61,790 nucleotides of DNA from Neoroseomonas rubea (GTDB lineage Bacteria; Pseudomonadota; Alphaproteobacteria; Acetobacterales; Acetobacteraceae). The notes under the pieces were generated by a model that was not told the origin of the DNA, made no database searches, and saw only the letters and a program-made list of their open reading frames with translations. The position numbers were made by a program, and so were the translations under genes. Below are positions 1 through 61,790 of the stretch, piece by piece. The stretch is from contig NZ_JACADQ010000004.1 in NCBI RefSeq assembly GCF_016106015.1, positions 1 to 61,790 on the forward strand, in the 5' to 3' direction. Each line of letters starts with the position of its first letter. Position 1 is the first letter of the stretch.

Positions 1-68
1 CGCGCCGCGCCGCGCCGCAGCAGGCCGCGCCCCGCGCGGCGCCGGGCCGCGTGGCGCAGGCGCGGTAG
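1..68 (+). CDS. C-terminal tail of a gene that starts before the window (doubtful)
   Basis: A frame open from the first bases (frame beginning at base 3) encodes an Ala/Pro/Gln/Arg-rich tail and stops with TAG at 66-68, only 7 bp before the convergent stop of the next gene. Such low-complexity tails are common at C termini in high-GC genomes. The other two plus frames are also open here, so the frame choice rests mainly on the tight convergent spacing. No function can be assigned. Confidence 0.3.
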   Translation, partial: RRAAPQQAAPRAAPGRVAQAR

Positions 69-75
69 CGGCCTC

Positions 76-852
76 TCAGCGATAGGGCGCGAACCAGCCG
101 AGGCCTGCGACCGTCTCGGCCGCCGGCCGGTACTCGCAGCCGATCCAGCCGCGGAATCCGAGGTCGTCGATCCGGCGGAACACGAAGGGCCAGTTCACCT
201 CGCCGGTGCCGGGCTCGTTGCGGCCGGGATTGTCGGCCACCTGCATGTGCGCAATCAGCGGCAGGTGCTTTTCGACCTGCTTGACGATGTCACCTTCCGT
301 GATCTGGCAGTGGTAGAGGTCGAACTGCATGCCGACCTTGTCCGGCCCCACCGCGTTGATGATCGCCGCCGCCTGGTCGGTGGTGTTGAGGAAGAAGCCG
401 GGGATGTCGCGGTGGTTGATCGGCTCGATCACCGGCTTGACGCCGGCCTTGGCGCATTCCTCCGCCGCCCAGGCGAGGTTGGCGCCGTAGGTCGCGGTCA
501 ACGTGTCCATCGGCACGCCATCAGGCTTCAGCCCGGCCATGACGTGCAGGCGCGGGCAGGACAGCGCCGCGCAGTAATCGAGCGCCTTGAGGATCGCTTC
601 GCGGAATTCCTGGCCGCGGCCGGGCAGGGCGGCCATGCCGCGCTCCCCCTTCGTCCAGTCGCCGGGCGGCGCGTTGAACAGCACTTGCGACAGACCGTTG
701 GCCTTCAGCCGCGCGGCAATGTCTGCGGCCGGGAAGTCGTAGGGAAAAAGGAACTCCACCGCCTTGAACCCGGCCTTCGCCGCCGCGTCGAACCGGTCGA
801 GGAAGGGGACTTCGTTGAACATCATGGAGAGGTTCGCGGCGAAGCGCGGCAT
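76..852 (-). CDS. hyi: Hydroxypyruvate isomerase (Hyi family, TIM barrel)
   Basis: This cytoplasmic xylose-isomerase-like TIM barrel is expected to interconvert hydroxypyruvate and tartronate semialdehyde in glyoxylate/glycerate metabolism. The protein is 258 aa, matching the usual Hyi length. It opens RFAANLSMMFNEVPFL and has the family segments EPINHRDIPGF, QFDLYHCQ, ADNPGRNEPGTGEVNW and GCEYRPA, which carry the metal-binding and catalytic Glu, Asp and His residues. A longer frame runs up to 930, but I chose the ATG at 852 because the conserved N terminus begins there and an AGGGGGA ribosome-binding site lies just upstream. The gene stands alone, divergent from the permease gene at 958. Related TIM-barrel sugar isomerases are the alternative, but the similarity to Hyi extends over the whole length. 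Confidence 0.88.
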   Translation of the reverse strand: MPRFAANLSMMFNEVPFLDRFDAAAKAGFKAVEFLFPYDFPAADIAARLKANGLSQVLFNAPPGDWTKGERGMAALPGRGQEFREAILKALDYCAALSCPRLHVMAGLKPDGVPMDTLTATYGANLAWAAEECAKAGVKPVIEPINHRDIPGFFLNTTDQAAAIINAVGPDKVGMQFDLYHCQITEGDIVKQVEKHLPLIAHMQVADNPGRNEPGTGEVNWPFVFRRIDDLGFRGWIGCEYRPAAETVAGLGWFAPYR

Positions 853-957
853 GGCTGGTGTTCCCCCTGGGCGTTCTCGGGCGGAGGCTAGTCGCGCGCC
901 GGCGCGCGGGCCAGCCCTGCCTCGCGCCACTGACGCGCTTCATGCAAGATATCGTCC

Positions 958-2046
958 ATGCCCATGGATACACCGCGCGCGGCGCGCCTGGTCGGGATGG
1001 CGGCGCTCGCGGCGCTCGGCGTCGCCTGCCTACTCGTGCTGCGGCCCTTCATCTCGGCGCTGCTCTGGGCCGTCATCCTGAGCTTCGCCACCTGGCCGAT
1101 CTTCGCCTTCCTGCGCGACAGGGCCCGCATCCGTCCGTCCTGGGCCGCTGCGCTGATGGTGCTGGCGATGTTCCTGCTGGTCGGGCTGCCGATCGTGCTT
1201 GCCGCACCGACGAGCCGCGACGAGGTCGAGGCGCTGCGCGCGGATATCGAGGGGCTGCTGACCGAGGGCCTGCCCGGCCTCGGCGCCTGGCTGACCGGGC
1301 TGCCGCTGGTGGGCGGATACATCCGCGGCTGGATCGGGGAGGGGGAGTTCGACCTTCTGGGCCTGACCGGCCTGCTGCGCCCCTATGCCGGGACCATCAC
1401 GCAGCAGACGCTGTCGATCCTGCTCGCGGTACTGTCGGGCCTCGCGGAACTGCTGCTCGCGATCTTCCTCGCCTTTTTCTTCTATCGCGACGGGCCGGCG
1501 ATGGCCGTGCATGTGAAGGCGCTGATGCGGCGGCTGGGCGGGGCGACCGGCATCCGGATGCTGCGCCTGGCGGCCGACGTGACGCGCGGCGTGGTCTGGG
1601 GCCTGGTCGGCACCGCGGTGGCGCAGGGGGTGCTCACCTGGATCGGCCTCGCGATCTCGGGCGTGCCGCAGCCGGTGTTGCTCGCCGTGGTGGCGGGCGT
1701 CATCTCGATCCTGCCGGTCGGCGCGCCGCTCATCTGGATACCGGCGAGCCTCTGGCTGCTGACCCAGGGGCAGACAGGCTGGGGGATCTTCATGGGGCTC
1801 TATGGCGGGCTGGTGATCTCCTCGGTGGACAACTTCATCCGGCCCTGGATGATCGCCCGGGGGGCGAACCTGCCGCTGCTGCTGACGCTGATGGGAGCGC
1901 TCGGCGGCGTGCTGGCCTTCGGCTTCCTTGGGCTGTTCCTCGGCCCCGTGGTTCTGGCGGTCGGCTATACGCTCATGCTGCAATTCGCCGGGACGGGGGG
2001 GCGGAAGGGCGAAACCCCTTCCCCCCCGTCGCCGCCGGCCCTATAG
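958..2046 (+). CDS. AI-2E family transporter (PerM/YdiK-like membrane protein)
   Basis: This is a polytopic inner-membrane protein of 362 aa with about seven to eight hydrophobic segments. Two lie near residues 10-50, two more near 60-85 and 145-170, and the rest in the C-terminal 150 residues. The order of a first hairpin, a soluble loop (roughly 85-140), then a hydrophobic C-terminal bundle is that of the AI-2E_transport family. Characterised members export autoinducer-2 or act as permeases or antiporters, and many have no known substrate, so transport of AI-2 should not be assumed. The ATG at 958 is followed by another at 964 and neither has a strong ribosome-binding site. The next gene begins 59 bp downstream and may be a separate unit. 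Confidence 0.8.
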   Translation: MPMDTPRAARLVGMAALAALGVACLLVLRPFISALLWAVILSFATWPIFAFLRDRARIRPSWAAALMVLAMFLLVGLPIVLAAPTSRDEVEALRADIEGLLTEGLPGLGAWLTGLPLVGGYIRGWIGEGEFDLLGLTGLLRPYAGTITQQTLSILLAVLSGLAELLLAIFLAFFFYRDGPAMAVHVKALMRRLGGATGIRMLRLAADVTRGVVWGLVGTAVAQGVLTWIGLAISGVPQPVLLAVVAGVISILPVGAPLIWIPASLWLLTQGQTGWGIFMGLYGGLVISSVDNFIRPWMIARGANLPLLLTLMGALGGVLAFGFLGLFLGPVVLAVGYTLMLQFAGTGGRKGETPSPPSPPAL

Positions 2047-2105
2047 GCGCCGGCTTCCAGGGACGTGCCGGCCTGCCGGGCTGGCGCCACGAGGGAGAAA
2101 AAGGG

Positions 2106-3689
2106 ATGCGGAAGCTGCTGATGGCGGCTGCGCTGGGCCTGGCGCTCGGCGCGGGGATGGTGGAGGCGCGGACCGTGCGCTGGTCGGCCTCGGGCGATCC
2201 GAACACCATGGATCCGCACAGCCAGAACCTCGGCACCGTCACCATGGTGCTGCAGCAGATCTACGATCCGCTGATCCAGCGCACCCAGGACCTAGGCCTC
2301 GCCCCCGGCCTCGCCACGCGGTGGGAGCAGGTGGAGCCCAATCGCTGGCGCTTCTGGCTGCGCGAGGGCGTGAAGTTCCATGAGGGCCAGGACTTCACCG
2401 CCGAAGACGTGGTGTTCAGCATCACCCGCGCGCAGGCGCCGACCTCGAACTACGGCATCTTCGTCGACACGATCGACCGCGCCGTGCAGGCCGAGCCCTT
2501 CGTGGTCGACGTCATCACCCGCGTGCCCGACCCGATCCTGCCGAACAAGATCGCCTCGGTCTTCATCATGTCCCGCGCCTGGTCGGAGCAGCACAACGCG
2601 ACCCGCCCGCAAAACACCCGCGCGCGCGAGGAGATGCACACGGTCCGTGCCACCAACGGCACCGGCGCCTTCCGCCTGCAGACGCGGGAGCCCGACGTGC
2701 GGACCATCCTTGTCCGCAACAATGACTGGTGGGGCTGGCAGGAACCGGCGAGCCGCGAAGGCAACGTCACCGAGATCATCTACCGCCCCATCTCCTCCGA
2801 CGCGACGCGCATCGCGGCGCTGCTGTCGGGCGAGATCGACTTCGTGCTCGACCCGCCGCTGCAGGACCTGAACCGGCTGCGCGCCGCCCAGGGCATCCGC
2901 GTGCTGGAGGGACCGGAGGTTCGCACCATCTTCCTCGCGATGGACGTGCACCGCGACGAACTTCTCTACAGCGATGTCCGCGGCCGCAACCCGCTGCGCG
3001 ACCTGCGCGTTCGCCAGGCGCTCTACCAAGCGATCGACATCCAGGCGATCCATCGCACGACGATGCGCGGCCAATCGGTCGTGACCGGCACCTTCTTCCC
3101 GCCCCAGGTCAACGGCTATGTGCAGGAGGAGGATGTGCGCCTGCCCTACGACCAGGCGCGCGCCCGCGCGCTGTTGGCCGAAGCGGGCTATCCGAACGGC
3201 TTCGGCATCACGCTGGACTGCCCGAACAACCGCTATATCAACGACGAGCAGATCTGCCAGGCGATTGTCGCCATGTGGGCGCGGGTCGGCGTGCGGGCGC
3301 AGTTGAACGCCATGCCGCTGAACCTGTTCTTCCCAAAGATCCAGCGCGACGACAGCTCGATCTATTTGCTCGGCTGGGGCGTGCCGACGCTCGACGCGCT
3401 TTACTCCTTCCAGTCGCTGCTGCGCTCCCGCGACGGCGGGCAGGGCAACGGCATCTGGAACTATGGGCGCTATTCCAACCCGCGGATGGACCAGCTGATC
3501 GACATCATGGTGAACCAGTCGGGCGAGGCGCGGAACAACGCGATCCGCGAGGCGCTGCGCATCTATCGCGAGGACGTCCCGCACATCCCGCTGCACCACC
3601 AGATGATCCCATGGGCGATGCGGTCCAACTTCCAGATCCCGCACATGGCGAACAACCAGCCCTATTTCCGCTGGGCGCGAATGAACTGA
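2106..3689 (+). CDS. ABC transporter substrate-binding protein, peptide/solute family 5
   Basis: This is the periplasmic binding component (SBP_bac_5 family) of a DppA/OppA-type importer, 527 aa. An N-terminal signal peptide (MRKLLMAAALGLALGAG, cleavage probably after VEA) exports it, and there is no lipobox. Family marks are WSASGDPNTMDPHS near the mature N terminus, FWLREGVKFHEGQDFTAEDV around residue 85, and the RQALYQAIDI helix after the hinge. The ATG at 2106 follows a GGGAGA ribosome-binding site and starts exactly at the signal peptide. It is the first gene of a five-gene importer running to 7655. The ligand could be a peptide, glutathione or a sugar; nothing here fixes it. Confidence 0.88.
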   Translation: MRKLLMAAALGLALGAGMVEARTVRWSASGDPNTMDPHSQNLGTVTMVLQQIYDPLIQRTQDLGLAPGLATRWEQVEPNRWRFWLREGVKFHEGQDFTAEDVVFSITRAQAPTSNYGIFVDTIDRAVQAEPFVVDVITRVPDPILPNKIASVFIMSRAWSEQHNATRPQNTRAREEMHTVRATNGTGAFRLQTREPDVRTILVRNNDWWGWQEPASREGNVTEIIYRPISSDATRIAALLSGEIDFVLDPPLQDLNRLRAAQGIRVLEGPEVRTIFLAMDVHRDELLYSDVRGRNPLRDLRVRQALYQAIDIQAIHRTTMRGQSVVTGTFFPPQVNGYVQEEDVRLPYDQARARALLAEAGYPNGFGITLDCPNNRYINDEQICQAIVAMWARVGVRAQLNAMPLNLFFPKIQRDDSSIYLLGWGVPTLDALYSFQSLLRSRDGGQGNGIWNYGRYSNPRMDQLIDIMVNQSGEARNNAIREALRIYREDVPHIPLHHQMIPWAMRSNFQIPHMANNQPYFRWARMN

Positions 3690-3743
3690 AGCAGCGTACC
3701 GGGCGCGGCGCTTGCATGGCCGCGCCCGGATCGGAGTGCACCC

Positions 3744-4727
3744 ATGTTCGCCTTCATCGTCAGCCGCATCCTCCAGGCGCTGCCCGTCCTTCTCTCGGTC
3801 GCGCTGATCTCCTTCGCAATGTTCGCCTATGTCGGCGACCCGGTCGCGATCATGCTGGGCCAGGACTACACCCAGGCGCAGCGTGACGCGCTGGTGGCCG
3901 AGCTTGGCCTGGATCGCCCCTTCTGGGTGCAGTTCGCGACCTTCATCGGCAATGCGGCGCAGGGGGAATTCGGCCTGTCCTACCGCCTGTCGCGGCCGGT
4001 GGCCGACCTGATCGCGGAACGCGCGCCGGCGACGCTCGAACTCGCCTTCACCGCGGCCGTGCTCGCGCTGCTCGTGGGCGTGCCTATGGGGGTCTACACG
4101 GGGCTGTATCGCAATTCCTGGCTGTCGCGCTTCTTCCTGACCTTCAGCCTGATCGGCGTCTCGCTGCCGACCTTCCTGATCGGTATCCTGTTGATCCTCG
4201 TCTTCGCCGTCTGGCTCGGCTGGCTGCCCTCCTTTGGGCGAGGGGACACGGTGCGGCTCGGCGCCTGGACCACGGGCTTCCTGACGGTCTCGGGCCTCAA
4301 GGCGCTGGTGCTGCCGGCGATTACGCTCGGACTGTTCCAGCTGACGCTGATCATGCGCCTGGTGCGGGCCGAGATGCTTGAGGTGCTGCGCGCGGACTAC
4401 ATCAAGTTCGCCCGCGCCCGCGGCCTGCCGAACCGCGCGGTGCATTTCGGCCATGCGCTCAAGAACACGCTCGTGCCCGTCATCACCATCGTCGGCTTGC
4501 AGCTGGGCGCGATCATAGCCTTCGCTATCGTGACCGAGACGGTGTTCCAGTGGCCGGGCATGGGGCTGCTGTTCATCCAGTCGGTGGGTGCCGCCGACAT
4601 TCCGGTGATGAGCGCCTACCTGCTGCTCATCTCCCTGGTCTTCGTGACGATCAACCTGATCGTGGACCTGCTCTACTACGCGGTCGATCCGCGGCTGCGC
4701 ATCGGGCGCGGGAAGGGGGGGCACTGA
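3744..4727 (+). CDS. ABC transporter permease, DppB type
   Basis: This inner-membrane permease of 327 aa opens with the usual DppB N terminus (FIVSRILQALPVLLSVALISF, first membrane helix). A periplasmic loop follows, then about five further helices. The cytoplasmic EAA loop that docks the ATPase is visible near residues 212-235 (RAEMLEVLRADYIKFARARG). It ends in the membrane segment before VDLLYYAVDPRLRIG, typical of the family. A GGAG ribosome-binding site precedes the ATG, and the DppC-type gene starts 3 bp after its stop. It forms the heterodimeric channel with the protein at 4731-5645. Confidence 0.9.
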   Translation: MFAFIVSRILQALPVLLSVALISFAMFAYVGDPVAIMLGQDYTQAQRDALVAELGLDRPFWVQFATFIGNAAQGEFGLSYRLSRPVADLIAERAPATLELAFTAAVLALLVGVPMGVYTGLYRNSWLSRFFLTFSLIGVSLPTFLIGILLILVFAVWLGWLPSFGRGDTVRLGAWTTGFLTVSGLKALVLPAITLGLFQLTLIMRLVRAEMLEVLRADYIKFARARGLPNRAVHFGHALKNTLVPVITIVGLQLGAIIAFAIVTETVFQWPGMGLLFIQSVGAADIPVMSAYLLLISLVFVTINLIVDLLYYAVDPRLRIGRGKGGH

Positions 4728-4730
4728 GCC

Positions 4731-5645
4731 ATGGCCGAGACCCTCCGCCGCTTCTTCGACAGCGACCTCTGGTTTTCCTTCACCCGCTCGCCGGTCACCG
4801 TCCTCTCGGCGATCGTGGCCGCTATCTGCATCCTGGGCGCGGTGTTCGCGCCGTGGATCGCGCCGCACAATCCCTTCGACCTCGCCAGCCTCAACCTGAT
4901 CGACGCCTTCAAGCCGCCGGCCTGGACCGAGGAAGGGGCGCGGGACTACGTCCTGGGCACCGACGACCAGGGGCGGGACGTGCTCTCGGCGATCATGTAC
5001 GGCGCGCGGGTCTCGTTGCTGGTGGGCATCTCGGCCACCGTCTTCGCGACGCTGCTCGGCGTCTCGCTCGGGCTTCTGGCCGGTTATGTCGGTGGTGCGA
5101 TCGACAGCCTGCTGATGCGCATCTGCGACATCCAACTGACCTTCCCCTCGATCCTTGTTGCGTTGCTGGTCGATGGCGTGGTGCGCGCCGTGCTGCCGCG
5201 GGAAGTGCATGCCGACATCGCGCTCTTCGTCGTGATCTTCGCCATCGGCATCAGCGAATGGCCGAAATTCGCTCGCACCGTGCGCGGCTCGACGCTGGTC
5301 GAGCGTAACAAGGAATACGTCCAGGCGGCGCGCGTGATCGGCGTGCCCAAGGCGCGGATCATGGTCAGCCACGTGCTGCCCAACGTGATCGGTCCTGTGC
5401 TGGTGGTCGCGACGCTCAATCTCGGCCTCGCCATACTGTCGGAGGCGACGCTCTCCTTCCTCGGCGTCGGCGTACCGCCGACCCAGCCATCGCTCGGCAC
5501 GCTGATCAGGATCGGCAACGACTTCCTGTTCTCGGGCGAGTGGTGGATCACGATCTTCCCCGGCGTCGCGCTGATCGCGATGGTGCTCTCCGTCAACCTG
5601 CTGGGCGACTGGCTGCGCGACGCCCTCAATCCGAAGCTGCGCTGA
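4731..5645 (+). CDS. ABC transporter permease, DppC type
   Basis: This is the second inner-membrane channel subunit of the importer, 304 aa. It has an N-terminal cytoplasmic stretch and first helix (residues about 20-45), the LGTDDQGRDVLS motif common to DppC/OppC proteins near residue 80, about five more helices, and the EAA loop VERNKEYVQAARVIGVPKAR around 188-207. It ends with GDWLRDALNPKLR, the usual DppC tail. The ATG follows a G-rich ribosome-binding site inside the end of the previous gene. Its TGA overlaps the next ATG (TGATG), so the ATPase is probably translated by reinitiation. Confidence 0.9.
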   Translation: MAETLRRFFDSDLWFSFTRSPVTVLSAIVAAICILGAVFAPWIAPHNPFDLASLNLIDAFKPPAWTEEGARDYVLGTDDQGRDVLSAIMYGARVSLLVGISATVFATLLGVSLGLLAGYVGGAIDSLLMRICDIQLTFPSILVALLVDGVVRAVLPREVHADIALFVVIFAIGISEWPKFARTVRGSTLVERNKEYVQAARVIGVPKARIMVSHVLPNVIGPVLVVATLNLGLAILSEATLSFLGVGVPPTQPSLGTLIRIGNDFLFSGEWWITIFPGVALIAMVLSVNLLGDWLRDALNPKLR

Positions 5646-6631
5646 TGTCGAACGCCGCCCCCCTGCTGGAAGTGCGCAACCTGCGCGTGGAATTTCCCAC
5701 GCGGCGGGGAACGTTGGTCGCGTTGGACGACGTGTCCTTCTCCATTGCGCCGGGCGAGGTTCTTGGCGTGGTCGGCGAATCCGGCGCCGGCAAGTCCATG
5801 ACAGGGGCCGCCATCATCGGCCTGCTGGAGCCGCCCGGGCGGATTGCGAGGGGCGAGATCCTGCTCAATGGGAAGCGAATAGACAACCTCCGCTACGAGC
5901 AGATGCGCCGCATCCGCGGCAAGGAGATCGGCGCGATCTTCCAGGACCCGCTGACGACGCTGAACCCGCTCTACACGGTCGGCCAGCAGCTGACCGAAAC
6001 GATGACGACCCACCTGCCCATCAACCCGGCCGAAGCACGCAGGCGCGCCATCGAGTGGCTGGAACTGGTGGGCATCCCGGCCGCGGCGCAGCGCATCGAT
6101 AGCTACCCGCATGAATTCTCGGGCGGGATGCGCCAGCGGGTGGTGATCGCGCTCGCGCTTTGCGCGGAACCGCGCCTGATCGTGGCGGATGAACCCACGA
6201 CCGCGCTCGACGTCTCGATCCAGGCGCAGGTCATCGCGCTGCTCAAGACCCTGGCGCGGGAGAAGGGGACAGCCATGATGCTTGTCACCCACGACATGGG
6301 CGTGATCGCGGAGACCGCGGACCGCGTCGCGGTGATGTATGCCGGCCGTATCGCCGAGATCGGCCCGGTGCGGGAGGTGGTGAAGCACGCCAACCATCCC
6401 TATTCCGCCGGACTCATGGCCTCGATCCCGCCGCTCGACCGGCGCGTCGAGCGGCTTGCGCAGATCGACGGCGCCATGCCGCGCCTCTCCGCCATCCCGC
6501 GCGGCTGCGCGTACAATCCGCGCTGCCCCAAGGTGTTCTCCCGCTGCGCCGACGAACGGCCGGACCTGATGGACGCCGGCACGACGCGCGCCGCCTGCTG
6601 GCTCTACGCGTCGGAGGTGCCCCATGGCTGA
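5645..6631 (+). CDS. ABC transporter ATP-binding protein, DppD type
   Basis: This cytoplasmic ATPase of 328 aa powers the importer. The Walker A motif GESGAGKS is at residues 44-51, the Q-loop is at IFQDPLTTLNPL, the signature is FSGGMRQR, and Walker B is LIVADEPTTALD followed by the H-loop LVTHD. The C terminus carries the oligopeptide-transporter extension with Cys residues (CAYNPRCPKVFSRC). I chose the ATG at 5645, which overlaps the TGA of the permease, because it starts just before the first beta strand; a frame reaching further upstream only overlaps the permease. It should pair with the DppF-type ATPase at 6624. Confidence 0.92.
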   Translation: MSNAAPLLEVRNLRVEFPTRRGTLVALDDVSFSIAPGEVLGVVGESGAGKSMTGAAIIGLLEPPGRIARGEILLNGKRIDNLRYEQMRRIRGKEIGAIFQDPLTTLNPLYTVGQQLTETMTTHLPINPAEARRRAIEWLELVGIPAAAQRIDSYPHEFSGGMRQRVVIALALCAEPRLIVADEPTTALDVSIQAQVIALLKTLAREKGTAMMLVTHDMGVIAETADRVAVMYAGRIAEIGPVREVVKHANHPYSAGLMASIPPLDRRVERLAQIDGAMPRLSAIPRGCAYNPRCPKVFSRCADERPDLMDAGTTRAACWLYASEVPHG

Positions 6632-7655
6632 CGCCCCGCCGATGTTCGAGGCGCGCGACCTTTCGCGCCATTTCGACGTCTCCCGCCCGCTGCTCCAGCG
6701 TATGGTCGCGCGGGAGGGGCGGCGTACGCTCCGCGCGGTCGATGGCATCTCCTTCGACATTCCGAAGGGCAGGACGCTGTCGCTCGTGGGTGAGTCCGGC
6801 TGCGGCAAGTCCACCGTCGCGCGGCTGGCGGTCGGCCTCTACACGCCGACGGCCGGTTCCGTGCGCTTCGACGGGCGGGATCTCGGCGCTGCGCGCGCCT
6901 CGGCGGACCAGCGCCGGCGCATGCAGATGATCTTCCAGGACCCTTACGCGTCGCTGAACCCGCGCTGGCGCGTGAAGCACATCGTCGCCGAGCCGATCCG
7001 CGCCTTCGGCCTGGTGACGACGAAGGCGCAGGAGGAAGCGCGCGTCGCGGAGTTGCTGACCCAGGTGGGCCTCTCGCCGCTGGACGGCGACAAGTTCCCC
7101 CATGAATTCTCGGGTGGGCAGCGGCAGCGCATCTCGATCGCGCGGGCGCTGTCCTCGAACCCGGAATTCCTGGTGTGCGACGAGCCGACCAGCGCGCTCG
7201 ACGTCTCGGTGCAGGCGCAGATCCTGAACCTGATGAAGGAACTGCAGCAGCGGCTCGGGCTGACCTTCCTGTTCATCAGCCACAACCTTGCCGTGGTCCG
7301 GCAGGTGAGCGACCGGATCGGGGTGATGTATCTCGGCCGCCTTGCGGAACTCGCGCCGGCGGAGAGCCTGTTCCGGCGCCCACGACACCCCTATACGCGC
7401 GCGCTGATGGAAGCGATCCCGGACCTCGACATGACGGGGCGGGAACGCATCCCGGTGGGTGGCGAGGTGCCGTCACCCATCACGCCGCCCTCTGGCTGCG
7501 CCTTCCATCCCCGCTGTCCCCTCGCGAACGACCGCTGCAAGCGGGAACGGCCGGAGATGAAGCCGGCGGGGGATGCGATGGTCGCCTGCCACGCGGTCGA
7601 GGAAGGGCGGGACGACGCCATGCCGATGCCCGCGATCGTGCGCGACGCCGCCTGA
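6624..7655 (+). CDS. ABC transporter ATP-binding protein, DppF type
   Basis: This is the second ATPase of the importer, 343 aa. Walker A (GESGCGKST) lies at residues 56-64, the signature [15 protein letters not shown] in the middle, Walker B is FLVCDEPTSALD, and the C-terminal oligopeptide extension reads CAFHPRCPLANDRC. The insertion after the first strand (RPLLQRMVAREGRR) is typical of DppF/OppF. The start overlaps the end of the DppD-type gene by 8 bp, with GGAGG just upstream, so the two ATPases are probably made in equal amounts. It is the last gene of the operon; the next gene is convergent, 6 bp away. Confidence 0.92.
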   Translation: MADAPPMFEARDLSRHFDVSRPLLQRMVAREGRRTLRAVDGISFDIPKGRTLSLVGESGCGKSTVARLAVGLYTPTAGSVRFDGRDLGAARASADQRRRMQMIFQDPYASLNPRWRVKHIVAEPIRAFGLVTTKAQEEARVAELLTQVGLSPLDGDKFPHEFSGGQRQRISIARALSSNPEFLVCDEPTSALDVSVQAQILNLMKELQQRLGLTFLFISHNLAVVRQVSDRIGVMYLGRLAELAPAESLFRRPRHPYTRALMEAIPDLDMTGRERIPVGGEVPSPITPPSGCAFHPRCPLANDRCKRERPEMKPAGDAMVACHAVEEGRDDAMPMPAIVRDAA

Positions 7656-7661
7656 TCCGGG

Positions 7662-8402
7662 TTAGCGCTGCGCGATCCGCGCGCGGAGGAAGGCATCGAC
7701 CGTCGCGAAGGGCTTGCGCACAAGGCCGCCATCGGCGGGACTGCCGAGGAATTCGAACAGCGCCACGGCATCCTCGGGGTCGTAGCGCCCCGCCGCGGCT
7801 TCCAGGCTGTTGGGCGGCAAGGGCGTGCCGGTCGCCTCGAAGCCGATCGGTGGGCTGGCATCGCCCGCGGTGAACCACACCCAGCGATCCGTGTGGATGC
7901 GGCCCGGCGCGAACCAGGCCTCGTGGCGCTCGTCGTCGCTGATGCTGGAGACGTCGAGGAACAGTGTGCGGCGGTCATCGGCGGGGCAGACCAGCATCAC
8001 GCCGTGCTCGTGTTCGACGAACCAGTGGCGCGTGTCGCGGCGGAGTTCGTGCCGCATCGCCTCGCCGGCTTCGGCCGCGCGGCGCTGCGCCGCGGCGGTC
8101 GCGGCCATGGCCGCCTTCGCCTCCCGCGCGTCGCGCAGGTGCATCAGCAGCATCGGCACGATCAGGATCGTGCTGCCCATGACGAGGACGATCCAGTGCG
8201 CCGGCTCGATGATGCCGAAGGCCAGGTCAAGCAGCACGATCGCGCCATAGACGATGAGCAGCACGGGCGCGACGGCGAGGAGGCCGCGCAGCAGCGTGCG
8301 GCCTTCTCCCTCGGCGTTCTCGTCCGCGGTGCGCCGGATGCGCTCCAGCACCTCGGGCGGCGCCGGGACCTTCGCGACGCCGTAGGGAGCGGCCTCAGTC
8401 AC
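7662..8402 (-). CDS. Unknown two-helix membrane protein, GTG start overlapping GGT
   Basis: I do not recognise this 246-aa protein. It has a short charged N terminus, two hydrophobic helices at about residues 38-60 and 69-88, and an Ala/Arg/Glu-rich probable coiled coil at about 90-125. A soluble C-terminal domain follows with [20 protein letters not shown] and [14 protein letters not shown] propose a GTG start at 8402, giving an 8-bp overlap with the stop of the upstream GGT gene (GTGACTGA). Starting at an ATG at 8450 would bury 56 bp in GGT. The overlap suggests one transcript with GGT, so the protein may work at the membrane alongside that enzyme, but this is context only. Confidence 0.65.
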
Positions 8403-10077
8403 CGATCGCGATACCTTCCCGCCGCGGATCCGCCCCGCCGAGCATCCCATCCTGCGTCACGCGGATGATCTGCAGGCCCGAGACCATGTCGCGGATCTGC
8501 ACCTCATGCCCGCGCGCGCGGAGCGCGGATGCCAGCGCGGCGGCCGGCGTCTCGGCCTCCAGTTCCACCGCGCCGCCGATGGTGCCCACATGCGGCAGGG
8601 CGGCGGCTTCCTGCGGCGTCATGCCCCAGTCAAGAAGTGCGACCAGCGCCTGCGCAACATAGCCGATGATGCGCGCACCGCCCGGCGAGCCGGCGACGGC
8701 ATGCAGCCGCCCCTGATCGTCGAGCACGATGGTGGGCGACATGGACGAACGGGGCCGCTTGCCGCCTTCGACGCGGTTCGCGACAGGCCGGCCGTTCTGC
8801 TCCGGCGCGAAGGAGAAGTCGGTAAGCTCGTTGTTCAGCAGGAAGCCGCGCACCACGACGCGCGCGCCGAACAGCGATTCGATCGTCGTCGTCATGGCGA
8901 CTGCGTTGCCGTCCGCGTCCACGATGGAAAGATGGCTCGTGCCGGCCTCGAACTCCTGCGCCTGGGGCGCGAAGCGCGTCTCTCGCCAGGGTGGATTGCC
9001 GGGGCGAGGCGTGGCGATCGCACGGTCGCGGTCGACGAGTTGCGCGCGCGCGGTCAGGTAGCCCGGATCCGTCAGCCCGCGCACCGGCACCGAGACGAAG
9101 TCCGGATCGGCCAGGTAGGCGTTGCGGTCGGCGAAGGCCAAGCGCCCAGCCTCCCCGATCAGATGCGCTGCCTCGGCGCCGCGCGGATCGAGCCGCGCCA
9201 TGTCGAAATGCCCGAGCAGGCCGAGGATCTGCGCCACCGCGACGCCGCCCGATGAGGGCGGCGGGAAGCCGCACACGCGATACCGGCGATAGGGCGTGCA
9301 GACCGCATCCCGCCGGCGCGGCGCGTAGGTCGACAGGTCGGTCGCCGCCATCACGCCGGGGTTGGAGGGATGGCGCGTGACCGCGGCGAGGATGTCCTCC
9401 GCGATCGGGCCGCGCGCGAGCGCTGCGGCGCCTTGCTCGGCGATTGCGCGCAGCGTCGCGGCCAGCGCCGGGTTGCGCAGCACATGTCCGGCCGGTAGCG
9501 GCAGCCCCTGCGCGTCGAAGAAGTAGGCGGAGGCCCCTGGATCTCGCCGCAGCAACAGCATGTCGCCCGCGATGTCGCGCGCGAGCCGCGCGCTGATCGG
9601 GAAGCCCTGTTCGGCCAAACGAATGGCGGGGTCGAGCAACCGGGCCCATGGCAGGCGGCCGTGCTCGCGATGCGCGGCCTCGAGCATCGCGACTGCGCCC
9701 GGCACGCCAACGGCGCGACCGCCCACTACCGCCTGGAGGAACGGCATCGGCCGGCCGTCGCGCAGGAACAGGTCCGGACCCGCGGCGGCAGGCGCCGTCT
9801 CCCGCCCATCCCAGGCCGCGATGCGTCCGGTACCGGACTGGTAGTGCAGCAGGAAGGCGCCGCCGCCGATACCGGAGGACTGCGGCTCGACGAGTGTGAG
9901 CACCATCTGCACCGCGACCGCGGCATCGACGGCCGAGCCGCCATCCCGCAGCACGGCGAGCCCCGCCTCGGCGGCCAGCGGATGCGCGGCCGCGACCATG
10001 TGTCGCCGCGCCGGTTCGGCAGTGGCGGTCACGCTTGCGAGAAGCAGGAGAAGGAGGGTGGCGGCGCGGCAGATCAT
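8395..10077 (-). CDS. ggt: Gamma-glutamyltransferase, exported (GGT copy 1)
   Basis: This Ntn-hydrolase cleaves or transfers the gamma-glutamyl group of glutathione and related peptides. The precursor is 560 aa with a signal peptide ([20 protein letters not shown]), so it acts in the periplasm. The predicted autocleavage nucleophile is Thr380 in GTSHLSIVD, which becomes the first residue of the small subunit. GRETAP near residue 91 supplies the Arg that holds the gamma-glutamyl carboxylate in classical GGTs, and GSPGG near 463 forms the oxyanion region. It overlaps the membrane-protein gene at 8402 and is divergent from yraN with only 17 bp between the starts. It is the most classical of the three GGT-type enzymes in the window. 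Confidence 0.92.
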
Positions 10078-10094
10078 CGCGCGAGCATAACGCC

Positions 10095-10487
10095 ATGATG
10101 GATTTCGGCGACAGGACGCGGCGCCTGATCCGCGGGCGGCGTGCCCAGGCAGCGGGGCTCGATGCGGAAGCGATCACCGCAGCGGCGTTGACGCGGGAAG
10201 GTTGGGCGGTGCTCTCCCGCCGCGCCCGGACCCCGGCCGGCGAGATCGACCTCGTGGCCGAGCGCGACGGGTTGCTCGCCTTCATCGAGGTGAAGGCGCG
10301 GCCTTCGCTGAGCGAGGCGGCGCTGGCGCTCGGCGCGCGGCAACGGACGCGGCTGCTGGCGGCGGCGGAATGCTGGCTGGCGGCGAACCCCGGGCATGGC
10401 GCGGCCGGGGTGCGATTCGACGTGGTGATCGTGGCCGCGGACGGGACGGCACGACGGATCGCCGACGCGTTCCGGGTGGGGGATTGA
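10095..10487 (+). CDS. yraN: YraN/UPF0102 family nuclease-like protein
   Basis: This small cytoplasmic protein of 130 aa has the restriction-endonuclease-like fold typical of UPF0102. The catalytic-type core is visible as GEID (Glu50, Asp52) and FIEVKAR (Glu65, Lys67), the metal-binding pattern of PD-(D/E)XK nucleases. The exact cellular role of YraN is not settled; links to DNA processing have been proposed. I chose the ATG at 10095, the first of two adjacent ATGs, because the family N terminus begins there and a longer frame would run into the divergent GGT gene. A ComM-type gene, another DNA-uptake-associated family, lies 3 kb away on the other strand. Confidence 0.85.
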
Positions 10488-10502
10488 GGCTCCACCCTCC
10501 TG

Positions 10503-12104
10503 CTACGGTGCACGCAGGACGCGCTCGGGCGTGTCGCGTGGATTTCGCGCGATGGCGGCCGGCGCAGCAGCGGCGGACGCACGAGGCCCGAGTTCACGGA
10601 GTCCCGAAATCGGTCCGCCGCCGTCGAGAAGGCTTGAGCGCTCCGTCGATGGGGCGGGTGCGTCATTTCTTGCCATGGCACGCCACAGCGCGTCGCGGTC
10701 GAAGTCCTGCCTCCCGCGCATCCGGAAATGCGCGAGGCAGAAGGCCTCTGCCTCGCGGAAGCGAGCATTCAGTTGCGGAGTGCCGCGCGCCCCCGGCGCC
10801 TCTTCACCGGCCAGGACGTGGTGGAAGGCGAGGACCAAACGACTGCCTGCGCCGACCGCGATAGGGCGGTTGAAGGTCTCGATGAGGCTAAGGCTGCCGA
10901 AGGTCCCGATGCCAAGGCTGGTGCGGACGCCGGCGCGCGCGTTCTCTCCCGACGTCACGCCGGTCAGGCCAGCCAGGCGCGCGGCCAGCGCATCCCGAAT
11001 CTGCGCTGCTGGTGTCGTCTGTCCCGGAGTCTGGTTTTGCGACTGGCTGTCAGGCCGCGGTGCACCCGCGCCGTTGTTGTTCACGACGACGCTAGGCACC
11101 TGCGGCGGCTGGCGAACGTTCTGCGCCAGCGCCCCCTGCAGGTCGAGCGCCGCCTGCACCGCCGTCGCAGCGCGTCGGGAGAAGCTGTACTCGATGCCGC
11201 CGGCGTAGATGACGCGCGTGACCACCGCGACCTGGACGCCCTGGTCGCGCAATTCATCGACATCGCCATTGCAGGCCTCGTCGACGAGGTCGTAGCGCCA
11301 GTTGCGGCCGCCGCGGAGCGCGGCAAGCCACAGCAGCATTTCGTTCGGCCCAACGCGATCGCGCAGCGTCGCATGGGCATGCGCTTCGTAGAGCGCGATG
11401 GTGCGCCATGCTTCCAGGTTGAGTTCCTGGACGTCCCTGAGGGCGATCGTCAGCGCAACTTCGGACGAAGTGGAGACCCCGAGATTGCCTGCGAAATTGC
11501 CGAAGATGCCGGCGGCGCCGAGTTGTGCCTCGGTGAGTCGCGCGACTGTCAGGGCTGGGATGGCGCTGCGTTGCAGGCGTAACGGAAGCGAAGCCTGGTC
11601 GGCGTGGCCGAGGTGATAGGGGGCATCGGCAGGCGGCGCGTCGGTGATGCGGCCGCGCGGCGGCTGTCCAGGCTGGCGGCGCTCGCCCTCGGCAGGTTTG
11701 TCCTCTTCCCTGGGCAGGGGCTGAATACGGAAACGTTCTTCCTGCTGGGCCCGCAAGTGATCGAGCGCCGTCATCGGATCAGGTGACGTGCGCGGACGTG
11801 CCGGCAGAGGGCCTAGCGACGCCATGCGAAGCAGACTGAACCGCGATCCATCGTGGTCGGGCCGCGCCCAAGGCACGAGCGCCGTCTCCTGCCTTCCCCA
11901 CCATGGCGAAAGACCGCTCGGCGGCGGAACGAGAAGGTAGATGTCGCCCGGCCGCACGTCCTCGGTCGCCGGGTAGAACGCAAAGAGGCCGAGCCGCCGC
12001 ATGGCGTCCGACCACTGGCTCTCGACATCCAATTCAGGGGCGCGTGGCGCGCCGCAGCCGGCAGCCAGCAAGGACAATGCGAGCGTCCAGCGAACGGCTC
12101 TCAT
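10503..12104 (-). CDS. Unknown 533-aa lipoprotein coupled to comM
   Basis: I do not recognise this protein. It has a lipoprotein signal peptide with lipobox LLAAGC (Cys17), so it is probably anchored in an envelope membrane and faces the periplasm. The N-terminal part (RPGDIYLLVPPP) is followed by a charged, Pro-rich linker around residues 105-150, then a more regular region. There are no obvious catalytic motifs. The start overlaps the stop of the comM-like gene by 4 bp (ATGA), so the two are probably co-translated. A secretion, competence or envelope-assembly role is conceivable from that link alone. Codon use resembles its neighbours. Confidence 0.75.
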   Translation of the reverse strand: MRAVRWTLALSLLAAGCGAPRAPELDVESQWSDAMRRLGLFAFYPATEDVRPGDIYLLVPPPSGLSPWWGRQETALVPWARPDHDGSRFSLLRMASLGPLPARPRTSPDPMTALDHLRAQQEERFRIQPLPREEDKPAEGERRQPGQPPRGRITDAPPADAPYHLGHADQASLPLRLQRSAIPALTVARLTEAQLGAAGIFGNFAGNLGVSTSSEVALTIALRDVQELNLEAWRTIALYEAHAHATLRDRVGPNEMLLWLAALRGGRNWRYDLVDEACNGDVDELRDQGVQVAVVTRVIYAGGIEYSFSRRAATAVQAALDLQGALAQNVRQPPQVPSVVVNNNGAGAPRPDSQSQNQTPGQTTPAAQIRDALAARLAGLTGVTSGENARAGVRTSLGIGTFGSLSLIETFNRPIAVGAGSRLVLAFHHVLAGEEAPGARGTPQLNARFREAEAFCLAHFRMRGRQDFDRDALWRAMARNDAPAPSTERSSLLDGGGPISGLRELGPRASAAAAPAAIARNPRDTPERVLRAP

Positions 12105-13675
12105 GGAATGTTCTCCTTATCCGTCGGCGCGCGCGTGAGCGTCACGCGCGCGGGATCCCTGTCGGCTGCGGGCGTGCGCAGCCGCTGCCGGAAGGCCAGC
12201 GCCTCCGCCACATGCATCCGGCCGATCGCGGCGTTCCCGGCCAGGTCGGCGATGGTGCGCGCCACCCGCAGCGTGCGGACATGCGCGCGGGAGGAAAGGC
12301 CGAGGCGCGTCGCCGCCGTCTCCATCAACTGCTCCGCCTCGGGCGCCAGAAGCCGCTGCAGGTCCTGGATCGGGGCTTCCGCATTGCTCGCCGGCCCCGC
12401 TTCGCCCCAGCGGGCGCGCTGCGCATCCCGCGCGGCCTGCACGCGGCGCGCGACCATCGCGCTCGTCTCGCCGGCGGGCGCGCGCGTCAGTTCCGCGGGC
12501 GGGATCGGGCGAACCTCGATCGTGAGGTCCATGCGGTCGAGCAACGGACCCGACAGGCGGTTGCGGTAGTCCTCCCCGCAACGCGGGGCGCGGCCGCATT
12601 CGCGCCCGGCCTCGCCGAGGTAGCCGCAGCGGCAGGGGTTCATCGCCGCGATGCATTGGAAGCGCGCCGGATAGGCCACATGCGCGTGGACCCGGCTGAT
12701 CACGGTGCGCCCGGTCTCCATGGGCTGACGCAGCGCCTCCAGCGCGGGGCGTGGGAATTCCGGCCATTCATCGAGGAAGAGCACGCCGCGATGGGCCAGG
12801 CTGATCTCCCCGGGCCGCGCCCGCGCCCCGCCGCCGACGAGCGCGGGCATCGAGGCCGAATGATGCGGGTCGCGGAAGGGCGGCCGGGTGACGAGCCGCC
12901 CGCCTTCCAGCATTCCCGCGACGGAATGCACGAGGGAGACCTCCAGCGCCTCCGACGGCGTCAGATCCGGGAGCAGCGCGGGCAGCCGCGCGGCGAGCAT
13001 CGACTTGCCGGCGCCCGGCGGTCCGATCATCAGCAGGTTGTGCCCGCCGGCCGCCGCGACCTCGATCGCGCGCTTGGCGCTCTCCTGGCCCTTCACATCC
13101 GACAGGCACGGGCCGATGCGCGGCCCCGTGGCGAGCGGCGGCGGCTGCGGCGGTGCGAGCAGTTGCACGCCGCGGAAATGGTTCAGTAGGGCGCCGATGT
13201 CGGGTGCCGCGAGAACCTCGATCCGCCCGGCCCAGGCCGCTTCCCCGCCCTGCGCCGCAGGGCAGACCAGGCCGAGGCCGCGAGCGCTCGCACCCAGTGC
13301 CGCAGGCAGCACGCCGGCGACGGGCATGATCACGCCGTCGAGAGAAAGCTCGCCGAGCGCCGCGTAGCCCGCCGCTTCCTCCCGCGGCACGATGTCCATC
13401 GCGGCCAGCAGGGCGAGCGCGATCGGCAGGTCGAAATGCGATCCTTCCTTGAGGATGTCCGCCGGCGCGAGGTTCACCAGCACGCGCTTGGGCGGCAGCG
13501 ACAGGCCGAGTCCCGTCAGCGCCGCGCGCACCCGTTCCCGGCTTTCGGCCACGGCCTTGTCGGGCAGGCCCACCAGGATGAAGGCGGGCAGGCCCGGCGC
13601 GACCTGCACCTGCACCTCGACCGGCACGGGGTCGATGCCGGCGAAGGCGAAGGTGGCGATGCGGGCGATGCTCAT
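12101..13675 (-). CDS. comM: ComM/YifB family AAA+ ATPase (Mg-chelatase-like)
   Basis: The protein is 524 aa, the usual ComM length. In naturally competent bacteria ComM is a hexameric helicase that promotes branch migration of incoming DNA; in others the role is unproven. The N-terminal Lon-protease-like fold (residues about 1-165, opening with RIATFAFAGIDPVPV) is followed by the ATPase module with Walker A GPPGAGKS at 218-225. A Cys-rich insert (NPCRCGYLGEAGRECGRAPRC) and a C-terminal helical domain follow. I chose the ATG at 13675, where the conserved MSIARI begins, over an upstream one at 13708. The stop is fused to the lipoprotein start by an ATGA overlap. Confidence 0.88.
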   Translation of the reverse strand: MSIARIATFAFAGIDPVPVEVQVQVAPGLPAFILVGLPDKAVAESRERVRAALTGLGLSLPPKRVLVNLAPADILKEGSHFDLPIALALLAAMDIVPREEAAGYAALGELSLDGVIMPVAGVLPAALGASARGLGLVCPAAQGGEAAWAGRIEVLAAPDIGALLNHFRGVQLLAPPQPPPLATGPRIGPCLSDVKGQESAKRAIEVAAAGGHNLLMIGPPGAGKSMLAARLPALLPDLTPSEALEVSLVHSVAGMLEGGRLVTRPPFRDPHHSASMPALVGGGARARPGEISLAHRGVLFLDEWPEFPRPALEALRQPMETGRTVISRVHAHVAYPARFQCIAAMNPCRCGYLGEAGRECGRAPRCGEDYRNRLSGPLLDRMDLTIEVRPIPPAELTRAPAGETSAMVARRVQAARDAQRARWGEAGPASNAEAPIQDLQRLLAPEAEQLMETAATRLGLSSRAHVRTLRVARTIADLAGNAAIGRMHVAEALAFRQRLRTPAADRDPARVTLTRAPTDKENIP

Positions 13676-13722
13676 GGCGCCACGGAACGGTGGCGCAACG
13701 AACGGCAAATTTCAACCGCGAG

Positions 13723-14733
13723 TTATCGTGCGGCGCGGGCGGCCAGGCGCATCAGGCGACGGAAATTCCCGGACCAGAGCAGGTCGATCTCCCGCGCCCC
13801 ATAGCCGCGCGCGACGAGTTCCGCCGTCAGGTTCGCCGTGTCGGAGGCGTCCTTCCAGCCCGGGATGCCGCCGCCGCCGTCGAAATCGGAAGACAGGCCG
13901 ACATGGTCGATTCCGATCCGCCGGACGGCATGGTCCACATGGTCGGCCATGTCCCTGACCGTGGCGGGGGACTTGCCGCCGGGCGGGGCGGAGCGGAGGA
14001 AGGCGTCGAGCGCGGTGATCTGGATGAGCCCGCCGGTCGCGCGCAGCATGTCGAGCTGCTCGTCATCGAGGTTGCGCGGATGGTCGCACAGCGCGCGGCA
14101 GCAGGAATGGGTGGCGACGATCGGCACGCGGGAGAGCTCCGCCGCCTGCATCATCGTAGACTTGGCGGAATGGGAGACATCGACCAGCAGCCCCACGCGG
14201 TTCATCTCGGCGATCGCGGCGCGGCCGAGGGCGGACAGCCCGCCATGTTCCGCGATGGCGTCGCCGAGCTCAGGCTTCGGCCGCGCAGCGTCGGCGAGGT
14301 CGTTGTGCCCGTCATGGGTCAGCGTCAGGTAGATGGCGCCGAGCGCGCGCCAGGAAGCGAGGCGCGAGAGGTCACGCGCCAGCGCGTTGCCGTTCTCGAC
14401 CGCGGAGAGCACCGCGAGGGCGCCCGCCGCATGCGCCGCCTCCAACTCCTCCGCTGTCGCGCAGAAGCGGCGCGTCGTGCCGTCGGCGCGGGTGCGGATG
14501 TGGCGCAGCATCGCATCGGCGCGGTCCGCGGCGGCGGCGAGTCCTTCCGCGTCACGCTTTCCCTGCGGCGTATAGGCGATGAAGACCGCAGCCTTCAGCC
14601 CGCCGCGGCGCATCTTCGGGAAGTCGACGCGACGGTCAGTCTCCATGGTCGCATCGGGCGGCTCAGGCCAGCGGATGTCGATGTGCGTGTCGAGCGTGAG
14701 CGTCGCGGCGTGGATGGCGGCGGCTTCGGTCAT
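13723..14733 (-). CDS. Membrane-dipeptidase family (M19) zinc dipeptidase
   Basis: This is an amidohydrolase-fold dipeptidase of 336 aa. Metal-binding motifs are DTHIDIRWP (HxD) near the N terminus, the bridging Glu in SAVENGNAL, His in ATHSCCRAL, and the HVGLSSDFDGG segment near the C terminus. Family members hydrolyse dipeptides, often with a D-residue at the C-terminal side, and sometimes beta-lactams. There is no signal peptide, so it should act on imported peptides in the cytoplasm. The start overlaps the stop of the amidohydrolase gene at 14730 (ATGA), so the two are one operon, divergent from the importer at 15856. A longer frame continuing to 15774 is only chance openness through that gene. 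Confidence 0.88.
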   Translation of the reverse strand: MTEAAAIHAATLTLDTHIDIRWPEPPDATMETDRRVDFPKMRRGGLKAAVFIAYTPQGKRDAEGLAAAADRADAMLRHIRTRADGTTRRFCATAEELEAAHAAGALAVLSAVENGNALARDLSRLASWRALGAIYLTLTHDGHNDLADAARPKPELGDAIAEHGGLSALGRAAIAEMNRVGLLVDVSHSAKSTMMQAAELSRVPIVATHSCCRALCDHPRNLDDEQLDMLRATGGLIQITALDAFLRSAPPGGKSPATVRDMADHVDHAVRRIGIDHVGLSSDFDGGGGIPGWKDASDTANLTAELVARGYGAREIDLLWSGNFRRLMRLAARAAR

Positions 14734-15764
14734 GCCTGGCTCCAGCCGGTCAGGAAGCGTTCGAGCAGCGTGCCGATGAGATCGACATTGTAGCCGCCTT
14801 CCTGGGTGATGGCGGTGGGCAGCTTCAGCGCGCCGATCATCTGGCCGGCACGGGAGAAGCCTTCCTCGGTCACGGCGAGCGCGCCGAGCGGCTCGTCCTT
14901 CGAGGCATCGAAGCCGAGGGCGACGACCAGCGCATCGGCCTTGAAGTCGCGGATGGGCGCGAGGGCGTAGCGCAGCGCGTCGAGCCAGCCTTCGTCCGGC
15001 GTGCCGAAGGGCAGGGGTATGTTCATGTTGCGCCCGTCGCCCGCACCGGCGCCGCGTTCCGCGGTGCGGCCGACGAACCAGGGATAGTAGTTGTCGGGGT
15101 CGCCATGGATCGAGATGGTCAGCACGTCGCCGCGTTCCCAGAAGATGCCCTGCGTGCCGTTGCCGTGGTGGCTGTCGATGTCGAGCACGGCGACGCGCGC
15201 CGCACCCGCATCCCGCAGCGCCTGGGCGGCGAGTGCCGCGTTGTTGATGTAGCAATGCCCGCCGGCGCGGCCCGCATAGGCGTGGTGGCCGGGCGGGCGG
15301 CAGAGCGCATAGGCCGTGCCACCCTTTGCGGCTTCGGCCGCTGCGGCAAGGGCGCAGGCCGCGGCGCCCTTCGCCGCCTCCCATGTGCCTGGTCCGATCG
15401 GGCAGGCGGTGTCCGCCGTGTACCAGCCGGTGCGGGCGATGATGTTCGCACCCGTGCGGCCGCCCTGGGCGACCATCTCGGGCACCGGGTGGATGTTCGC
15501 GACCGCCTCCGGGCCGGGATCCGGGAGTTTCGCCCATTCGGTCGCGGCCGAGGCGAGGTAGTCGAGATAGTCGGCGCGATGCACCGACTCCAGCGCGCGT
15601 GGGGCGAACGGCGGCGCCTTCTCTGGCGCCAGGCCGAGGCGGTGCAGCGCCGCTTCGAGCGCCGCGGCACGCGCCGGGATCTCGAAGTTGCGGCGAACCT
15701 TGCCGCGCTGAAGGAAGAAACCGGGCGAATGCCCTGCCTGGGAGTCGTGCGCGAAGGTCTTCAT
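14730..15764 (-). CDS. Histone-deacetylase-fold amidohydrolase (acetylpolyamine amidohydrolase type)
   Basis: This zinc amidohydrolase of 344 aa belongs to the HDAC/AcuC/AphA superfamily. Bacterial members remove acetyl or larger acyl groups from polyamines, lysines or small amides. Visible catalytic elements are the His pair in RPPGHHA (His160, His161), the zinc ligands in LDIDSHHGNGTQ (Asp197, His199), the second Asp in GFDASKDEPLG, and the catalytic Tyr in EGGYN. The N terminus MKTFAHDSQAGH resembles acetylpolyamine amidohydrolases. A GGAG ribosome-binding site precedes the ATG. It is first in a two-gene operon with the M19 dipeptidase and starts 91 bp from the divergent importer operon, which suggests a shared regulatory region. 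Confidence 0.88.
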   Translation of the reverse strand: MKTFAHDSQAGHSPGFFLQRGKVRRNFEIPARAAALEAALHRLGLAPEKAPPFAPRALESVHRADYLDYLASAATEWAKLPDPGPEAVANIHPVPEMVAQGGRTGANIIARTGWYTADTACPIGPGTWEAAKGAAACALAAAAEAAKGGTAYALCRPPGHHAYAGRAGGHCYINNAALAAQALRDAGAARVAVLDIDSHHGNGTQGIFWERGDVLTISIHGDPDNYYPWFVGRTAERGAGAGDGRNMNIPLPFGTPDEGWLDALRYALAPIRDFKADALVVALGFDASKDEPLGALAVTEEGFSRAGQMIGALKLPTAITQEGGYNVDLIGTLLERFLTGWSQA

Positions 15765-15855
15765 CGTGCTCCAAGGCTAGGCAGCGCTTCGTGCCTTGTC
15801 CACGCGGGCGATCGGGGGATAGCCTTCCCTGGCTTCACGCTCAGGGAGAATGATC

Positions 15856-17445
15856 ATGGCCGTCTCGCGTCGTGGCTTCATGGCCACCGCTGCCACCGCC
15901 CCCGTCCTGATGCGCGCCTCCGAAGCGCTGGCGCAGGGCGTTGCACCGCGGCGCGGCGGCACGTTGCAGATGATGCTGACGCCGGAGCCGCCGGTTCTGC
16001 AGATCGGCGTGAACCAGCAGGGGCCTACGCTCGCGGCCGCGCCAAAGATGTTCCAGGGGCTGCTGACCTTTTCTTCGACGCTCGAGCCGATGCCGCTGCT
16101 CGCCCGGTCCTGGACCATCAGCCCGGACGGAAAGGAATACGTCTTCAACCTCCAGCAGGGCGTGAAATGGCACGATGGGCAGCCCTTCACCGCGGAGGAC
16201 GTGGTCTTCTCCATCATGAAGTTCCACATGGAACTGGCGCCGCGCGCGCGCGCCATCTTCCAGCTCATCGAGACCTGCGAGGCGCGCGACCCGCATACGG
16301 TGCGGATCGTGCTGAAGCAGCCCTTCCAGCCTTTCCTGCTGATGTTCGATGCGACCGCGGCGGCGATGGTGCCGAAGCACCTGTTCGACGGGCGGGACTA
16401 TCGCACGGCGCCCGCGGTGCAGCGGCCGGTCGGCACGGGGCCGTTCAAGTTCACGGAGTGGCAGCGCGGCAACTTCATCCGCCTGGACCGCAACGAGGAG
16501 TACTGGAAGCCGGGCCAGCCCTACCTCGACACGATCATCTACCGCATCATCCCGGACAGCCAGAGCCGCCGCCTCGCCGTCGAATCCGGCCAGGTGCTGC
16601 TGAGTCAGGCCTCCGATATCGAGCCCTTCGACATCCCGGCGCTGCGCCAGCGGCAGAATCTCGAGGTGAACACCAATGGCTGGGAGTATTTCTCGCCGCT
16701 GTCGTGGATCGAGCTGAACCATCGCGTGAAGCCGCTCGACGACGCGCGCGTCCGCCGCGCCATGTCGATGGCGATCGACCGCAACTTCATCGTCAACCGG
16801 CTTTGGTTCGGCGTCGGCAAGCCGGCGACCAACCCGGTCGCGAGCACCACGCGCTTCCATGATTCGTCCGCGCGGCTCGCTGCCTTCAACGTGGCCGAGG
16901 CGAACCGCATCCTGGACCAAGCGGGGTACCCGCGGAACGCGCAGGGCGTGCGCTTCACGCTGAAGCACATGGCGCTGCCCTACGGCGAGATCTGGACGCG
17001 GCTTTCGGAGTATCTCCGCCAGGCGATGCGCAATGTCGGCATCGCCTTCGACATGGAGAGCACCGATGCCGGATCCTGGGCGCGGCGCGTCGGGAACTGG
17101 GAATACGAGACGACCATCAACTTCGTCTACCAGTTCGGCGACCCGACACTCGGCGTCGAGCGCACCTATGTCTCGACCAATATCCAGCGCGTGACCTTCA
17201 CCAACACGGGTGGCTACGCCAACCCGCAGGTGGATGCGTTGTTCCAGCGCGCGCGCGCCTCCGCCGCCGCGGCGGAGCGCCAGGCGGCCTTCAGCGAGGT
17301 GCAGAAGCTTCTCGTCGAGGAAGTGCCGCAGATCTGGCTGATGGAGCTTGCCTTCCCGACCATCCACGACAGGAGGGTCCGGAACGTGATCACCACGGGC
17401 CTCGGCGTGCACACCTCCTTCGACGACGTCTTCATCGCCGGCTGA
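15856..17445 (+). CDS. ABC transporter substrate-binding protein, family 5, Tat signal
   Basis: This is the periplasmic binding protein (529 aa) of the second importer. The N terminus contains a twin-arginine signal (VSRRGFMATAATAPV, ending ASEALAQ), so it is probably exported folded by the Tat system. Family hallmarks are LQQGVKWHDGQPFTAEDV and RRAMSMAIDR in the C-terminal lobe. I prefer the ATG at 15856 to the one at 15850 because GGGAG at 15844-15848 gives a 7-bp spacing to 15856 but only 1 bp to 15850. It heads a nine-gene run to 26652 that also holds several hydrolases, so the ligand is likely their substrate or precursor. Confidence 0.9.
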   Translation: MAVSRRGFMATAATAPVLMRASEALAQGVAPRRGGTLQMMLTPEPPVLQIGVNQQGPTLAAAPKMFQGLLTFSSTLEPMPLLARSWTISPDGKEYVFNLQQGVKWHDGQPFTAEDVVFSIMKFHMELAPRARAIFQLIETCEARDPHTVRIVLKQPFQPFLLMFDATAAAMVPKHLFDGRDYRTAPAVQRPVGTGPFKFTEWQRGNFIRLDRNEEYWKPGQPYLDTIIYRIIPDSQSRRLAVESGQVLLSQASDIEPFDIPALRQRQNLEVNTNGWEYFSPLSWIELNHRVKPLDDARVRRAMSMAIDRNFIVNRLWFGVGKPATNPVASTTRFHDSSARLAAFNVAEANRILDQAGYPRNAQGVRFTLKHMALPYGEIWTRLSEYLRQAMRNVGIAFDMESTDAGSWARRVGNWEYETTINFVYQFGDPTLGVERTYVSTNIQRVTFTNTGGYANPQVDALFQRARASAAAAERQAAFSEVQKLLVEEVPQIWLMELAFPTIHDRRVRNVITTGLGVHTSFDDVFIAG

Positions 17446-17454
17446 GCGCCGGGA

Positions 17455-18437
<983 letters not shown>

Positions 18438-18441
<4 letters not shown>

Positions 18442-19283
18442 GCGACTTCTGGCGGCGCTACCGCCGCAACCGCGGCGCCGTGGTGGGTCTCGTCATCCTG
18501 GCGCTGGTCTTTGCGCTGGCGGGCCTCGCGCCGCTGCTGTTCCCCGGCAGCCCATGGGACATGGCGACCGCGCCCTTCGTGCCTCCGGGTGAGGAAGGGA
18601 TGCTGCTCGGCTCGGACAGCCTCGGGCGCGACGTGGCGGCGGGGATCGCGCATGGGGCGCGCATCTCGCTGATGGTGGGCGCGGTTTCGACCGTCGCGGC
18701 GCTTTCGATCGGCGTGACGCTCGGCGCCTTCGCAGGCTATCTCGGCGGCGTCGCGGACGATGCGGTGATGCGCTTCACCGAATTCTTCCAGACCATTCCA
18801 TCCTTCGTCTTCGCCATCCTGCTGGTCGCGATCTTCACGCCGACCATCTCCTCGGTCGTCTTCGCCATCGCCGTCGTCTCCTGGCCGCCGGTGGCCCGGG
18901 TGGTGCGCGCGGAGTTCCTCTCCCTGCGAAACCGGGAATTCGTCCAGGCCGCGGAGGTGCTCGGCAAGTCGCGCATCTCCATCGTGCTGACTGACATCCT
19001 GCCGAATGCGCTTTCGCCCATCGTCGTTCTGTCCTCGCTGATGGTCGCTTCCGCCATCCTGCTGGAAAGCGCGCTGTCCTTCCTCGGCCTGGGTGATCCG
19101 AATCTGATGACCTGGGGCTTCCTGATCGGCGCAGGACGAAGCGTCATCCGCCTTGCCTGGTGGATGTCGGTTTTTCCGGGCATCGCCATCTTTCTCACCG
19201 TGCTGGCGCTGAACCTGGTGGGGGAGGGGCTGTCGGACGCGCTGAACCCGCGGCTCGCCCGCCAGCGCGGGGGGGCGGCATGA
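18438..19283 (+). CDS. ABC transporter permease, DppC type
   Basis: This is the second channel subunit, 281 aa. An N-terminal helix (about residues 15-37) is followed by the DppC motif LGSDSLGRDVAAG. About five further helices and the EAA loop LRNREFVQAAEVLGKSRIS come next, and the end GEGLSDALNPRLARQ is typical of the family. The start overlaps the DppB stop and the stop overlaps the ATPase start, both by 4 bp. GGAGG stands just before the ATG. It should form a heterodimer with the preceding permease and be driven by the single fused ATPase that follows. Confidence 0.9.
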
Positions 19284-20890
19284 CCCTGCTGTCCGTCGAG
19301 GGCCTTACTGTTGCGCTTCCGCCCGGCGGCGACCGGCCGCACGCGGTGGAAGAGATCACCCTGTCGGTGAATCCGGGGGAGATCGTCTGCGTCGTCGGTG
19401 AATCCGGGTCCGGCAAGTCCATCACCGCCAATGCCGTCATGGGTCTGCTGCCAAAGGGCCTGCCGGTGAAGGCAGGGCGCATCGGCTTCGAAGGCAAGGA
19501 TCTGCTCGCCCTGGGGCCCGAGGCGATGCGCCGCCTGCGCGGGCAGCGCCTGGCGATGATCTTCCAGGAACCGATGACCGCGCTGAACCCCGTCATGCGC
19601 GTGGGGGAGCAGATCGCCGAGGCGATGCGCGTGCATGGCGCGGGCGGGGATGCCGCGCGCCGTGTGCCGGAACTGCTCGCGGCGGTGAACCTGCCGGACC
19701 CCGAGGCGACCGCGCGCGCCTATCCGTTCAGGCTTTCCGGCGGGCAGCGGCAACGCGTGATGATCGCGATGGCGCTCGCACTCGAACCGTCGCTCTTGAT
19801 CGCGGACGAGCCGACCACGGCGCTCGACGTGACCACGCAGATGCAGATCCTGCGCCTGATCCGGGAGATCCAGTCGCGCCGCGGCACGGGCGTCATGTTC
19901 ATCACCCATGATTTCGGCGTGGTGGCGGAAATCGCGGACCGCGTCGCCGTCATGCAGCATGGCCGCATCGTGGAGCAGGGCGCGGCGGCGGAGATCCTGA
20001 ACACGCCACAGCACCCCTACACCCGTGCCCTGATCGCCGCCGTGCCGCACGGCGCCGCATCCTCGGTGGCGCCGCCGAGCAGCGCGCCGCTGGTGCTCGA
20101 AGCGCGCGGGCTGGAAAAGACCTATCGGCGGTCTGGCGGCTGGTTCGGGCCGAAGCCCGTGGTGCGTGCCGTGCACGATGCGGACTTCACGCTGCGGAAG
20201 GGGGAGACACTCGGACTGGTCGGTGAATCGGGTTCGGGCAAGTCCACCCTCGCGCGCTGCGTCGTGCGCCTGGTGGAACCCGAGAAGGGCGAGATTATCT
20301 TCGAAGGCGCCGATCTCCGCCCACTCTCGCGCGGCGCCTGGAAGCCCTATCGCAAGAAGATCCAGATGGTCTTCCAGGATCCCTTCGCGTCGCTGAATCC
20401 CCGCCGGCGCGTTGGCGAGATCATCGCCGAAGGACCGATCACGCATGGTATGGAGCGTGGCGCGGCTCTGGCCCGTGCACGGGACCTCCTGCGGCTGGTG
20501 CAACTCGATCCTGGCGCGATGGACCGCTACCCGCACGAGTTCAGCGGCGGACAGCGCCAGCGCATCGGCATCGCGCGCGCGCTTGCCATGGAGCCTGAAT
20601 TGCTGATCGCGGATGAGCCGGTCAGTGCGCTCGACGTCAGCGTGCAGGCGCAGGTTCTGGCACTGCTGGCCGACATCCGCGCGCGTCTCGGCCTCACCAT
20701 GCTCTTCATCACGCATGACCTGCGCGTTGCGGCGCAGGTCTGTGACCGCATCGCCGTCATGCAGCGCGGCGCGATCGTGGAGCAGGGGCCGACCGTCGAG
20801 GTCTTCGGCAACCCCCGCCACCCCTATACGCAGCAATTGCTGGACAGCATCCCGGGGCGCCACTGGACGCCGCCCGTGATCGCCGCCTGA
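19280..20890 (+). CDS. Fused double ABC ATPase (DppD-DppF type in one chain)
   Basis: One 536-aa polypeptide carries both nucleotide-binding domains of a peptide-type importer, like GsiA or YejF. Domain 1 has Walker A GESGSGKS at residues 40-47, signature [15 protein letters not shown] and Walker B LLIADEPTTALD. Domain 2 has Walker A GESGSGKS at 315-322, signature [15 protein letters not shown] and [13 protein letters not shown] short linker (about 255-270) joins them, and the Cys-rich C-terminal extension of separate DppD/F proteins is absent. The ATG at 19280 overlaps the permease stop. GsiA-type fused ATPases import glutathione, but fusion alone does not fix the substrate. Confidence 0.92.
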   Translation: MTLLSVEGLTVALPPGGDRPHAVEEITLSVNPGEIVCVVGESGSGKSITANAVMGLLPKGLPVKAGRIGFEGKDLLALGPEAMRRLRGQRLAMIFQEPMTALNPVMRVGEQIAEAMRVHGAGGDAARRVPELLAAVNLPDPEATARAYPFRLSGGQRQRVMIAMALALEPSLLIADEPTTALDVTTQMQILRLIREIQSRRGTGVMFITHDFGVVAEIADRVAVMQHGRIVEQGAAAEILNTPQHPYTRALIAAVPHGAASSVAPPSSAPLVLEARGLEKTYRRSGGWFGPKPVVRAVHDADFTLRKGETLGLVGESGSGKSTLARCVVRLVEPEKGEIIFEGADLRPLSRGAWKPYRKKIQMVFQDPFASLNPRRRVGEIIAEGPITHGMERGAALARARDLLRLVQLDPGAMDRYPHEFSGGQRQRIGIARALAMEPELLIADEPVSALDVSVQAQVLALLADIRARLGLTMLFITHDLRVAAQVCDRIAVMQRGAIVEQGPTVEVFGNPRHPYTQQLLDSIPGRHWTPPVIAA

Positions 20891-20899
20891 GGATCCGAC

Positions 20900-22195
20900 A
20901 TGACCGATGCGACCGACCCCGGCCTGCGCCGCGCAATCCTGGATGCGGTGGAGGCGCTGCGCGAGGACTCCGTGCGGGTGCTGGAACGGCTGGTCCGCTG
21001 CCCCTCCACGCTTGGCAACGAGCAGTCGGCGCTGAACGAGATGACGCGGATCTACGAGGCGCTGGGCCTCGCGCCGCGCCGCGTGCCGACGGACCCGGCG
21101 GCGCTCGCCGCGCATCCCGGCTTCTCGCCCCCGCTGATCTCCTATGACGGCCGCGACAATGTCGTGGCGGTCCACACGCCGCGCGAACGCAAGGGGCGGA
21201 GCCTCGCCTTGCAGGGGCATGTGGACGTCGTCCCCGAGGGCGCGGCCGACATGTGGGAAACGCCGCCCTTCGCGCCGTCCATCCGCGACGGGCGGATGTA
21301 CGGGCGCGGCGCGGGGGACATGAAGGCGGGCATCGTCTCCTACGTCACGGCCTTCCGCGCGTTGCGGCTTGCCGGCGTCCAGCCTGCCGCCGAGGTGCAG
21401 ATGCAGTCCGTGATCGAGGAGGAATGCACCGGCAACGGCGCGCTAGCCGCCATGCTCGCCTTGCCGCGCACCGACGCGGTTATCATCCCCGAACCCGGCC
21501 CCGGCCTGCCTGCCATGTATTCGGCCGAGGTCGGCGTGGTCTGGGCCTGGGTGACCGTCTCCGGCCGCCCGGCCCATGTGCGCGACATGCAGGCTGGCCT
21601 CAACGCCATCAAGGCAGCCAACGCCATCGCCGCGCGCTTCGAGGACTACCAGCGCGAGATGAACCGCGCCGAGCGCATCCATGCATCCTTCCGCGGCGTG
21701 AACCACCCGGTGAACGTGAATTTCGGCACCATCGAGGGCGGGGAATGGAATTCCTCCGTGCCCACGCGAGCGCGCATCGGCATGCGCGTGGGCGTGATGA
21801 TGGGCTACACCGCCGCGCAGACGAAGGCGGACATCGAGCGGCTGGTCGCCGAGGCGGCGGCCGACCCGGCGCTGAAGGGCGCGACGGTGAAACTCGAATT
21901 CAAGGGCTTCATGGCCGATCCCTGCGTCTTCGACATGAACGCGCCGATCGTGACCCTGGCGAAGCGCAACTTCGCGGATGTTTCCGGCGGCTTCCTTCGG
22001 GACTATCCCGCGACCGGGCTCACGGACGGCCGTTTCTTCACGCTCTATCAGGACACGCCGGTCGCCTGCTTCGGGCCTGATGCGCAGGAGATCCATGGCA
22101 TCGACGAGAGCGTCGGGCTCGATTCCATGCACGACATCACGCGCACCATTGCGCTGACCATGGCCGAATGGTGCGGGTTGGAGAAAGCGGCATGA
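20900..22195 (+). CDS. M20 family metallo-deacylase (ArgE/DapE-like)
   Basis: This zinc hydrolase of 431 aa is in the ArgE/DapE/ACY1 family, which removes acyl groups from N-acylated amino acids. Metal-site motifs are LALQGHVDVVPEG (HxD) and RGAGDMKAG, followed by the catalytic IEEECTGNG and the C-terminal HGIDESVGLDS. The dimerisation-domain motif GRPAHVRDMQAG lies between them. The start has a GAGGATC ribosome-binding site 9 bp after the importer ATPase, and the stop overlaps the next ATG. Being in the importer operon, it most likely acts on the imported compound rather than in arginine or lysine biosynthesis. Confidence 0.86.
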   Translation: MTDATDPGLRRAILDAVEALREDSVRVLERLVRCPSTLGNEQSALNEMTRIYEALGLAPRRVPTDPAALAAHPGFSPPLISYDGRDNVVAVHTPRERKGRSLALQGHVDVVPEGAADMWETPPFAPSIRDGRMYGRGAGDMKAGIVSYVTAFRALRLAGVQPAAEVQMQSVIEEECTGNGALAAMLALPRTDAVIIPEPGPGLPAMYSAEVGVVWAWVTVSGRPAHVRDMQAGLNAIKAANAIAARFEDYQREMNRAERIHASFRGVNHPVNVNFGTIEGGEWNSSVPTRARIGMRVGVMMGYTAAQTKADIERLVAEAAADPALKGATVKLEFKGFMADPCVFDMNAPIVTLAKRNFADVSGGFLRDYPATGLTDGRFFTLYQDTPVACFGPDAQEIHGIDESVGLDSMHDITRTIALTMAEWCGLEKAA

Positions 22196-23430
22196 ACTTG
22201 CGTTTCGATGCCGCGAGGCTCTGGGACAGCCTCGCGCAGATGGCGCGCATCGGCGCGCGGCCCGATGGCGGCGTAAACCGCCTGGCGCTGACGCCGGAAG
22301 ACGGCGCGGCGCGGGCCCTGCTGCGCGACTGGGCGCTCGCGGCGGGCTGCACGCTTTCCGTCGATCGGCTCGGATCGATGGTGCTGACCTATCCGGGCGC
22401 CGATACGTCACTGCCTGCGGTCGCGATCGGCAGCCACCTCGACAGCGTGCCGACGGGCGGCAAGTACGACGGCGCCTATGGCGTGCTGGTCGGGCTCGAG
22501 ATCGTCCGCGCCCTGCACGCGGTTGGCGCAAGGACGCGGGCGCCGATCGGCATCGTCAACTGGACCAACGAGGAAGGCGCGCGCTTCGCCCCGCCCATGG
22601 CGGCGAGCGAGGTCGCGATGGGGTTCGCCAGCGAGCAACGATTGCTGGAAACGCCCGACCGCTTCGGCGAGACGACTTTCGCCGCGGCTCTTGCCGATTG
22701 CGGCTGGCAGGGCCCCGACGACCCCACCGCAGCACGGGGCTTCGGCGCGTATTTCGAGGCGCACATCGAGCAAGGCCCGGTGCTGGAGCGCGAGGGCATC
22801 CCGCTCGGCATCGTCACGCATGGCTACGGCGTCGCCTACTGCACCATCACCATCACGGGGCGCGACGGGCATATCGGCGGCGCCATGGCGGACCGGCGCG
22901 ACGCGCTGCTCGGCGCGGCGGAGGTGATCCTGACGCTCGAGAGCATCGCGCTCGGCACGGCGGGACGAGGCCTCGCCTCGGCCACGCGCCTCGCCCTCTC
23001 CCCCGATGCGCGCGGCAACATCCCCTCCGAGGTGCGCCTGGTCGCGAGCCTGCGCAACATCGAGCAGGAGGGGCTCGAGGCTATGCGCGCGACGCTCGCC
23101 GCCGCCTGCGAGGAGATCGCGCGGCGGCGCCAGATGCCGATCATGATCGAGTATGTCTCCGGCTATCCCTCCGTCCGCTTCGATCCTGTCCTGCTGCAGC
23201 GGCTGAGGGACGCGGCGGCGGTGGCGGGGCTCGCGCATCGCGACCTGCCGACGCCGATCGGGCACGATGCGCTGCATGTCGGTCGCGTTGTTCCCTCGGC
23301 CATGCTCTTCATTCCCTGCCATGGCGGGCTGAGCCACAACCCGGCCGAAAGCATCACGCCGGAATGGTCGGCCGCCGGACTCGCCGCGCTCGCGCCGGCG
23401 GTGATCGAAACCGCGGGAGGTCTCGCATGA
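22192..23430 (+). CDS. M20 family Zn-dependent hydrolase, carbamoylase type (copy A)
   Basis: This enzyme is in the N-carbamoyl-L-amino-acid hydrolase / allantoate amidohydrolase / beta-ureidopropionase group, 412 aa. Metal and catalytic motifs are IGSHLDSVPTGGKYDG, WTNEEGARF, EAHIEQGPVLE and PCHGGLSHN near the C terminus. Members hydrolyse N-carbamoyl or ureido amides to release ammonia. The substrate-gating segment reads GRDGHIGGAMADRRDA, which differs from the usual AHAGTTPM form. It overlaps both neighbours by 4 bp and is followed by a paralogue of exactly the same length. Confidence 0.88.
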   Translation: MNLRFDAARLWDSLAQMARIGARPDGGVNRLALTPEDGAARALLRDWALAAGCTLSVDRLGSMVLTYPGADTSLPAVAIGSHLDSVPTGGKYDGAYGVLVGLEIVRALHAVGARTRAPIGIVNWTNEEGARFAPPMAASEVAMGFASEQRLLETPDRFGETTFAAALADCGWQGPDDPTAARGFGAYFEAHIEQGPVLEREGIPLGIVTHGYGVAYCTITITGRDGHIGGAMADRRDALLGAAEVILTLESIALGTAGRGLASATRLALSPDARGNIPSEVRLVASLRNIEQEGLEAMRATLAAACEEIARRRQMPIMIEYVSGYPSVRFDPVLLQRLRDAAAVAGLAHRDLPTPIGHDALHVGRVVPSAMLFIPCHGGLSHNPAESITPEWSAAGLAALAPAVIETAGGLA

Positions 23431-24665
23431 ACGTTCCCCTGTCTGGACCGAGGCTCTGGGACAGCCTGATGGAGATGGCGCGGATCGGCGGCACGCCGAA
23501 GGGCGGCTGCAACCGCCAGACGCTGACCGATCTCGATTCCGAAGGCCGCCACCTGCTGCGCCGCTGGGCGGAGGCGGCGGGCTGCACCATGCGTGTCGAT
23601 CGGCTCGGCAACATGATGCTCACGCGCCCGGGGCGCGATCCGTCCCGCAAGCCGGTCGCCTTCGGCAGCCACCTGGATACGCAGCCGACGGGCGGAAAGT
23701 TCGACGGACCGCTCGGCGTCCTCGCAGGGCTTGAGATTCTGCGCGCGGTGCATGAGGCGGGGATCGAGACCGCCGCACCACTCATGCTCGTCAACTGGAC
23801 GAACGAGGAAGGCGCGCGCTTCTCGCCCCCCATGATGGGCAGCGGCGCCGCCATGGGCCTCTTCACAGAGGCCGAGGTGCTGGCGAAGCAGGACCCGGAT
23901 GGCAAGGCGTTCGGTGCCGAACTCGCCCGCATCGGCTGGCAGGGCGAGGCCGACCCGGCGGCGCTGCAGGACGTCGAGGCCTATTTCGAACTGCATATCG
24001 AGCAGGGCGCGCTGCTGGAACGCGCTGGCCTTGATGTGGGCGTGGTTACGCATGCGCTCGGCCAGACCTGGTACGAGGTGACGGTCGAGGGCGAGGAAGC
24101 GCATGGCGGCTCCCCCATGGCCGGGCGGCGCGATGCGATGATGGCGGCCGCACCCTTGATCGCAGCGGTCGAGGAGATCGCGCTTGCCGCCGTCAGCGCG
24201 ACCGGAGAGCCCGGCCGCGCGACGGTCGGCCGGCTCACGGTCTATCCCGACAGCCGCAACATCTGCCCCTCCCGCATCTGGTTCAGCATCGACACGCGCC
24301 ATGGCGACCCGGCGATGCTCGCGCGCATGGGGGAGGAGATCCGCGCCCGCGCCACTGCCATCGCGGCCGCGCGCGGCGTGCGCATCGCGGTCGAGGAATT
24401 CTGGCACGCGCCGCTGACGCCCTTCGACGCGACGCTGGTCGGGCGCGTGCGCGATGCGGCGCAGCGCCTCGGAATTCCGCACATGGACATGCCGACTGGA
24501 ATCGGCCACGACGCGGTCTATGTCGCGCGCCGCGTGCCGGCGGCGATGATCTTCTGCCCTTGCCATGGCGGCATCAGCCACAACGAGGCCGAGAGCATCA
24601 CGCCGGAATGGGCGGAAGCTGGGCTGCGCGTCCTGGCGGATGCGGTGCTGGAGACGGCGCGTTGA
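23427..24665 (+). CDS. M20 family Zn-dependent hydrolase, carbamoylase type (copy B)
   Basis: This second carbamoylase-type enzyme is also 412 aa and aligns with copy A end to end (LWDSL…MARIG at the N terminus, WTNEEGARF, CHGGISHNEAESITPEW at the C terminus). Metal motifs are GSHLDTQPTGGKFDG, ELHIEQGALLE and the final His motif. The central loop reads GEEAHGGSPMAGRRDA, closer to the classical form than copy A. The pair looks like an old tandem duplication that diverged in the substrate site. The two may act on different N-substituted amino acids or form a heteromer. The stop TGA overlaps a TTG start of the next gene. Confidence 0.88.
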   Translation: MNVPLSGPRLWDSLMEMARIGGTPKGGCNRQTLTDLDSEGRHLLRRWAEAAGCTMRVDRLGNMMLTRPGRDPSRKPVAFGSHLDTQPTGGKFDGPLGVLAGLEILRAVHEAGIETAAPLMLVNWTNEEGARFSPPMMGSGAAMGLFTEAEVLAKQDPDGKAFGAELARIGWQGEADPAALQDVEAYFELHIEQGALLERAGLDVGVVTHALGQTWYEVTVEGEEAHGGSPMAGRRDAMMAAAPLIAAVEEIALAAVSATGEPGRATVGRLTVYPDSRNICPSRIWFSIDTRHGDPAMLARMGEEIRARATAIAAARGVRIAVEEFWHAPLTPFDATLVGRVRDAAQRLGIPHMDMPTGIGHDAVYVARRVPAAMIFCPCHGGISHNEAESITPEWAEAGLRVLADAVLETAR

Positions 24666-25162
24666 CCCCGGTGCTGGAAAGCGAGCGCCTGACGCTGCGC
24701 GAATTCCGCGCCGACGATCTCGAGCCCTATGCGGCGTTCTGGGCGAGCGAGGCGTCGCGCTTCGTGGGCGGGCCGTGCGGCCGTAACGACGCCTGGCGCC
24801 GTATGGCGATGTACAGCGGCCACCGTGTGCTGCGAGGTTACGGGATCTGGGCGATCGAGGAAAGCGCGAGCGGCGCCTTCATCGGCCAGGCCGGTCTCTG
24901 GTATCCCGAAGGCTGGCCCGAGCCGGAGATCCACTGGACGGTCTTTCCCGCCCATCAGGGGCGCGGCTTCGCCACCGAGGCGGCACGACGCGTGCGGCGC
25001 CATGCGCGCGACGAGCTTGGCTTCACGCGCCTCGTCAGTTGCATCGAGCCAGCCAACGGCGCTTCGGTGAAGGTGGCGTTGCGGCTCGGCGCCGAGCGCG
25101 AAGGCAGCGCCAGCGTGCCGCCGCGCATCCTCGACATCTATCGTCACGACATGGGATTCTGA
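24662..25162 (+). CDS. GNAT family N-acetyltransferase (RimJ/RimL-like), TTG start
   Basis: This acetyl-CoA-dependent acyltransferase is 166 aa. It opens with the ESERLTLREFRADDLEPYAAFW segment split over the first strand and helix. The acetyl-CoA loop is visible as HQGRGFATEAARRVRRHAR, and a late segment CIEPANGASVKVALRLG matches RimJ/RimL-type proteins. There is no ATG at the right place. The TTG at 24662 overlaps the previous TGA as TTGA, mirroring the ATGA pattern of the operon, with a GTG at 24671 as an alternative. It may acetylate a product amine as a protection or detoxification step, but that is inference from context. Confidence 0.82.
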   Translation: MTPVLESERLTLREFRADDLEPYAAFWASEASRFVGGPCGRNDAWRRMAMYSGHRVLRGYGIWAIEESASGAFIGQAGLWYPEGWPEPEIHWTVFPAHQGRGFATEAARRVRRHARDELGFTRLVSCIEPANGASVKVALRLGAEREGSASVPPRILDIYRHDMGF

Positions 25163-25164
25163 CG

Positions 25165-26652
25165 ATGCGCATCGCCATCGGCGGCTTTCTCCACGAAAGC
25201 CATTCCTTCGCGCCACTTCCGACCGGCTGGGGCGAATTCGTCAAGCCCGGCGGCTTCCCACCCCTGCAGAAGTCCGCGACGCTGCTCGGCGTACTGCGCC
25301 CGACCTCCTGCCCCGCCGCTGGCGCCATCATGGTGGCAGAGCAGGAAGGCATCGCGATCGCCCCGCTCGCCTGGGGATTCGCTAATCCGGCCGGCCCCGT
25401 CACGGCGGAGGCGTTCGAGCGCATCGCGGCGCTGCTTGTGGCCGCGCTGTCGGATGCGCTGGAGGACGGCCCCCTCGATGGCGTCTATCTCGACCTGCAC
25501 GGCGCGATGGTCGCGGTCGGCTTCGACGATGCGGAAGGGGAAGTGCTGCGCCGCGTGCGCGCCGTGGTGGGCCCGGATGTGCCGATCGCAGCGAGCCTCG
25601 ACCCGCACGCAAACAAGACCGTGGCCATGGTGCGATACGCGGATGTGCTGGTGCCCTTCCGCACCTATCCGCACATCGACATGAAGCCCGCCGGCGCCCA
25701 GGCGACGCGCCTGCTGCTGCGCATGATCCGGGAGAAGCGGCGCCCGGCGAAGGCGTTCCGCGAACTCGATTTCTGGACCCCGCTGCCTGGCCAATGCACC
25801 ATGGTGGCGCCCATGGCCGAGGTGATGGCCGAGCGCGCGCGGCTCGCGGAAGCGGCCGGCGTCTGGGAACTCGGCTTCTGCTTCGGCTTTCCCTACGCCG
25901 ATTTCCCTGGCTGCGGCATGGCGATCGCATCCTTCGCGGACACAGACGAGCAGGCCGCGCAGGCGGCCGATGCGCTCGCGCGCTTCATCACCGCGAAGGA
26001 GCCGGAATTCGCCCTCGGCGTGGTGGAGGCGGCGGAAGGCGTGCGCCGCGCCATGGAAGGCGCGGGCAGCGGCCCCGTCGTGCTCGCCGACACGCAGGAC
26101 AATCCCGGCGGCGGCGGGCATGGGGACACGACGGGACTGCTCGCGGAACTGATCCGCCAGGGCGCGCAGGGCGCCGTGCTCGCGCCCATGAACGACGCCG
26201 AAGCCGCCGCTGCCTGCCATGCGGCGGGGGAGGGGGCGACCATCACCCTCGACCTCGGCGGCAAGAGCGACGGCGCGCCGCTGCGCGTCACCGCCACCGT
26301 CGAACGGCTGTCGGATGGCCGTTTCACGCTGACCGGCCCGATGGGCAAGGGCAATCCCGCCGATCTCGGCCCCTCCGCGCTGATCCGCGTTGCACCCGGC
26401 GTGCGCGTCATCGTCGTGACGCGGAAGATGCAGGGGCACGACCAGGCGCTGTTCCGCTTCATCGGCGTGGAGCCCGCCGAGCAGCGCATCGTCGCGGTGA
26501 AGTCGAGCGTGCATTTCCGCGCCGACTTCCAGCCCATCGCGCAGGAGGTGATCGTGGTCGCCGCGCCCGGCCCCGTGGTGGCGGACCCGGCGGTGCTGCC
26601 TTTCACGAATGTGCGGCCTGGGCTGCGGCTGAGGCCCGGCGCGAATCGATGA
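25165..26652 (+). CDS. MlrC family (M81) metallopeptidase
   Basis: This protein belongs to the MlrC/M81 family, named after the enzyme that cleaves linearised microcystin peptides in sphingomonads. It is 495 aa. Conserved metal-site segments are YLDLHGAM near residue 108, SLDPHANKT near 147 and YPHIDM near 170. The C-terminal domain has ADTQDNPGGGGHGDTT near 307. There is no signal peptide, so it works on imported material. It starts 2 bp after the GNAT stop and ends the nine-gene run; the next gene is convergent. Most family members in soil bacteria have unknown substrates, so microcystin should not be assumed. Confidence 0.88.
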   Translation: MRIAIGGFLHESHSFAPLPTGWGEFVKPGGFPPLQKSATLLGVLRPTSCPAAGAIMVAEQEGIAIAPLAWGFANPAGPVTAEAFERIAALLVAALSDALEDGPLDGVYLDLHGAMVAVGFDDAEGEVLRRVRAVVGPDVPIAASLDPHANKTVAMVRYADVLVPFRTYPHIDMKPAGAQATRLLLRMIREKRRPAKAFRELDFWTPLPGQCTMVAPMAEVMAERARLAEAAGVWELGFCFGFPYADFPGCGMAIASFADTDEQAAQAADALARFITAKEPEFALGVVEAAEGVRRAMEGAGSGPVVLADTQDNPGGGGHGDTTGLLAELIRQGAQGAVLAPMNDAEAAAACHAAGEGATITLDLGGKSDGAPLRVTATVERLSDGRFTLTGPMGKGNPADLGPSALIRVAPGVRVIVVTRKMQGHDQALFRFIGVEPAEQRIVAVKSSVHFRADFQPIAQEVIVVAAPGPVVADPAVLPFTNVRPGLRLRPGANR

Positions 26653-26685
26653 TGCGGGCGCGCCTAACGCTGCCGGCCTCGGCGA

Positions 26686-27618
26686 TCAGCTATCCCTTGC
26701 CTGGCTGAGCAGGGCGCGGACCGCTGCCACGCGGGGGATGGGCGCGACGGCGCCGTAGCCCGTGGTGGAGAGAGCGGCCGCGGCATTGGCATAGCGCGCC
26801 GCCATGATGGGCTCGTCGCCGGCGAGCGTCCTGGCGAGGAAGGCGCCGGCGAATGCGTCCCCCGCACCGGTCGCGTCCACTGCTGCGACGGCATGTGGCG
26901 CGATGCGCGTCCGCCCGTCCCGCGTCGCGACGATGCACCCCGCCGCGCCGCATTTCAGCAGCACCAGCGGACAGAGGCGGAGGTAGAAATCCGCGACCCT
27001 GTCCGGGTCGGACAGGCCGGTCAGCACCGTGGCGTCGTCGAGCGAGGGAAGGGCGATGTCGGCCATGCCGATCGCGGCGTGGATCACGGCCGCCGCCCGC
27101 GCGGCGGGCCAGAGGCGCAGCCTGAGATTCGTGTCGTAGGAGACGCGCGCACCGGCATCCCTCGCGACGGCGATGGCGCGGAAGACCGCGTCGCAGGCGC
27201 TGTCCGAGATCGCCTGGCTGATGCCCGAGACGTGCAGCACGCGCGCGGCGCGGATCGCGCCCTCCGGCACCTCCTCAGGCCGGTAGCGCGCGGCGGCGCT
27301 GCCGGTGCGGTAGAAGGTGAAGTTGTGGCCGCGCGCTTCATGGGTGACGAAGTAGATGCCGGTCGGCGCATCGGCGCGGCGGATCACGGTCTCGGTGTCG
27401 ATGCCTTCCCGGGCCCAGAGCGCCATGAAGGACTCTCCCGGCCCGTCCTGCCCGATGGCGGTCACGTAGCCGACTGAGGCGCCGGAGCGCGCCGCGGCGA
27501 TGGCGGCGTTGGATGTGTCCCCGCCATGGCCTTCCAGGTACAGCACGCGGCCATCCGTGCCGGGCTTCTGCTGGTTGAACTCCAGCATCGGTTCGCCCAT
27601 GCAGAGAAGGTCGGGCAT
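26686..27618 (-). CDS. kdgK: PfkB family sugar kinase, probably 2-keto-3-deoxygluconate kinase
   Basis: This cytoplasmic ribokinase-fold kinase of 310 aa is predicted to phosphorylate 2-keto-3-deoxygluconate. The N-terminal signature region reads GEPMLEFNQQKPG then GGDTSNAAIAAARSG, and the C-terminal catalytic motif is DATGAGDAFAGAF, with the second Asp as base. It lies 1 bp downstream of the KDPG-type aldolase gene, which matches the kinase-aldolase order of sugar-acid catabolism and supports KDG over other sugars. I chose the ATG at 27618; a frame reaching 27795 overlaps the aldolase. 2-keto-3-deoxygalactonate kinase is an alternative. Confidence 0.85.
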   Translation of the reverse strand: MPDLLCMGEPMLEFNQQKPGTDGRVLYLEGHGGDTSNAAIAAARSGASVGYVTAIGQDGPGESFMALWAREGIDTETVIRRADAPTGIYFVTHEARGHNFTFYRTGSAAARYRPEEVPEGAIRAARVLHVSGISQAISDSACDAVFRAIAVARDAGARVSYDTNLRLRLWPAARAAAVIHAAIGMADIALPSLDDATVLTGLSDPDRVADFYLRLCPLVLLKCGAAGCIVATRDGRTRIAPHAVAAVDATGAGDAFAGAFLARTLAGDEPIMAARYANAAAALSTTGYGAVAPIPRVAAVRALLSQARDS

Positions 27619-27619
27619 C

Positions 27620-28246
27620 TCAGGCCCGCATGATGCCGAGCGCGTCCTCGGCCGCGCGGGTGATGGCGGCGCGGTCGCCGGCCGCGATAAGGGCTTCGTC
27701 CACGAGTTTCCCGCCGATGCCGACGAAGGCGGCGCCGGCGGCAAGGTAGTCCGGCGCGTTGCGTGCATCGACGCCGCCGGTCGGGCAGAAGGCAATGTCG
27801 GGGAACACCGCGCGCAGCGCCTTGATGTGCGCGGGTCCGCCGGCGGAACTTGCCGGGAAGATCTTCACCACATCCGCCCCTGCTGCGAGCGCGGCTCGCA
27901 CCTCGGTCGGCGTCAGCGCGCCGAGCATGAGGCAGGCGCCGGCGTCGCGGCAGGGTTCGGCGAGCGAGGCATCCACCCAGGGCGCGACGATGAAGCGTGC
28001 GCCGGCCTCGAGGCAGGCCTCCGCTGTCCGCGCATCCGGCACGGTGCCGGCGCCGACCAGCAGGTCGGGGTCGGCGGCCAGCGCGCGGATCAGCGCCGGC
28101 GCTTCGGGAACGGTCATGGTGATTTCGAAGATACGAAGCCCGGCTTCCTGCAACCAGGCGACCGCGGTCGCGGCGCGGGCGGCGGTGCTTGCGCGCACCA
28201 CGGGAATGATGCGGGCCTGGCGCAGGCGGGGAATCAGGTCATGCAT
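27620..28246 (-). CDS. eda: KDPG-type aldolase (2-keto-3-deoxy-6-phosphogluconate/galactonate)
   Basis: This class I aldolase is 208 aa, the usual length. The Schiff-base Lys is Lys128 in VVKIFPAS and the catalytic Glu is Glu41 in FEITMTV; GAGTV binds the substrate. It splits KDPG, or the galacto epimer KDPGal, into pyruvate and glyceraldehyde-3-phosphate. With the kinase downstream it forms the lower part of a sugar-acid or Entner-Doudoroff route. The ATG at 28246 gives the usual MxxLIPRLRQARIIPVVR start. The gene symbol is the general one; DgoA-type specificity cannot be excluded. Confidence 0.87.
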   Translation of the reverse strand: MHDLIPRLRQARIIPVVRASTAARAATAVAWLQEAGLRIFEITMTVPEAPALIRALAADPDLLVGAGTVPDARTAEACLEAGARFIVAPWVDASLAEPCRDAGACLMLGALTPTEVRAALAAGADVVKIFPASSAGGPAHIKALRAVFPDIAFCPTGGVDARNAPDYLAAGAAFVGIGGKLVDEALIAAGDRAAITRAAEDALGIMRA

Positions 28247-28276
28247 GGCGCGTCCTCGGATGCGCGCCATGTTTCG

Positions 28277-28295
28277 GCCGGCGGGGGCCGCCGGC
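28277..28295 (-). terminator. GC-rich hairpin downstream of the small CtrA-boxed gene
   Basis: A perfect 8-bp inverted repeat (GCCGGCGG, loop GGG, CCGCCGGC) begins 14 bp after the stop of the gene at 28309-28608. There is no T-run on the minus strand after it, so it is at best a hairpin that slows polymerase or protects the 3' end. Confidence 0.35.
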
Positions 28296-28308
28296 AAGCG
28301 GGAAGGTG

Positions 28309-28608
28309 CTAGACAACCATCCGGTCGGCCGTCGCCTGCAGGCGACGGGCGGAGGCGAGCGCCTTCTCGATCTCGATGGCGGTGGTGTCGAGCGCGTTGC
28401 GGTAGCCGTTCACGCTCTGGCCAAGCTTGGCCATGGTGCGGGAGAGGTCGCCGATGGCGCTGCGCAGCCCGGCGGTGGCCTGGGACTGCTCGCCGATCGC
28501 CTCGTCCAGGCGGCGCAGCGCGAGGCGGAGGCGGTCCTCCGGGCGCTGCGGGAACATCGAGATCGCCGCCTGGGGCGTTGAGGGAAGGGCGGTGTCGGTA
28601 GCGGACAT
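28309..28608 (-). CDS. Unknown 99-aa helical protein with a CtrA box upstream
   Basis: I do not recognise a named family. The protein is small and cytoplasmic, with no signal peptide. From about residue 20 it is almost wholly helical with heptad spacing (EDRLRLALRRLDEAI, LSRTMAKLGQSVNGYRNAL, IEIEKALASARRLQ), so a coiled coil is likely. The ATG at 28608 has a weak GAGG upstream; a second ATG at 28557 (MFPQRPEDRL) is possible. A perfect TTAA-N7-TTAA site lies 19-33 bp before the first ATG, suggesting cell-cycle or motility-type control. A role in division, polarity or flagellar function would fit but is inference. Confidence 0.72.
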   Translation of the reverse strand: MSATDTALPSTPQAAISMFPQRPEDRLRLALRRLDEAIGEQSQATAGLRSAIGDLSRTMAKLGQSVNGYRNALDTTAIEIEKALASARRLQATADRMVV

Positions 28609-28626
28609 GGGACCTCGCTCAGGGCG

Positions 28627-28641
28627 TTAATGGACCATTAA
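28627..28641. promoter_or_regulatory. CtrA-type binding site, perfect TTAA-N7-TTAA palindrome
   Basis: The bases read TTAATGGACCATTAA, exactly the alphaproteobacterial CtrA consensus TTAA-N7-TTAA. They sit inside a 17-bp perfect palindrome GTTAATGGACCATTAAC (28626-28642). The site lies in the 253-bp AT-richer gap between the divergent genes starting at 28608 (minus) and 28862 (plus). It is 19-33 bp before the minus-strand ATG, close enough to repress or to drive a nearly leaderless transcript, and about 220 bp before the plus-strand gene. I saw no other full CtrA box in the window. Confidence 0.6.
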
Positions 28642-28861
28642 CCCACTTTCGCGACCGAGGCGAGTGTAAATTGTCTCTTAATCCGTAGATTGTCGCGAAA
28701 TTCCGCGAATCGATCCCCGGGCCAGTTACGCGTTGCCGCGCGGGGTAACGCATAAGGCGCGGAGCAAGTATCGCGCCCCCCCCGTCCGTGCCGCAAGCCG
28801 CGTCGCGGCTTCGTTTGCGCCCCGGCCTCGTCTACAAGCCGCCGCGGAGGTTCCACGCATC

Positions 28862-30160
28862 ATGGGCATCGCCCTCGAGATCGGCTTCATCATCCTGCTC
28901 GTCCTGCTCAACGGCGTCTTCGCAATGAGCGAACTGGCCATCGTCTCGGCGCGGCGGTCGCGCCTGCTCGCTCTCCAGCGGCGCGGCAGCCTGGGCGCGG
29001 AGGCCGCGATCGCGCTGGCCGAGGACCCGCAGCGCTTCCTGCCGACGGTGCAGGTCGGCATTACCATGGTCGGCATCTTCGCCGGCGCCTATGGCGGCGC
29101 GACGCTCGCGACGACCCTGGGCGCGGTCTTCGATGCGATCCCCGGCGTCGCCCCCTATGGCGACGAGATCGCCTTCGCGATCGTGGTCGTTCTGATCACC
29201 TATCTCAGCCTCATCCTGGGCGAACTGGTTCCGAAGCAGGTGGCGCTGCGCAACCCCGAACGCGTCGCCATCCTCGTCTCCCGCCCGCTCGCCGCGCTCG
29301 CGCGCTACTCCGCCCCGGTCGTCTGGGTGCTCGGAAAATCCTCTGCGCTCGTGCTGGGCCTGTTCGGCCCGCCGCCGCCGCCCGAGCAGTCGGTGACGGA
29401 AGAGGAGGTGAAGGCGGTCGTCGCCGAGGGCGCCCAGGCCGGCGCGCTCGAGACCGAGGAACGGCACATGATCGAGCGCGTGCTGCGCCTGGCCGACAAG
29501 CCCGTGCGCGCGCTGATGACGCCACGCAACGATCTCGCCTGGCTCGACCGTTCCGACACGGCGGAGGAGATCGCGAAGGCCCTGCGCGGCAGCGAAATGA
29601 CGCGTTTCATCGTTGCCGACGGCCGCGTCGACAATGTGGTCGGCGTGGTCGTGGCCAAGGACCTGCTCGACCAGATGCTGGCCGGCGAGCCCATGTCGCT
29701 TGCCAGCGCGACGCGCCAGCCCTTGGTGCTGCCGGACACGCTCTCCGCGCTCGATGCGCTGGAGAGGCTCCGCGGCGACCGTCTCGGCATGGCGCTGGTG
29801 ATGGACGAGTACGGGTCCTTCGAAGGTGTGGTCACGGCCTCGGATTTGCTGGAGGCGATCGTCGGGGAACTCGGCGTGGCCGAGCACATGGAGGCCGGCG
29901 TTGCGGTCGAGCGGCACGACGGATCCCTGCTGCTCGATGGCTCCATGCCGTCGGATGAGCTGCGCGCGCGGCTTGAACTGCCGGAACTGCCCGCCGCGGG
30001 CACCTACCACACGGTCGCGGGGCTGATGCTCGCCCTGCTGCAGCGCGTGCCGAAGGAGGGCGACCGCATCGTCTGGGCCGGCTGGCGCTTCGAGATCGTC
30101 GACATGGATGGGCGCCGCGTCGACAAGGTGATGGCCAGCCGGGAGGAAGCGGCCTCCTGA
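28862..30160 (+). CDS. CorC/HlyC (hemolysin) family membrane protein with CBS domains
   Basis: This inner-membrane protein of 432 aa belongs to the CNNM/CorC family, proposed to move Mg2+/Co2+ or control their export. Three hydrophobic segments in the first about 150 residues form the DUF21 domain (opening GIALEIGFIILLVLLNGVFAMSE, split by position 20). Two CBS motifs follow (residues about 205-330, MTPRNDLAWLD and VMDEYGSFEGVVTASDLLE), then the small CorC_HlyC domain at the end. I chose the ATG at 28862 with GGAGG at 28846-28850; the frame continues to 28733 but without family similarity. True hemolytic activity is not implied. Confidence 0.9.
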   Translation: MGIALEIGFIILLVLLNGVFAMSELAIVSARRSRLLALQRRGSLGAEAAIALAEDPQRFLPTVQVGITMVGIFAGAYGGATLATTLGAVFDAIPGVAPYGDEIAFAIVVVLITYLSLILGELVPKQVALRNPERVAILVSRPLAALARYSAPVVWVLGKSSALVLGLFGPPPPPEQSVTEEEVKAVVAEGAQAGALETEERHMIERVLRLADKPVRALMTPRNDLAWLDRSDTAEEIAKALRGSEMTRFIVADGRVDNVVGVVVAKDLLDQMLAGEPMSLASATRQPLVLPDTLSALDALERLRGDRLGMALVMDEYGSFEGVVTASDLLEAIVGELGVAEHMEAGVAVERHDGSLLLDGSMPSDELRARLELPELPAAGTYHTVAGLMLALLQRVPKEGDRIVWAGWRFEIVDMDGRRVDKVMASREEAAS

Positions 30161-30161
30161 C

Positions 30162-30638
30162 CTACTTGCCGGCGCTTTTCACGATGGGTGCGACGAATTG
30201 CGGCTCCGTGTCCCAGGGGAACAGGATCCAGGTGTCCTGGGACACTTCCGTGATGAAGGTGTCCACGGTCGGCTTGCCCGCGGGCTTGGCGTAGACCGTT
30301 GCGAAATGCGCCTTCGGCAGCAGGGCGCGGATGACACGCGCCGTGGTGCCCGTGTCCACCAGGTCGTCCAGGATCAGCCAGCCCTCGCCGTCGCCCGCCG
30401 CGACCGGGGGCTTGGCGACGCGTGGCGCGCCGCGCTTCTCCTCGTCATAGGTGACGATGGAAACACTCTCGATCAGCCGGCAGTCGAGTTCCCGCGCGAT
30501 GATGGCGGCGGGAATGAGCCCGCCACGGGTGATCGCGACGATGCCGCGATAGGGGCCCTTTTCCAGCAGCCGCCAGGCGAGCGCCTTGCTGTCCCGGTGC
30601 AACTGGTCCCAGCTGACCGTGTAGTATCTCTGCGCCAT
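30162..30638 (-). CDS. gpt: Xanthine-guanine phosphoribosyltransferase
   Basis: This purine-salvage enzyme converts guanine or xanthine plus PRPP to GMP or XMP. It is 158 aa, close to E. coli Gpt. The PRPP-binding loop is LILDDLVDTGTTA, the N-terminal ITRGGLIPAA loop is the conserved Arg-Gly-Gly PPi loop, and FPWDTEPQ near the C terminus is typical of XGPRT. It overlaps the stop of the csaA-like gene by 1 bp (TGATG), so the two are probably co-transcribed. It ends 1 bp from the convergent CorC-type gene. PRPP made by the phosphonate pathway elsewhere in the window would be a co-substrate. Confidence 0.92.
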   Translation of the reverse strand: MAQRYYTVSWDQLHRDSKALAWRLLEKGPYRGIVAITRGGLIPAAIIARELDCRLIESVSIVTYDEEKRGAPRVAKPPVAAGDGEGWLILDDLVDTGTTARVIRALLPKAHFATVYAKPAGKPTVDTFITEVSQDTWILFPWDTEPQFVAPIVKSAGK

Positions 30639-30979
30639 CAGAACATCTTCCCCCCGTCGGGCACCCTGAGGTCGGGCTTCAGTAGCACCACCGCCCCGTT
30701 CTCGTCCGGCACGCCGAGGACGAGCACCTCGCTCTCGAAGCCGGCGATCTTCCGCGGCGGGAAGTTCACCACCGCCATCACCTGCCGCCCGATCAGCCGG
30801 TCCGGTGCGTAATGCGCCGTGATCTGGGCGGAGGAGCGCTTCACGCCGAGGCTGCCGCCGAAATCGATCCAGAGGCGGATCGATGGCTTGCGGGCCTCTG
30901 GGAAGGGCTGGGCATCGACGATGGTGCCGGCCCGGATGTCGATCCGGTCGAAATCCTCGATGGTCGCGGTGCCGCTCAT
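30638..30979 (-). CDS. csaA: CsaA-like tRNA-binding domain protein
   Basis: This is a stand-alone EMAP/CsaA-type OB-fold protein of 113 aa, close to the length of B. subtilis CsaA, which binds tRNA and has chaperone-like activity. The family pattern is seen in FDRIDIRAGTIVDAQPFPEA at the N terminus and IGRQVMAVVNFPPRKIAGF plus ESEVLVLGV in the C-terminal half. It lacks a synthetase domain. I chose the ATG at 30979, with GGGGG upstream and the family N terminus MSGTATIEDFDRIDIR; an upstream frame reaching 31096 has no similarity. It heads the two-gene unit with gpt. Confidence 0.85.
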   Translation of the reverse strand: MSGTATIEDFDRIDIRAGTIVDAQPFPEARKPSIRLWIDFGGSLGVKRSSAQITAHYAPDRLIGRQVMAVVNFPPRKIAGFESEVLVLGVPDENGAVVLLKPDLRVPDGGKMF

Positions 30980-31101
30980 GGCGCCCCCCTTAGACCGGGT
31001 CGCTTCCGATGCGAAGGGCTGACCCGCGCCAAGCGGGGCTTTCCCTGCCGGGCGTCCCGATGCATGAGGTGCGCAATTCCCAGGAAACGGACTCATTCAA
31101 G

Positions 31102-32706
31102 ATGCGTGACTTCCACCTGCCCGGCCGCAGCCCCGCCTATGGCACGAATGGCATGGCCGCCACCTCCATGCCTCAGGCGACGCTCGCCGCGCTCGACATC
31201 CTGCGCGCCGGGGGCAATGCGCTGGACGCCGCCATCGCGGCCTGCGCCGTGCAATGCGTGATCGAGCCGCACAGCACCGGCATCGGCGGCGACTGTTTTT
31301 GTCTGTACGTCCCGGCAGGATCCTCGCAGGTGATCGCGCTGAACGGCTCGGGCCGCGCGCCCGCCGGTGCGACGCCCGAGGCGCTGCGCGCCGCGGGGCT
31401 GACGGCGATGGTCAACACCTCCGCGCATTCGGTCACCGTGCCGGGGGCCATCAGCGCCTGGGAACTGCTCAACCGCACCCATGGGCGGCTCGGCCTCGAC
31501 GCGATCCTCCAGCCCGCGATCCGCTATGCCGAGGAAGGCTTCGCCGTCTCCCCGCGCGTGGCGACTGACTGGCAGGGCTCGGTCGGCAAGCTGATGAAGC
31601 ACGAGGCCTCGGCCCGGCGCTTCCTCAAGGGTGGCGAGGCGCCGACGCTCGGCAGCCGCTTCGTGCAGCCGGAACTGGCCCGCACGCTGCGGGCCATCGC
31701 CGCGCGTGGCAAGAAGGCCTTCTATGAGGGCGAGGTCGCGGCCGACATCGTCGCGACGCTGCGCGCCGCCGGCGGCACGCATACCGAGGAGGACTTCGCC
31801 CGCGGCGCCGATGTCGCGGAGTTCGTCGAGCCGATCTCGATCGACTGGCGCGGCATGCAGGTCTTCCAGTGCCCGCCGAACGGCGTCGGCATGCATGTGC
31901 TCCAGATCCTCGGCATCCTCGGCAAGAAGGCGACGCCGGAGCAGGGGCCCTGGAGCGCCGAGCGCTACCATCGCCACATCGAGGCCGCGCGCCTCGTCTA
32001 CCGCGACCGCGACGCCTTCCTCGCCGACCCCTCCATGGTTGACGTGCCGGTCGCGAAGCTGCTGTCGGACGAGTATCTCGGCCGGCTCGCCGGGATCATC
32101 CGCGACGAGGCCGCGATGGCCGAACTGCCGCCGGCCGGCGAGAGCGACTTCGCCCGGCACAAGGACACGGTCTACCTGTGTGTCGTGGACAAGGACGGCA
32201 ATGCCTGTTCCTTCATCAACTCGCTGTTCGAGGGCTTCGGCTCCGGCATCCTCGCCGAGAAGGCCGGGGTGATGCTGCAGAACCGCGGCTTCGGTTTCCG
32301 CCTGCAGGAAGGTCATCCGAACTGCATCGCGCCGAATAAGCGGCCGCTGCACACCATCATCCCCGGCATGGTGATGAAGGACGGCCAGGCCATCATGCCC
32401 TATGGCGTCATGGGCGGGCGCTTCCAGCCGACCGGCCAGACCCTGTTCCTGACCAACCATTTCGAGTTCGGCCTCGACGTGCAGCAGGCGATCGACCATC
32501 CGCGCCTGATGCCGCAGGACGGCAAGGTGCAGGTGGAACGCGGCATTCCCGGCAGCGTGGTCGATCGCCTGAACCGGCTCGGCCATACCTGCGAACTGAT
32601 CGACAAGCCGCATGGCGGCGGCCAGGCCATCTTCATCGACCGGGAGAAGGGCTGCCTCGTCGGCGGTTCCGACCCGCGCAAGGATGGCTGCGCCCTCGGC
32701 TACTGA
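31102..32706 (+). CDS. Gamma-glutamyltransferase family protein, cytoplasmic (GGT copy 2)
   Basis: This Ntn-hydrolase of 534 aa has the GGT fold but no signal peptide. The predicted autoprocessing nucleophile is Thr356 in KDTVYLCVVD, and GVMGGRFQPTGQ matches the C-terminal GGT region. The segment that holds the gamma-glutamyl carboxylate in classical GGTs reads NGSGRAPA here, so the Arg is shifted. The substrate may be another gamma-glutamyl-like or acyl amide (YwrD-type). I chose the ATG at 31102, with AGGAAA upstream at long spacing; ATGs at 31060 and 31009 are alternatives. The macrodomain gene starts 10 bp downstream, so an operon is likely. Confidence 0.85.
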   Translation: MRDFHLPGRSPAYGTNGMAATSMPQATLAALDILRAGGNALDAAIAACAVQCVIEPHSTGIGGDCFCLYVPAGSSQVIALNGSGRAPAGATPEALRAAGLTAMVNTSAHSVTVPGAISAWELLNRTHGRLGLDAILQPAIRYAEEGFAVSPRVATDWQGSVGKLMKHEASARRFLKGGEAPTLGSRFVQPELARTLRAIAARGKKAFYEGEVAADIVATLRAAGGTHTEEDFARGADVAEFVEPISIDWRGMQVFQCPPNGVGMHVLQILGILGKKATPEQGPWSAERYHRHIEAARLVYRDRDAFLADPSMVDVPVAKLLSDEYLGRLAGIIRDEAAMAELPPAGESDFARHKDTVYLCVVDKDGNACSFINSLFEGFGSGILAEKAGVMLQNRGFGFRLQEGHPNCIAPNKRPLHTIIPGMVMKDGQAIMPYGVMGGRFQPTGQTLFLTNHFEFGLDVQQAIDHPRLMPQDGKVQVERGIPGSVVDRLNRLGHTCELIDKPHGGGQAIFIDREKGCLVGGSDPRKDGCALGY

Positions 32707-32716
32707 GGCACCGGGC

Positions 32717-33220
32717 ATGGCGCTGCGCGCCATCGTCGTCGACATTACGACGCTCGATGTCGACGCGATCGTGAACGCGGCGAATGAACGCCTGGCGATG
32801 GGCGGCGGCGTCTGCGGCGCGATCTTCCGCGCCGCGGGGGCGGACCGGCTGATCGAGGCCTGCCGGCCGCTCGCGCCCTGCCCGACGGGGGAGGCCCGGA
32901 TCACCCCGGGCTTCGCGCTCAAGGCGCGGCACGTCATCCACGCCGTCGGGCCGGTGTGGCGCGGCGGTGGGGCGGGTGAGCCGGCGCTCCTGGCCGCGTG
33001 CTATCGGAACAGCCTCGCGCTGCTCCGCGCGGCGGGCGACCGGTCCATCGCCTTCCCCGCCATCTCCACAGGCACCTTCGGCTACCCCTTGCAGGACGCG
33101 ACCCGGATTGCGGTCGCGACGATGCGGGGGGAAACTTCGGACGACGGCGACCTCGACGTCACCTTCGCCTGCTTCGACCAGCGCACGCGCGATGCTTACG
33201 AAAAGGAACTCGGCGCATGA
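32717..33220 (+). CDS. Macrodomain (ADP-ribose-binding) protein with altered catalytic loop
   Basis: This is a MacroD/YmdB-type macrodomain of 167 aa, a family that binds ADP-ribose and often hydrolyses O-acetyl-ADP-ribose or ADP-ribosylated targets. The ribose loop IVNAAN is intact (Asn20, Asn23) and the phosphate loop AISTGTFGYP is present near residue 115. The catalytic loop normally GGGVDGAIH reads GGGVCGAIF, so the Asp important for hydrolysis is Cys33 and the His is Phe37. It may bind ADP-ribose without the usual hydrolysis, or use a different mechanism. It sits between GGT copy 2 and an amidase whose start it overlaps by 4 bp. Confidence 0.88.
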   Translation: MALRAIVVDITTLDVDAIVNAANERLAMGGGVCGAIFRAAGADRLIEACRPLAPCPTGEARITPGFALKARHVIHAVGPVWRGGGAGEPALLAACYRNSLALLRAAGDRSIAFPAISTGTFGYPLQDATRIAVATMRGETSDDGDLDVTFACFDQRTRDAYEKELGA

Positions 33221-34713
33221 CCGAACCCTGCGACCTCTCGGCCGTCGAGGCCCGCCGCCTGATCGGGCGCCGTGCCCTCTCGCCGGTGGAGCTGCTCGAC
33301 TCCTGCCTGAAGCGGATCGGCGAGGTGAACCACGCCGTCAACGCCATGGTCGCGCTGGACGAGGCGGCGGCCCGCGCGGGCGCCAAGGCGGCGGAAGCGG
33401 CCGTAATGAAGGGCGAGGCGCTCGGCGCCCTGCACGGCCTTCCGGTCGGCATCAAGGACCTGGAGGAGACGAAGGCCCTCGTCACCACCTATGGCAGCCC
33501 GATCTACAAGGACTTTGTCCCGGAAGCCGATTGCGGGATGGTCGCGAACCTTCGCCGCGCAGGCGCGATCGTGATGGGCAAGACGAACACGCCGGAATTC
33601 GGCGCCGGCGCGAACACGCGCAACGCCGTCTATGGCGTGACGGGCAATCCCTTCGACCCGACCAAGTCCGCGGCCGGGTCTTCCGGCGGGTCGGGCGTTG
33701 CGCTTGCCTGCGGCATGGCGCCGATCTGCTCCGGCTCCGACACGGGCGGCTCCCTCCGTAACCCGGCGGCCTTCAACGGCATCGTGGGCTACCGGCCCTC
33801 GCCGGGCGTGGTGCCCTCGGAAAAGCGCGGCCATGGGTGGTCCGGCCTGCCGGTGCTGGGACCGATGGCGCGCAGCGTGCCTGACACCGCGCTGCTGTTC
33901 TCGGCCATGGCGTCGGATGATGCGATGGACCCGCTTGCCTACACGCTGCCCGGTGAAGCGGTGCGCGGCGTGCCCGATCGCTACCATCCGCTGAAGCCGA
34001 TCGACCTCGCCTCGCTGCGGCTCGCGGTCAGCGCCGATTTCGGCCAGGCGCCGGTCGAAAAGCATATCCGGGAGGTCTTCGCAGGCCGCGCCCAGGCGGT
34101 GGCGAAGCTGTTCGGCGTGGCGGAGGAGGCGGACCCCGATTGCCGCGGCGGCGACGAGGCCTTCGAGGTGCTGCGCGCCATGGGCTTCCTCTCCGCGCAT
34201 CTGGAGAAGGTCCGCACCCGCCCGCAGGATGTAGGCCCGAATGTCCGCGCCAATGTCGAGGAAGGGCTGCGCTACACGCTCGAGGACGCGGCGCACGCGA
34301 CCCAGGCGCAGACGCGCATGTACCGTGCGTGGCAGCATTTCTTCGCCCGGCACGACGTGCTGATCACGCCCGCGATCACAATTTCCCCACGGCCGTGGAA
34401 GGAACTCTACCCGGCCGAGATCGACGGCAAGCCGACGCGGACCTACTTCCACTGGCTCGCCTGCGCCTATTACCCGACGCTCTGCGGCCATCCGGCAATT
34501 TCGCTGCCGATGGGGCTGGACCGGCTCGGCATGCCCTTCGGGCTGCAGATCGTGGGACCGCGCGGAGGCGATGCGCTGGTTCTGCGCGTCGCGGCGGCGA
34601 TCGAGGAGGCCTTCGCTCACGACCCGGTGCTGCGCCGGCCGGCGCCGGACCTCGCCGCGCTGCGTGCCGCGCCGGCCATCAAGGAGATGCCCGGCGCGGT
34701 CGGCTGGGACTGA
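33217..34713 (+). CDS. Amidase (amidase-signature family)
   Basis: This is a cytoplasmic amidohydrolase of the GatA/AtzF/acetamidase signature family, 498 aa. The Ser-cisSer-Lys triad is visible: Lys in GIKDLEETK, the first Ser in AAGSSGGSG, and the nucleophile Ser in SDTGGSLRNPA. It lacks GatB or GatC partners and the GatA context, so it is a metabolic amidase acting on carboxamides or peptide amides, not the tRNA amidotransferase. The start overlaps the macrodomain stop (ATGA). A hairpin follows the stop at 34722-34744, which probably ends the GGT-macrodomain-amidase transcript. Confidence 0.88.
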   Translation: MTEPCDLSAVEARRLIGRRALSPVELLDSCLKRIGEVNHAVNAMVALDEAAARAGAKAAEAAVMKGEALGALHGLPVGIKDLEETKALVTTYGSPIYKDFVPEADCGMVANLRRAGAIVMGKTNTPEFGAGANTRNAVYGVTGNPFDPTKSAAGSSGGSGVALACGMAPICSGSDTGGSLRNPAAFNGIVGYRPSPGVVPSEKRGHGWSGLPVLGPMARSVPDTALLFSAMASDDAMDPLAYTLPGEAVRGVPDRYHPLKPIDLASLRLAVSADFGQAPVEKHIREVFAGRAQAVAKLFGVAEEADPDCRGGDEAFEVLRAMGFLSAHLEKVRTRPQDVGPNVRANVEEGLRYTLEDAAHATQAQTRMYRAWQHFFARHDVLITPAITISPRPWKELYPAEIDGKPTRTYFHWLACAYYPTLCGHPAISLPMGLDRLGMPFGLQIVGPRGGDALVLRVAAAIEEAFAHDPVLRRPAPDLAALRAAPAIKEMPGAVGWD

Positions 34714-34721
34714 AACTTGAA

Positions 34722-34744
34722 GGCCGAAGGTTGCACCTTCGGCC
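34722..34744 (+). terminator. Hairpin terminator after the amidase gene
   Basis: A perfect 10-bp stem (GGCCGAAGGT, loop TGC, ACCTTCGGCC) starts 8 bp after the amidase stop, with AA/TT flanks that extend pairing weakly. A short T-run is missing on either strand, so this is a GC-type hairpin terminator. It could serve the convergent lipoprotein gene at 34866 as well. Confidence 0.55.
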
Positions 34745-34865
34745 CCTCAAGCGCCGGCGCTGCGCTTGGCTTCGCCGCACTTGCGGCGGCGCCCATTCGG
34801 GCGCTCGGCCGGCTGCGCCGGCCGCGCCGGCCGCAGGTCTGTTCTTCAGTCGGCGAGGGTGACGC

Positions 34866-35129
34866 CTACCAGTAGGATCGCTGGTAGCCGCGGTCCCGGT
34901 AGTAGCCGGCGTGCCGCCGCTGCTGGTGGTAATAGCCACCCTGGCTGCGGTAGTCGCGGCGGTAGCGCCGGTCGTCGCTGTTGTTGGCGGCGAGCAGCGC
35001 GACGCCGGTCAGCGCCGCGACGCCGCCGCCGAGAGCGAGCGTGCTGCCCCAGTCGGTCGAACCGTCCGGATTGGTGCAGGCGCCGAGCGCGAGGCTGGCG
35101 GAGAGAGCAAGGGCAGGGATGAGACGCAT
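34866..35129 (-). CDS. Small lipoprotein with Tyr/Arg-rich tail, unknown
   Basis: This 87-aa protein has a lipoprotein signal ([18 protein letters not shown], Cys18), a Gly/Ala hydrophobic stretch ([19 protein letters not shown]) that may be a membrane segment, and a very basic Tyr/Arg/Gln tail. The ATG at 35129 follows GGGAGG at good spacing. Small proteins of this shape are common envelope proteins in alphaproteobacteria with no known function. About 120 bp of very GC-rich DNA lies between its stop and the terminator at 34744. Confidence 0.75.
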
Positions 35130-35230
35130 GGCAGGGAACCTCCCGACGCCTGCATTCTTCGCCTGCGCCATGTCGGGCGCGGGGCCTTGCCCTGGCGAAG
35201 CCGCGGCGCCTTCGTGGCGCCGCGCCACAA

Positions 35231-35485
35231 TCAGCCCCGCGGCCCCGAGAAGGCGTTGAAGGTCTGCAGCGTGTAGGTGTCCTTCACGCCGGGCACGGTC
35301 TGGATCTTCTCGACCACGAACAGGCCGATGTCGCGGTCGGCCTCCAGGTAGAACTTCCCGAGCAGGTCGTATTGGCCGGAGATGGAATGCATCTCGGACA
35401 GCTCCTCGATCCCGTCGGCCATGTCGCGGGCGACGCGGTAGGCTTGGCCCATGTCGCACTTGATCATGACGAAGATCGCCCGCAT
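35231..35485 (-). CDS. Stand-alone Lrp/AsnC ligand-binding (RAM) domain protein
   Basis: This 84-aa protein contains only the Lrp/AsnC effector domain, without a DNA-binding helix-turn-helix. The alpha-beta pattern is clear: [20 protein letters not shown] as strand 1 and helix 1, [14 protein letters not shown] as the central strands, and [13 protein letters not shown] at the end. Such stand-alone RAM proteins bind small molecules such as amino acids and may join full Lrp proteins in mixed oligomers. There is no obvious partner next to it. It stands alone, divergent from the orphan ATPase pair. Confidence 0.85.
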
Positions 35486-35628
35486 CGGCCTGCCTCCAAC
35501 CCGTCCGGTTCCCTCCTAGCACGGGCGGCGGCAACGCGGCATGCTGGCGCGGGAATGGGCGAAACGCCCGAGGCTTGGGCAGGCATACCGGTGGCCATGG
35601 AGTCGCCGGGGCGGGAGGTCGCGGCACG

Positions 35629-36702
35629 ATGGTTGCTAGTCCGGAGGACATGACACAGCTCACCCAGGCGCCCGATCGCGGCGGCCCCGCCCAGCCGCTG
35701 CTCGAAGTCCGTGGCCTCGTGAAGCATTTCCCCATCCGTGGCGGCCTGTTCGGCCGGCAGGTGGCGGTGGTCCGCGCCGTGGACGGGGTGGACCTGACCA
35801 TCCGCAAGGGGGAAACGCTTGGAATCGTCGGCGAGTCCGGCTGCGGCAAGTCCACCACCGCTCGCCTGCTCATGCGCCTTCTCGACCCGGATGCCGGGGA
35901 GATGGTCTTCGATGGCGAATCCGTGGGCGGAAACGACCAGGCGGGCGGCATCGCGCTGCGCGACTATCGCCGCCAGGTGCAGATGGTGTTCCAGGATTCC
36001 TATGCCTCGCTCAATCCGCGCCTGACGATCGAGGAGACGATCGCCTTCGCCCCGAAGGTGCATGGCGTCTCCCCGACCGAGGCGCGGGAACGCTCGCACG
36101 ACCTGCTCGCGGCCGTCGGCCTCGCGCCTGCGCAATTCGCCCGCCGTTATCCGCACGAGCTCTCCGGCGGCCAGCGCCAGCGCATCAACATCGCCCGTGC
36201 GCTCGCTTTGCAGCCGCGCCTCGTGATCCTGGACGAGCCGGTCTCGGCGCTGGACAAGTCTGTCGAGGCGCAGGTGTTGAACCTGCTGATGGACCTCAAG
36301 GAGAAGTTCGGCCTCACCTACGCCTTCATCAGCCACGACCTGAACGTGGTGCAGTACATCAGCGACCGGGTGCTGGTGATGTATCTCGGCAAGGTGGCCG
36401 AGACCGGGCCGGTGGAGGAGATCTACGACCGCCCCGCGCATCCCTACACGCGCGCGCTGCTCGCCTCCCGGCCGTCGATGGATCCGTCGAAGCGGCGGAC
36501 CGAGCCGCCATTGACGGGCGACCCGCCGAACCCGGTCAACCCGCCCTCCGGCTGCCGCTTCCGCACGCGCTGCCCGATGGCCGAGGCGGTCTGCGCCGAG
36601 CGCGAGCCGCCTTCCGCCCACCTGACCGCGGGCCACGAGGCCGCCTGCCACGCCGTCATGCCCGGCAGCGGCCATGGCGCCGCACCGAGGATCGCCGCAT
36701 GA
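35629..36702 (+). CDS. ABC ATP-binding protein, OppF/DppF type, no permease nearby
   Basis: This ATPase of a peptide-type importer is 357 aa. Walker [10 protein letters not shown] lies at residues 68-76, the signature is [15 protein letters not shown], Walker B is [14 protein letters not shown], and the C-terminal extension is [15 protein letters not shown] chose the ATG at 35629, where GGGAGG at 35613-35618 gives 10-bp spacing; the ATG at 35650 has its GGAGG only 2 bp away. It overlaps the next ATPase start by 4 bp. No binding protein or permease lies beside the pair, so it must serve a transporter encoded elsewhere or share the permeases of the other loci. Confidence 0.88.
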
Positions 36703-37691
36703 GCGCCGCCCTGAAGATGGACCCCGCGGCCCCTCTGGTCCGCGCGCGGGACCTGAGCGTGCGCTTCGTCAACCGCGACACGACGGTCCACGCGGTCAAC
36801 GGCGTCGACCTCGACCTCGCGCAGGGGGAGGTGCTGTGCCTGCTGGGCGAGTCCGGCTCCGGCAAGTCGGTCACGCTGCGCGCCCTGATGAAGCTGCTGC
36901 CGAAGCAGGCCAAGGTCGGCGGCAGCATCGAGGTCGCCGGCCGCGACGTGCAGGCGATGAGCGAGCGTCAACTCGCCGATTTCCGCGGCGGCGACGTCGC
37001 GATGATCTTCCAGGAGCCGATGACGGCGCTCGATCCGGTCTTCACCATCGGGCGACAGATTGCCGAGGCCGTGCAGCGCCACGAAGGGGCGTCGCGCAGC
37101 GCGGCGGATGCGCGGGCGCTGGAATTGCTCGAACTTGTGCAGATCCCCTCGGCGAAGCGACGACTCGCGGCCTACCCGCATGAGTTGTCCGGCGGCTTGC
37201 GGCAGCGCGCGATGATTGCGGTCGCGCTTGCCTGCAAGCCGAAGCTGCTGCTGGCGGACGAGCCCACCACGGCGCTCGATGCCACGGTGCAGATCCAGGT
37301 GCTGCTTCTGCTGCGCGAGTTGCAGGAGAAGCTCGGCATGGGTGTCATTTTCGTAACCCATGACCTGGGCGTGGCGGGCGAGATCGCCGACCGCGTGGCC
37401 GTCATGTACGCCGGACGCGTCGTCGAGGAAGGCCCGGTCGGCCCTTTCATGGCTGGGCCGCTGCATCCCTATCCGCAGGGGCTGCTCGGCGCCACGGTCC
37501 ATGGCGGCATGCGCGGCAAGCGCCTGACGACGATCCCGGGCGCGCCGCCGAGCCTCGAGAAACTGCCCGAGGCATGTTCCTTCGCGCCGCGCTGCCCGAT
37601 CGCCGAACCGGCCTGCCAGCAGGGGGTGCCGGAGGCGCGGCCCATGGGGCCCGGGCGGATGGCGCGCTGCATCCGGGCCGTCGCGCCGTGA
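36699..37691 (+). CDS. ABC ATP-binding protein, OppD/DppD type, no permease nearby
   Basis: This partner ATPase of the preceding gene is 330 aa. Walker A GESGSGKS is at residues 50-57, the Q-loop is IFQEPMTALDPV, the signature LSGGLRQRAMIAVAL, Walker B LLLADEPTTALD, and the C-terminal CSFAPRCPIAEPAC extension is kept. The order F then D is the reverse of the first importer in this window. It ends 74 bp before the RND adaptor gene, which is unrelated in function. Confidence 0.88.
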   Translation: MSAALKMDPAAPLVRARDLSVRFVNRDTTVHAVNGVDLDLAQGEVLCLLGESGSGKSVTLRALMKLLPKQAKVGGSIEVAGRDVQAMSERQLADFRGGDVAMIFQEPMTALDPVFTIGRQIAEAVQRHEGASRSAADARALELLELVQIPSAKRRLAAYPHELSGGLRQRAMIAVALACKPKLLLADEPTTALDATVQIQVLLLLRELQEKLGMGVIFVTHDLGVAGEIADRVAVMYAGRVVEEGPVGPFMAGPLHPYPQGLLGATVHGGMRGKRLTTIPGAPPSLEKLPEACSFAPRCPIAEPACQQGVPEARPMGPGRMARCIRAVAP

Positions 37692-37765
37692 GCCCTGGAG
37701 ACCCGTAGGCTTGCCGAATTCCTCCGCAGGCATCAGATAGCCTTAGGTAACTCGGCGGGCTGACG

Positions 37766-38878
37766 ATGCGCACGATCACCCAGGTCGCGATACTGGCGCT
37801 GCTCGGCGGTGCCGGGGCCGGATGGCATTTCTACGCGGACAAGCTTGGCGTTCCAGCGCCGGCGCAGCTGCTCGGGCTGCAGCCGGCGCAGCAGCAGGCG
37901 AGGGGTGGCGGGCCGGTCGGGCCGGTCGGCGTGATCGTGCAGCCAGTGCGCGTCGCGCCCGTTGTGGAACGCGTCGAAAGCGTCGGCACGGTCCGCGCCC
38001 GGGAAGCCGTGACCATCACGAGCAAGGTGGCCGGCATCGTGGAGACGATCCGCTTCACCGAGGGACAGCTCGTACCCGCGGGCGAGACGCTGGTGCAACT
38101 CGACGCGGCGGCGCTGCGCGCCGAGCTCGATCAGGCGCGCGCGCTGCTCGACGACGCGCGCAACCAGCTGGTTCGCGCACGCCAGTTGCAGGCGGGCCAG
38201 ACGATCGCGGCGCAGCGGCTGGAAACACTGGAGGCACTGTCACGGCAGGCCGAGGGGCGCGTCCGTCAGGCCGAGGCGCGGCTCGAGGAACTGCGCGTCA
38301 TCGCGCCCTTCGCCGGTCGCGTCGGCCTGCGCGCGGTCAGCCCGGGCGCGCTGATCCAGCCGGGCACGGCGATTACCACGCTCGACGACACCGCGCGCGT
38401 GCGCGTCGAGTTCGCGGTACCGGAAGTGCACCTGGCGCGCATCCGCGTCGGCAGCGGCGTCACGGCACGCAGCAATGCCTATGGGAGCCGGCGGTTCCTG
38501 GGCACGGTCGCGGTAATCGATACGCGCATCGACCCGGCCACGCGCTCGGTGCGCGTGATCAGCGAGTTCGACAATTCGGACGAGGCGCTGCGCCCCGGCC
38601 TGTTCCTCACCGTCGAACTTGTCCTGGAACAGCGCGAGCAGGCGCTTCTGATCGCCGAGGAAGCGATCGACCCGGTCGGCGACCGTGCCTTCGTCTTCGT
38701 GGTGCGGGACGGGCGGGCGCGGCGGCAGGAAGTCCGGCTCGGCCTGCGCCTGCCGGGCGAGGTCGAGGTGCGCGAAGGCCTGAATGCCGGCGAGCCTGTC
38801 GTGGTGCGCGGCATCCAGCGGCTGCGCAACGACCTGCCCGTACGCGTCACAGAAACGCTCACGCGGCCGACGAGCTGA
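37766..38878 (+). CDS. RND efflux membrane-fusion (periplasmic adaptor) protein
   Basis: This HlyD/AcrA-type adaptor of 370 aa is anchored by one N-terminal hydrophobic segment (about residues 4-20). Two half-lipoyl regions flank a helical hairpin (residues about 115-175), and the lipoyl pattern TITSKVAGIVETIRFTEGQ plus VIAPFAGRVGLRAVSPGALI is clear. A beta-barrel domain follows. It joins the inner-membrane pump at 38897 to an outer-membrane channel, which is not encoded in this window. The pump gene starts 18 bp downstream, so they form an operon. The substrates cannot be read from the sequence. Confidence 0.88.
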   Translation: MRTITQVAILALLGGAGAGWHFYADKLGVPAPAQLLGLQPAQQQARGGGPVGPVGVIVQPVRVAPVVERVESVGTVRAREAVTITSKVAGIVETIRFTEGQLVPAGETLVQLDAAALRAELDQARALLDDARNQLVRARQLQAGQTIAAQRLETLEALSRQAEGRVRQAEARLEELRVIAPFAGRVGLRAVSPGALIQPGTAITTLDDTARVRVEFAVPEVHLARIRVGSGVTARSNAYGSRRFLGTVAVIDTRIDPATRSVRVISEFDNSDEALRPGLFLTVELVLEQREQALLIAEEAIDPVGDRAFVFVVRDGRARRQEVRLGLRLPGEVEVREGLNAGEPVVVRGIQRLRNDLPVRVTETLTRPTS

Positions 38879-38896
38879 CAGGGAGGGCGGCGGGCG

Positions 38897-41800
38897 ATGG
38901 TCCTCTCCGACGTCTCGATCAAGCGGCCGGTCTTCGCGACCGTCATCTCCCTGATGCTCACGGTCCTCGGCATCTTCGCGCTCCTGCGGATGCCGATCCG
39001 CGAGTATCCGGCGATCGACCCGCCGATCATCCAGATCACGACCACCTATCGCGGTGCTTCGGCCCCGGTGGTCGACAGCCAGATCACCGAGATCCTCGAA
39101 GCCGCGGTGGCCGGGATCGAGGGCGTCAAGTCCATGTCGTCCCAGTCACGGGACGAGCGTAGCCAGATTACCCTGGAATTCCGCCTCACGCGCGATGTCG
39201 ACAGCGCGGCGAACGATGTGCGCGACCGCGTCGCCCGTGCCCTTGCGCGCCTGCCGGAGCAGGCAGACACGCCGGTCGTCGCGAAGGTGGACGGCGACAG
39301 CCGGCCGATCCTCTGGATCGCGCTCGCCTCGGACAGGCTGACGCCGCTCGACCTGACCGATATCGCGCGGCGGCGCATAGTCGACCGGCTTGCGATCGTC
39401 GAAGGCGTAGCGCAGATCATCATCTCCGGCGAGCGGCGCTTCGCCATGCGCGTCTGGCTCGACCGCCAAGCGCTTGCGGCGCGCAACCTGACGGTCCAGG
39501 ACATCGAGGACGCGATCCGGCGCGAGAATGTCGAACTGCCTGGCGGGCGGATCGAGAGCCAGCAGCGTGAACTGACGGTCCGAACAGACAGCCGCATGAG
39601 CCGGCCCGAGCAGTTCCGCGAAATCGTCGTCACCCGCGGCACGAGCGGCGCGCAGGTTCTGCTCGGCGAGGTCGCGCGGATCGAGGTCGCGGCGGAGGAC
39701 ACGCGCGGCGCGTACCGCATCAACGGCCGCCCGGCGATCGGGCTTGGCATCCTCCGCCAGTCCACAGCCAACACGCTGTCGGTCGCGAATGGCGTGAAAG
39801 CGGAGATGGAGTTGATCCGTCCCTCCCTGCCCGAGGGCGTGGACGTGGTCACGGGCTACGACGAGAGCCTCTTCATCAGCCAATCGATCTACGAGGTCGA
39901 GCACGCGCTGATGATCGCGCTGCTGCTCGTGGTCGGCGTCATCTTCCTGTTCCTGCGCAGCGTGCGCGCAACGATCATACCGGCGGTCGCGATCCCGGTC
40001 TCCATCATCGCCTCCTTCATCGCGACTGCGGCGCTCGGCTTCTCGGTCAACGTGCTGACGCTGCTCGGCCTGGTGCTGGCGATCGGCCTTGTCGTGGACG
40101 ACGCGATCGTCGTGCTGGAGAACATCCATCGCCGGATCGAGGAAGGGGAGGATCCGCTGCTCGCCTCCCTGCTCGGCGCGCGGGAGATCGCCTTCGCGGT
40201 CATCGCGACGACTCTCGTGCTCGTGGCGGTCTTCGTGCCGTTGTCCTTCATGGGCGGCAATACGGGGCGACTGTTCACCGAATTCGGATTGGCCCTCGCG
40301 GCATCGGTGGTCTTCTCGGGGCTGATCGCGCTGACCCTGACGCCGATGATGTGCTCGAAGCTCCTCAAGCCGCATGAGGGCGAGACCTGGCTCGTGCGCG
40401 TGACCGAGCCCTTCTTCCTCGGCATGAACGGGGCGCTGCGCTGGACGCTCGACCGGGCGCTGCGGGCGCCGGTGCTGGTGCTTGGCGCCTCCGGAGCGGT
40501 CTGTGCCTTCGCCGCGCTGCTCTACCAGGCGCTGCCGAAGGAATTCGCGCCGACCGAGGATCGTGGCGTCGTCATCATCCCGACGACGGGGCCGGAGGGC
40601 GCTTCCTTCGGCTACACGATGGAACACGTGATGCAGATCGAACGCCTGCTCCAGCGCTATGTCGACAGCGGGGAAGCGGTGGCGGTCTTCGCGACCGTCG
40701 GCGGCTTCCAGCGCCCGGCCGTTGGCAATGTCGCGAACGTCTTCATCCGCCTGGCACCCTGGGCGGAGCGCGAGCGCAAGCAGCAGGAGATCGCCGCCGA
40801 GGTCTTCCCGCGCATCGCCCAGATCCCTGGCGTGCGCGGCTTCGCGCTCAACCCGCCCTCGCTCGGCCAGCGGGGCTTCCAGCCGCCCGTGCAGTTCGTG
40901 ATCGGCGGGCCCGACTACGACACATTGGTTCAGTGGCGCGACGTCTTCCTCGAACGGGCGAGGACGAATCCGCGCCTTCTCAACCTGGATCACAACTTCA
41001 AGGAAACGAAGCCGGAGGTCCGCGTCGAGATCGACCGGCGGAAGGCCGCGGATCTCGGCATCTCCATTGCCGCCGTCGGCCGGACCATCGAGACCATGAT
41101 GGGCTCGCGCGAAGTCACGACCTACGTCGTCGGCGGCCAGGAGTACAAGGTACTGCTCCAGGCGCCGGACGAACTCCGCCTGTCGCCCTACGACCTACAG
41201 AACGTCTTTGTTCGTACCGCCTCCGGCGGCCTTGTGCCGCTATCGAACGTGGTGACGCTGTCCGAGCGTGCGCGCGCGCAGACCCTTTCGCGCGAGGACC
41301 GCGTGCGCGCCATCACCATCACCGCCTCCCTAGCGCCGGGCTACTCGCTCGGTGATGCGCTTGCCTTCCTCGACGGCGTCGCGCGGGAGGTGCTGCCGGG
41401 CGAGGCGCGAATCTCCTACCGCGGGCAGTCGCTGGAATTCCGGGAGTCGTCGGGCGCGCTCTATGTCACCTTCGCCATGGCGCTGCTCGTCGTGTTCCTC
41501 GTGCTGGCGGCGCAGTTTGAGAGCTTCGTCCACCCCCTGATCATCCTGCTTTCGACACCGCTCGCCATCACTGGCGGGCTGCTCGGCCTCTGGTGGACGG
41601 GACAGTCGCTCAACGTCTTCAGCCAGATCGGCATGATCCTGCTGATCGGCCTGATGGCGAAGAACGGCATCCTGGTGGTGGAGTTCGCCAACCAGTTGCG
41701 CGACCGTGGCATGTCGGTGCGCGATGCGGTACTGGAAGCCTCGGTCGTGCGGCTGCGGCCGATCCTCATGACCTCGATCGCGACGGTGCTTGGCGCCGTG

Positions 41801-42022
41801 CCTCTCGCCATGGCGACGGGCGCGGGGGCGGAAAGCCGACAGGCGCTCGGCGTGGTCATCGTCTGGGGCATCAGCTTCTCGACCTTCGTCACGCTCTACG
41901 CGGTGCCGGCGCTCTACCTGCTGCTCGCGCCCTACACCAAGCCGATCGGCGCCATCGCGGCGAAGCTCGCCGCGCTCGAGAGCCGGCCGCGCGCCGGGCA
42001 CGGGCCCCAGCCGGCAGAGTGA
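38897..42022 (+). CDS. RND multidrug efflux permease (HAE1 type)
   Basis: This proton-driven inner-membrane pump is 1041 aa, the length expected for AcrB/MexF-like transporters. Twelve membrane helices are arranged as two repeats with large periplasmic loops. The proton-relay Asp pair in helix 4 is present (Asp401, Asp402 in VVDDAIVVLENIHRR), and so is the helix-10 Lys (Lys922 in GLMAKNGILVVEF). No obvious damage is seen. It pairs with the adaptor at 37766; an outer-membrane TolC partner must be encoded elsewhere. A compact adaptor-pump pair without a local regulator is common. Confidence 0.92.
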   Translation: MVLSDVSIKRPVFATVISLMLTVLGIFALLRMPIREYPAIDPPIIQITTTYRGASAPVVDSQITEILEAAVAGIEGVKSMSSQSRDERSQITLEFRLTRDVDSAANDVRDRVARALARLPEQADTPVVAKVDGDSRPILWIALASDRLTPLDLTDIARRRIVDRLAIVEGVAQIIISGERRFAMRVWLDRQALAARNLTVQDIEDAIRRENVELPGGRIESQQRELTVRTDSRMSRPEQFREIVVTRGTSGAQVLLGEVARIEVAAEDTRGAYRINGRPAIGLGILRQSTANTLSVANGVKAEMELIRPSLPEGVDVVTGYDESLFISQSIYEVEHALMIALLLVVGVIFLFLRSVRATIIPAVAIPVSIIASFIATAALGFSVNVLTLLGLVLAIGLVVDDAIVVLENIHRRIEEGEDPLLASLLGAREIAFAVIATTLVLVAVFVPLSFMGGNTGRLFTEFGLALAASVVFSGLIALTLTPMMCSKLLKPHEGETWLVRVTEPFFLGMNGALRWTLDRALRAPVLVLGASGAVCAFAALLYQALPKEFAPTEDRGVVIIPTTGPEGASFGYTMEHVMQIERLLQRYVDSGEAVAVFATVGGFQRPAVGNVANVFIRLAPWAERERKQQEIAAEVFPRIAQIPGVRGFALNPPSLGQRGFQPPVQFVIGGPDYDTLVQWRDVFLERARTNPRLLNLDHNFKETKPEVRVEIDRRKAADLGISIAAVGRTIETMMGSREVTTYVVGGQEYKVLLQAPDELRLSPYDLQNVFVRTASGGLVPLSNVVTLSERARAQTLSREDRVRAITITASLAPGYSLGDALAFLDGVAREVLPGEARISYRGQSLEFRESSGALYVTFAMALLVVFLVLAAQFESFVHPLIILLSTPLAITGGLLGLWWTGQSLNVFSQIGMILLIGLMAKNGILVVEFANQLRDRGMSVRDAVLEASVVRLRPILMTSIATVLGAVPLAMATGAGAESRQALGVVIVWGISFSTFVTLYAVPALYLLLAPYTKPIGAIAAKLAALESRPRAGHGPQPAE

Positions 42023-42085
42023 CGCGCAGGGCGAGAGGCGTTAGCCTCCAGGCCACGATGACGGTGATTCGGGAAGGACGGCCGG

Positions 42086-43849
42086 ATGGTTGAGGCGCGG
42101 CGCGCCCCTCAGGGGCGCACGGGAGGAAAGCTGCTGGCGGATGCGCTGGTGGCACAGGGGGTGACGCATGCCTTCTGTGTGCCGGGCGAGTCCTATCTCG
42201 ACCTGCTCGATGGCCTCTATTCAGTGCGGAACCGGCTGCAGTTGGTGACCTGCCGCTTCGAGGCGGGCGCCGTTCACATGGCGGAAGCCTACGGCAAGCT
42301 GACCGGCAAGCCGGGTGTGGCCATCGTCACGCGCGGGCCGGGCGCATGCCATGCCGCGATCGGGGTGCATGTCGCCTTCCAGGATTCGACGCCGCTCGTG
42401 CTGCTGGTCGGCCAGATCCCGGTCGAGGAGACGGATCGCGAGTCGTTCCAGGAAGTCGACTACCGCCGGATGTTCGGCCCGCTCGCCAAGTGGGTGACGC
42501 AGATCGACGATGAGAAGCGCATCCCGGAGCTGATGGCGCACGCCTTCGACGTCGCGACCTCCGGACGGCCCGGCCCCGTCGTGGTCGCGATCAGCGAGGA
42601 GATGCAGAAGCGTCTCGCCTCGGCGCCTGACATCTGCCCGGCGGATGTGCTGCCGCCCAATCCCGCGCCGCAGGCGCTGCCGCGGCTGATGGAGATGCTC
42701 GGGCGCGCGAAGAAGCCGCTCGCGGTGCTCGGCGGGTCGCGCTGGACCGCGCAGGGGAAGGCCGACATCCGCGACTGGCTGCTCGCCAACGACCTGCCGG
42801 TCTCGGTCGCCTTCCGACGCATGGGGCTGTTCGATGGGACCTCGCCCAACTATGTCGGCGACCTCGGCGTCGGCGCCGATGCCGGGCTCGTCGCCAAGGC
42901 GAAGGAAAGCGACCTGATCATTGCCATCGGCACCCGTATCGGGGAGCCGGTGAGCCAGGGCTACACCCTGCTCGACATGGCCGGCGCGACGCCGATCGTC
43001 CACGTCTATCCCGACCAGGCGGAGATTGGGCGCGTCTATCGACCCGCGCTCGGCATCGTCTCCGAGGTCAATGCCTTCGCCGCCGCGGCCAAGGCGGCCG
43101 GCGCCGTGAAGAAGCCCGGCTGGGGCGCCTGGACGAAGGAACTGCGCGCGCTGCGCGTGGCCCAGGCCGTGCCGCCGGACTACGAGGGCCCGCTGAACCT
43201 CGCCTCTGCGCTGCAGGCGCTGGAGAAGGAACTGCCCAAGGACACGATCTTCACGACCGATGCGGGCAACTTCGCGACCTGGCCCAACCGCTTCATGCAT
43301 TTCGGCGAGAAGCAGGATTTCCTCGGGCCCACGAACGGCGCCATGGGCTACGCCGTGCCCGCCGCGATCGGCGCCAAGATCACCCATCCCGAGCGTGCGG
43401 TGATCGGCTTCGTCGGCGATGGCGGCTTCCTGATGACGGGGCAGGAGATCGCGACCGCCTTCCACCATTCGGTCAATCCCGTGATCCTGGTCTTCAACAA
43501 CCAGATGTACGGCACGATCCGGATGTACCAGGAACGGACCTATCCGCACCGCGTGTCCGGCACCGCGCTGACCAACCCGGACTTCGCCAAGTTCATCGAG
43601 GCCTTCGGCGGCCATGGCGAGATCGTCGAGCGGACCGAGGAACTGGTGCCCGCGGTCAAGCGCGCGCTGGCGTCCGGCAAGCCTGCGCTGGTCGAGGTCC
43701 GCACCAACCCCGAGCAGGTGACCAACCGCGCCACCATTGCCGACCTCCGCGCCCAGGCTGCGAAGGCAGCGGGCGGCGCCGCGACGCCCGAGACGGCGAA
43801 GGCGAGCCGTACGCCCGCCCCGCGCCGCACCGGGCCGCGCGCGCGCTGA
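42086..43849 (+). CDS. Thiamine-diphosphate enzyme, acetolactate-synthase-like
   Basis: This cytoplasmic TPP-dependent enzyme of 587 aa belongs to the AHAS/POX/decarboxylase family. The catalytic Glu is Glu59 in TCRFEAGA, and the TPP/Mg2+ motif starts at GDG (residues 444-446) and runs to FNNQMYG. The first part of the FAD/ADP-binding middle domain (LAVLGGSRW) is also visible. There is no regulatory subunit gene beside it, so it is unlikely to be the biosynthetic acetolactate synthase. A role in the decarboxylation or condensation of a keto acid is more likely. It has a Lys/Ala/Pro-rich C-terminal extension. The stop abuts the convergent gene at 43850. Confidence 0.85.
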   Translation: MVEARRAPQGRTGGKLLADALVAQGVTHAFCVPGESYLDLLDGLYSVRNRLQLVTCRFEAGAVHMAEAYGKLTGKPGVAIVTRGPGACHAAIGVHVAFQDSTPLVLLVGQIPVEETDRESFQEVDYRRMFGPLAKWVTQIDDEKRIPELMAHAFDVATSGRPGPVVVAISEEMQKRLASAPDICPADVLPPNPAPQALPRLMEMLGRAKKPLAVLGGSRWTAQGKADIRDWLLANDLPVSVAFRRMGLFDGTSPNYVGDLGVGADAGLVAKAKESDLIIAIGTRIGEPVSQGYTLLDMAGATPIVHVYPDQAEIGRVYRPALGIVSEVNAFAAAAKAAGAVKKPGWGAWTKELRALRVAQAVPPDYEGPLNLASALQALEKELPKDTIFTTDAGNFATWPNRFMHFGEKQDFLGPTNGAMGYAVPAAIGAKITHPERAVIGFVGDGGFLMTGQEIATAFHHSVNPVILVFNNQMYGTIRMYQERTYPHRVSGTALTNPDFAKFIEAFGGHGEIVERTEELVPAVKRALASGKPALVEVRTNPEQVTNRATIADLRAQAAKAAGGAATPETAKASRTPAPRRTGPRAR

Positions 43850-44245
43850 TCAGGCGCGTCCCTGCTCCTTCAGCACCTCCTCCGCCGTCCGCATCGCGGC
43901 GATGGCGGCGGGGAAGCCAGCATAGGCGCAGGAATGGGTGATGACCTCGGCGATCTCCTCCGGAGTGCAGCCATTGTTCAGCGCGCCGACGAGATGTCCG
44001 CGGAGCTCGTGGTGCTGGCTCATCGCGACCAGCATGCCGATGGTGATCATGCTGCGCTCCCGGCGCGTCAGCGTGTCGCGGGTCCAGAGGCTGGCGTAGG
44101 GGAATTCCTCAGACAGGTGCCGCAGCGCCTGGTTCAGCGGCGTGGTGCTGGCGTCGCGGCGGGCCATGTAGCCTTCGCCCAGCACTTCCCTCATCGCTTG
44201 GCGGCCGGTGCTGCGCAGCGCGCTATGCGCGGTCTCGTCGGTCAT
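43850..44245 (-). CDS. Carboxymuconolactone decarboxylase family protein
   Basis: This small helical CMD/AhpD-family protein is 131 aa. Near residue 55, TRRERSMITIGMLVAMSQHHEL is the conserved helix pair, and the C-terminal half has NNGCTPEEIAEVITHSCAYAGFPAA. Members include 4-carboxymuconolactone decarboxylase of protocatechuate breakdown and thiol-based peroxidase-type AhpD. A CxxC pair of the AhpD kind is not seen; there is a Cys in NNGCTPEE and one in HSCAYAG. That favours the decarboxylase-like branch, but no other aromatic pathway gene is near. It is convergent with the TPP enzyme at zero distance and divergent from the flavodoxin-like gene. Confidence 0.85.
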   Translation of the reverse strand: MTDETAHSALRSTGRQAMREVLGEGYMARRDASTTPLNQALRHLSEEFPYASLWTRDTLTRRERSMITIGMLVAMSQHHELRGHLVGALNNGCTPEEIAEVITHSCAYAGFPAAIAAMRTAEEVLKEQGRA

Positions 44246-44295
44246 GCTGTTCGCTCCCCTATGTTCGCGCAGCGAGTGTAGGCGCGGGGGCGGCC

Positions 44296-44787
44296 ATGAC
44301 GAAGACGCTGCTGATCGTCTTCCATTCCATGACCGGGGGTACGTGCCAGATGGCCGAGGCCGCCGCGGCCGCCGCGGCCGGGCAGGGCGTGGTCGTGCGC
44401 CTGCTGCATGCGGCGCAGGCGCAGGTGGACGACGTGCTGGCGGCGGATGGCTACATTTTCGGGACGCCGGAAAACCTCGCCGCCATCTCCGGCCTGATGA
44501 AGGACTTCTTTGATCGCAGCTACTACGCCGCGCTCGGCCGCATCGAGGGCCGGCCCCATGCGCTGATGGTCTGCGCGGGCAGCGACGGGACGAACGCCGT
44601 GCGGCAGATGTCGCGCATCACGACGGGCTGGCGGCTGCGGCTGGTGGCGGAGCCGCTGATCGTCTGCACCCATGCGCAGACGCCGGAGGCCATCCTCGCG
44701 CCCAAGACGATCCCGCCGGAGGATGTGGCTCGTTGCGAGGAGCTCGGCGCGGCGCTCGGCGCCGGCCTTGCCATGGGCATCTTCTAG
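44296..44787 (+). CDS. Flavodoxin / NADPH-dependent FMN reductase-like protein
   Basis: This 163-aa protein has the flavodoxin fold. The phosphate-binding loop follows the first strand (LLIVFHSMTGGTCQMAEAA), and later segments (GYIFGTPENLAAISGLMKDFFDR and MVCAGSDG) fit FMN-binding loops. It is probably a small electron carrier or quinone/FMN reductase. It ends convergently with the amidohydrolase gene; their stop codons share the palindrome CTAG at 44784-44787. No partner is obvious beside it. Confidence 0.78.
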   Translation: MTKTLLIVFHSMTGGTCQMAEAAAAAAAGQGVVVRLLHAAQAQVDDVLAADGYIFGTPENLAAISGLMKDFFDRSYYAALGRIEGRPHALMVCAGSDGTNAVRQMSRITTGWRLRLVAEPLIVCTHAQTPEAILAPKTIPPEDVARCEELGAALGAGLAMGIF

Positions 44788-45605
44788 GCCGGCGGCGCCC
44801 AGCCGATCCAGTCGCAGACCGCGCCGCCCATCACGCGTTCCATCTGCGGGCCGCGCAGCCAGGGCAGTTCCTCGGTGAAGAGCGTGATACACTGGCGCCA
44901 GGAACAGGGCATGCGCGTGATGTCCGTGCCCCAGAAGAAGCGATCCGGGCCAAAGGCGTCATACAGGCGCTGCAGCCCGTCATGGATGTCGCGGAAGGGA
45001 TAGGGATCGAGCGAATAGCCGGGCGCACCCGTTGCCTTCAGCGCGACATTCGGAAAACGGGCCAGCGCGCAGACGGCGGTGAGGTTCTCGAAGGCTGCGG
45101 TGCCCTTCGCGTGGCGGATCAGCCCGCAATGGTCAATGATCAGCCGCAGGCTCGGATGCCGTTCGGCGATGCGCGCGAATTCCGGCAGGAAGCGCCAGGC
45201 CATGGTGGCGATCGGCAGGCCTTCCTCCTCCGCCGCCGGCCAGAGCCAATCCATCGTGCCGTCGAAGGGCCAGCGTTCCTGGTCGGCACGCACCAGCGGA
45301 TAGCGCAGGCCGCACTGGCCGGGTCGGTTGCGCCAGCCGCGCAGCGCGGCGCGGCTCGCCTCCGGCTGGTCGAGCGGTACCTGGCCCAGCACCGCGAAGC
45401 GCTTCGGGTAGCGTGCGGCGGCGTCCTCCGAGATCGCATTCGCGCCAGGGTCCCAGGAGACGGGCGGGTGCAGCACGGCGGCGTCCACGCCGGCAACATT
45501 CATCTCCGCGAGCAATTCCTCCGCCGTGAAGACCGAGACCTGGCGATGGTCACCGCTCGGTGTCCCGCTGCCCCAGATATGCACCTGCGCGTCGATGATC
45601 CGCAT
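44784..45605 (-). CDS. Amidohydrolase family 2 protein
   Basis: This TIM-barrel metal hydrolase or decarboxylase of the amidohydrolase-2 family is 273 aa. The N-terminal DAQVHIWG (HxW-type entry), the LIIDHCGLIRH metal His segment and WGTDITRMPCSW near the C terminus are characteristic. Family members open lactones (for example L-fucono- or galactarolactones) or decarboxylate aromatics, and this copy cannot be placed more closely. It is the last gene of a minus-strand operon with the unknown gene at 45608 and GGT copy 3. I chose the ATG at 45605, where the conserved start MRIIDAQVHI lies. Confidence 0.83.
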   Translation of the reverse strand: MRIIDAQVHIWGSGTPSGDHRQVSVFTAEELLAEMNVAGVDAAVLHPPVSWDPGANAISEDAAARYPKRFAVLGQVPLDQPEASRAALRGWRNRPGQCGLRYPLVRADQERWPFDGTMDWLWPAAEEEGLPIATMAWRFLPEFARIAERHPSLRLIIDHCGLIRHAKGTAAFENLTAVCALARFPNVALKATGAPGYSLDPYPFRDIHDGLQRLYDAFGPDRFFWGTDITRMPCSWRQCITLFTEELPWLRGPQMERVMGGAVCDWIGWAPPA

Positions 45606-45607
45606 GG

Positions 45608-46450
45608 TCAGGCTCCCGGAAGACGCATGGAGGAAAAGCGCGTGTCGAGATGTTCGATCTCGAGGAAGCCCATATCGGTCCCGAACGCCTTGTAGATCGG
45701 GAAGATCTTGAGCGGCCCGAGCGTCGCGGCGCTTTCGAGCGGCCCGATGAAGCCGCAATCGGCATCGGCGAAATGCGGCTGGCGCATCCAATGGGCGAGC
45801 TGCAGCGCGGTGAGCGCATGGAAGCCGCTGTGCGGGTTCAGCGCGCGGCGGAATTCGGTGCGGCCGAGCCGCAGGAAGGGCTCGTCCGGCAGTGCATCCC
45901 GCCAGCGCGCGATCACCCCGGGGCGGAGATCCCCGTCGATCCAGGTCTTGAGCGTCGGCCCGCCCGCGTTCCACTCGAAGCGGTTCGGCATGAGCATTCG
46001 GCGCGGACCGAATGCGTCCTGGAACGCCATGATCTTGGCGACGAAGCCGGGATCCGCGACGCGCAGGTCATCCTCGGAAAAGCAGAACAGGTCGTAGGCG
46101 TTGCGCGCTTCGGCGAAGAGTCGGCGCGTGGCGAAGCCGAGCATGCGCGGGTTGTCCACCTGCACGCGCACATGGCGCACGCCGCGGGCCTTCGCATGCT
46201 CCTCGTCCAGCAGATGGTCGGTCCCGTTGGTCAGCACGCAGATGTCGAGCCCGTCGACGCTGCCACGCAGCCTTTCGAAGCGCTTGTGCTCGATGTTGAT
46301 CGCCGTCGTCGCGCCGAAGATGCCGCGCCAGGAATCGATCACCTGCCGCAGCACCGCCGCGCGCTGGTCGCGCCGATGCGCATCCGTGGAGGAATGGGTC
46401 GACCCCTCCTCCGCCCTGTAGAAGTGGACGATGGCGAGCAGGACGCGCAT
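45608..46450 (-). CDS. Unknown protein with glycosyltransferase-like features
   Basis: I do not recognise a named family. The protein is 280 aa, cytoplasmic, with a Rossmann-like start (MRVLLAIVHFYRA) and an acidic SEDDLRV motif near residue 126. FGPRRMLMPNRFEWNAGGPTL and RALNPHSGFHALTALQLAH follow. The first strands and the acidic motif suggest a GT-A type fold, but this is weak. The start overlaps the GGT copy 3 stop by 1 bp (TGATG) and it ends 2 bp before the amidohydrolase start, so it belongs to a three-gene operon. Confidence 0.7.
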   Translation of the reverse strand: MRVLLAIVHFYRAEEGSTHSSTDAHRRDQRAAVLRQVIDSWRGIFGATTAINIEHKRFERLRGSVDGLDICVLTNGTDHLLDEEHAKARGVRHVRVQVDNPRMLGFATRRLFAEARNAYDLFCFSEDDLRVADPGFVAKIMAFQDAFGPRRMLMPNRFEWNAGGPTLKTWIDGDLRPGVIARWRDALPDEPFLRLGRTEFRRALNPHSGFHALTALQLAHWMRQPHFADADCGFIGPLESAATLGPLKIFPIYKAFGTDMGFLEIEHLDTRFSSMRLPGA

Positions 46451-48288
46451 CAGCGACCTACCGCGTAGCCCTGCATGCCGCGCGGATTGGCGCCGGCGCG
46501 GATGGTGCCGTCGGGCTCGATCCGCGCGCCGGTCAGCCGCCCTTCCGACCATTCGCCGCCCATCTCCGCGACATGGCCGCGGGCGAGGAGCGCGTCCAGC
46601 ACCTCCGGCGCGTAGCGGCCCTCGATCACTACCTTCCCGGGCTTCGCGCCGCGCGGCCAGAAGCTGCTGATCCAGTGCTCGGAATGGAAGGAGGGCAGGT
46701 CGATCGCCTGCTGGATGTTCATCCCGTGATGAATCATGCGCAGCAGCATGATGGGCTGCCACTGGTCCTGCTGCTCGCCCCCCGGCGTGCCGAAGCTCAG
46801 CCACGGCTTGCCGTTCCGCAGTACCATCGAGGGCGAGAGCGTCGTGCGCGGCCGCTTGCCCGGCGCAAGACCGTTCGGCAGCGACCCGTCCAGCCAGAAC
46901 ATCTGGCAGCGGCTGCCCAGGCAGAAGCCGAGCTCCGGAATGGCCGGGGAGGATTGCAGCCAGCCGGCGGACGGCGTCGCGCTCACCATGTTCCCGTGCC
47001 GGTCGATGACATCGACATGGCAGGTGTCGCCGCCCGAGGCGCCGAGGCGCGAGACGGTCGGCTCGCCGGACCCCGCCGCCGCGGCGAGCTCCTGCGCCCG
47101 GCGGATCGCCGCGGCATAGTCGGTGCGCGGCGTGCGGCCGTCCGGCGAACCGGGGCGGAAATCCATCGAGGCGCGCTCGCTGATCAGCCCGCGTCGAGCC
47201 TCGGTGTAGGCCGGCGAGAGCAGCGTCGCCATCGGCACGTCCACGAAGTCCGGGTCGCCGTAGAAGGCTTCCCGGTCCGCGAAGGCCAGCTTCTGCGCTT
47301 CCACCACATGGTGGACGAAGTCGGCGCCGACCGGGTCCATCGCGCCGATATCGAAGCCGGCCAGCAGCGCCAGCGTCTGCAGCATCGCCGGTCCCTGGCT
47401 CCAGGCGCCGCACTTCAGCACCGTGTGGCCGCGATAGTCGAAGGCGAGCGGCGCCTCGACGGGCGCGGACCAGCGCGCCATATCATCGGCCGTGATCACG
47501 CCGCGATGGCGTCGGCCTGAGGTGTCCATCGCCTCGGTCGCGGCGGCGAAGCGGCCGATTGCCTCGGCGACGAAGCCGCGATACCAGGCGTCCCGCGCCG
47601 CATCGACCTGCCGTTCGCGGCTGCCGCCGGCGGCCTCGGCTTCCCGCACCACGCGTTCGTAGGTGTCGGCCAGCGTCGGGTTGGCATAGAGCCCGTTCGG
47701 CTCCGGCCCGCCATTGCGCAGCCACAGCGCCGCCGATGTTGCCCATTCGCTCTCGAACAGCGGCCGGACGCTCTCGATCGTCGCGCGGATGCGCGGGACC
47801 ATCGGCGCGCCGTGCCGGGCATAGCCGATGGCATAGGCCAGCACGTCGCGCACCGACCAGGTGCCATGGTCGCGCAGCATCAGCATCCAGGCGTCGAAGG
47901 CGCCTGGCACCGGCGTCGCGAGCAGCCCCGTGCCCGGCATGATCTCATGGCCGTGGGCGCCCATATGCTCGACCGTCAGCCCGGCCGGGGCCGGCCCCTG
48001 GCCGCAGATCACCTGCTGCGCGCCGCTGCACGCGCTGTGCAGGATGATGGGGCAGTCGCCGCCCGGCCCGTTCAGGTGCGGCTCGACGATCTGCAGCGTG
48101 AAGCCGGCCGCCGCCGCCGCGTCGAAGGCGTTGCCGCCGCGTTCCAGCACCGCCATGCCGACCTGGCTCGCGAGCCAGTGGGTGGAGGCGACGGCGCCGA
48201 AGGTGCCGATGATCTCGGGGCGGGTGGTGAACATGCTGGGCGGTTCCTTGGCGGGAAAGCCGATCATTTCCGGCGAGACGGCGGACAT
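46450..48288 (-). CDS. Gamma-glutamyltransferase family protein, divergent (GGT copy 3)
   Basis: This GGT-fold Ntn-hydrolase is 612 aa, without a clear signal peptide. The predicted nucleophile is Thr422 in GGDTCHVDVIDRHG, and the C-terminal SFGTPGGEQQDQW matches the oxyanion region. The segment with the Arg of classical GGTs reads GQGPAPAGLT, so that Arg is absent. Substrate recognition must differ, and it may be an acylase acting on another amide. It heads a three-gene operon with the unknown gene and the amidohydrolase, and is divergent from phnN. Confidence 0.83.
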   Translation of the reverse strand: MSAVSPEMIGFPAKEPPSMFTTRPEIIGTFGAVASTHWLASQVGMAVLERGGNAFDAAAAAGFTLQIVEPHLNGPGGDCPIILHSACSGAQQVICGQGPAPAGLTVEHMGAHGHEIMPGTGLLATPVPGAFDAWMLMLRDHGTWSVRDVLAYAIGYARHGAPMVPRIRATIESVRPLFESEWATSAALWLRNGGPEPNGLYANPTLADTYERVVREAEAAGGSRERQVDAARDAWYRGFVAEAIGRFAAATEAMDTSGRRHRGVITADDMARWSAPVEAPLAFDYRGHTVLKCGAWSQGPAMLQTLALLAGFDIGAMDPVGADFVHHVVEAQKLAFADREAFYGDPDFVDVPMATLLSPAYTEARRGLISERASMDFRPGSPDGRTPRTDYAAAIRRAQELAAAAGSGEPTVSRLGASGGDTCHVDVIDRHGNMVSATPSAGWLQSSPAIPELGFCLGSRCQMFWLDGSLPNGLAPGKRPRTTLSPSMVLRNGKPWLSFGTPGGEQQDQWQPIMLLRMIHHGMNIQQAIDLPSFHSEHWISSFWPRGAKPGKVVIEGRYAPEVLDALLARGHVAEMGGEWSEGRLTGARIEPDGTIRAGANPRGMQGYAVGR

Positions 48289-48365
48289 CTCAGCGCTTCC
48301 TCGGTCTTGCGCGGATGTTCGTCGCGCAGCAAACCGGGGCCGTCAATCCTGCGGGGGCGAAGGGC

Positions 48366-48917
48366 ATGCTGGTGGCGGTGGTCGGGCCATCCGGCGCGGG
48401 CAAGGACACGCTGATGGGCCTCGCACGTGCACGCCTGGAAGGCGATCCGCGCTTCCGCTTCGTCCGGCGCGCCATCACGCGCCCCGCCGAGGCGGGCGGG
48501 GAGACACACCATGCGCTGAGCGTGCACGAGTTCGAGGCGGCACGGGAGGCCGGCGCCTTCGCGCTCTGGTGGAACGTCCATGGCCTGCTCTACGGCATCC
48601 CGCGCGACATCGAGGCGGATGTGGCGGCGCGGCGGGTCGTGGTGGCGAACCTTTCGCGCGGCGTGCTGGCGGAGGCCGCGTCCCGCTACCGGATGCGCGT
48701 GTTGGTGATCACCGCGCCGACCCCTGTACTAGCCGCGCGGCTCGCGGCGCGCGGGCGGGAGACGACGGAGGACATCACCGCGCGCCTCGCCCGGGAGATG
48801 TCGCTCGCCCCTGGCCTCGACATCGCGACGGTGATGAACGACGCGACGCCGGAGGAAGGGGCCGCGCGCGTGCTGGCGACGCTCACCCGCGCAGCGGAAG
48901 ACGCTCTGCGATCGTGA
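48366..48917 (+). CDS. phnN: Ribose 1,5-bisphosphate phosphokinase
   Basis: PhnN converts ribose 1,5-bisphosphate to PRPP, the last step of the C-P lyase pathway. The P-loop is GPSGAGKDT near the N terminus, with the family FVRRAITRPAEAGGETH and the C-terminal NDATPEEGAAR. Starting at the ATG at 48366 (MLVAVVGPSG) gives 183 aa, the E. coli length, with GGGGGCGAAGGG upstream. A frame beginning at 48315 would add 17 residues without similarity. It points toward the phn operon and its end overlaps the end of the 2H-phosphoesterase gene by 35 bp. Confidence 0.9.
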   Translation: MLVAVVGPSGAGKDTLMGLARARLEGDPRFRFVRRAITRPAEAGGETHHALSVHEFEAAREAGAFALWWNVHGLLYGIPRDIEADVAARRVVVANLSRGVLAEAASRYRMRVLVITAPTPVLAARLAARGRETTEDITARLAREMSLAPGLDIATVMNDATPEEGAARVLATLTRAAEDALRS

Positions 48918-49563
48918 AGGGCGTGCCGGGGGCGGGCTGGACGAAAAGGCTGATTGCGGTGACACGCCGCGCATGGCCGGGCGCCCCGCCCAGGGCCTCG
49001 GTCACCGCCGGCAGCACCACGGCCTTCTCGGCCGCGGCAAGGCGGCGCGAGAGCGTCACGTGGAAGCGCCATTCCTCGAACACGTAAGGGTAGCCCCAGC
49101 GCATCAGATGCGCGCGCTGCGTCGCGGACAGGCGCTCGGGGCGGCGGCGTGCGATCTCGGCGTCCGTCGCCGGGGCGCGGTGCTCGTCCAGCGCTTCCAC
49201 GCAGGCATCGGCGAAGGCATGCAGGGCGGGGCAGGGGGCGGTCTCGCGCAGCGCGAGGAAGCCGTCCAGGTCGAAGACCGCGAGCGGCGGCAGGTCGAAG
49301 GGCACGATGCGCGCGGCAATGGCCGCGGTCGCGTCGCGCGCGGCGGCGTAGCCGGACGCCAGCCGGAAGGGCGGCTTCAGCGTCGCGTGCAGCCCGTAGC
49401 CGCGCGGATCGGCGGTGAGCTCCGCGATGTCGAGGCCGGGCAGGACGGGCTGGCCCAGAGTGTCACCGGTCGCCGCGTCCCGGCCGAGCCAGGCGCTGCC
49501 CCGCGCGTGCAGCGGGTCGTCCTCCTCCGGCGCCCAGTAGAGCGCGATGCGCCAGGGCGTCAT
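48883..49563 (-). CDS. DUF1045 2H-phosphoesterase-like protein of the phosphonate cluster
   Basis: This 226-aa protein belongs to the DUF1045 family often found in phn operons. It has the two HxT motifs of 2H phosphoesterases, GLHATLKPPF (His59, Thr61) and FHVTLSR (His168, Thr170), so it may hydrolyse cyclic or 2',3'-type phosphodiesters. The C-P lyase route makes 5-phosphoribosyl 1,2-cyclic phosphate, normally opened by PhnP, and no PhnP is seen in this window. I infer it may fill that step. It overlaps the PhnM start by 4 bp, so it is the last gene of the phn operon and is co-translated with PhnM. Confidence 0.85.
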   Translation of the reverse strand: MTPWRIALYWAPEEDDPLHARGSAWLGRDAATGDTLGQPVLPGLDIAELTADPRGYGLHATLKPPFRLASGYAAARDATAAIAARIVPFDLPPLAVFDLDGFLALRETAPCPALHAFADACVEALDEHRAPATDAEIARRRPERLSATQRAHLMRWGYPYVFEEWRFHVTLSRRLAAAEKAVVLPAVTEALGGAPGHARRVTAISLFVQPAPGTPFTIAERLPLRG

Positions 49564-50702
49564 GCGACGCGACGGCCCTCGCGCCAGACGCGGCGCACCA
49601 CCGGGATGCCGTGCGCGGCGCCGACCTGGGCGAGGTCCGCCCGAAGCCCCGGTGCGAGCCGGCCGCGATCCTCGAGCCCGCACATGCGCGCCGGGCGGTC
49701 CGTGATCATGGCCACGGCGGCGGGCAGCGTGATGCCGGTCTCCTCCACCGTGCGCCAGGCGGCCTCGATCATGGAGGCCGGCACATAGTCGGAGGCGAAG
49801 GCATCCGCCGCCCCTGCGCGCACCAGGTCGGCGGCGGCGACATTGCCCGAATGGCTGCCGCCGCGGACGATGTTGGGCGCGCCGGCGATCACCTCGACCC
49901 CGGCATCGCGCGCGGCCTCGGCGGCCACCATGGTGACCGGGAATTCGCTGATGCGGATGCCGTCGGCGAGGTTGCGACGCACCTCCTCCGCCGTCTCGTC
50001 GTCGTGCGAGGCGATCGGCAGGTCGCGATGGCGGATGCGGTCGAGCAGCCAGGCGCGCTGCGGCTCCCGCAGCCGTGCGCGCTGGTCAAGCAGGAAGGCG
50101 ATGCGGGCTTCCACCTGCTCCACCGTCATCTGCGTCTGCTTGCGGCGCATCGCGACATAGCGCGGGATGTCGCGGTACTGGCCGACCCCTGGCGAATGAT
50201 CCATCAGGCTCACCATCCGCACGCGCGGATGGTCGGAGACGGGCTCCATGGCGGGTTTCATGTCGGCCGCCGGCAATTCGCAGCGCAGATGGAGGAAATG
50301 CTCGCTGCGCAGCAGGCCGGTGTCGGCCAGCGCATCGAGGTCCGCCACGCCGTCGAGGAAGGTCTGGCCCCGGCCCTGGTCGAAGCCGAGGTCGCCGAGG
50401 CAGAGCGCGTCCAGCACCGTCGTCACGCCCGCCGCCGCGCATTGCGCGTCATGCGCGATCATCGCCGAGCGCGACGGCCAGCGCGCATTCTGGCGCGGCT
50501 GGACCTGGCGCTCGAGATTGTCCGTGTGCACGTCCACCACGCCGGGGATCAGGTGATCGCCTTCGAGGTCGCGCGCGGAGGCGACATGGCTGCGGCCGGG
50601 CTGCACCTCGGCGATGCGCCCCTCGCGGATCACGATCGTCCCGTGCAGCACCTCCCCGGGCAGGACGAGGAGGGCGTTGGTCAGGATGGTCTCGGCGGTC
50701 AT
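49560..50702 (-). CDS. phnM: PhnM (ribose-1-methylphosphonate triphosphate diphosphatase)
   Basis: PhnM splits pyrophosphate from alpha-D-ribose 1-methylphosphonate 5-triphosphate during phosphonate breakdown. The amidohydrolase-fold protein is 380 aa (E. coli 378). Metal and active-site segments are VDVHTDNLERQVQPR near the N terminus, SHDDETAEEVRRN in the middle and GAPNIVRGGSHSG before the C-terminal FASDYVPAS. It overlaps PhnL's stop by 4 bp and the DUF1045 start by 4 bp. A second PhnM-like gene lies at 55943. Confidence 0.93.
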   Translation of the reverse strand: MTAETILTNALLVLPGEVLHGTIVIREGRIAEVQPGRSHVASARDLEGDHLIPGVVDVHTDNLERQVQPRQNARWPSRSAMIAHDAQCAAAGVTTVLDALCLGDLGFDQGRGQTFLDGVADLDALADTGLLRSEHFLHLRCELPAADMKPAMEPVSDHPRVRMVSLMDHSPGVGQYRDIPRYVAMRRKQTQMTVEQVEARIAFLLDQRARLREPQRAWLLDRIRHRDLPIASHDDETAEEVRRNLADGIRISEFPVTMVAAEAARDAGVEVIAGAPNIVRGGSHSGNVAAADLVRAGAADAFASDYVPASMIEAAWRTVEETGITLPAAVAMITDRPARMCGLEDRGRLAPGLRADLAQVGAAHGIPVVRRVWREGRRVA

Positions 50703-51397
50703 GCGGCGTCCTGCTGGGGGAGCACGTCGAAGAGGCGGTCGGCCACGGCCTCGCGCACCTCGGCATCGTGGAAGATGCCGACGATGGCGGCGCCGGCCTG
50801 CTTGGCCTCGTTGATCATGGCGATGACGATGGCGCGGTTGGCGCCATCGAGGCTGGCGGTGGGTTCGTCGAGGAGCAACACCGGATAGCCCGGCGCGAAG
50901 CCGCGCGCCAGGTTCACCCGCTGCTGCTCCCCGCCCGAGAATGTGGCGGGCGGCAGCCCGTGCAGCCGTTCGGGCAGGTTCAGCCGATGCAGCAGCGCCG
51001 AGGCGCGCGCGGCCGCTTCGGCCTTCGGCACGCCGCGGGCGATCATCGGCTCGGCGACGATGTCGCGCGTCGCCACGCGCGGGATCACGCGCAGGAACTG
51101 GGAGACATAGCCGATCGTCTCCCGCCGCGCCGCGATGACGCTGCGGGGGTCGGCGGTGGCGAGGTCGATCTCCGCCCCGCCATGGCGCAGCAGGATGCGC
51201 CCCGCACCCGCGCCGTAATTGCCATAGAGGCAGCGCATCAGCGTGGATTTTCCCGCGCCCGACGGCCCCCAGAGTGCCACGCACTCCCCCGGATGGACGG
51301 CAAGGTCGACGCCGCCAAGGACTGGGATGCGCGTGCCGCCCTGGAGGTGCAGCGTGAAGGCCTTCGCGAGGCCCTCGGTGCGGAGCAGCGGGCTCAT
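50699..51397 (-). CDS. phnL: PhnL, ATP-binding component of the C-P lyase system
   Basis: This ABC-type ATPase subunit is 232 aa (E. coli 226). Walker A GPSGAGKST is near residue 44, the signature SGGEQQRVNLARG is typical of PhnL, and Walker B is VLLLDEPTASLD. PhnL joins PhnK and the GHIJ core and is thought to couple ATP use to phosphonate activation. It is not a membrane importer ATPase despite the fold. The ATGA overlaps on both sides place it in the middle of the operon. Confidence 0.93.
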   Translation of the reverse strand: MSPLLRTEGLAKAFTLHLQGGTRIPVLGGVDLAVHPGECVALWGPSGAGKSTLMRCLYGNYGAGAGRILLRHGGAEIDLATADPRSVIAARRETIGYVSQFLRVIPRVATRDIVAEPMIARGVPKAEAAARASALLHRLNLPERLHGLPPATFSGGEQQRVNLARGFAPGYPVLLLDEPTASLDGANRAIVIAMINEAKQAGAAIVGIFHDAEVREAVADRLFDVLPQQDAA

Positions 51398-52152
51398 GCC
51401 GCGAGCACCGAGGAGACGAGCAACTGCGTGTAGGGATGCTGCGGATCGTCCAGCACGCGATCGGTCAGCCCCTGTTCGACGACGCGCCCGCGGCGCATCA
51501 CGAGGATGCGGTCGGCGAGCAGCCGGGCGGCGGCGATGTCGTGCGTGACGATCAGCACCGACAGCCCCAGTTCGCGCGACAGGCCGCGGATCAGGTCGAG
51601 CAGGCGCGCCTGCACCGAGACGTCGAGCCCGCCCGTGGGTTCGTCCATGAACACCAGGCGCGGGCGCGTCACCAGCGTGCGCGCGATCTGCAGCCGCTGC
51701 TGCATGCCGCCCGAGAAGGTGCGTGGCAGGTCGTCGATCCGCGCCGCGTCCACCTCCACCTTGGCCAGCCACTCCAGTGCCTGGGCGCGGATATTGCCGT
51801 AGTGGCGCGCGCCCACGGCCATCAGCCGCTCGCCGACATTGCCGCCGGCCGAGACGTTGAGACGCAGCCCATCGCGCGGGTTCTGGTGGACGAAGCCCCA
51901 ATCGGTGCGCATCAGGCGGCGGCGCGCGGCCTCGCCCATCGCGTGGACATCCTGGCCGAGCCAACGCACCGTCCCGGCATCGGGGGCCATCTGGCCCGAC
52001 AGCACGCGCAGCAGCGTGGTCTTTCCCGACCCGCTCTCGCCGACGATGGCGACGACCTCGCCCTCGGCGACGCCGATCGCGACATCCACCAGGGCGGGGA
52101 TGGCGCCGAAATGAAGGTCCAGCCCCTCGGCCGTAAGCAGCGCGCCCGTCAT
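51394..52152 (-). CDS. phnK: PhnK, ATP-binding component of the C-P lyase complex
   Basis: This ABC ATPase of 252 aa, the same length as E. coli PhnK, binds the C-P lyase core. Walker A GESGSGKTT is at about residues 38-46 and the signature is FSGGMQQRLQIARTL. The QNPRDGLRLNVSAGGNVGE segment after the Q-loop is a PhnK hallmark. Walker B is LVFMDEPTGGLD. It overlaps PhnJ and PhnL by 4 bp each, which keeps stoichiometry linked to the core. Confidence 0.94.
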   Translation of the reverse strand: MTGALLTAEGLDLHFGAIPALVDVAIGVAEGEVVAIVGESGSGKTTLLRVLSGQMAPDAGTVRWLGQDVHAMGEAARRRLMRTDWGFVHQNPRDGLRLNVSAGGNVGERLMAVGARHYGNIRAQALEWLAKVEVDAARIDDLPRTFSGGMQQRLQIARTLVTRPRLVFMDEPTGGLDVSVQARLLDLIRGLSRELGLSVLIVTHDIAAARLLADRILVMRRGRVVEQGLTDRVLDDPQHPYTQLLVSSVLAA

Positions 52153-53003
52153 GCCACCCCCTTCTGCGCGGCAACGCGCGTGCCGCAGTAATCGGTGTCC
52201 GAGCAGACGAAGACCCGCCCGCCGCGATCGTCGGTGATCACCTCGTCCAGGTAGCTTTCGCGCGAGCCGCACAGCGCGCAGGCCTGCGGCGCGCGGATCG
52301 GGCGGAAGGGATGGTCCTCGAAGTCGAGGCTGCGGACCTCCGTGTAGGGCGGGATCGCGTAGATGCGCTTCTCCCGCCCCGCGCCGAACAACTGCAGCGC
52401 GGCCATGCGGTGCATCTTCGGATTGTCGAAGGCCGGGATGGGGGAGGGGGACATGAGGTAGCGCCCGTTCACCATCACCGGATAGTCGTAGGCCTTGGCG
52501 ATGTGGCCGAGCCGCGCAATGTCCTCATAGAGCCGCACATGCATTAGCCCGTAATCGGCCAGCGCATGCAGGCGCTTGGTCTCGGCGCGGCGTGGCTCGA
52601 GCTTCGAAAGCGGCTCGGGCTGCGGCACCTGGTAGACAAGTATCTGGTCCTCCCGCAGCGCCGCTTCGGGGATGCGGTGGCGCGTCTGGATGATCGTCGC
52701 CTCCTCCGTCCGCTCCGTCGTCGCCACGCCGGCGACGCGGGTGAAGAAGCGACGGATGGAGATGGCGTTGGTCGTGTCGTCCGCGCCCTGGTCGATGACC
52801 TTCAGCGTGTCCGCAGGGCCGAGGATCGCCGCCGTCACCTGGATCCCGCCGGTGCCCCAGCCATAGGGCAGCGGCATCTCCCGCGCGCCGAAGGGGATCT
52901 GGTGGCCCGGGACGGCGACGGCCTTGAGGATGGTGCGGCGGAGCATGCGCTTCGTCGCCTCGTCCAGATAGGCGAAGTTGTATCCTGCCAGGGGGGCGTT
53001 CAT
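52149..53003 (-). CDS. phnJ: PhnJ, radical-SAM C-P lyase catalytic subunit
   Basis: PhnJ cleaves the carbon-phosphorus bond of ribose-1-phosphonate 5-phosphate using SAM and a [4Fe-4S] cluster. It is 284 aa. The Cys pattern C242-x2-C245, C267, C273 (ACALCGSRES, VFVCSDTDYCG) matches the spacing of E. coli PhnJ, so the cluster ligands are intact. LPYGWGTGGIQVT and IPPYTEVRSLDFEDHPF are family segments. It begins at the ATG at 53003, overlapping the PhnI stop, and should form the G2H2I2J2 core with its neighbours. Confidence 0.95.
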   Translation of the reverse strand: MNAPLAGYNFAYLDEATKRMLRRTILKAVAVPGHQIPFGAREMPLPYGWGTGGIQVTAAILGPADTLKVIDQGADDTTNAISIRRFFTRVAGVATTERTEEATIIQTRHRIPEAALREDQILVYQVPQPEPLSKLEPRRAETKRLHALADYGLMHVRLYEDIARLGHIAKAYDYPVMVNGRYLMSPSPIPAFDNPKMHRMAALQLFGAGREKRIYAIPPYTEVRSLDFEDHPFRPIRAPQACALCGSRESYLDEVITDDRGGRVFVCSDTDYCGTRVAAQKGVA

Positions 53004-54088
53004 TCGGCGGCCTCGGCCATGCTGTCGCGGGCGAGCGCGGCGCGGATGGTGCGCAGATTCTCGAGCTCCGACTGGAAATCGACATAGTGCGGCAGCTTCA
53101 GGTGCTCGACGAAGCCGGTCGCCTCGATGTTGTCGGAGTGATACAGCACGAATTCCTGGTCCTGCGCCGGCGCAGTCACGTCCTCCCCCAGTTCGGCGGA
53201 GCGCAGCGCGCGGTCGACCAGCGCCATCGACATGGCGCGCCGCTCCCCATGCCCGAACACCAGCCCGTAGCCGCGGGTGAATTGCGGCGGCTCCGTCCGG
53301 CTGCCCTTGAACTGGTTGACCATCTGGCATTCGGTGATGCCGATCTCGCCGATCTCGATCGGGAAGCCGAGCTCGGGCGGCGTGAATTCCACCGTGACGT
53401 GGCCGACGCGGATCTCGCCGACGAAGGGATGGTTGCCGCCATAGCCGCGCTGCGTCGAATAGCCGAGGGCGAGCACAAAGCCCTCATCCCCGCGCGCGAG
53501 ATTCTGCAGCCGCACGTCGCGCGGGGCCGGGAAGGTGAGGGGCTGGCGCGTCAGGTCGCCAGGCTCGCCGGGTTCCGCCGCCTCGCGCTGCATCAGCCCC
53601 TCGCGCGCCAGGAGTTCGGTCACGCGCGGCGTGGGCGCGACCGGCGCCGCGGCTTCCGGGGCGGCTGGCGGCGGCGCGCCCTCCGCGGCCAGCGCGAAAT
53701 CGAGCAGCCGGTGCGTGTAGTCGAAGGTCGGCCCCAGCACCTGGCCGCCGGGGAGGTCCTTGTAGGTGGCGCTGATCCGCCGGCGCAGCCGCATCGCGCC
53801 CGTGTCCAGCGGTTCGCTCGCGCCGAAGCGCGGCAGCGTGGTGCGGTAGGCGCGGAGCAGGAAGGCGGCCTCGATCAGATCCCCCTTCGCCTGCTTGATC
53901 GCGAGCGCAGCGAGGAACCGGTCATGGCACGATCCTTCCGCCATCACGCGATCCACCGCGAGACCCATCTGCTGCTCGATCTGCGCGACGGTGAGTTCCG
54001 GCACGGCCGGGTCGCCGCGCCGCGTCTCGTCGAGCCAGGCATGGGCGGCGGAGATCGCGCGCTCGCCCCCCTTCACCGCGACATACAT
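53000..54088 (-). CDS. phnI: PhnI, C-P lyase core subunit
   Basis: PhnI catalyses transfer of the phosphonate to the ribose of ATP, displacing adenine, together with PhnG, PhnH and PhnL. It is 362 aa (E. coli 354). Family segments are MYVAVKGGERAI at the start, SCHDRFLAALAIKQAKGDL near 53-71, ALGYSTQRGYGGNHPF near 206-221 and FKGSRTEPPQFTRGYGLVFG. A Pro/Ala-rich insert around 135-150 is a local extra. It starts 3 bp after the PhnH stop. Confidence 0.94.
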   Translation of the reverse strand: MYVAVKGGERAISAAHAWLDETRRGDPAVPELTVAQIEQQMGLAVDRVMAEGSCHDRFLAALAIKQAKGDLIEAAFLLRAYRTTLPRFGASEPLDTGAMRLRRRISATYKDLPGGQVLGPTFDYTHRLLDFALAAEGAPPPAAPEAAAPVAPTPRVTELLAREGLMQREAAEPGEPGDLTRQPLTFPAPRDVRLQNLARGDEGFVLALGYSTQRGYGGNHPFVGEIRVGHVTVEFTPPELGFPIEIGEIGITECQMVNQFKGSRTEPPQFTRGYGLVFGHGERRAMSMALVDRALRSAELGEDVTAPAQDQEFVLYHSDNIEATGFVEHLKLPHYVDFQSELENLRTIRAALARDSMAEAAE

Positions 54089-54091
54089 GGA

Positions 54092-54661
54092 TCAGCCCTC
54101 CGCGATCGCGACGGTACGCGGCAGGGCGGCGAGCCGGTCCCACGCGCACAGGATGACATCGACGCCGCGAGGAAACAGCGCGCGGTTTGCCGCCCAGGCC
54201 GCGACGAAGCCATCCGGCAGGCCACGCACCAGCAGGCGGTGCTCATGCTCGATCCCCGGGCCCGTCAGGCGCAGGCCGGTTCCTTCTTCGATGGCCTCGA
54301 CCTGGATCAGCAGCGTCGCACCGCGCTCGGGTTCTTCCTCCGTTCCCGCATCCAGCGCGGCAAGCGTGGGCGGCGCGCCCGTGGCCAGCACGAAGGCAGC
54401 GTCGCGTGGCGTCGTCGCGACTGGCGCGCCGGCATGAAAGCGCAGCCAGGCATCCGCATCGGCGCCGGCGTCGTGCCACACCGGCGTTGCGGCATCGGCG
54501 AGGCTCAGCAGCACGGCCGCTGATGCCCGCATCAGCGGCGCAGGGGGTGCGAGGCCCGGGCCCGCAAGCTGCACGCGGCCCGGGCGGCTCATCGCGTCCA
54601 GCACGGCGCGGAAGGCTGCCTGAGCGTGGAGGACCGGATCGGCGAAACCTGGCGTCAGCAT
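54092..54661 (-). CDS. phnH: PhnH, C-P lyase core subunit
   Basis: PhnH is a structural subunit of the C-P lyase core with a PLP-transferase-like fold but no PLP. It is 189 aa (E. coli 194). The opening PGFADPVLHAQAAFRAVLDAM and the middle segment RFHAGAPVAT followed by ALDAGTEEEPERG are typical, as is the late LFPRGVDVILCAWDRLAALPR. It lies 2 bp after the PhnG stop and 3 bp before PhnI, the normal G-H-I order. Confidence 0.92.
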   Translation of the reverse strand: MLTPGFADPVLHAQAAFRAVLDAMSRPGRVQLAGPGLAPPAPLMRASAAVLLSLADAATPVWHDAGADADAWLRFHAGAPVATTPRDAAFVLATGAPPTLAALDAGTEEEPERGATLLIQVEAIEEGTGLRLTGPGIEHEHRLLVRGLPDGFVAAWAANRALFPRGVDVILCAWDRLAALPRTVAIAEG

Positions 54662-54663
54662 CG

Positions 54664-55119
54664 TTATCGCGTCGTCTGCATGGCGAGGAACTCCACTTTC
54701 GTCGCCGCCGCGCGGCGCGCTTCCGCATCCCGTCGTGCCGCTTGGCCCGCGGCGAGGGGGACGACCACACCGCCCATCAGCGCGTCATGCCAGGCGGGGT
54801 CCTGCAACGCCGCGTCGAGTAGCGCGGCGAGTTCCGCCTGGCGCTTGTCACGCCCGGCGACATAGGCATGGCCGACCCGCTCGCCGAGGCGCACGGCGCA
54901 GCGGGTGACGGTCATCTCGCCGAGGTTGAAGGCCGCGCCGTCGCCCCCGGCGCGCCCGCGGACCATGACAAGGCCGGTCTCGGCCGGGCGCAGGGGTGTG
55001 TGCGGGGGCAGCGGCGGCAGCGTCGCGAGACGTCCCGCGATGTCCTCGCCGGAGGCGCGGGCGAGCACGGCCATCCAATGGCGGCGCTGTTCGGTGTGGG
55101 CGGTGTCCATGGTGCTCAT
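54664..55119 (-). CDS. phnG: PhnG, C-P lyase core subunit
   Basis: This first gene of the operon encodes a 151-aa core subunit (E. coli 150). The family hallmark RGRAGGDGAAFNLGEMTVTR is in the middle, followed by GHAYVAGRDKRQAELAALLDA. Two ATGs at 55119 and 55110 are possible; neither has a strong ribosome-binding site. The upstream 72 bp contain the likely PhnF operator and separate it from the divergent phnF gene. Confidence 0.92.
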   Translation of the reverse strand: MSTMDTAHTEQRRHWMAVLARASGEDIAGRLATLPPLPPHTPLRPAETGLVMVRGRAGGDGAAFNLGEMTVTRCAVRLGERVGHAYVAGRDKRQAELAALLDAALQDPAWHDALMGGVVVPLAAGQAARRDAEARRAAATKVEFLAMQTTR

Positions 55120-55124
55120 CTGAC

Positions 55125-55143
55125 TTATCTAGACAAATAGACA
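55125..55143. promoter_or_regulatory. Candidate PhnF operator between phnG and phnF
   Basis: The 72-bp gap between phnG and phnF holds an AT-rich core unlike its surroundings. TTATCTAGACAA (55125-55136) is an imperfect inverted repeat (10 of 12 positions) around TCTAGA, and TAGACA occurs twice, 8 bp apart (55130-55135 and 55138-55143). It lies 6-24 bp before the phnG ATG and 49-67 bp before phnF, the right place for a GntR-family repressor controlling both directions. Confidence 0.5.
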
Positions 55144-55191
55144 TCCGCCCGGCACAAAGTCCACACGGATATCCCACGGACCTGACCGCCC

Positions 55192-55938
55192 ATGGTTGAA
55201 GTTTCGATGACAGGCACGCCGCTCGCCCGCGGCCAGGGCGTCGCGCTGTGGCGCCAGATCGCGGCGGCACTGGAAGGCGAGATTGCCGGCGGCGGCAAGG
55301 GTGCGGGCGAGCGCCTGCCCACCGAAGCCGCGCTGACCGCGCGCTTCGCCGTGAACCGCCACACGGTGCGCCGCGCGCTCGAGGATCTGGAGGCGCGCGG
55401 CCTGATCCGCGTCGAGCAGGGGCGCGGCGCCTTCGTCGCGGAGGATGTGGTGGACTACCGTCTCGGCCCGCGCACGCGCTTTTCGGAACTCATTCGTCGG
55501 CAGAACCGTGAACCGGCCGGGCGTGTCCTGCGGATCGCGGAGGTCGCGGCGGAAACGCAGGTTGCCGAGGCGCTCGGCATCCGCCGCGGGCGGCTTGTGC
55601 TGCGTGTCGACCGGCTCGGGCTTTCGAACGGACGGCCGGTCGTGCTCGGCCAGCATCATTTCCCGCTGCCGCGCTGCACCGCCGCGGCCGAGGCGCTGGG
55701 GCAGAACGGCTCGATCACGGCGGCCCTCGCGGCCTGCGGCGTCGCGGACTACCGGCGCCGTTCGTCCCGCATCACGGCGCGGCTGCCGACGCCGGAGGAA
55801 GCGGATCTTCTCCAGCAGTCGCGCTCCCGCCCCGTGCTGATGGCCGAATCGGTGAATGTCGACCCGGCGGGCGAGCCCGTGGACTTTACGCTCGCGGTCT
55901 ATGCGGCCGGGCGGGTGCAATTGGTTGTGGAGCCCTGA
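55192..55938 (+). CDS. phnF: PhnF, GntR-family regulator of the phosphonate cluster
   Basis: This transcription factor of 248 aa is in the GntR/HutC family. The winged-helix domain (residues about 20-90) has LPTEAALTARFAVNRHTVRR as the helix-turn-helix. A UTRA ligand-binding domain follows (about 95-245), ending VDFTLAVYAAGRVQLVVEP. PhnF-type proteins repress or activate phn genes in response to a pathway ligand or phosphate supply. It is divergent from phnG and 4 bp upstream of the second phnM-like gene. The ATG at 55192 and a second at 55207 are both possible. Confidence 0.9.
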   Translation: MVEVSMTGTPLARGQGVALWRQIAAALEGEIAGGGKGAGERLPTEAALTARFAVNRHTVRRALEDLEARGLIRVEQGRGAFVAEDVVDYRLGPRTRFSELIRRQNREPAGRVLRIAEVAAETQVAEALGIRRGRLVLRVDRLGLSNGRPVVLGQHHFPLPRCTAAAEALGQNGSITAALAACGVADYRRRSSRITARLPTPEEADLLQQSRSRPVLMAESVNVDPAGEPVDFTLAVYAAGRVQLVVEP

Positions 55939-55942
55939 TCCG

Positions 55943-57082
55943 ATGGCGTGGACATTGAATGGTGGCACCGTCCTGCGGGACGGGGCGATGGCGGAGGGCG
56001 CGCTGGCGCTGGCAGGCGGCCAGGTGGCGGAGGCGCCGGTTGCCGGCGCGCGCCCCTTCGACGCATCCGGGCTGCTCGTGCTGCCGGGGCTGGTCGACAT
56101 CCATGGCGACGCGCATGAGCGGCAGATGCAGCCGCGCCCCGGGGTCGACCTGCCGATCGGCCTCGCTCTGCGCGATTCGGCAGCGCAACTCATCGCCTGC
56201 GGCATCACCACGGCCTTTCTCGGCGTGACGCTGTCCTGGGAGCCGGGACTGCGGTCGCTGGACTCCTGGCGCGCGCTGAAGGCGGCGTTGCCGGCGGCGC
56301 GTGCGGCATCCGCGACCGATCTGCGCGTGCATCTGCGCTTCGAGGCGGACAACCTCGACGCGCTCGAGGATGCGCTGGAGGGCATTGGCGACGGGTCGGT
56401 GCATCTGCTCGGCTTCAACGACCATACGCCGGCGATCGCACGGCGGCTCGATGATGCGACCCACATTGCGAAGTATGCGGGCCGCGCGGGGATGAAGGCG
56501 GATGCGTTCCGGGCGCTTGCCGAATCGGTCGTCGCGCGGCGCGGCGAGATTCCGGCAGCGCGCGCCCGGCTGGCCGAGGCCGCGCGCCGGGCCGGCATCC
56601 CCGTGCTGAGCCATGACGACGCGACGCTGGACGATCGCGCGCATTACCGCGCGCATGGCGCGACGATCTGCGAGTTCCCGATGGCCGAGGAGGTCGCGGT
56701 CGCGGCGCGCGGGGCGGGCGAGCATGTGGTGATGGGCGCGCCAAACGTGGTGCGCGGGGGCAGCCATCTCGGCTGGGCCTCCGCCGCGCCGCTGGCCGAG
56801 CGCGGGATCGTGACCGTGCTCGCCTCCGACTACGTCTGGCCGGCGATGCTGGAAGCCGCCTTCGCCATGGTCCGGCGCGGCGCGATGGACCTGCCGCGCG
56901 CCTGGGCGCTCGTCTCCGGGAACCCGGCGGAGGCTTGCGGGCTTGCGGACCGCGGGCGGCTGGCGCCCGGGCTGCGCGCGGATGTGGTGGTGGTGGACCC
57001 GGCCGGGCCCGCGCCGGTCGCGGTCTTCGCGCGCGGCGAACTGGCCTGGCTGGCGCCGGGGGCCGCGTCGCGCCTGGGATGA
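55943..57082 (+). CDS. Second PhnM-like amidohydrolase, divergent from canonical PhnM
   Basis: This 379-aa protein of the PhnM family lies directly after phnF, not in the main operon. The metal motif is VDIHGDAHERQMQPR rather than HTDNLERQ of the PhnM at 49560, but LSHDDATLDD, GAPNVVRGGSHLG and LASDYVWPAM keep the PhnM frame. It may handle a different ribose phosphonate triphosphate or a related nucleotide. The start at 55943 is 4 bp after the phnF stop, so the two are co-transcribed. Confidence 0.85.
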   Translation: MAWTLNGGTVLRDGAMAEGALALAGGQVAEAPVAGARPFDASGLLVLPGLVDIHGDAHERQMQPRPGVDLPIGLALRDSAAQLIACGITTAFLGVTLSWEPGLRSLDSWRALKAALPAARAASATDLRVHLRFEADNLDALEDALEGIGDGSVHLLGFNDHTPAIARRLDDATHIAKYAGRAGMKADAFRALAESVVARRGEIPAARARLAEAARRAGIPVLSHDDATLDDRAHYRAHGATICEFPMAEEVAVAARGAGEHVVMGAPNVVRGGSHLGWASAAPLAERGIVTVLASDYVWPAMLEAAFAMVRRGAMDLPRAWALVSGNPAEACGLADRGRLAPGLRADVVVVDPAGPAPVAVFARGELAWLAPGAASRLG

Positions 57083-57205
57083 GGAGGAAAGGTGGCTGCC
57101 CGCGTCGGTGTCGTTCCCGAGCCGTTTCGGCATGCATCACATAACCAAAACGTAACCTCAGCCTCACCATCATGAGTGATCGCCTAAGGGACCACGAGGA
57201 TCCTC

Positions 57206-59602
57206 ATGATCAAGACCATCGCCACCGCCTCGATCGGCCGCGTGGCGACCGTGCTCGCCTCCCTGCTGGCGGCGATCGCCCTCATGCTGGCGGTGAAGCT
57301 CGTTCTCGACCGTGTCCAGGAATGGCGCGACGCGGATCGCCAGCGGGTCGTCGCCGTGGCCGGAAGCGTCCTGACCGACGCGCTCATCGAACTCTCGACC
57401 GAGCGCTCCGTGGTCCAGCTGAGCCTTGGTCAAACCCATCCGATCCTGCCGACCTACCGGGAGATGGTCGAGACGCAGCGCCGGCGTGCCGCCGAAGGCT
57501 TCGCCGCGGCGCGCGGCCTGCTCGAATCCCTCGGCACGCGGGAAGCCCGCGACGTGATCGACCAGCTCGACCGCCGTCTCGCCGCGCTTGCCGCGCTGCG
57601 CGCGGCCGCCGACGCCCAGCTTGCTCGCTCAGAGGCCGAGCGTGACCCGAACATGTTGCCGCGCTGGTCGAACGAAGTGCCCGCGCTGATCTCGAGCATC
57701 GGCAACCGACGCGCGGCGATCCGGGGACCGGACGACCTGCTGCCGGCCCGCGTCGGCCTGTTGGAGGAAATCCAGCTCGCAGGCTGGGCGCTTCGCGAAT
57801 ACAGCGGCCGCGACCGCACCCTGCTCGCATCGGCGCTCGCCCGCGGCGTCCCGCTCTCGCCGGCCGCGATTGCCGCCATGCAGGGCTTCGAGGGCGCGGT
57901 CGCCCGTCGGCTCGAGATGATCGAGGCGCTGGCCGAGCGTCCCGGCGTCACGCCCGACATGGGCGCCCGCATCCGCGAGACGCTGGAGCGCTATCGTGGG
58001 GATCATGCCTCGATGCGACGGACGCTCATCGAGGCGGCGACCGCGCGCGCGCCCTATCCGGTGACCTTCGATGCTTATTTCGCGGCGACGAACCAGACGC
58101 TCGACATGGCGACCGCGCTCGCGCGCGCGGCAGGCGACATGAACCGCAGCTACTGGGATGCGACGGGGCAGCAGACGCTGCGCGCCGCGGTCTTCGCCGC
58201 CGCGGTGGCGACGCTCGCTCTGCTGGGCGCCGCCTGTCTCGTATGGTTTGTACGCCGCCGGGTGTCGGCGCCCGCCGAAGCCCTGGCGAATGTGGTCGAG
58301 GAAATCGCGCGCGGACGGCTCGACGCGCCGGCGCCCGAGGGAACCCTGCCGGCCGAGATGGCGCGCCTGGCCGGCGCCGTGGAAGTGCTGCGCGGCGCGC
58401 TCGCCGCCGCCCGCGAGACGGAGGCCGAGGCCGCGCGCGAGCGTGAGCAGAAACTCCGCCGCCAGCAGGACACGGAGCGCTTCACTACCGATTTCGCGAC
58501 CGTCATCGGGGCCGTACTGGATGATTTCGGCGCGGCCGCCGATCGGATGCGCCATTCCGCGCAGTCCATGGCCGGCCTGTCCCGCGTCACGCGGGAGGAG
58601 GCGGGTGCCGTCCATGTCGCGAGCGAGGAGGGCGCCGAGGGCCTCGCGCGCGCGGCCGAGGCGGCCGAGCACCTTGAGGAGAGCACCAGGGAAGTCGCGG
58701 CCGGCATGCGCCGCACGACAGAGGATGTCGCGGCCGCGGTCGCGGCGATGGCGGGGAGCGAGCGGCTTGTCGCCGACCTGTCCAACGCGACCGAGGAGAT
58801 CGGGCGCGTCGTGGAGACGATCCGGGCCATCGCCGACCAGACCAACCTGCTCGCACTCAACGCGACGATCGAGGCGGCGCGCGCGGGGGAGGCCGGCAAG
58901 GGCTTCGCGGTCGTGGCGAGCGAGGTGAAGGCGCTGGCCGCGCAGACCGCGCGCGCGACTGAGGATGTCGGCCAGCGGATCATGACGGTGCAGGCCACCG
59001 CGGCCGAGACCGCGGCATCGATCGCCCGCATCGCCGGATCCATCAGCGCGGTGCGCGAGGCGGCCGAGGTCATCGGCGCCGCGATGCGCCCGCAATCAGA
59101 GGCGATCGGCCTGATCGCCGAGCGGATCGGCCGCACCGCGGAAGGCACGCGCCACGTCCTCGGCCGCGTTGGGCGCCTGAACGGCAAGGCCGACGAAGGC
59201 AGCGCCGCGGCGGAAACCGTGCTGGCCGCCGCGGGCGACCTCGGCAGCCGTGCCGCCACGTTGCGGGGCGAGGTGCAGCAGTTCCTGGTTGCGCTCGAAC
59301 ACGCCGGGGAACGGCGCCGCTTCGATCGCCACCCGGTCGATTGCCCGGTGAAGGTGACCTGGCGCGGTCAGGAGATGGCGGGCCGGGCGCGGGACGTGTC
59401 GGGCGGCGGCGCCGGCCTCGACATCACCCTGCCGGCGCCACCCGGGACGGAAGTGGCCATCGCATTCGATGGCGGCCGCGCACACCCGGCGCGCGTCGCG
59501 CGCCACAGTCCGGCTGGCAGCGCGTTGTTCTTCACCGATGCAGAAGCGGCGGCGCCGGATTTGGAGCGCATCCTTGGCGCCACGCGCAAGGCGGCGGCCT
59601 GA
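57206..59602 (+). CDS. Methyl-accepting chemotaxis protein with C-terminal PilZ domain
   Basis: This membrane chemoreceptor is 798 aa. Helix 1 is near residues 8-30 and a helical ligand-sensing region extends to about 325. Helix 2 is at about 327-351, a HAMP domain follows to about 400, and the signalling domain contains the hairpin [17 protein letters not shown] and [11 protein letters not shown]. From residue 702 a PilZ domain follows, with RRFDR (704-708) and DVSGGG (730-735), the c-di-GMP-binding motifs. The receptor could therefore respond both to a small ligand and to c-di-GMP. GAGG sits 6 bp before the ATG. No other chemotaxis gene is near. Confidence 0.9.
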
Positions 59603-59732
59603 GGCGAGGGGCGGCGGCTGGCGGAAGGAGTCGGATCCGAATCGTGAGTACGTCGTGGCCGTCCGGCGCCGACGGGCGTGCTCCCCGTCATTGGCCCTTG
59701 CTGACGCGCGGCTGTCAGAGGCCGACGACCAG

Positions 59733-59852
59733 ATGACGCCCCTGCAAGCCGGGTTCTGCCGGAACCTCTCGGCATGGGCCGGCGCAGTCTCGCCGCGTCA
59801 GGTGGAGGTCTTGGCCGAGATCGAGAGGAAAGTCGGCCGCCGCTCGGCGTGA
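59733..59852 (+). CDS. Doubtful 39-aa remnant or small protein
   Basis: This short frame begins MTPLQAGFCRNLSAWAGAV and ends with SPRQVEVLAEIERKVGRRSA. The (L/V)SPRQ-x-VL-x-x-I pattern resembles C-terminal pieces of proteins carried by phages and mobile elements, but I cannot place it. There is no good ribosome-binding site. It could be a remnant of a larger gene next to the island edge or chance. Confidence 0.3.
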   Translation: MTPLQAGFCRNLSAWAGAVSPRQVEVLAEIERKVGRRSA

Positions 59853-59946
59853 CGGCACGCCGCATGGCGGCATCCCCGCTGATGGGGACACGTTGATGGG
59901 GTCTATTTTCAGAAAGCCGCAGAAAATCGACGCTTCTTGGGAAAGG

Positions 59947-59963
59947 TGGCTCCCCGAGTTGGA
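59947..59963 (-). repeat. tRNA 3'-end fragment, probable att site core (tRNA-Asn type)
   Basis: On the minus strand these 17 bases read TCCAACTCGGGGAGCCA: a T-stem 3' half (CCAAC), a seven-base acceptor strand (TCGGGGA), a discriminator G and CCA. This is exactly the layout of a tRNA 3' end, and the acceptor sequence fits alphaproteobacterial tRNA-Asn from memory. The rest of the tRNA is absent. The fragment lies 174 bp before a tyrosine recombinase, as expected for the duplicated core at the left end of an element inserted in a tRNA gene. The intact tRNA should lie beyond the right end of the element. Confidence 0.6.
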
Positions 59964-60049
59964 TCATAGCGCCCGTCCCGCTTGATCCCGTGATGTGCCA
60001 TCGCATCCCACAATTACCTTGATAACCGCCGGGTGTGGCGCTTACTGGC

Positions 60050-60112
60050 GGCCCCATTCATTCCAGCCCATCCCAAGCCATCCCGGCGCGGCGAATGGGG
60101 CCGAATGGGGCC
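60050..60112. repeat. Direct and inverted decamer repeats before the integrase gene
   Basis: GAATGGGGCC occurs in tandem (60093-60102 and 60103-60112), and its exact reverse complement GGCCCCATTC lies at 60050-60059. Between them CCCATCCC and GCCATCCC form a further near-repeat. Such small repeats between an att core and an integrase gene are typical arm-type binding sites for the recombinase or its partner. Confidence 0.45.
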
Positions 60113-60137
60113 GCTGAGAAGGAGAACCTCGCCCCCC

Positions 60138-61406
60138 ATGCTTACCGAAGCCCAGGTCCGAGCCGCCAAGCCGGGCCGCTATTCCGATGGCCGAGGCGAC
60201 GGCCTGATGCTGTTCGTCAGCCCGACCGGCGCCCGGAAATGGGTCCAGCGCGTCCGGATCGGCACCCGCTATCGCGAAGTCGGCCACGGCGGCTATCCGG
60301 AGGTCGGTCTGGCCGAAGCCCGGCGCCGTGCCGCCGAGGCAAAGTTGCAAATCGCCGCCGGCGTCGATCCCATCGAGGCGCGCCGCGCGGCGAAGGCGAC
60401 CGAGATCGCGCACCTGGGCCGGACGCTGCGCGATGCGGTCGAAGGCTACATCGGCGCGCATGGCGCCGCGTGGCGATCGGAGAAGACCGCGACGCTGTTC
60501 CGCCGCAGCCTGGAACAGCACGCGGCCGGCCTGCTGGCCCGCGATCCGGTCGGCATCGGCCTCGATGATGTGCGCGCTGTCCTGGCGCCGATCTGGACCA
60601 CGAAGCCGGTCCTCGCGCAGAAGGTCCGCTCCCGGCTTGAGCATGCGCTCGAATGGGCGGCGGCGGCGGGATGGCGGCCCCATGGTCAGAACCCGGCGGC
60701 GTGGCGCGGCGCGCTGCGGACGCTGCTGGCGAAGCCTGGGAAGGTGACGCGCAATCGGCATCACCCGGCGCTGCCATGGGCGCAGATGCCCGCCTTCGTC
60801 GCCGCGCTGCGGGACGAGAATGGCAATGCCGCCCGCTGCCTGGAATTCGTGGTCCTGACGGCCTGCCGATCGGGCGAGGCGCGCGGCGCGTGCTGGTCGG
60901 AAGTGGACCTCGATGCCGCGACATGGACGATCCCGCCCGGTCGGATGAAGTCGGGCAAAATGCACCGCGTCCCATTGCCGGGGGCGGCGTTGGCGCTGCT
61001 GCGCGCGATGCTGCCGGCGGGCGGGAAGAAGCCGCCGGGCCTGATCTTCCCCAACAGCAGGACGGGCGAGGAATTCTCCGACGCGGCGCTGCTGGCGCTG
61101 GTGCGGCGGATGGATGAAGCCGCGACCAGGGCGGGCGGCGCCGGCTGGCGGGACGAGCATGGCGAGCGCGCCACGCCCCATGGGATGCGATCGGCCTTCC
61201 GCGACTGGTGCGGCGACAGCGGCCAGCCGCGCGAAGTCGCCGAGGCTGCGCTGGCGCATGCGATGGGCAGCGCGACCGAGCGGGCTTATGCGAGATCCGA
61301 TCTGTTCGATCGGCGGCGCGCGTTGATGGAGGCGTGGGCTGGGCTCTGCGCTGGCGATGCGCGGCCGGGCGCGAATGTCGTGCCGATGCGGGGGGCGGTG
61401 GCATGA
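60138..61406 (+). CDS. Tyrosine recombinase / integrase with N-terminal arm domain
   Basis: This site-specific recombinase of 422 aa is of the P4/phage-integrase type. The N-terminal DUF4102-like arm-binding domain (residues about 1-85) opens LTEAQVRAAKPGRYSDGRG and has GLMLFVSPTGARKWVQR and the VGHGGYPEVGLAEARR segment. The catalytic domain has Arg244 (TACRSGEARG), Lys271 (MKSGKMHRV), His348-x-x-Arg351 (TPHGMRSAFRDW), His374 and the nucleophile Tyr384 (TERAYARSD). It looks intact. The ATG at 60138 fits the family start. It overlaps the next gene by 4 bp and lies just inside a tRNA-type att core, so it probably drives the element that begins here. Confidence 0.9.
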   Translation: MLTEAQVRAAKPGRYSDGRGDGLMLFVSPTGARKWVQRVRIGTRYREVGHGGYPEVGLAEARRRAAEAKLQIAAGVDPIEARRAAKATEIAHLGRTLRDAVEGYIGAHGAAWRSEKTATLFRRSLEQHAAGLLARDPVGIGLDDVRAVLAPIWTTKPVLAQKVRSRLEHALEWAAAAGWRPHGQNPAAWRGALRTLLAKPGKVTRNRHHPALPWAQMPAFVAALRDENGNAARCLEFVVLTACRSGEARGACWSEVDLDAATWTIPPGRMKSGKMHRVPLPGAALALLRAMLPAGGKKPPGLIFPNSRTGEEFSDAALLALVRRMDEAATRAGGAGWRDEHGERATPHGMRSAFRDWCGDSGQPREVAEAALAHAMGSATERAYARSDLFDRRRALMEAWAGLCAGDARPGANVVPMRGAVA

Positions 61407-61790
61407 CCGACGCCGCGCTCCTGACCGCATGTGAAGCGATGTGGGCATTGGCCGACGAGGCGGATCGTGCCGCCTGGGCCGCCGCCGATCGGCTGGTGCC
61501 TTCGGATGCTGACCCGCTGCCGATGATCGGCGCCCGCCTGGGCATCGAGGCCTCGCTTCACCGCCGGCTGCATGCTGCGCTGTCGGCAGGCGCGATGCTC
61601 GCGCAGGGGTGGCCCGATGATGGCGGCCCGCGCTGCATGATCCCGCCGCCGGCCTGGGCGGGCCTGGGCCTGGATGTGGCGCGCGCCAGGGCCGAAGGCG
61701 GGGGGCGGGCCTGGGCTGGGCTGCGCTTCTGGCCCGCGCCGGCCCCGGCGGCGCCCACAGCGCCCCCTTCGGCGCCTTCCGGGGCTGCCC
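61403..61790 (+). CDS. Unknown gene coupled to the integrase, cut by the window end
   Basis: An ATG overlapping the integrase stop (ATGA) opens a frame that stays open to the end of the window, at least 129 codons. The visible part begins MTDAALLTACEAMWALADEA, continues with GARLGIEASLHRRLHAALSAG and a GWPDDGGPRCMIPPPAWAGLG segment, then turns Pro/Ala-rich. I do not recognise it. The position suggests an element-borne gene translated with the integrase, but no excisionase-like helix-turn-helix is obvious. Confidence 0.6.
   Translation, partial: MTDAALLTACEAMWALADEADRAAWAAADRLVPSDADPLPMIGARLGIEASLHRRLHAALSAGAMLAQGWPDDGGPRCMIPPPAWAGLGLDVARARAEGGGRAWAGLRFWPAPAPAAPTAPPSAPSGAA

What the first reader, a model, noticed from the sequence alone, without database searches (positions are those of the whole stretch)
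15856..26652. Nine-gene uptake and hydrolysis operon: importer, three M20 hydrolases, GNAT and MlrC
Seen: nine same-strand genes with gaps of at most 9 bp or 4-bp overlaps join a complete peptide-type importer (Tat-exported binding protein, two permeases, fused ATPase) to an ArgE/DapE-like deacylase, two carbamoylase-type M20 enzymes, a GNAT and an MlrC/M81 protein. Known: each family acts on N-substituted amino acids or unusual peptides. Inference: the operon imports and dismantles one class of modified amino acid or peptide, perhaps N-carbamoyl, N-acyl or cyclic peptide-like. I know of no described pathway with this set, and hydantoinase is absent. The divergent HDAC-fold/dipeptidase pair may supply further steps.
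Basis: partly seen in the sequence, partly recalled or inferred. Interest (0 to 1): 0.7.

Follow-up and report, generated by a model that had tools for sequence, protein, structure and literature searches.

The report
Conserved importer and amide-hydrolase gene cluster
A bacterium carries a conserved set of genes that probably imports a small molecule whose nitrogen is capped and then cuts it apart with several metal-dependent enzymes; the parts are familiar, the exact food molecule is unknown.

Summary
Nine + strand genes (15856-26652) are joined by 4-base overlaps or gaps of at most 9 bases. The unit is larger and less uniform than reported. A divergent HDAC-fold/M19 dipeptidase pair (13723-15764) belongs to it, facing the operon across 91 bases with face-to-face promoter-like sites that recur in relatives. 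In 33 loci from the genus, the HDAC-fold gene, ArgE/DapE, one M20 and MlrC stay together wherever the contig reaches; the importer is there in 13 of 30, the M20 copy F in 9 of 33, the GNAT in 0 of 33. Importer + HDAC + ArgE/DapE sets also occur in Azospirillum, Skermanella, Nitratireductor and Paracoccus.

Residue tests narrow the chemistry. The binding protein lacks both residues with which DppA grips a dipeptide. The M20 pair keeps the tested catalytic and carboxylate-binding residues. The HDAC-fold protein keeps deacetylase motifs but not the tested polyamine determinants. MlrC keeps its zinc site but not two microcystin contacts.

Best reading: uptake of a small N-capped amino acid or dipeptide and stepwise removal of caps. 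The substrate is unknown. My searches found no paper on this set. New variant of a known kind.

The parts
15856..17445 (+). A: Tat-type solute-binding protein, SBP_bac_5; Gln426 at the DppA Asp408 position, no Arg at the DppA Arg355 position
   Evidence: PF00496 278.7 bits; DppA comparison
17455..18441 (+). B: importer permease 1
   Evidence: PF00528, PF19300
18438..19283 (+). C: importer permease 2
   Evidence: PF00528, PF12911
19280..20890 (+). D: fused double ATPase of the importer
   Evidence: PF00005 in two stretches, oligo_HPY
20900..22195 (+). E: ArgE/DapE family deacylase (M20)
   Evidence: NF005306 464.9 bits, cut-off 376; PDB 3pfo
22192..23430 (+). F: carbamoylase-type M20, lineage-restricted tandem paralogue, tested catalytic residues intact
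   Evidence: TIGR01879 314.4 bits, cut-off 204; NF006769 442.7, just under its cut-off 452
23427..24665 (+). G: carbamoylase-type M20, core copy, 53% identical to N-carbamoyl-beta-alanine amidohydrolase 8c46
   Evidence: NF006769 549 bits, cut-off 452
24662..25162 (+). H: GNAT acetyltransferase, accessory, TTG start
   Evidence: PF13302; close relative (79%) among all loci held only in L035
25165..26652 (+). I: MlrC-like M81 metallopeptidase, zinc-site residues intact
   Evidence: PF07364 295.5 and PF07171 203.5 bits
14730..15764 (-). J: HDAC-fold deacetylase related to acetylpolyamine amidohydrolases
   Evidence: PF00850 236.5 bits; PDB 3men, 3q9b
13723..14733 (-). K: M19 dipeptidase
   Evidence: PF01244 305.2 bits; PDB 3b40
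15765..15855 (.). divergent promoter-like region: + TTGTCC 15796-15801 / TAGCCT 15820-15825; - TGGACA 15802-15797 / TAGCCT 15779-15774
   Evidence: both sites in 13 of 15 importer-bearing intergenic sequences, the window included; the stricter consensus scan found none

Best explanation
The cluster is a catabolic unit for a small N-capped amino acid or dipeptide-like compound (N-acetyl, N-carbamoyl or similar). A binds it outside and BCD import it. Inside, metal-dependent amidohydrolases take the caps and amide bonds off: J a short acyl group from an alkyl amine, E and G (with F as a variant copy) caps next to a carboxylate, K and I internal peptide bonds. The released amino acids feed general metabolism. 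Shown: gene order, conservation, intact active-site residues and loss of the dipeptide grip in A. Inferred: co-transcription, a single common substrate class, the order of steps and the exact bonds cut.
For: Tight junctions. In 33 genus loci: E and G together in 31 of 31 that reach both, I after G in 30 of 30 that reach it, J divergent from A or E in 30 of 30 that reach both. Face-to-face promoter-like sites recur (13 of 15 importer-bearing sequences). Outside the genus: Belnapia has the whole set without GNAT (L039); two Azospirillum records have E, A-D, G and J; Qingshengfaniella, Nitratireductor and Paracoccus have A-D, E and J. In 19 A-like loci from 10 genomes J-like genes occur in 6 and E-like in 5, against 0 and 0 of 20 control regions. 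A and 8 of 8 homologues compared have Gln where DppA has Asp408 and no Arg at 355; those two DppA residues hold the dipeptide's amino and carboxyl groups and the double charge-reversal mutant binds none (PMC12136057, passages). G, F and G' keep Glu131, Gln196, Arg291 and His385 of RrCbetaAA (PMC10952681, passages). J keeps RPPGHH and EGGY, which PMC11532494 (section 16) ties to removal of acetyl rather than longer chains.
Against: No substrate, transcript or activity is known. Four plasmid records opened on a match to A list neither an HDAC nor an ArgE/DapE gene in the stretch shown, and 13 of the 19 A-like loci have no J-like gene. Most J-like genes elsewhere stand without the importer: SBP in 2 of 20, carbamoylase-type M20 in 3 of 20, E-like in 3 of 20. 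M81 genes in general are not tied to importers: SBP plus permease in 3 of 40, any M20 in 1 of 40. The importer is missing in 17 of 30 genus loci, so the hydrolases do not depend on it. The consensus promoter scan found nothing. Genus loci are related, so their counts are not independent. The plasmid loci were picked by me from hit lists, not at random.
Confidence: 0.5

Rival explanations
1. General salvage of ordinary small peptides: A-D import mixed di/tripeptides, and K, I, E, F, G are broad-specificity peptidases.
For: SBP_bac_5/oligo_HPY importer family; M19 and M81 are named peptidase families; of 10 plasmid M81 loci that I opened, 8 have a similar importer directly beside the M81 gene and 5 of these also list an M20 aminoacylase.
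Against: The dipeptide-gripping residues of DppA are absent in A and 8 of 8 homologues compared. J has no evident role in peptide salvage. G and F keep the tested carbamoylase residues.
Confidence: 0.2
2. Acetylated polyamine or acetyl-diamine catabolism led by J, with the other hydrolases incidental.
For: The closest solved structures of J are acetylpolyamine amidohydrolases. Class III aminotransferase genes, or a phosphotransferase with one, lie near J in some other clusters.
Against: J lacks MrApaH Glu106 (Ile109) and the PIS motif (PLG). No aminotransferase or aldehyde dehydrogenase family was assigned to genes A-K. Polyamines lack the carboxylate that G's conserved Arg should bind.
Confidence: 0.12
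3. Pyrimidine or hydantoin-derived N-carbamoyl amino acid use: F and G as beta-ureidopropionase/carbamoylase.
For: G is 53% identical to a characterised N-carbamoyl-beta-alanine amidohydrolase and keeps its ligand residues.
Against: No hydantoinase family was assigned in the cluster. The genome has another M20 of the same type (C133) and a D-hydantoinase match over cut-off (C102) on other contigs. Leaves E, I, J and K unexplained.
Confidence: 0.12

Closest known systems
Dpp/Gsi-type peptide importers (E. coli DppABCDF, GsiABCD)
   Same: Family-5 binding protein, two permeases, ATPases of the same type; D scores best against GsiA, then YejF, both under their cut-offs
   Different: One fused ATPase; the residues that hold dipeptide termini in DppA are not kept in A
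N-carbamoyl-beta-alanine amidohydrolase of Rhizobium radiobacter (PDB 8c46)
   Same: G 53%, F 44% identical; tested catalytic and carboxylate-binding residues kept
   Different: F and G' have Gly where the reference has Asn272 (chain numbering); no hydantoinase beside it
Bacterial acetylpolyamine amidohydrolases (MrApaH, PsApaH)
   Same: Fold family, RPPGHH and EGGY motifs
   Different: No Glu106, PLG in place of PIS
MlrC microcystinase (PDB 7ylq)
   Same: M81 family; E39, H133, D167, H169, H191 and D332 kept
   Different: N41 is His and Q468 is His in I; no gene of families MlrA, MlrB or MlrD assigned among A-K
Azospirillum / Skermanella / Nitratireductor clusters with the same importer, HDAC-fold and ArgE/DapE genes
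   Same: Shared genes, in part the same order
   Different: They add, variously, class II aldolase, PanE- or GhrA-type reductase, DMT transporter; no M81 or M19 gene is listed in the stretches shown (the PLSDB gene table is incomplete)

Membership tests
DppA-type dipeptide-binding protein | Arg355 and Asp408 (mature numbering) gripping the dipeptide's carboxyl and amino ends | tested here: not met
   A has Gln426 at Asp408 and Leu before the aligned Pro-Tyr where DppA has Arg355; no Arg in 8 of 8 homologues
DppA-type dipeptide-binding protein | NCBIfam DppA model over cut-off | tested here: not met
   NF043070 132.4 bits, cut-off 1005
M20 N-carbamoyl-amino-acid amidohydrolase | Glu131, Gln196, Arg291, His385 of RrCbetaAA | tested here: met
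   Kept in 10 of 10 F, 39 of 39 G, 8 of 8 G'; the offset of 6 between chain and paper numbering is my inference from the motifs
M20 N-carbamoyl-amino-acid amidohydrolase | TIGR01879 over cut-off 204 | tested here: met
   F 314.4, G 373.3
M20 subfamily PRK09290.1-3 ('allantoate amidohydrolase') | NF006769 over cut-off 452 | tested here: inconclusive
   G 549.1 met; F 442.7 not met
M20 N-carbamoyl-amino-acid amidohydrolase | Activity on N-carbamoyl amino acids | not testable with these tools
   needs assay
Allantoate deiminase AllC | TIGR03176 over cut-off 597.75 | tested here: not met
   F 152.2, G 231.6
ErtE N-carbamyl-L-glutamate amidohydrolase | NF058540 over cut-off 520 | tested here: not met
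   F 278.4, G 336.2
ArgE/DapE family deacylase PRK06837 | NF005306 over cut-off 376 | tested here: met
   E 464.9
Acetylpolyamine amidohydrolase (cluster 4) | RPPGHH and EGGY motifs | tested here: met
   J residues 156 and 322
Acetylpolyamine amidohydrolase (cluster 4) | PIS motif shared by the polyamine deacetylases named in PMC11532494 | tested here: not met
   PLG in J
Acetylpolyamine amidohydrolase (cluster 4) | Glu106 of MrApaH | tested here: not met
   Ile109 in J; PsApaH also lacks it, so this alone does not exclude activity
M81 metallopeptidase | PF07364 and PF07171 over cut-off, zinc-site residues | tested here: met
Microcystinase MlrC | NF041767 over cut-off 999; contacts N41 and Q468 | tested here: not met
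   180.4 bits; His and His
M19 dipeptidase | PF01244 over cut-off | tested here: met
   305.2 bits, cut-off 26

The most novel reading that the evidence does not exclude
The importer subfamily whose binding protein has YQ(Y/F)GDP at the DppA Asp408 site, the HDAC-fold protein and the ArgE/DapE deacylase define a widespread, undescribed pathway of Alphaproteobacteria for one N-capped amino compound. In it a histone-deacetylase-fold enzyme works as a small-molecule catabolic deacetylase, and the Roseomonad group has extended the pathway with M81, M19 and duplicated, diverging carbamoylase-type M20 enzymes.
Probability: 0.3. Interest if true: 0.65.

Novelty: new variant of a known kind. Interest (0 to 1): 0.45.

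Why it matters
If right, it gives a testable role to several protein families named only by distant relatives (HDAC-fold 'acetylpolyamine amidohydrolases', MlrC-like M81, 'allantoate amidohydrolase' M20 proteins). It offers a binding-protein signature for importers that may not take ordinary peptides although their family is named for peptides. It also shows tandem M20 duplication with the tested active-site residues intact, the F copy being seen only in importer-bearing genus loci (8 of 8 where the importer's place is visible).

Tried and rejected
M81 as a general marker of importer operons: ten plasmid loci that I opened looked convincing (8 of 10), but one M81 locus from each of 40 of the 76 genomes with a match gave SBP plus permease in 3 of 40 and M20 in 1 of 40, against 0 of 20 controls, so I dropped the general claim.

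GNAT as a core gene: a close relative (79%) was found only in L035; a GNAT beside G in L264 is distant (29%) and lies next to a pseudouridine synthase-type gene, so I treat it as unrelated.

D-amino acid theme: D-serine ammonia-lyase lies near M81 in 2 of 10 plasmid loci but a relative was found in 0 of 40 of the wider sample; dropped.

Hydroxylysine or amino-alcohol theme: a phosphotransferase gene with a class III aminotransferase gene occurs near related importers in Chelatococcus, R. mucosa, Paracoccus and a Comamonadaceae plasmid, but not in the window. That such pairs are kinase + phospholyase is recalled; one search shows only resemblance to parts of the fused model PRK06148. Kept as a lead.

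Microcystin degradation: rejected on residues and model score.

Literature: nine searches were made; six were aimed at the gene set or its parts in combination and three at single proteins. In the listings I saw no paper describing this gene set. Only open-licence papers are held. Papers read in part: PMC10952681, PMC4784309, PMC12474180, PMC9982164, PMC3295651 and PMC12136057 as passages; PMC11532494 as passages and section 16.

Motif meanings for E, K and the twin-arginine signal are recalled, not from a call.
Full report
Observation. The nine genes are real and correctly placed. Open frames, starts and junctions were read from the sequence: A 15856-17445, B 17455-18441, C 18438-19283, D 19280-20890, E 20900-22195, F 22192-23430, G 23427-24665, H 24662-25162, I 25165-26652. 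Gaps are 9, 9 and 2 bases, the other five junctions 4-base overlaps. Third-position GC selected seven of the nine frames in my first crude scan; a codon-usage caller found all nine, though it placed the starts of G and H slightly inside.

The neighbours belong to it. J (HDAC fold, 14730-15764) and K (M19, 13723-14733) overlap by 4 bases and face A across 91 bases. I fetched 33 loci from 33 of the 34 same-genus genomes that one search listed; G009 was left out because its only match was a distant (41%) copy. In these E and G are together in 31 of 31 loci that reach both, I follows G in 30 of 30 that reach it (in L130 after a 4.1-kb gap), and J is divergent from A or E in 30 of 30 that reach both. 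K is seen next to J in 26 of 33; I did not check the end of each of the other seven. The importer A-D lies between J and E in 13 of 30 and is absent there in 17 of 30. F is present in 9 of 33, always with the importer where that can be seen (8 of 8; none of the 17 importer-less loci; Fisher p 0.0002, not corrected for kinship). A further M20 copy (G') is present in 2 of 33. H is found in none of 33.

Promoter region. In the 91 bases between J and A there are face-to-face sites, TTGTCC-18-TAGCCT towards A and TGGACA-17-TAGCCT towards J, whose upstream hexamers overlap. Among 34 intergenic sequences (window, 30 genus loci, L035, L036, L039) the forward site was found in 14, the reverse in 31, both in 13; mononucleotide shuffles gave means of 0.995, 0.87 and 0.045. 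Of the 15 sequences with the importer, 13 have both. I chose the pattern after seeing the alignment, and the loci are kin. The stricter consensus scan found no promoter in 15700-26900.

Beyond the genus. Belnapia mucosa (L039) has K-J, A-D, E, G, G' and I in one block without the GNAT. L035 (an Acetobacteraceae MAG) and L036 (a Roseococcus MAG) have K, J, E, G, G' and I but no A-D in the stretch, with a GNAT only in L035; a Rubritepida locus (L037) shows J, G, G' and I but no E. Among the 80 M20 loci kept (the best of 590), a J-like gene lies within the stored stretch in 10, an E-like gene in 6 and an MlrC-like gene in 12 (stretches differ in length). Named plasmid records show the importer with an HDAC gene. 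ArgE/DapE is listed too in Azospirillum argentinense and A. lipoferum, which also have G and a PanE-type reductase, and in Skermanella, Qingshengfaniella, Nitratireductor and Paracoccus; it is not listed in Chelatococcus, Haematobacter, Pseudosulfitobacter or a Comamonadaceae plasmid. Records that I opened and that do not show the link: four HDAC hits without such an importer (Phyllobacterium, Limimaricola, Rhizobium, Parasedimentitalea) and four SBP hits without HDAC or ArgE/DapE listed (Roseomonas mucosa, Tistrella, Sulfitobacter indolifex, Rhizobium). I picked these hits by eye from lists, so they are not a random sample, and the plasmid gene table is incomplete.

Less biased samples. From 192 genomes of the class, all 19 SBP places with E at most 1e-130 outside the own genome were fetched (some stretches are cut short by contig ends). 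J-like genes lie in 6 of 19, E-like in 5, class II aldolase in 5, GhrA-type reductase in 5, M81 in 2, carbamoylase-type M20 in 1; in 20 control regions that I placed at round coordinates in genomes of the same sample the counts are 0, 0, 0, 1, 0 and 0 (p 0.008 for J, 0.02 for E). L189 has J facing an aldolase, the importer, E and M81; L191 has J facing the importer and E. Starting from J instead, 20 places (one each from the best 20 genomes) gave E in 3, M20 in 3 and SBP in 2 of 20, against 0, 0 and 1 of 20 controls; two of these places are the same as L189 and L191. So most J-like genes elsewhere have other company. Starting from M81, 40 places gave SBP plus permease in 3 and M20 in 1, although 8 of the 10 plasmid M81 loci that I opened had such an importer directly beside them.

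Chemistry by residue tests. SBP: against E. coli DppA (L275), A and 8 homologues (seven beside an HDAC gene; R. mucosa L154 beside an M20 only) all have Gln at Asp408, and the residue before the aligned Pro-Tyr, where DppA has Arg355, is Leu, Met or Ile. The motif is YQ(Y/F)GDP in A and 7 of 8, YQVADP in L154. In DppA these residues (436 and 383 in precursor numbering) form the salt bridges to the dipeptide's ends, and the double charge reversal abolishes binding (PMC12136057, passages); replacement of Asp408 was used the same way to argue against dipeptide ligands in another group (PMC3295651, passages). A ligand without a free amino group fits, but this is inference. M20: the tested metal and catalytic positions and the carboxylate-binding Arg291 of RrCbetaAA are kept in 10 of 10 F, 39 of 39 G and 8 of 8 G'. 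Three further positions vary inside F: the Gly and His of GHDA and the Asn after the catalytic His differ in 5 of 10 F, not in the window's F. F and G' share a Gly at the reference's Asn272. J: RPPGHH and EGGY are kept; Glu106 and PIS of the characterised polyamine enzymes are not. P. aeruginosa PA3774, an HDAC-family protein, does not act on acetylpolyamines (PMC4784309, passages), so the fold alone does not name the substrate. I: E39, H133, D167, H169, H191 and D332 of MlrC are kept; contacts N41 and Q468 are His (PMC9982164 and PMC12474180, passages; the match between the two papers' numberings, an offset of 17, is my inference). E and K keep motifs that I recall as metal-binding.

Paralogues. 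In a tree of 82 M20 proteins rooted at the midpoint, F and G' are each one clade (100/100), together sister (97/89, flagged as a possible long-branch join) to the clade of G orthologues (100/97). The M20 of the A. brasilense, A. soli and A. argentinense cassettes joins this group next (98/94); that of A. lipoferum falls elsewhere. So F is not a recent copy of G: if the joins hold, the duplications precede the split of the genus from Belnapia and Rubritepida, and F was kept only in part of one genus. The own genome also has a further M20 of this type on another contig (C133; 48% to 8c46) and a D-hydantoinase match over cut-off on a third contig. G, at 53%, is closer to 8c46 than C133 is, so which of them serves pyrimidine breakdown is open.

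Conclusion. The unit is probably an import-and-hydrolysis cluster for a small capped amino compound (class-level confidence 0.5). Its enzymes are of known families, its combination recurs, and in nine searches of open-licence papers, six of them aimed at the set, I saw no description of it. The substrate is unknown. I rate it a new variant of a known kind of catabolic operon, of moderate interest.

Noticed in passing
window 2106-7655 (+): A second family-5 importer lies 6 kb from K (SBP scanned; two permeases and two separate ATPases named by their resemblance to B-D). In relative L126, which lacks A-D, an importer whose permease is 92% identical to the one at 4731-5645 lies directly after MlrC on the opposite strand, so it may feed the same hydrolases.
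   Followed up: partly
window 8395-10077 (-): A gene that reads like gamma-glutamyltransferase (named by eye, not scanned) lies near the cluster; in L126 an 84% relative sits close to K and J.
   Followed up: no
L130, between G and I: 4.1-kb gap between the M20 gene and MlrC in one genus member; in the other loci that show both it is under 250 bases where no further M20 copy lies between.
   Followed up: no
L150 (Chelatococcus daeguensis plasmid pTAD1): The importer + HDAC + M20 set lies next to ectoine/hydroxyectoine genes (eutB, eutC, doeA) and a phosphotransferase + class III aminotransferase pair.
   Followed up: partly
L063, L068, L071, L075, L095, L098, L107: In Betaproteobacteria a G-like M20 is followed directly by an MlrC-like gene; in L063, L075 and L107, the three whose genes I called, five genes with the sizes of a branched-chain-type importer precede it (family judged by size only).
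   Followed up: no
G000:C288:1017-2027: Second HDAC-fold gene in the own genome, 44% to J, beside a transaminase-like gene of the branched-chain/D-amino-acid type, under the models' cut-offs.
   Followed up: no
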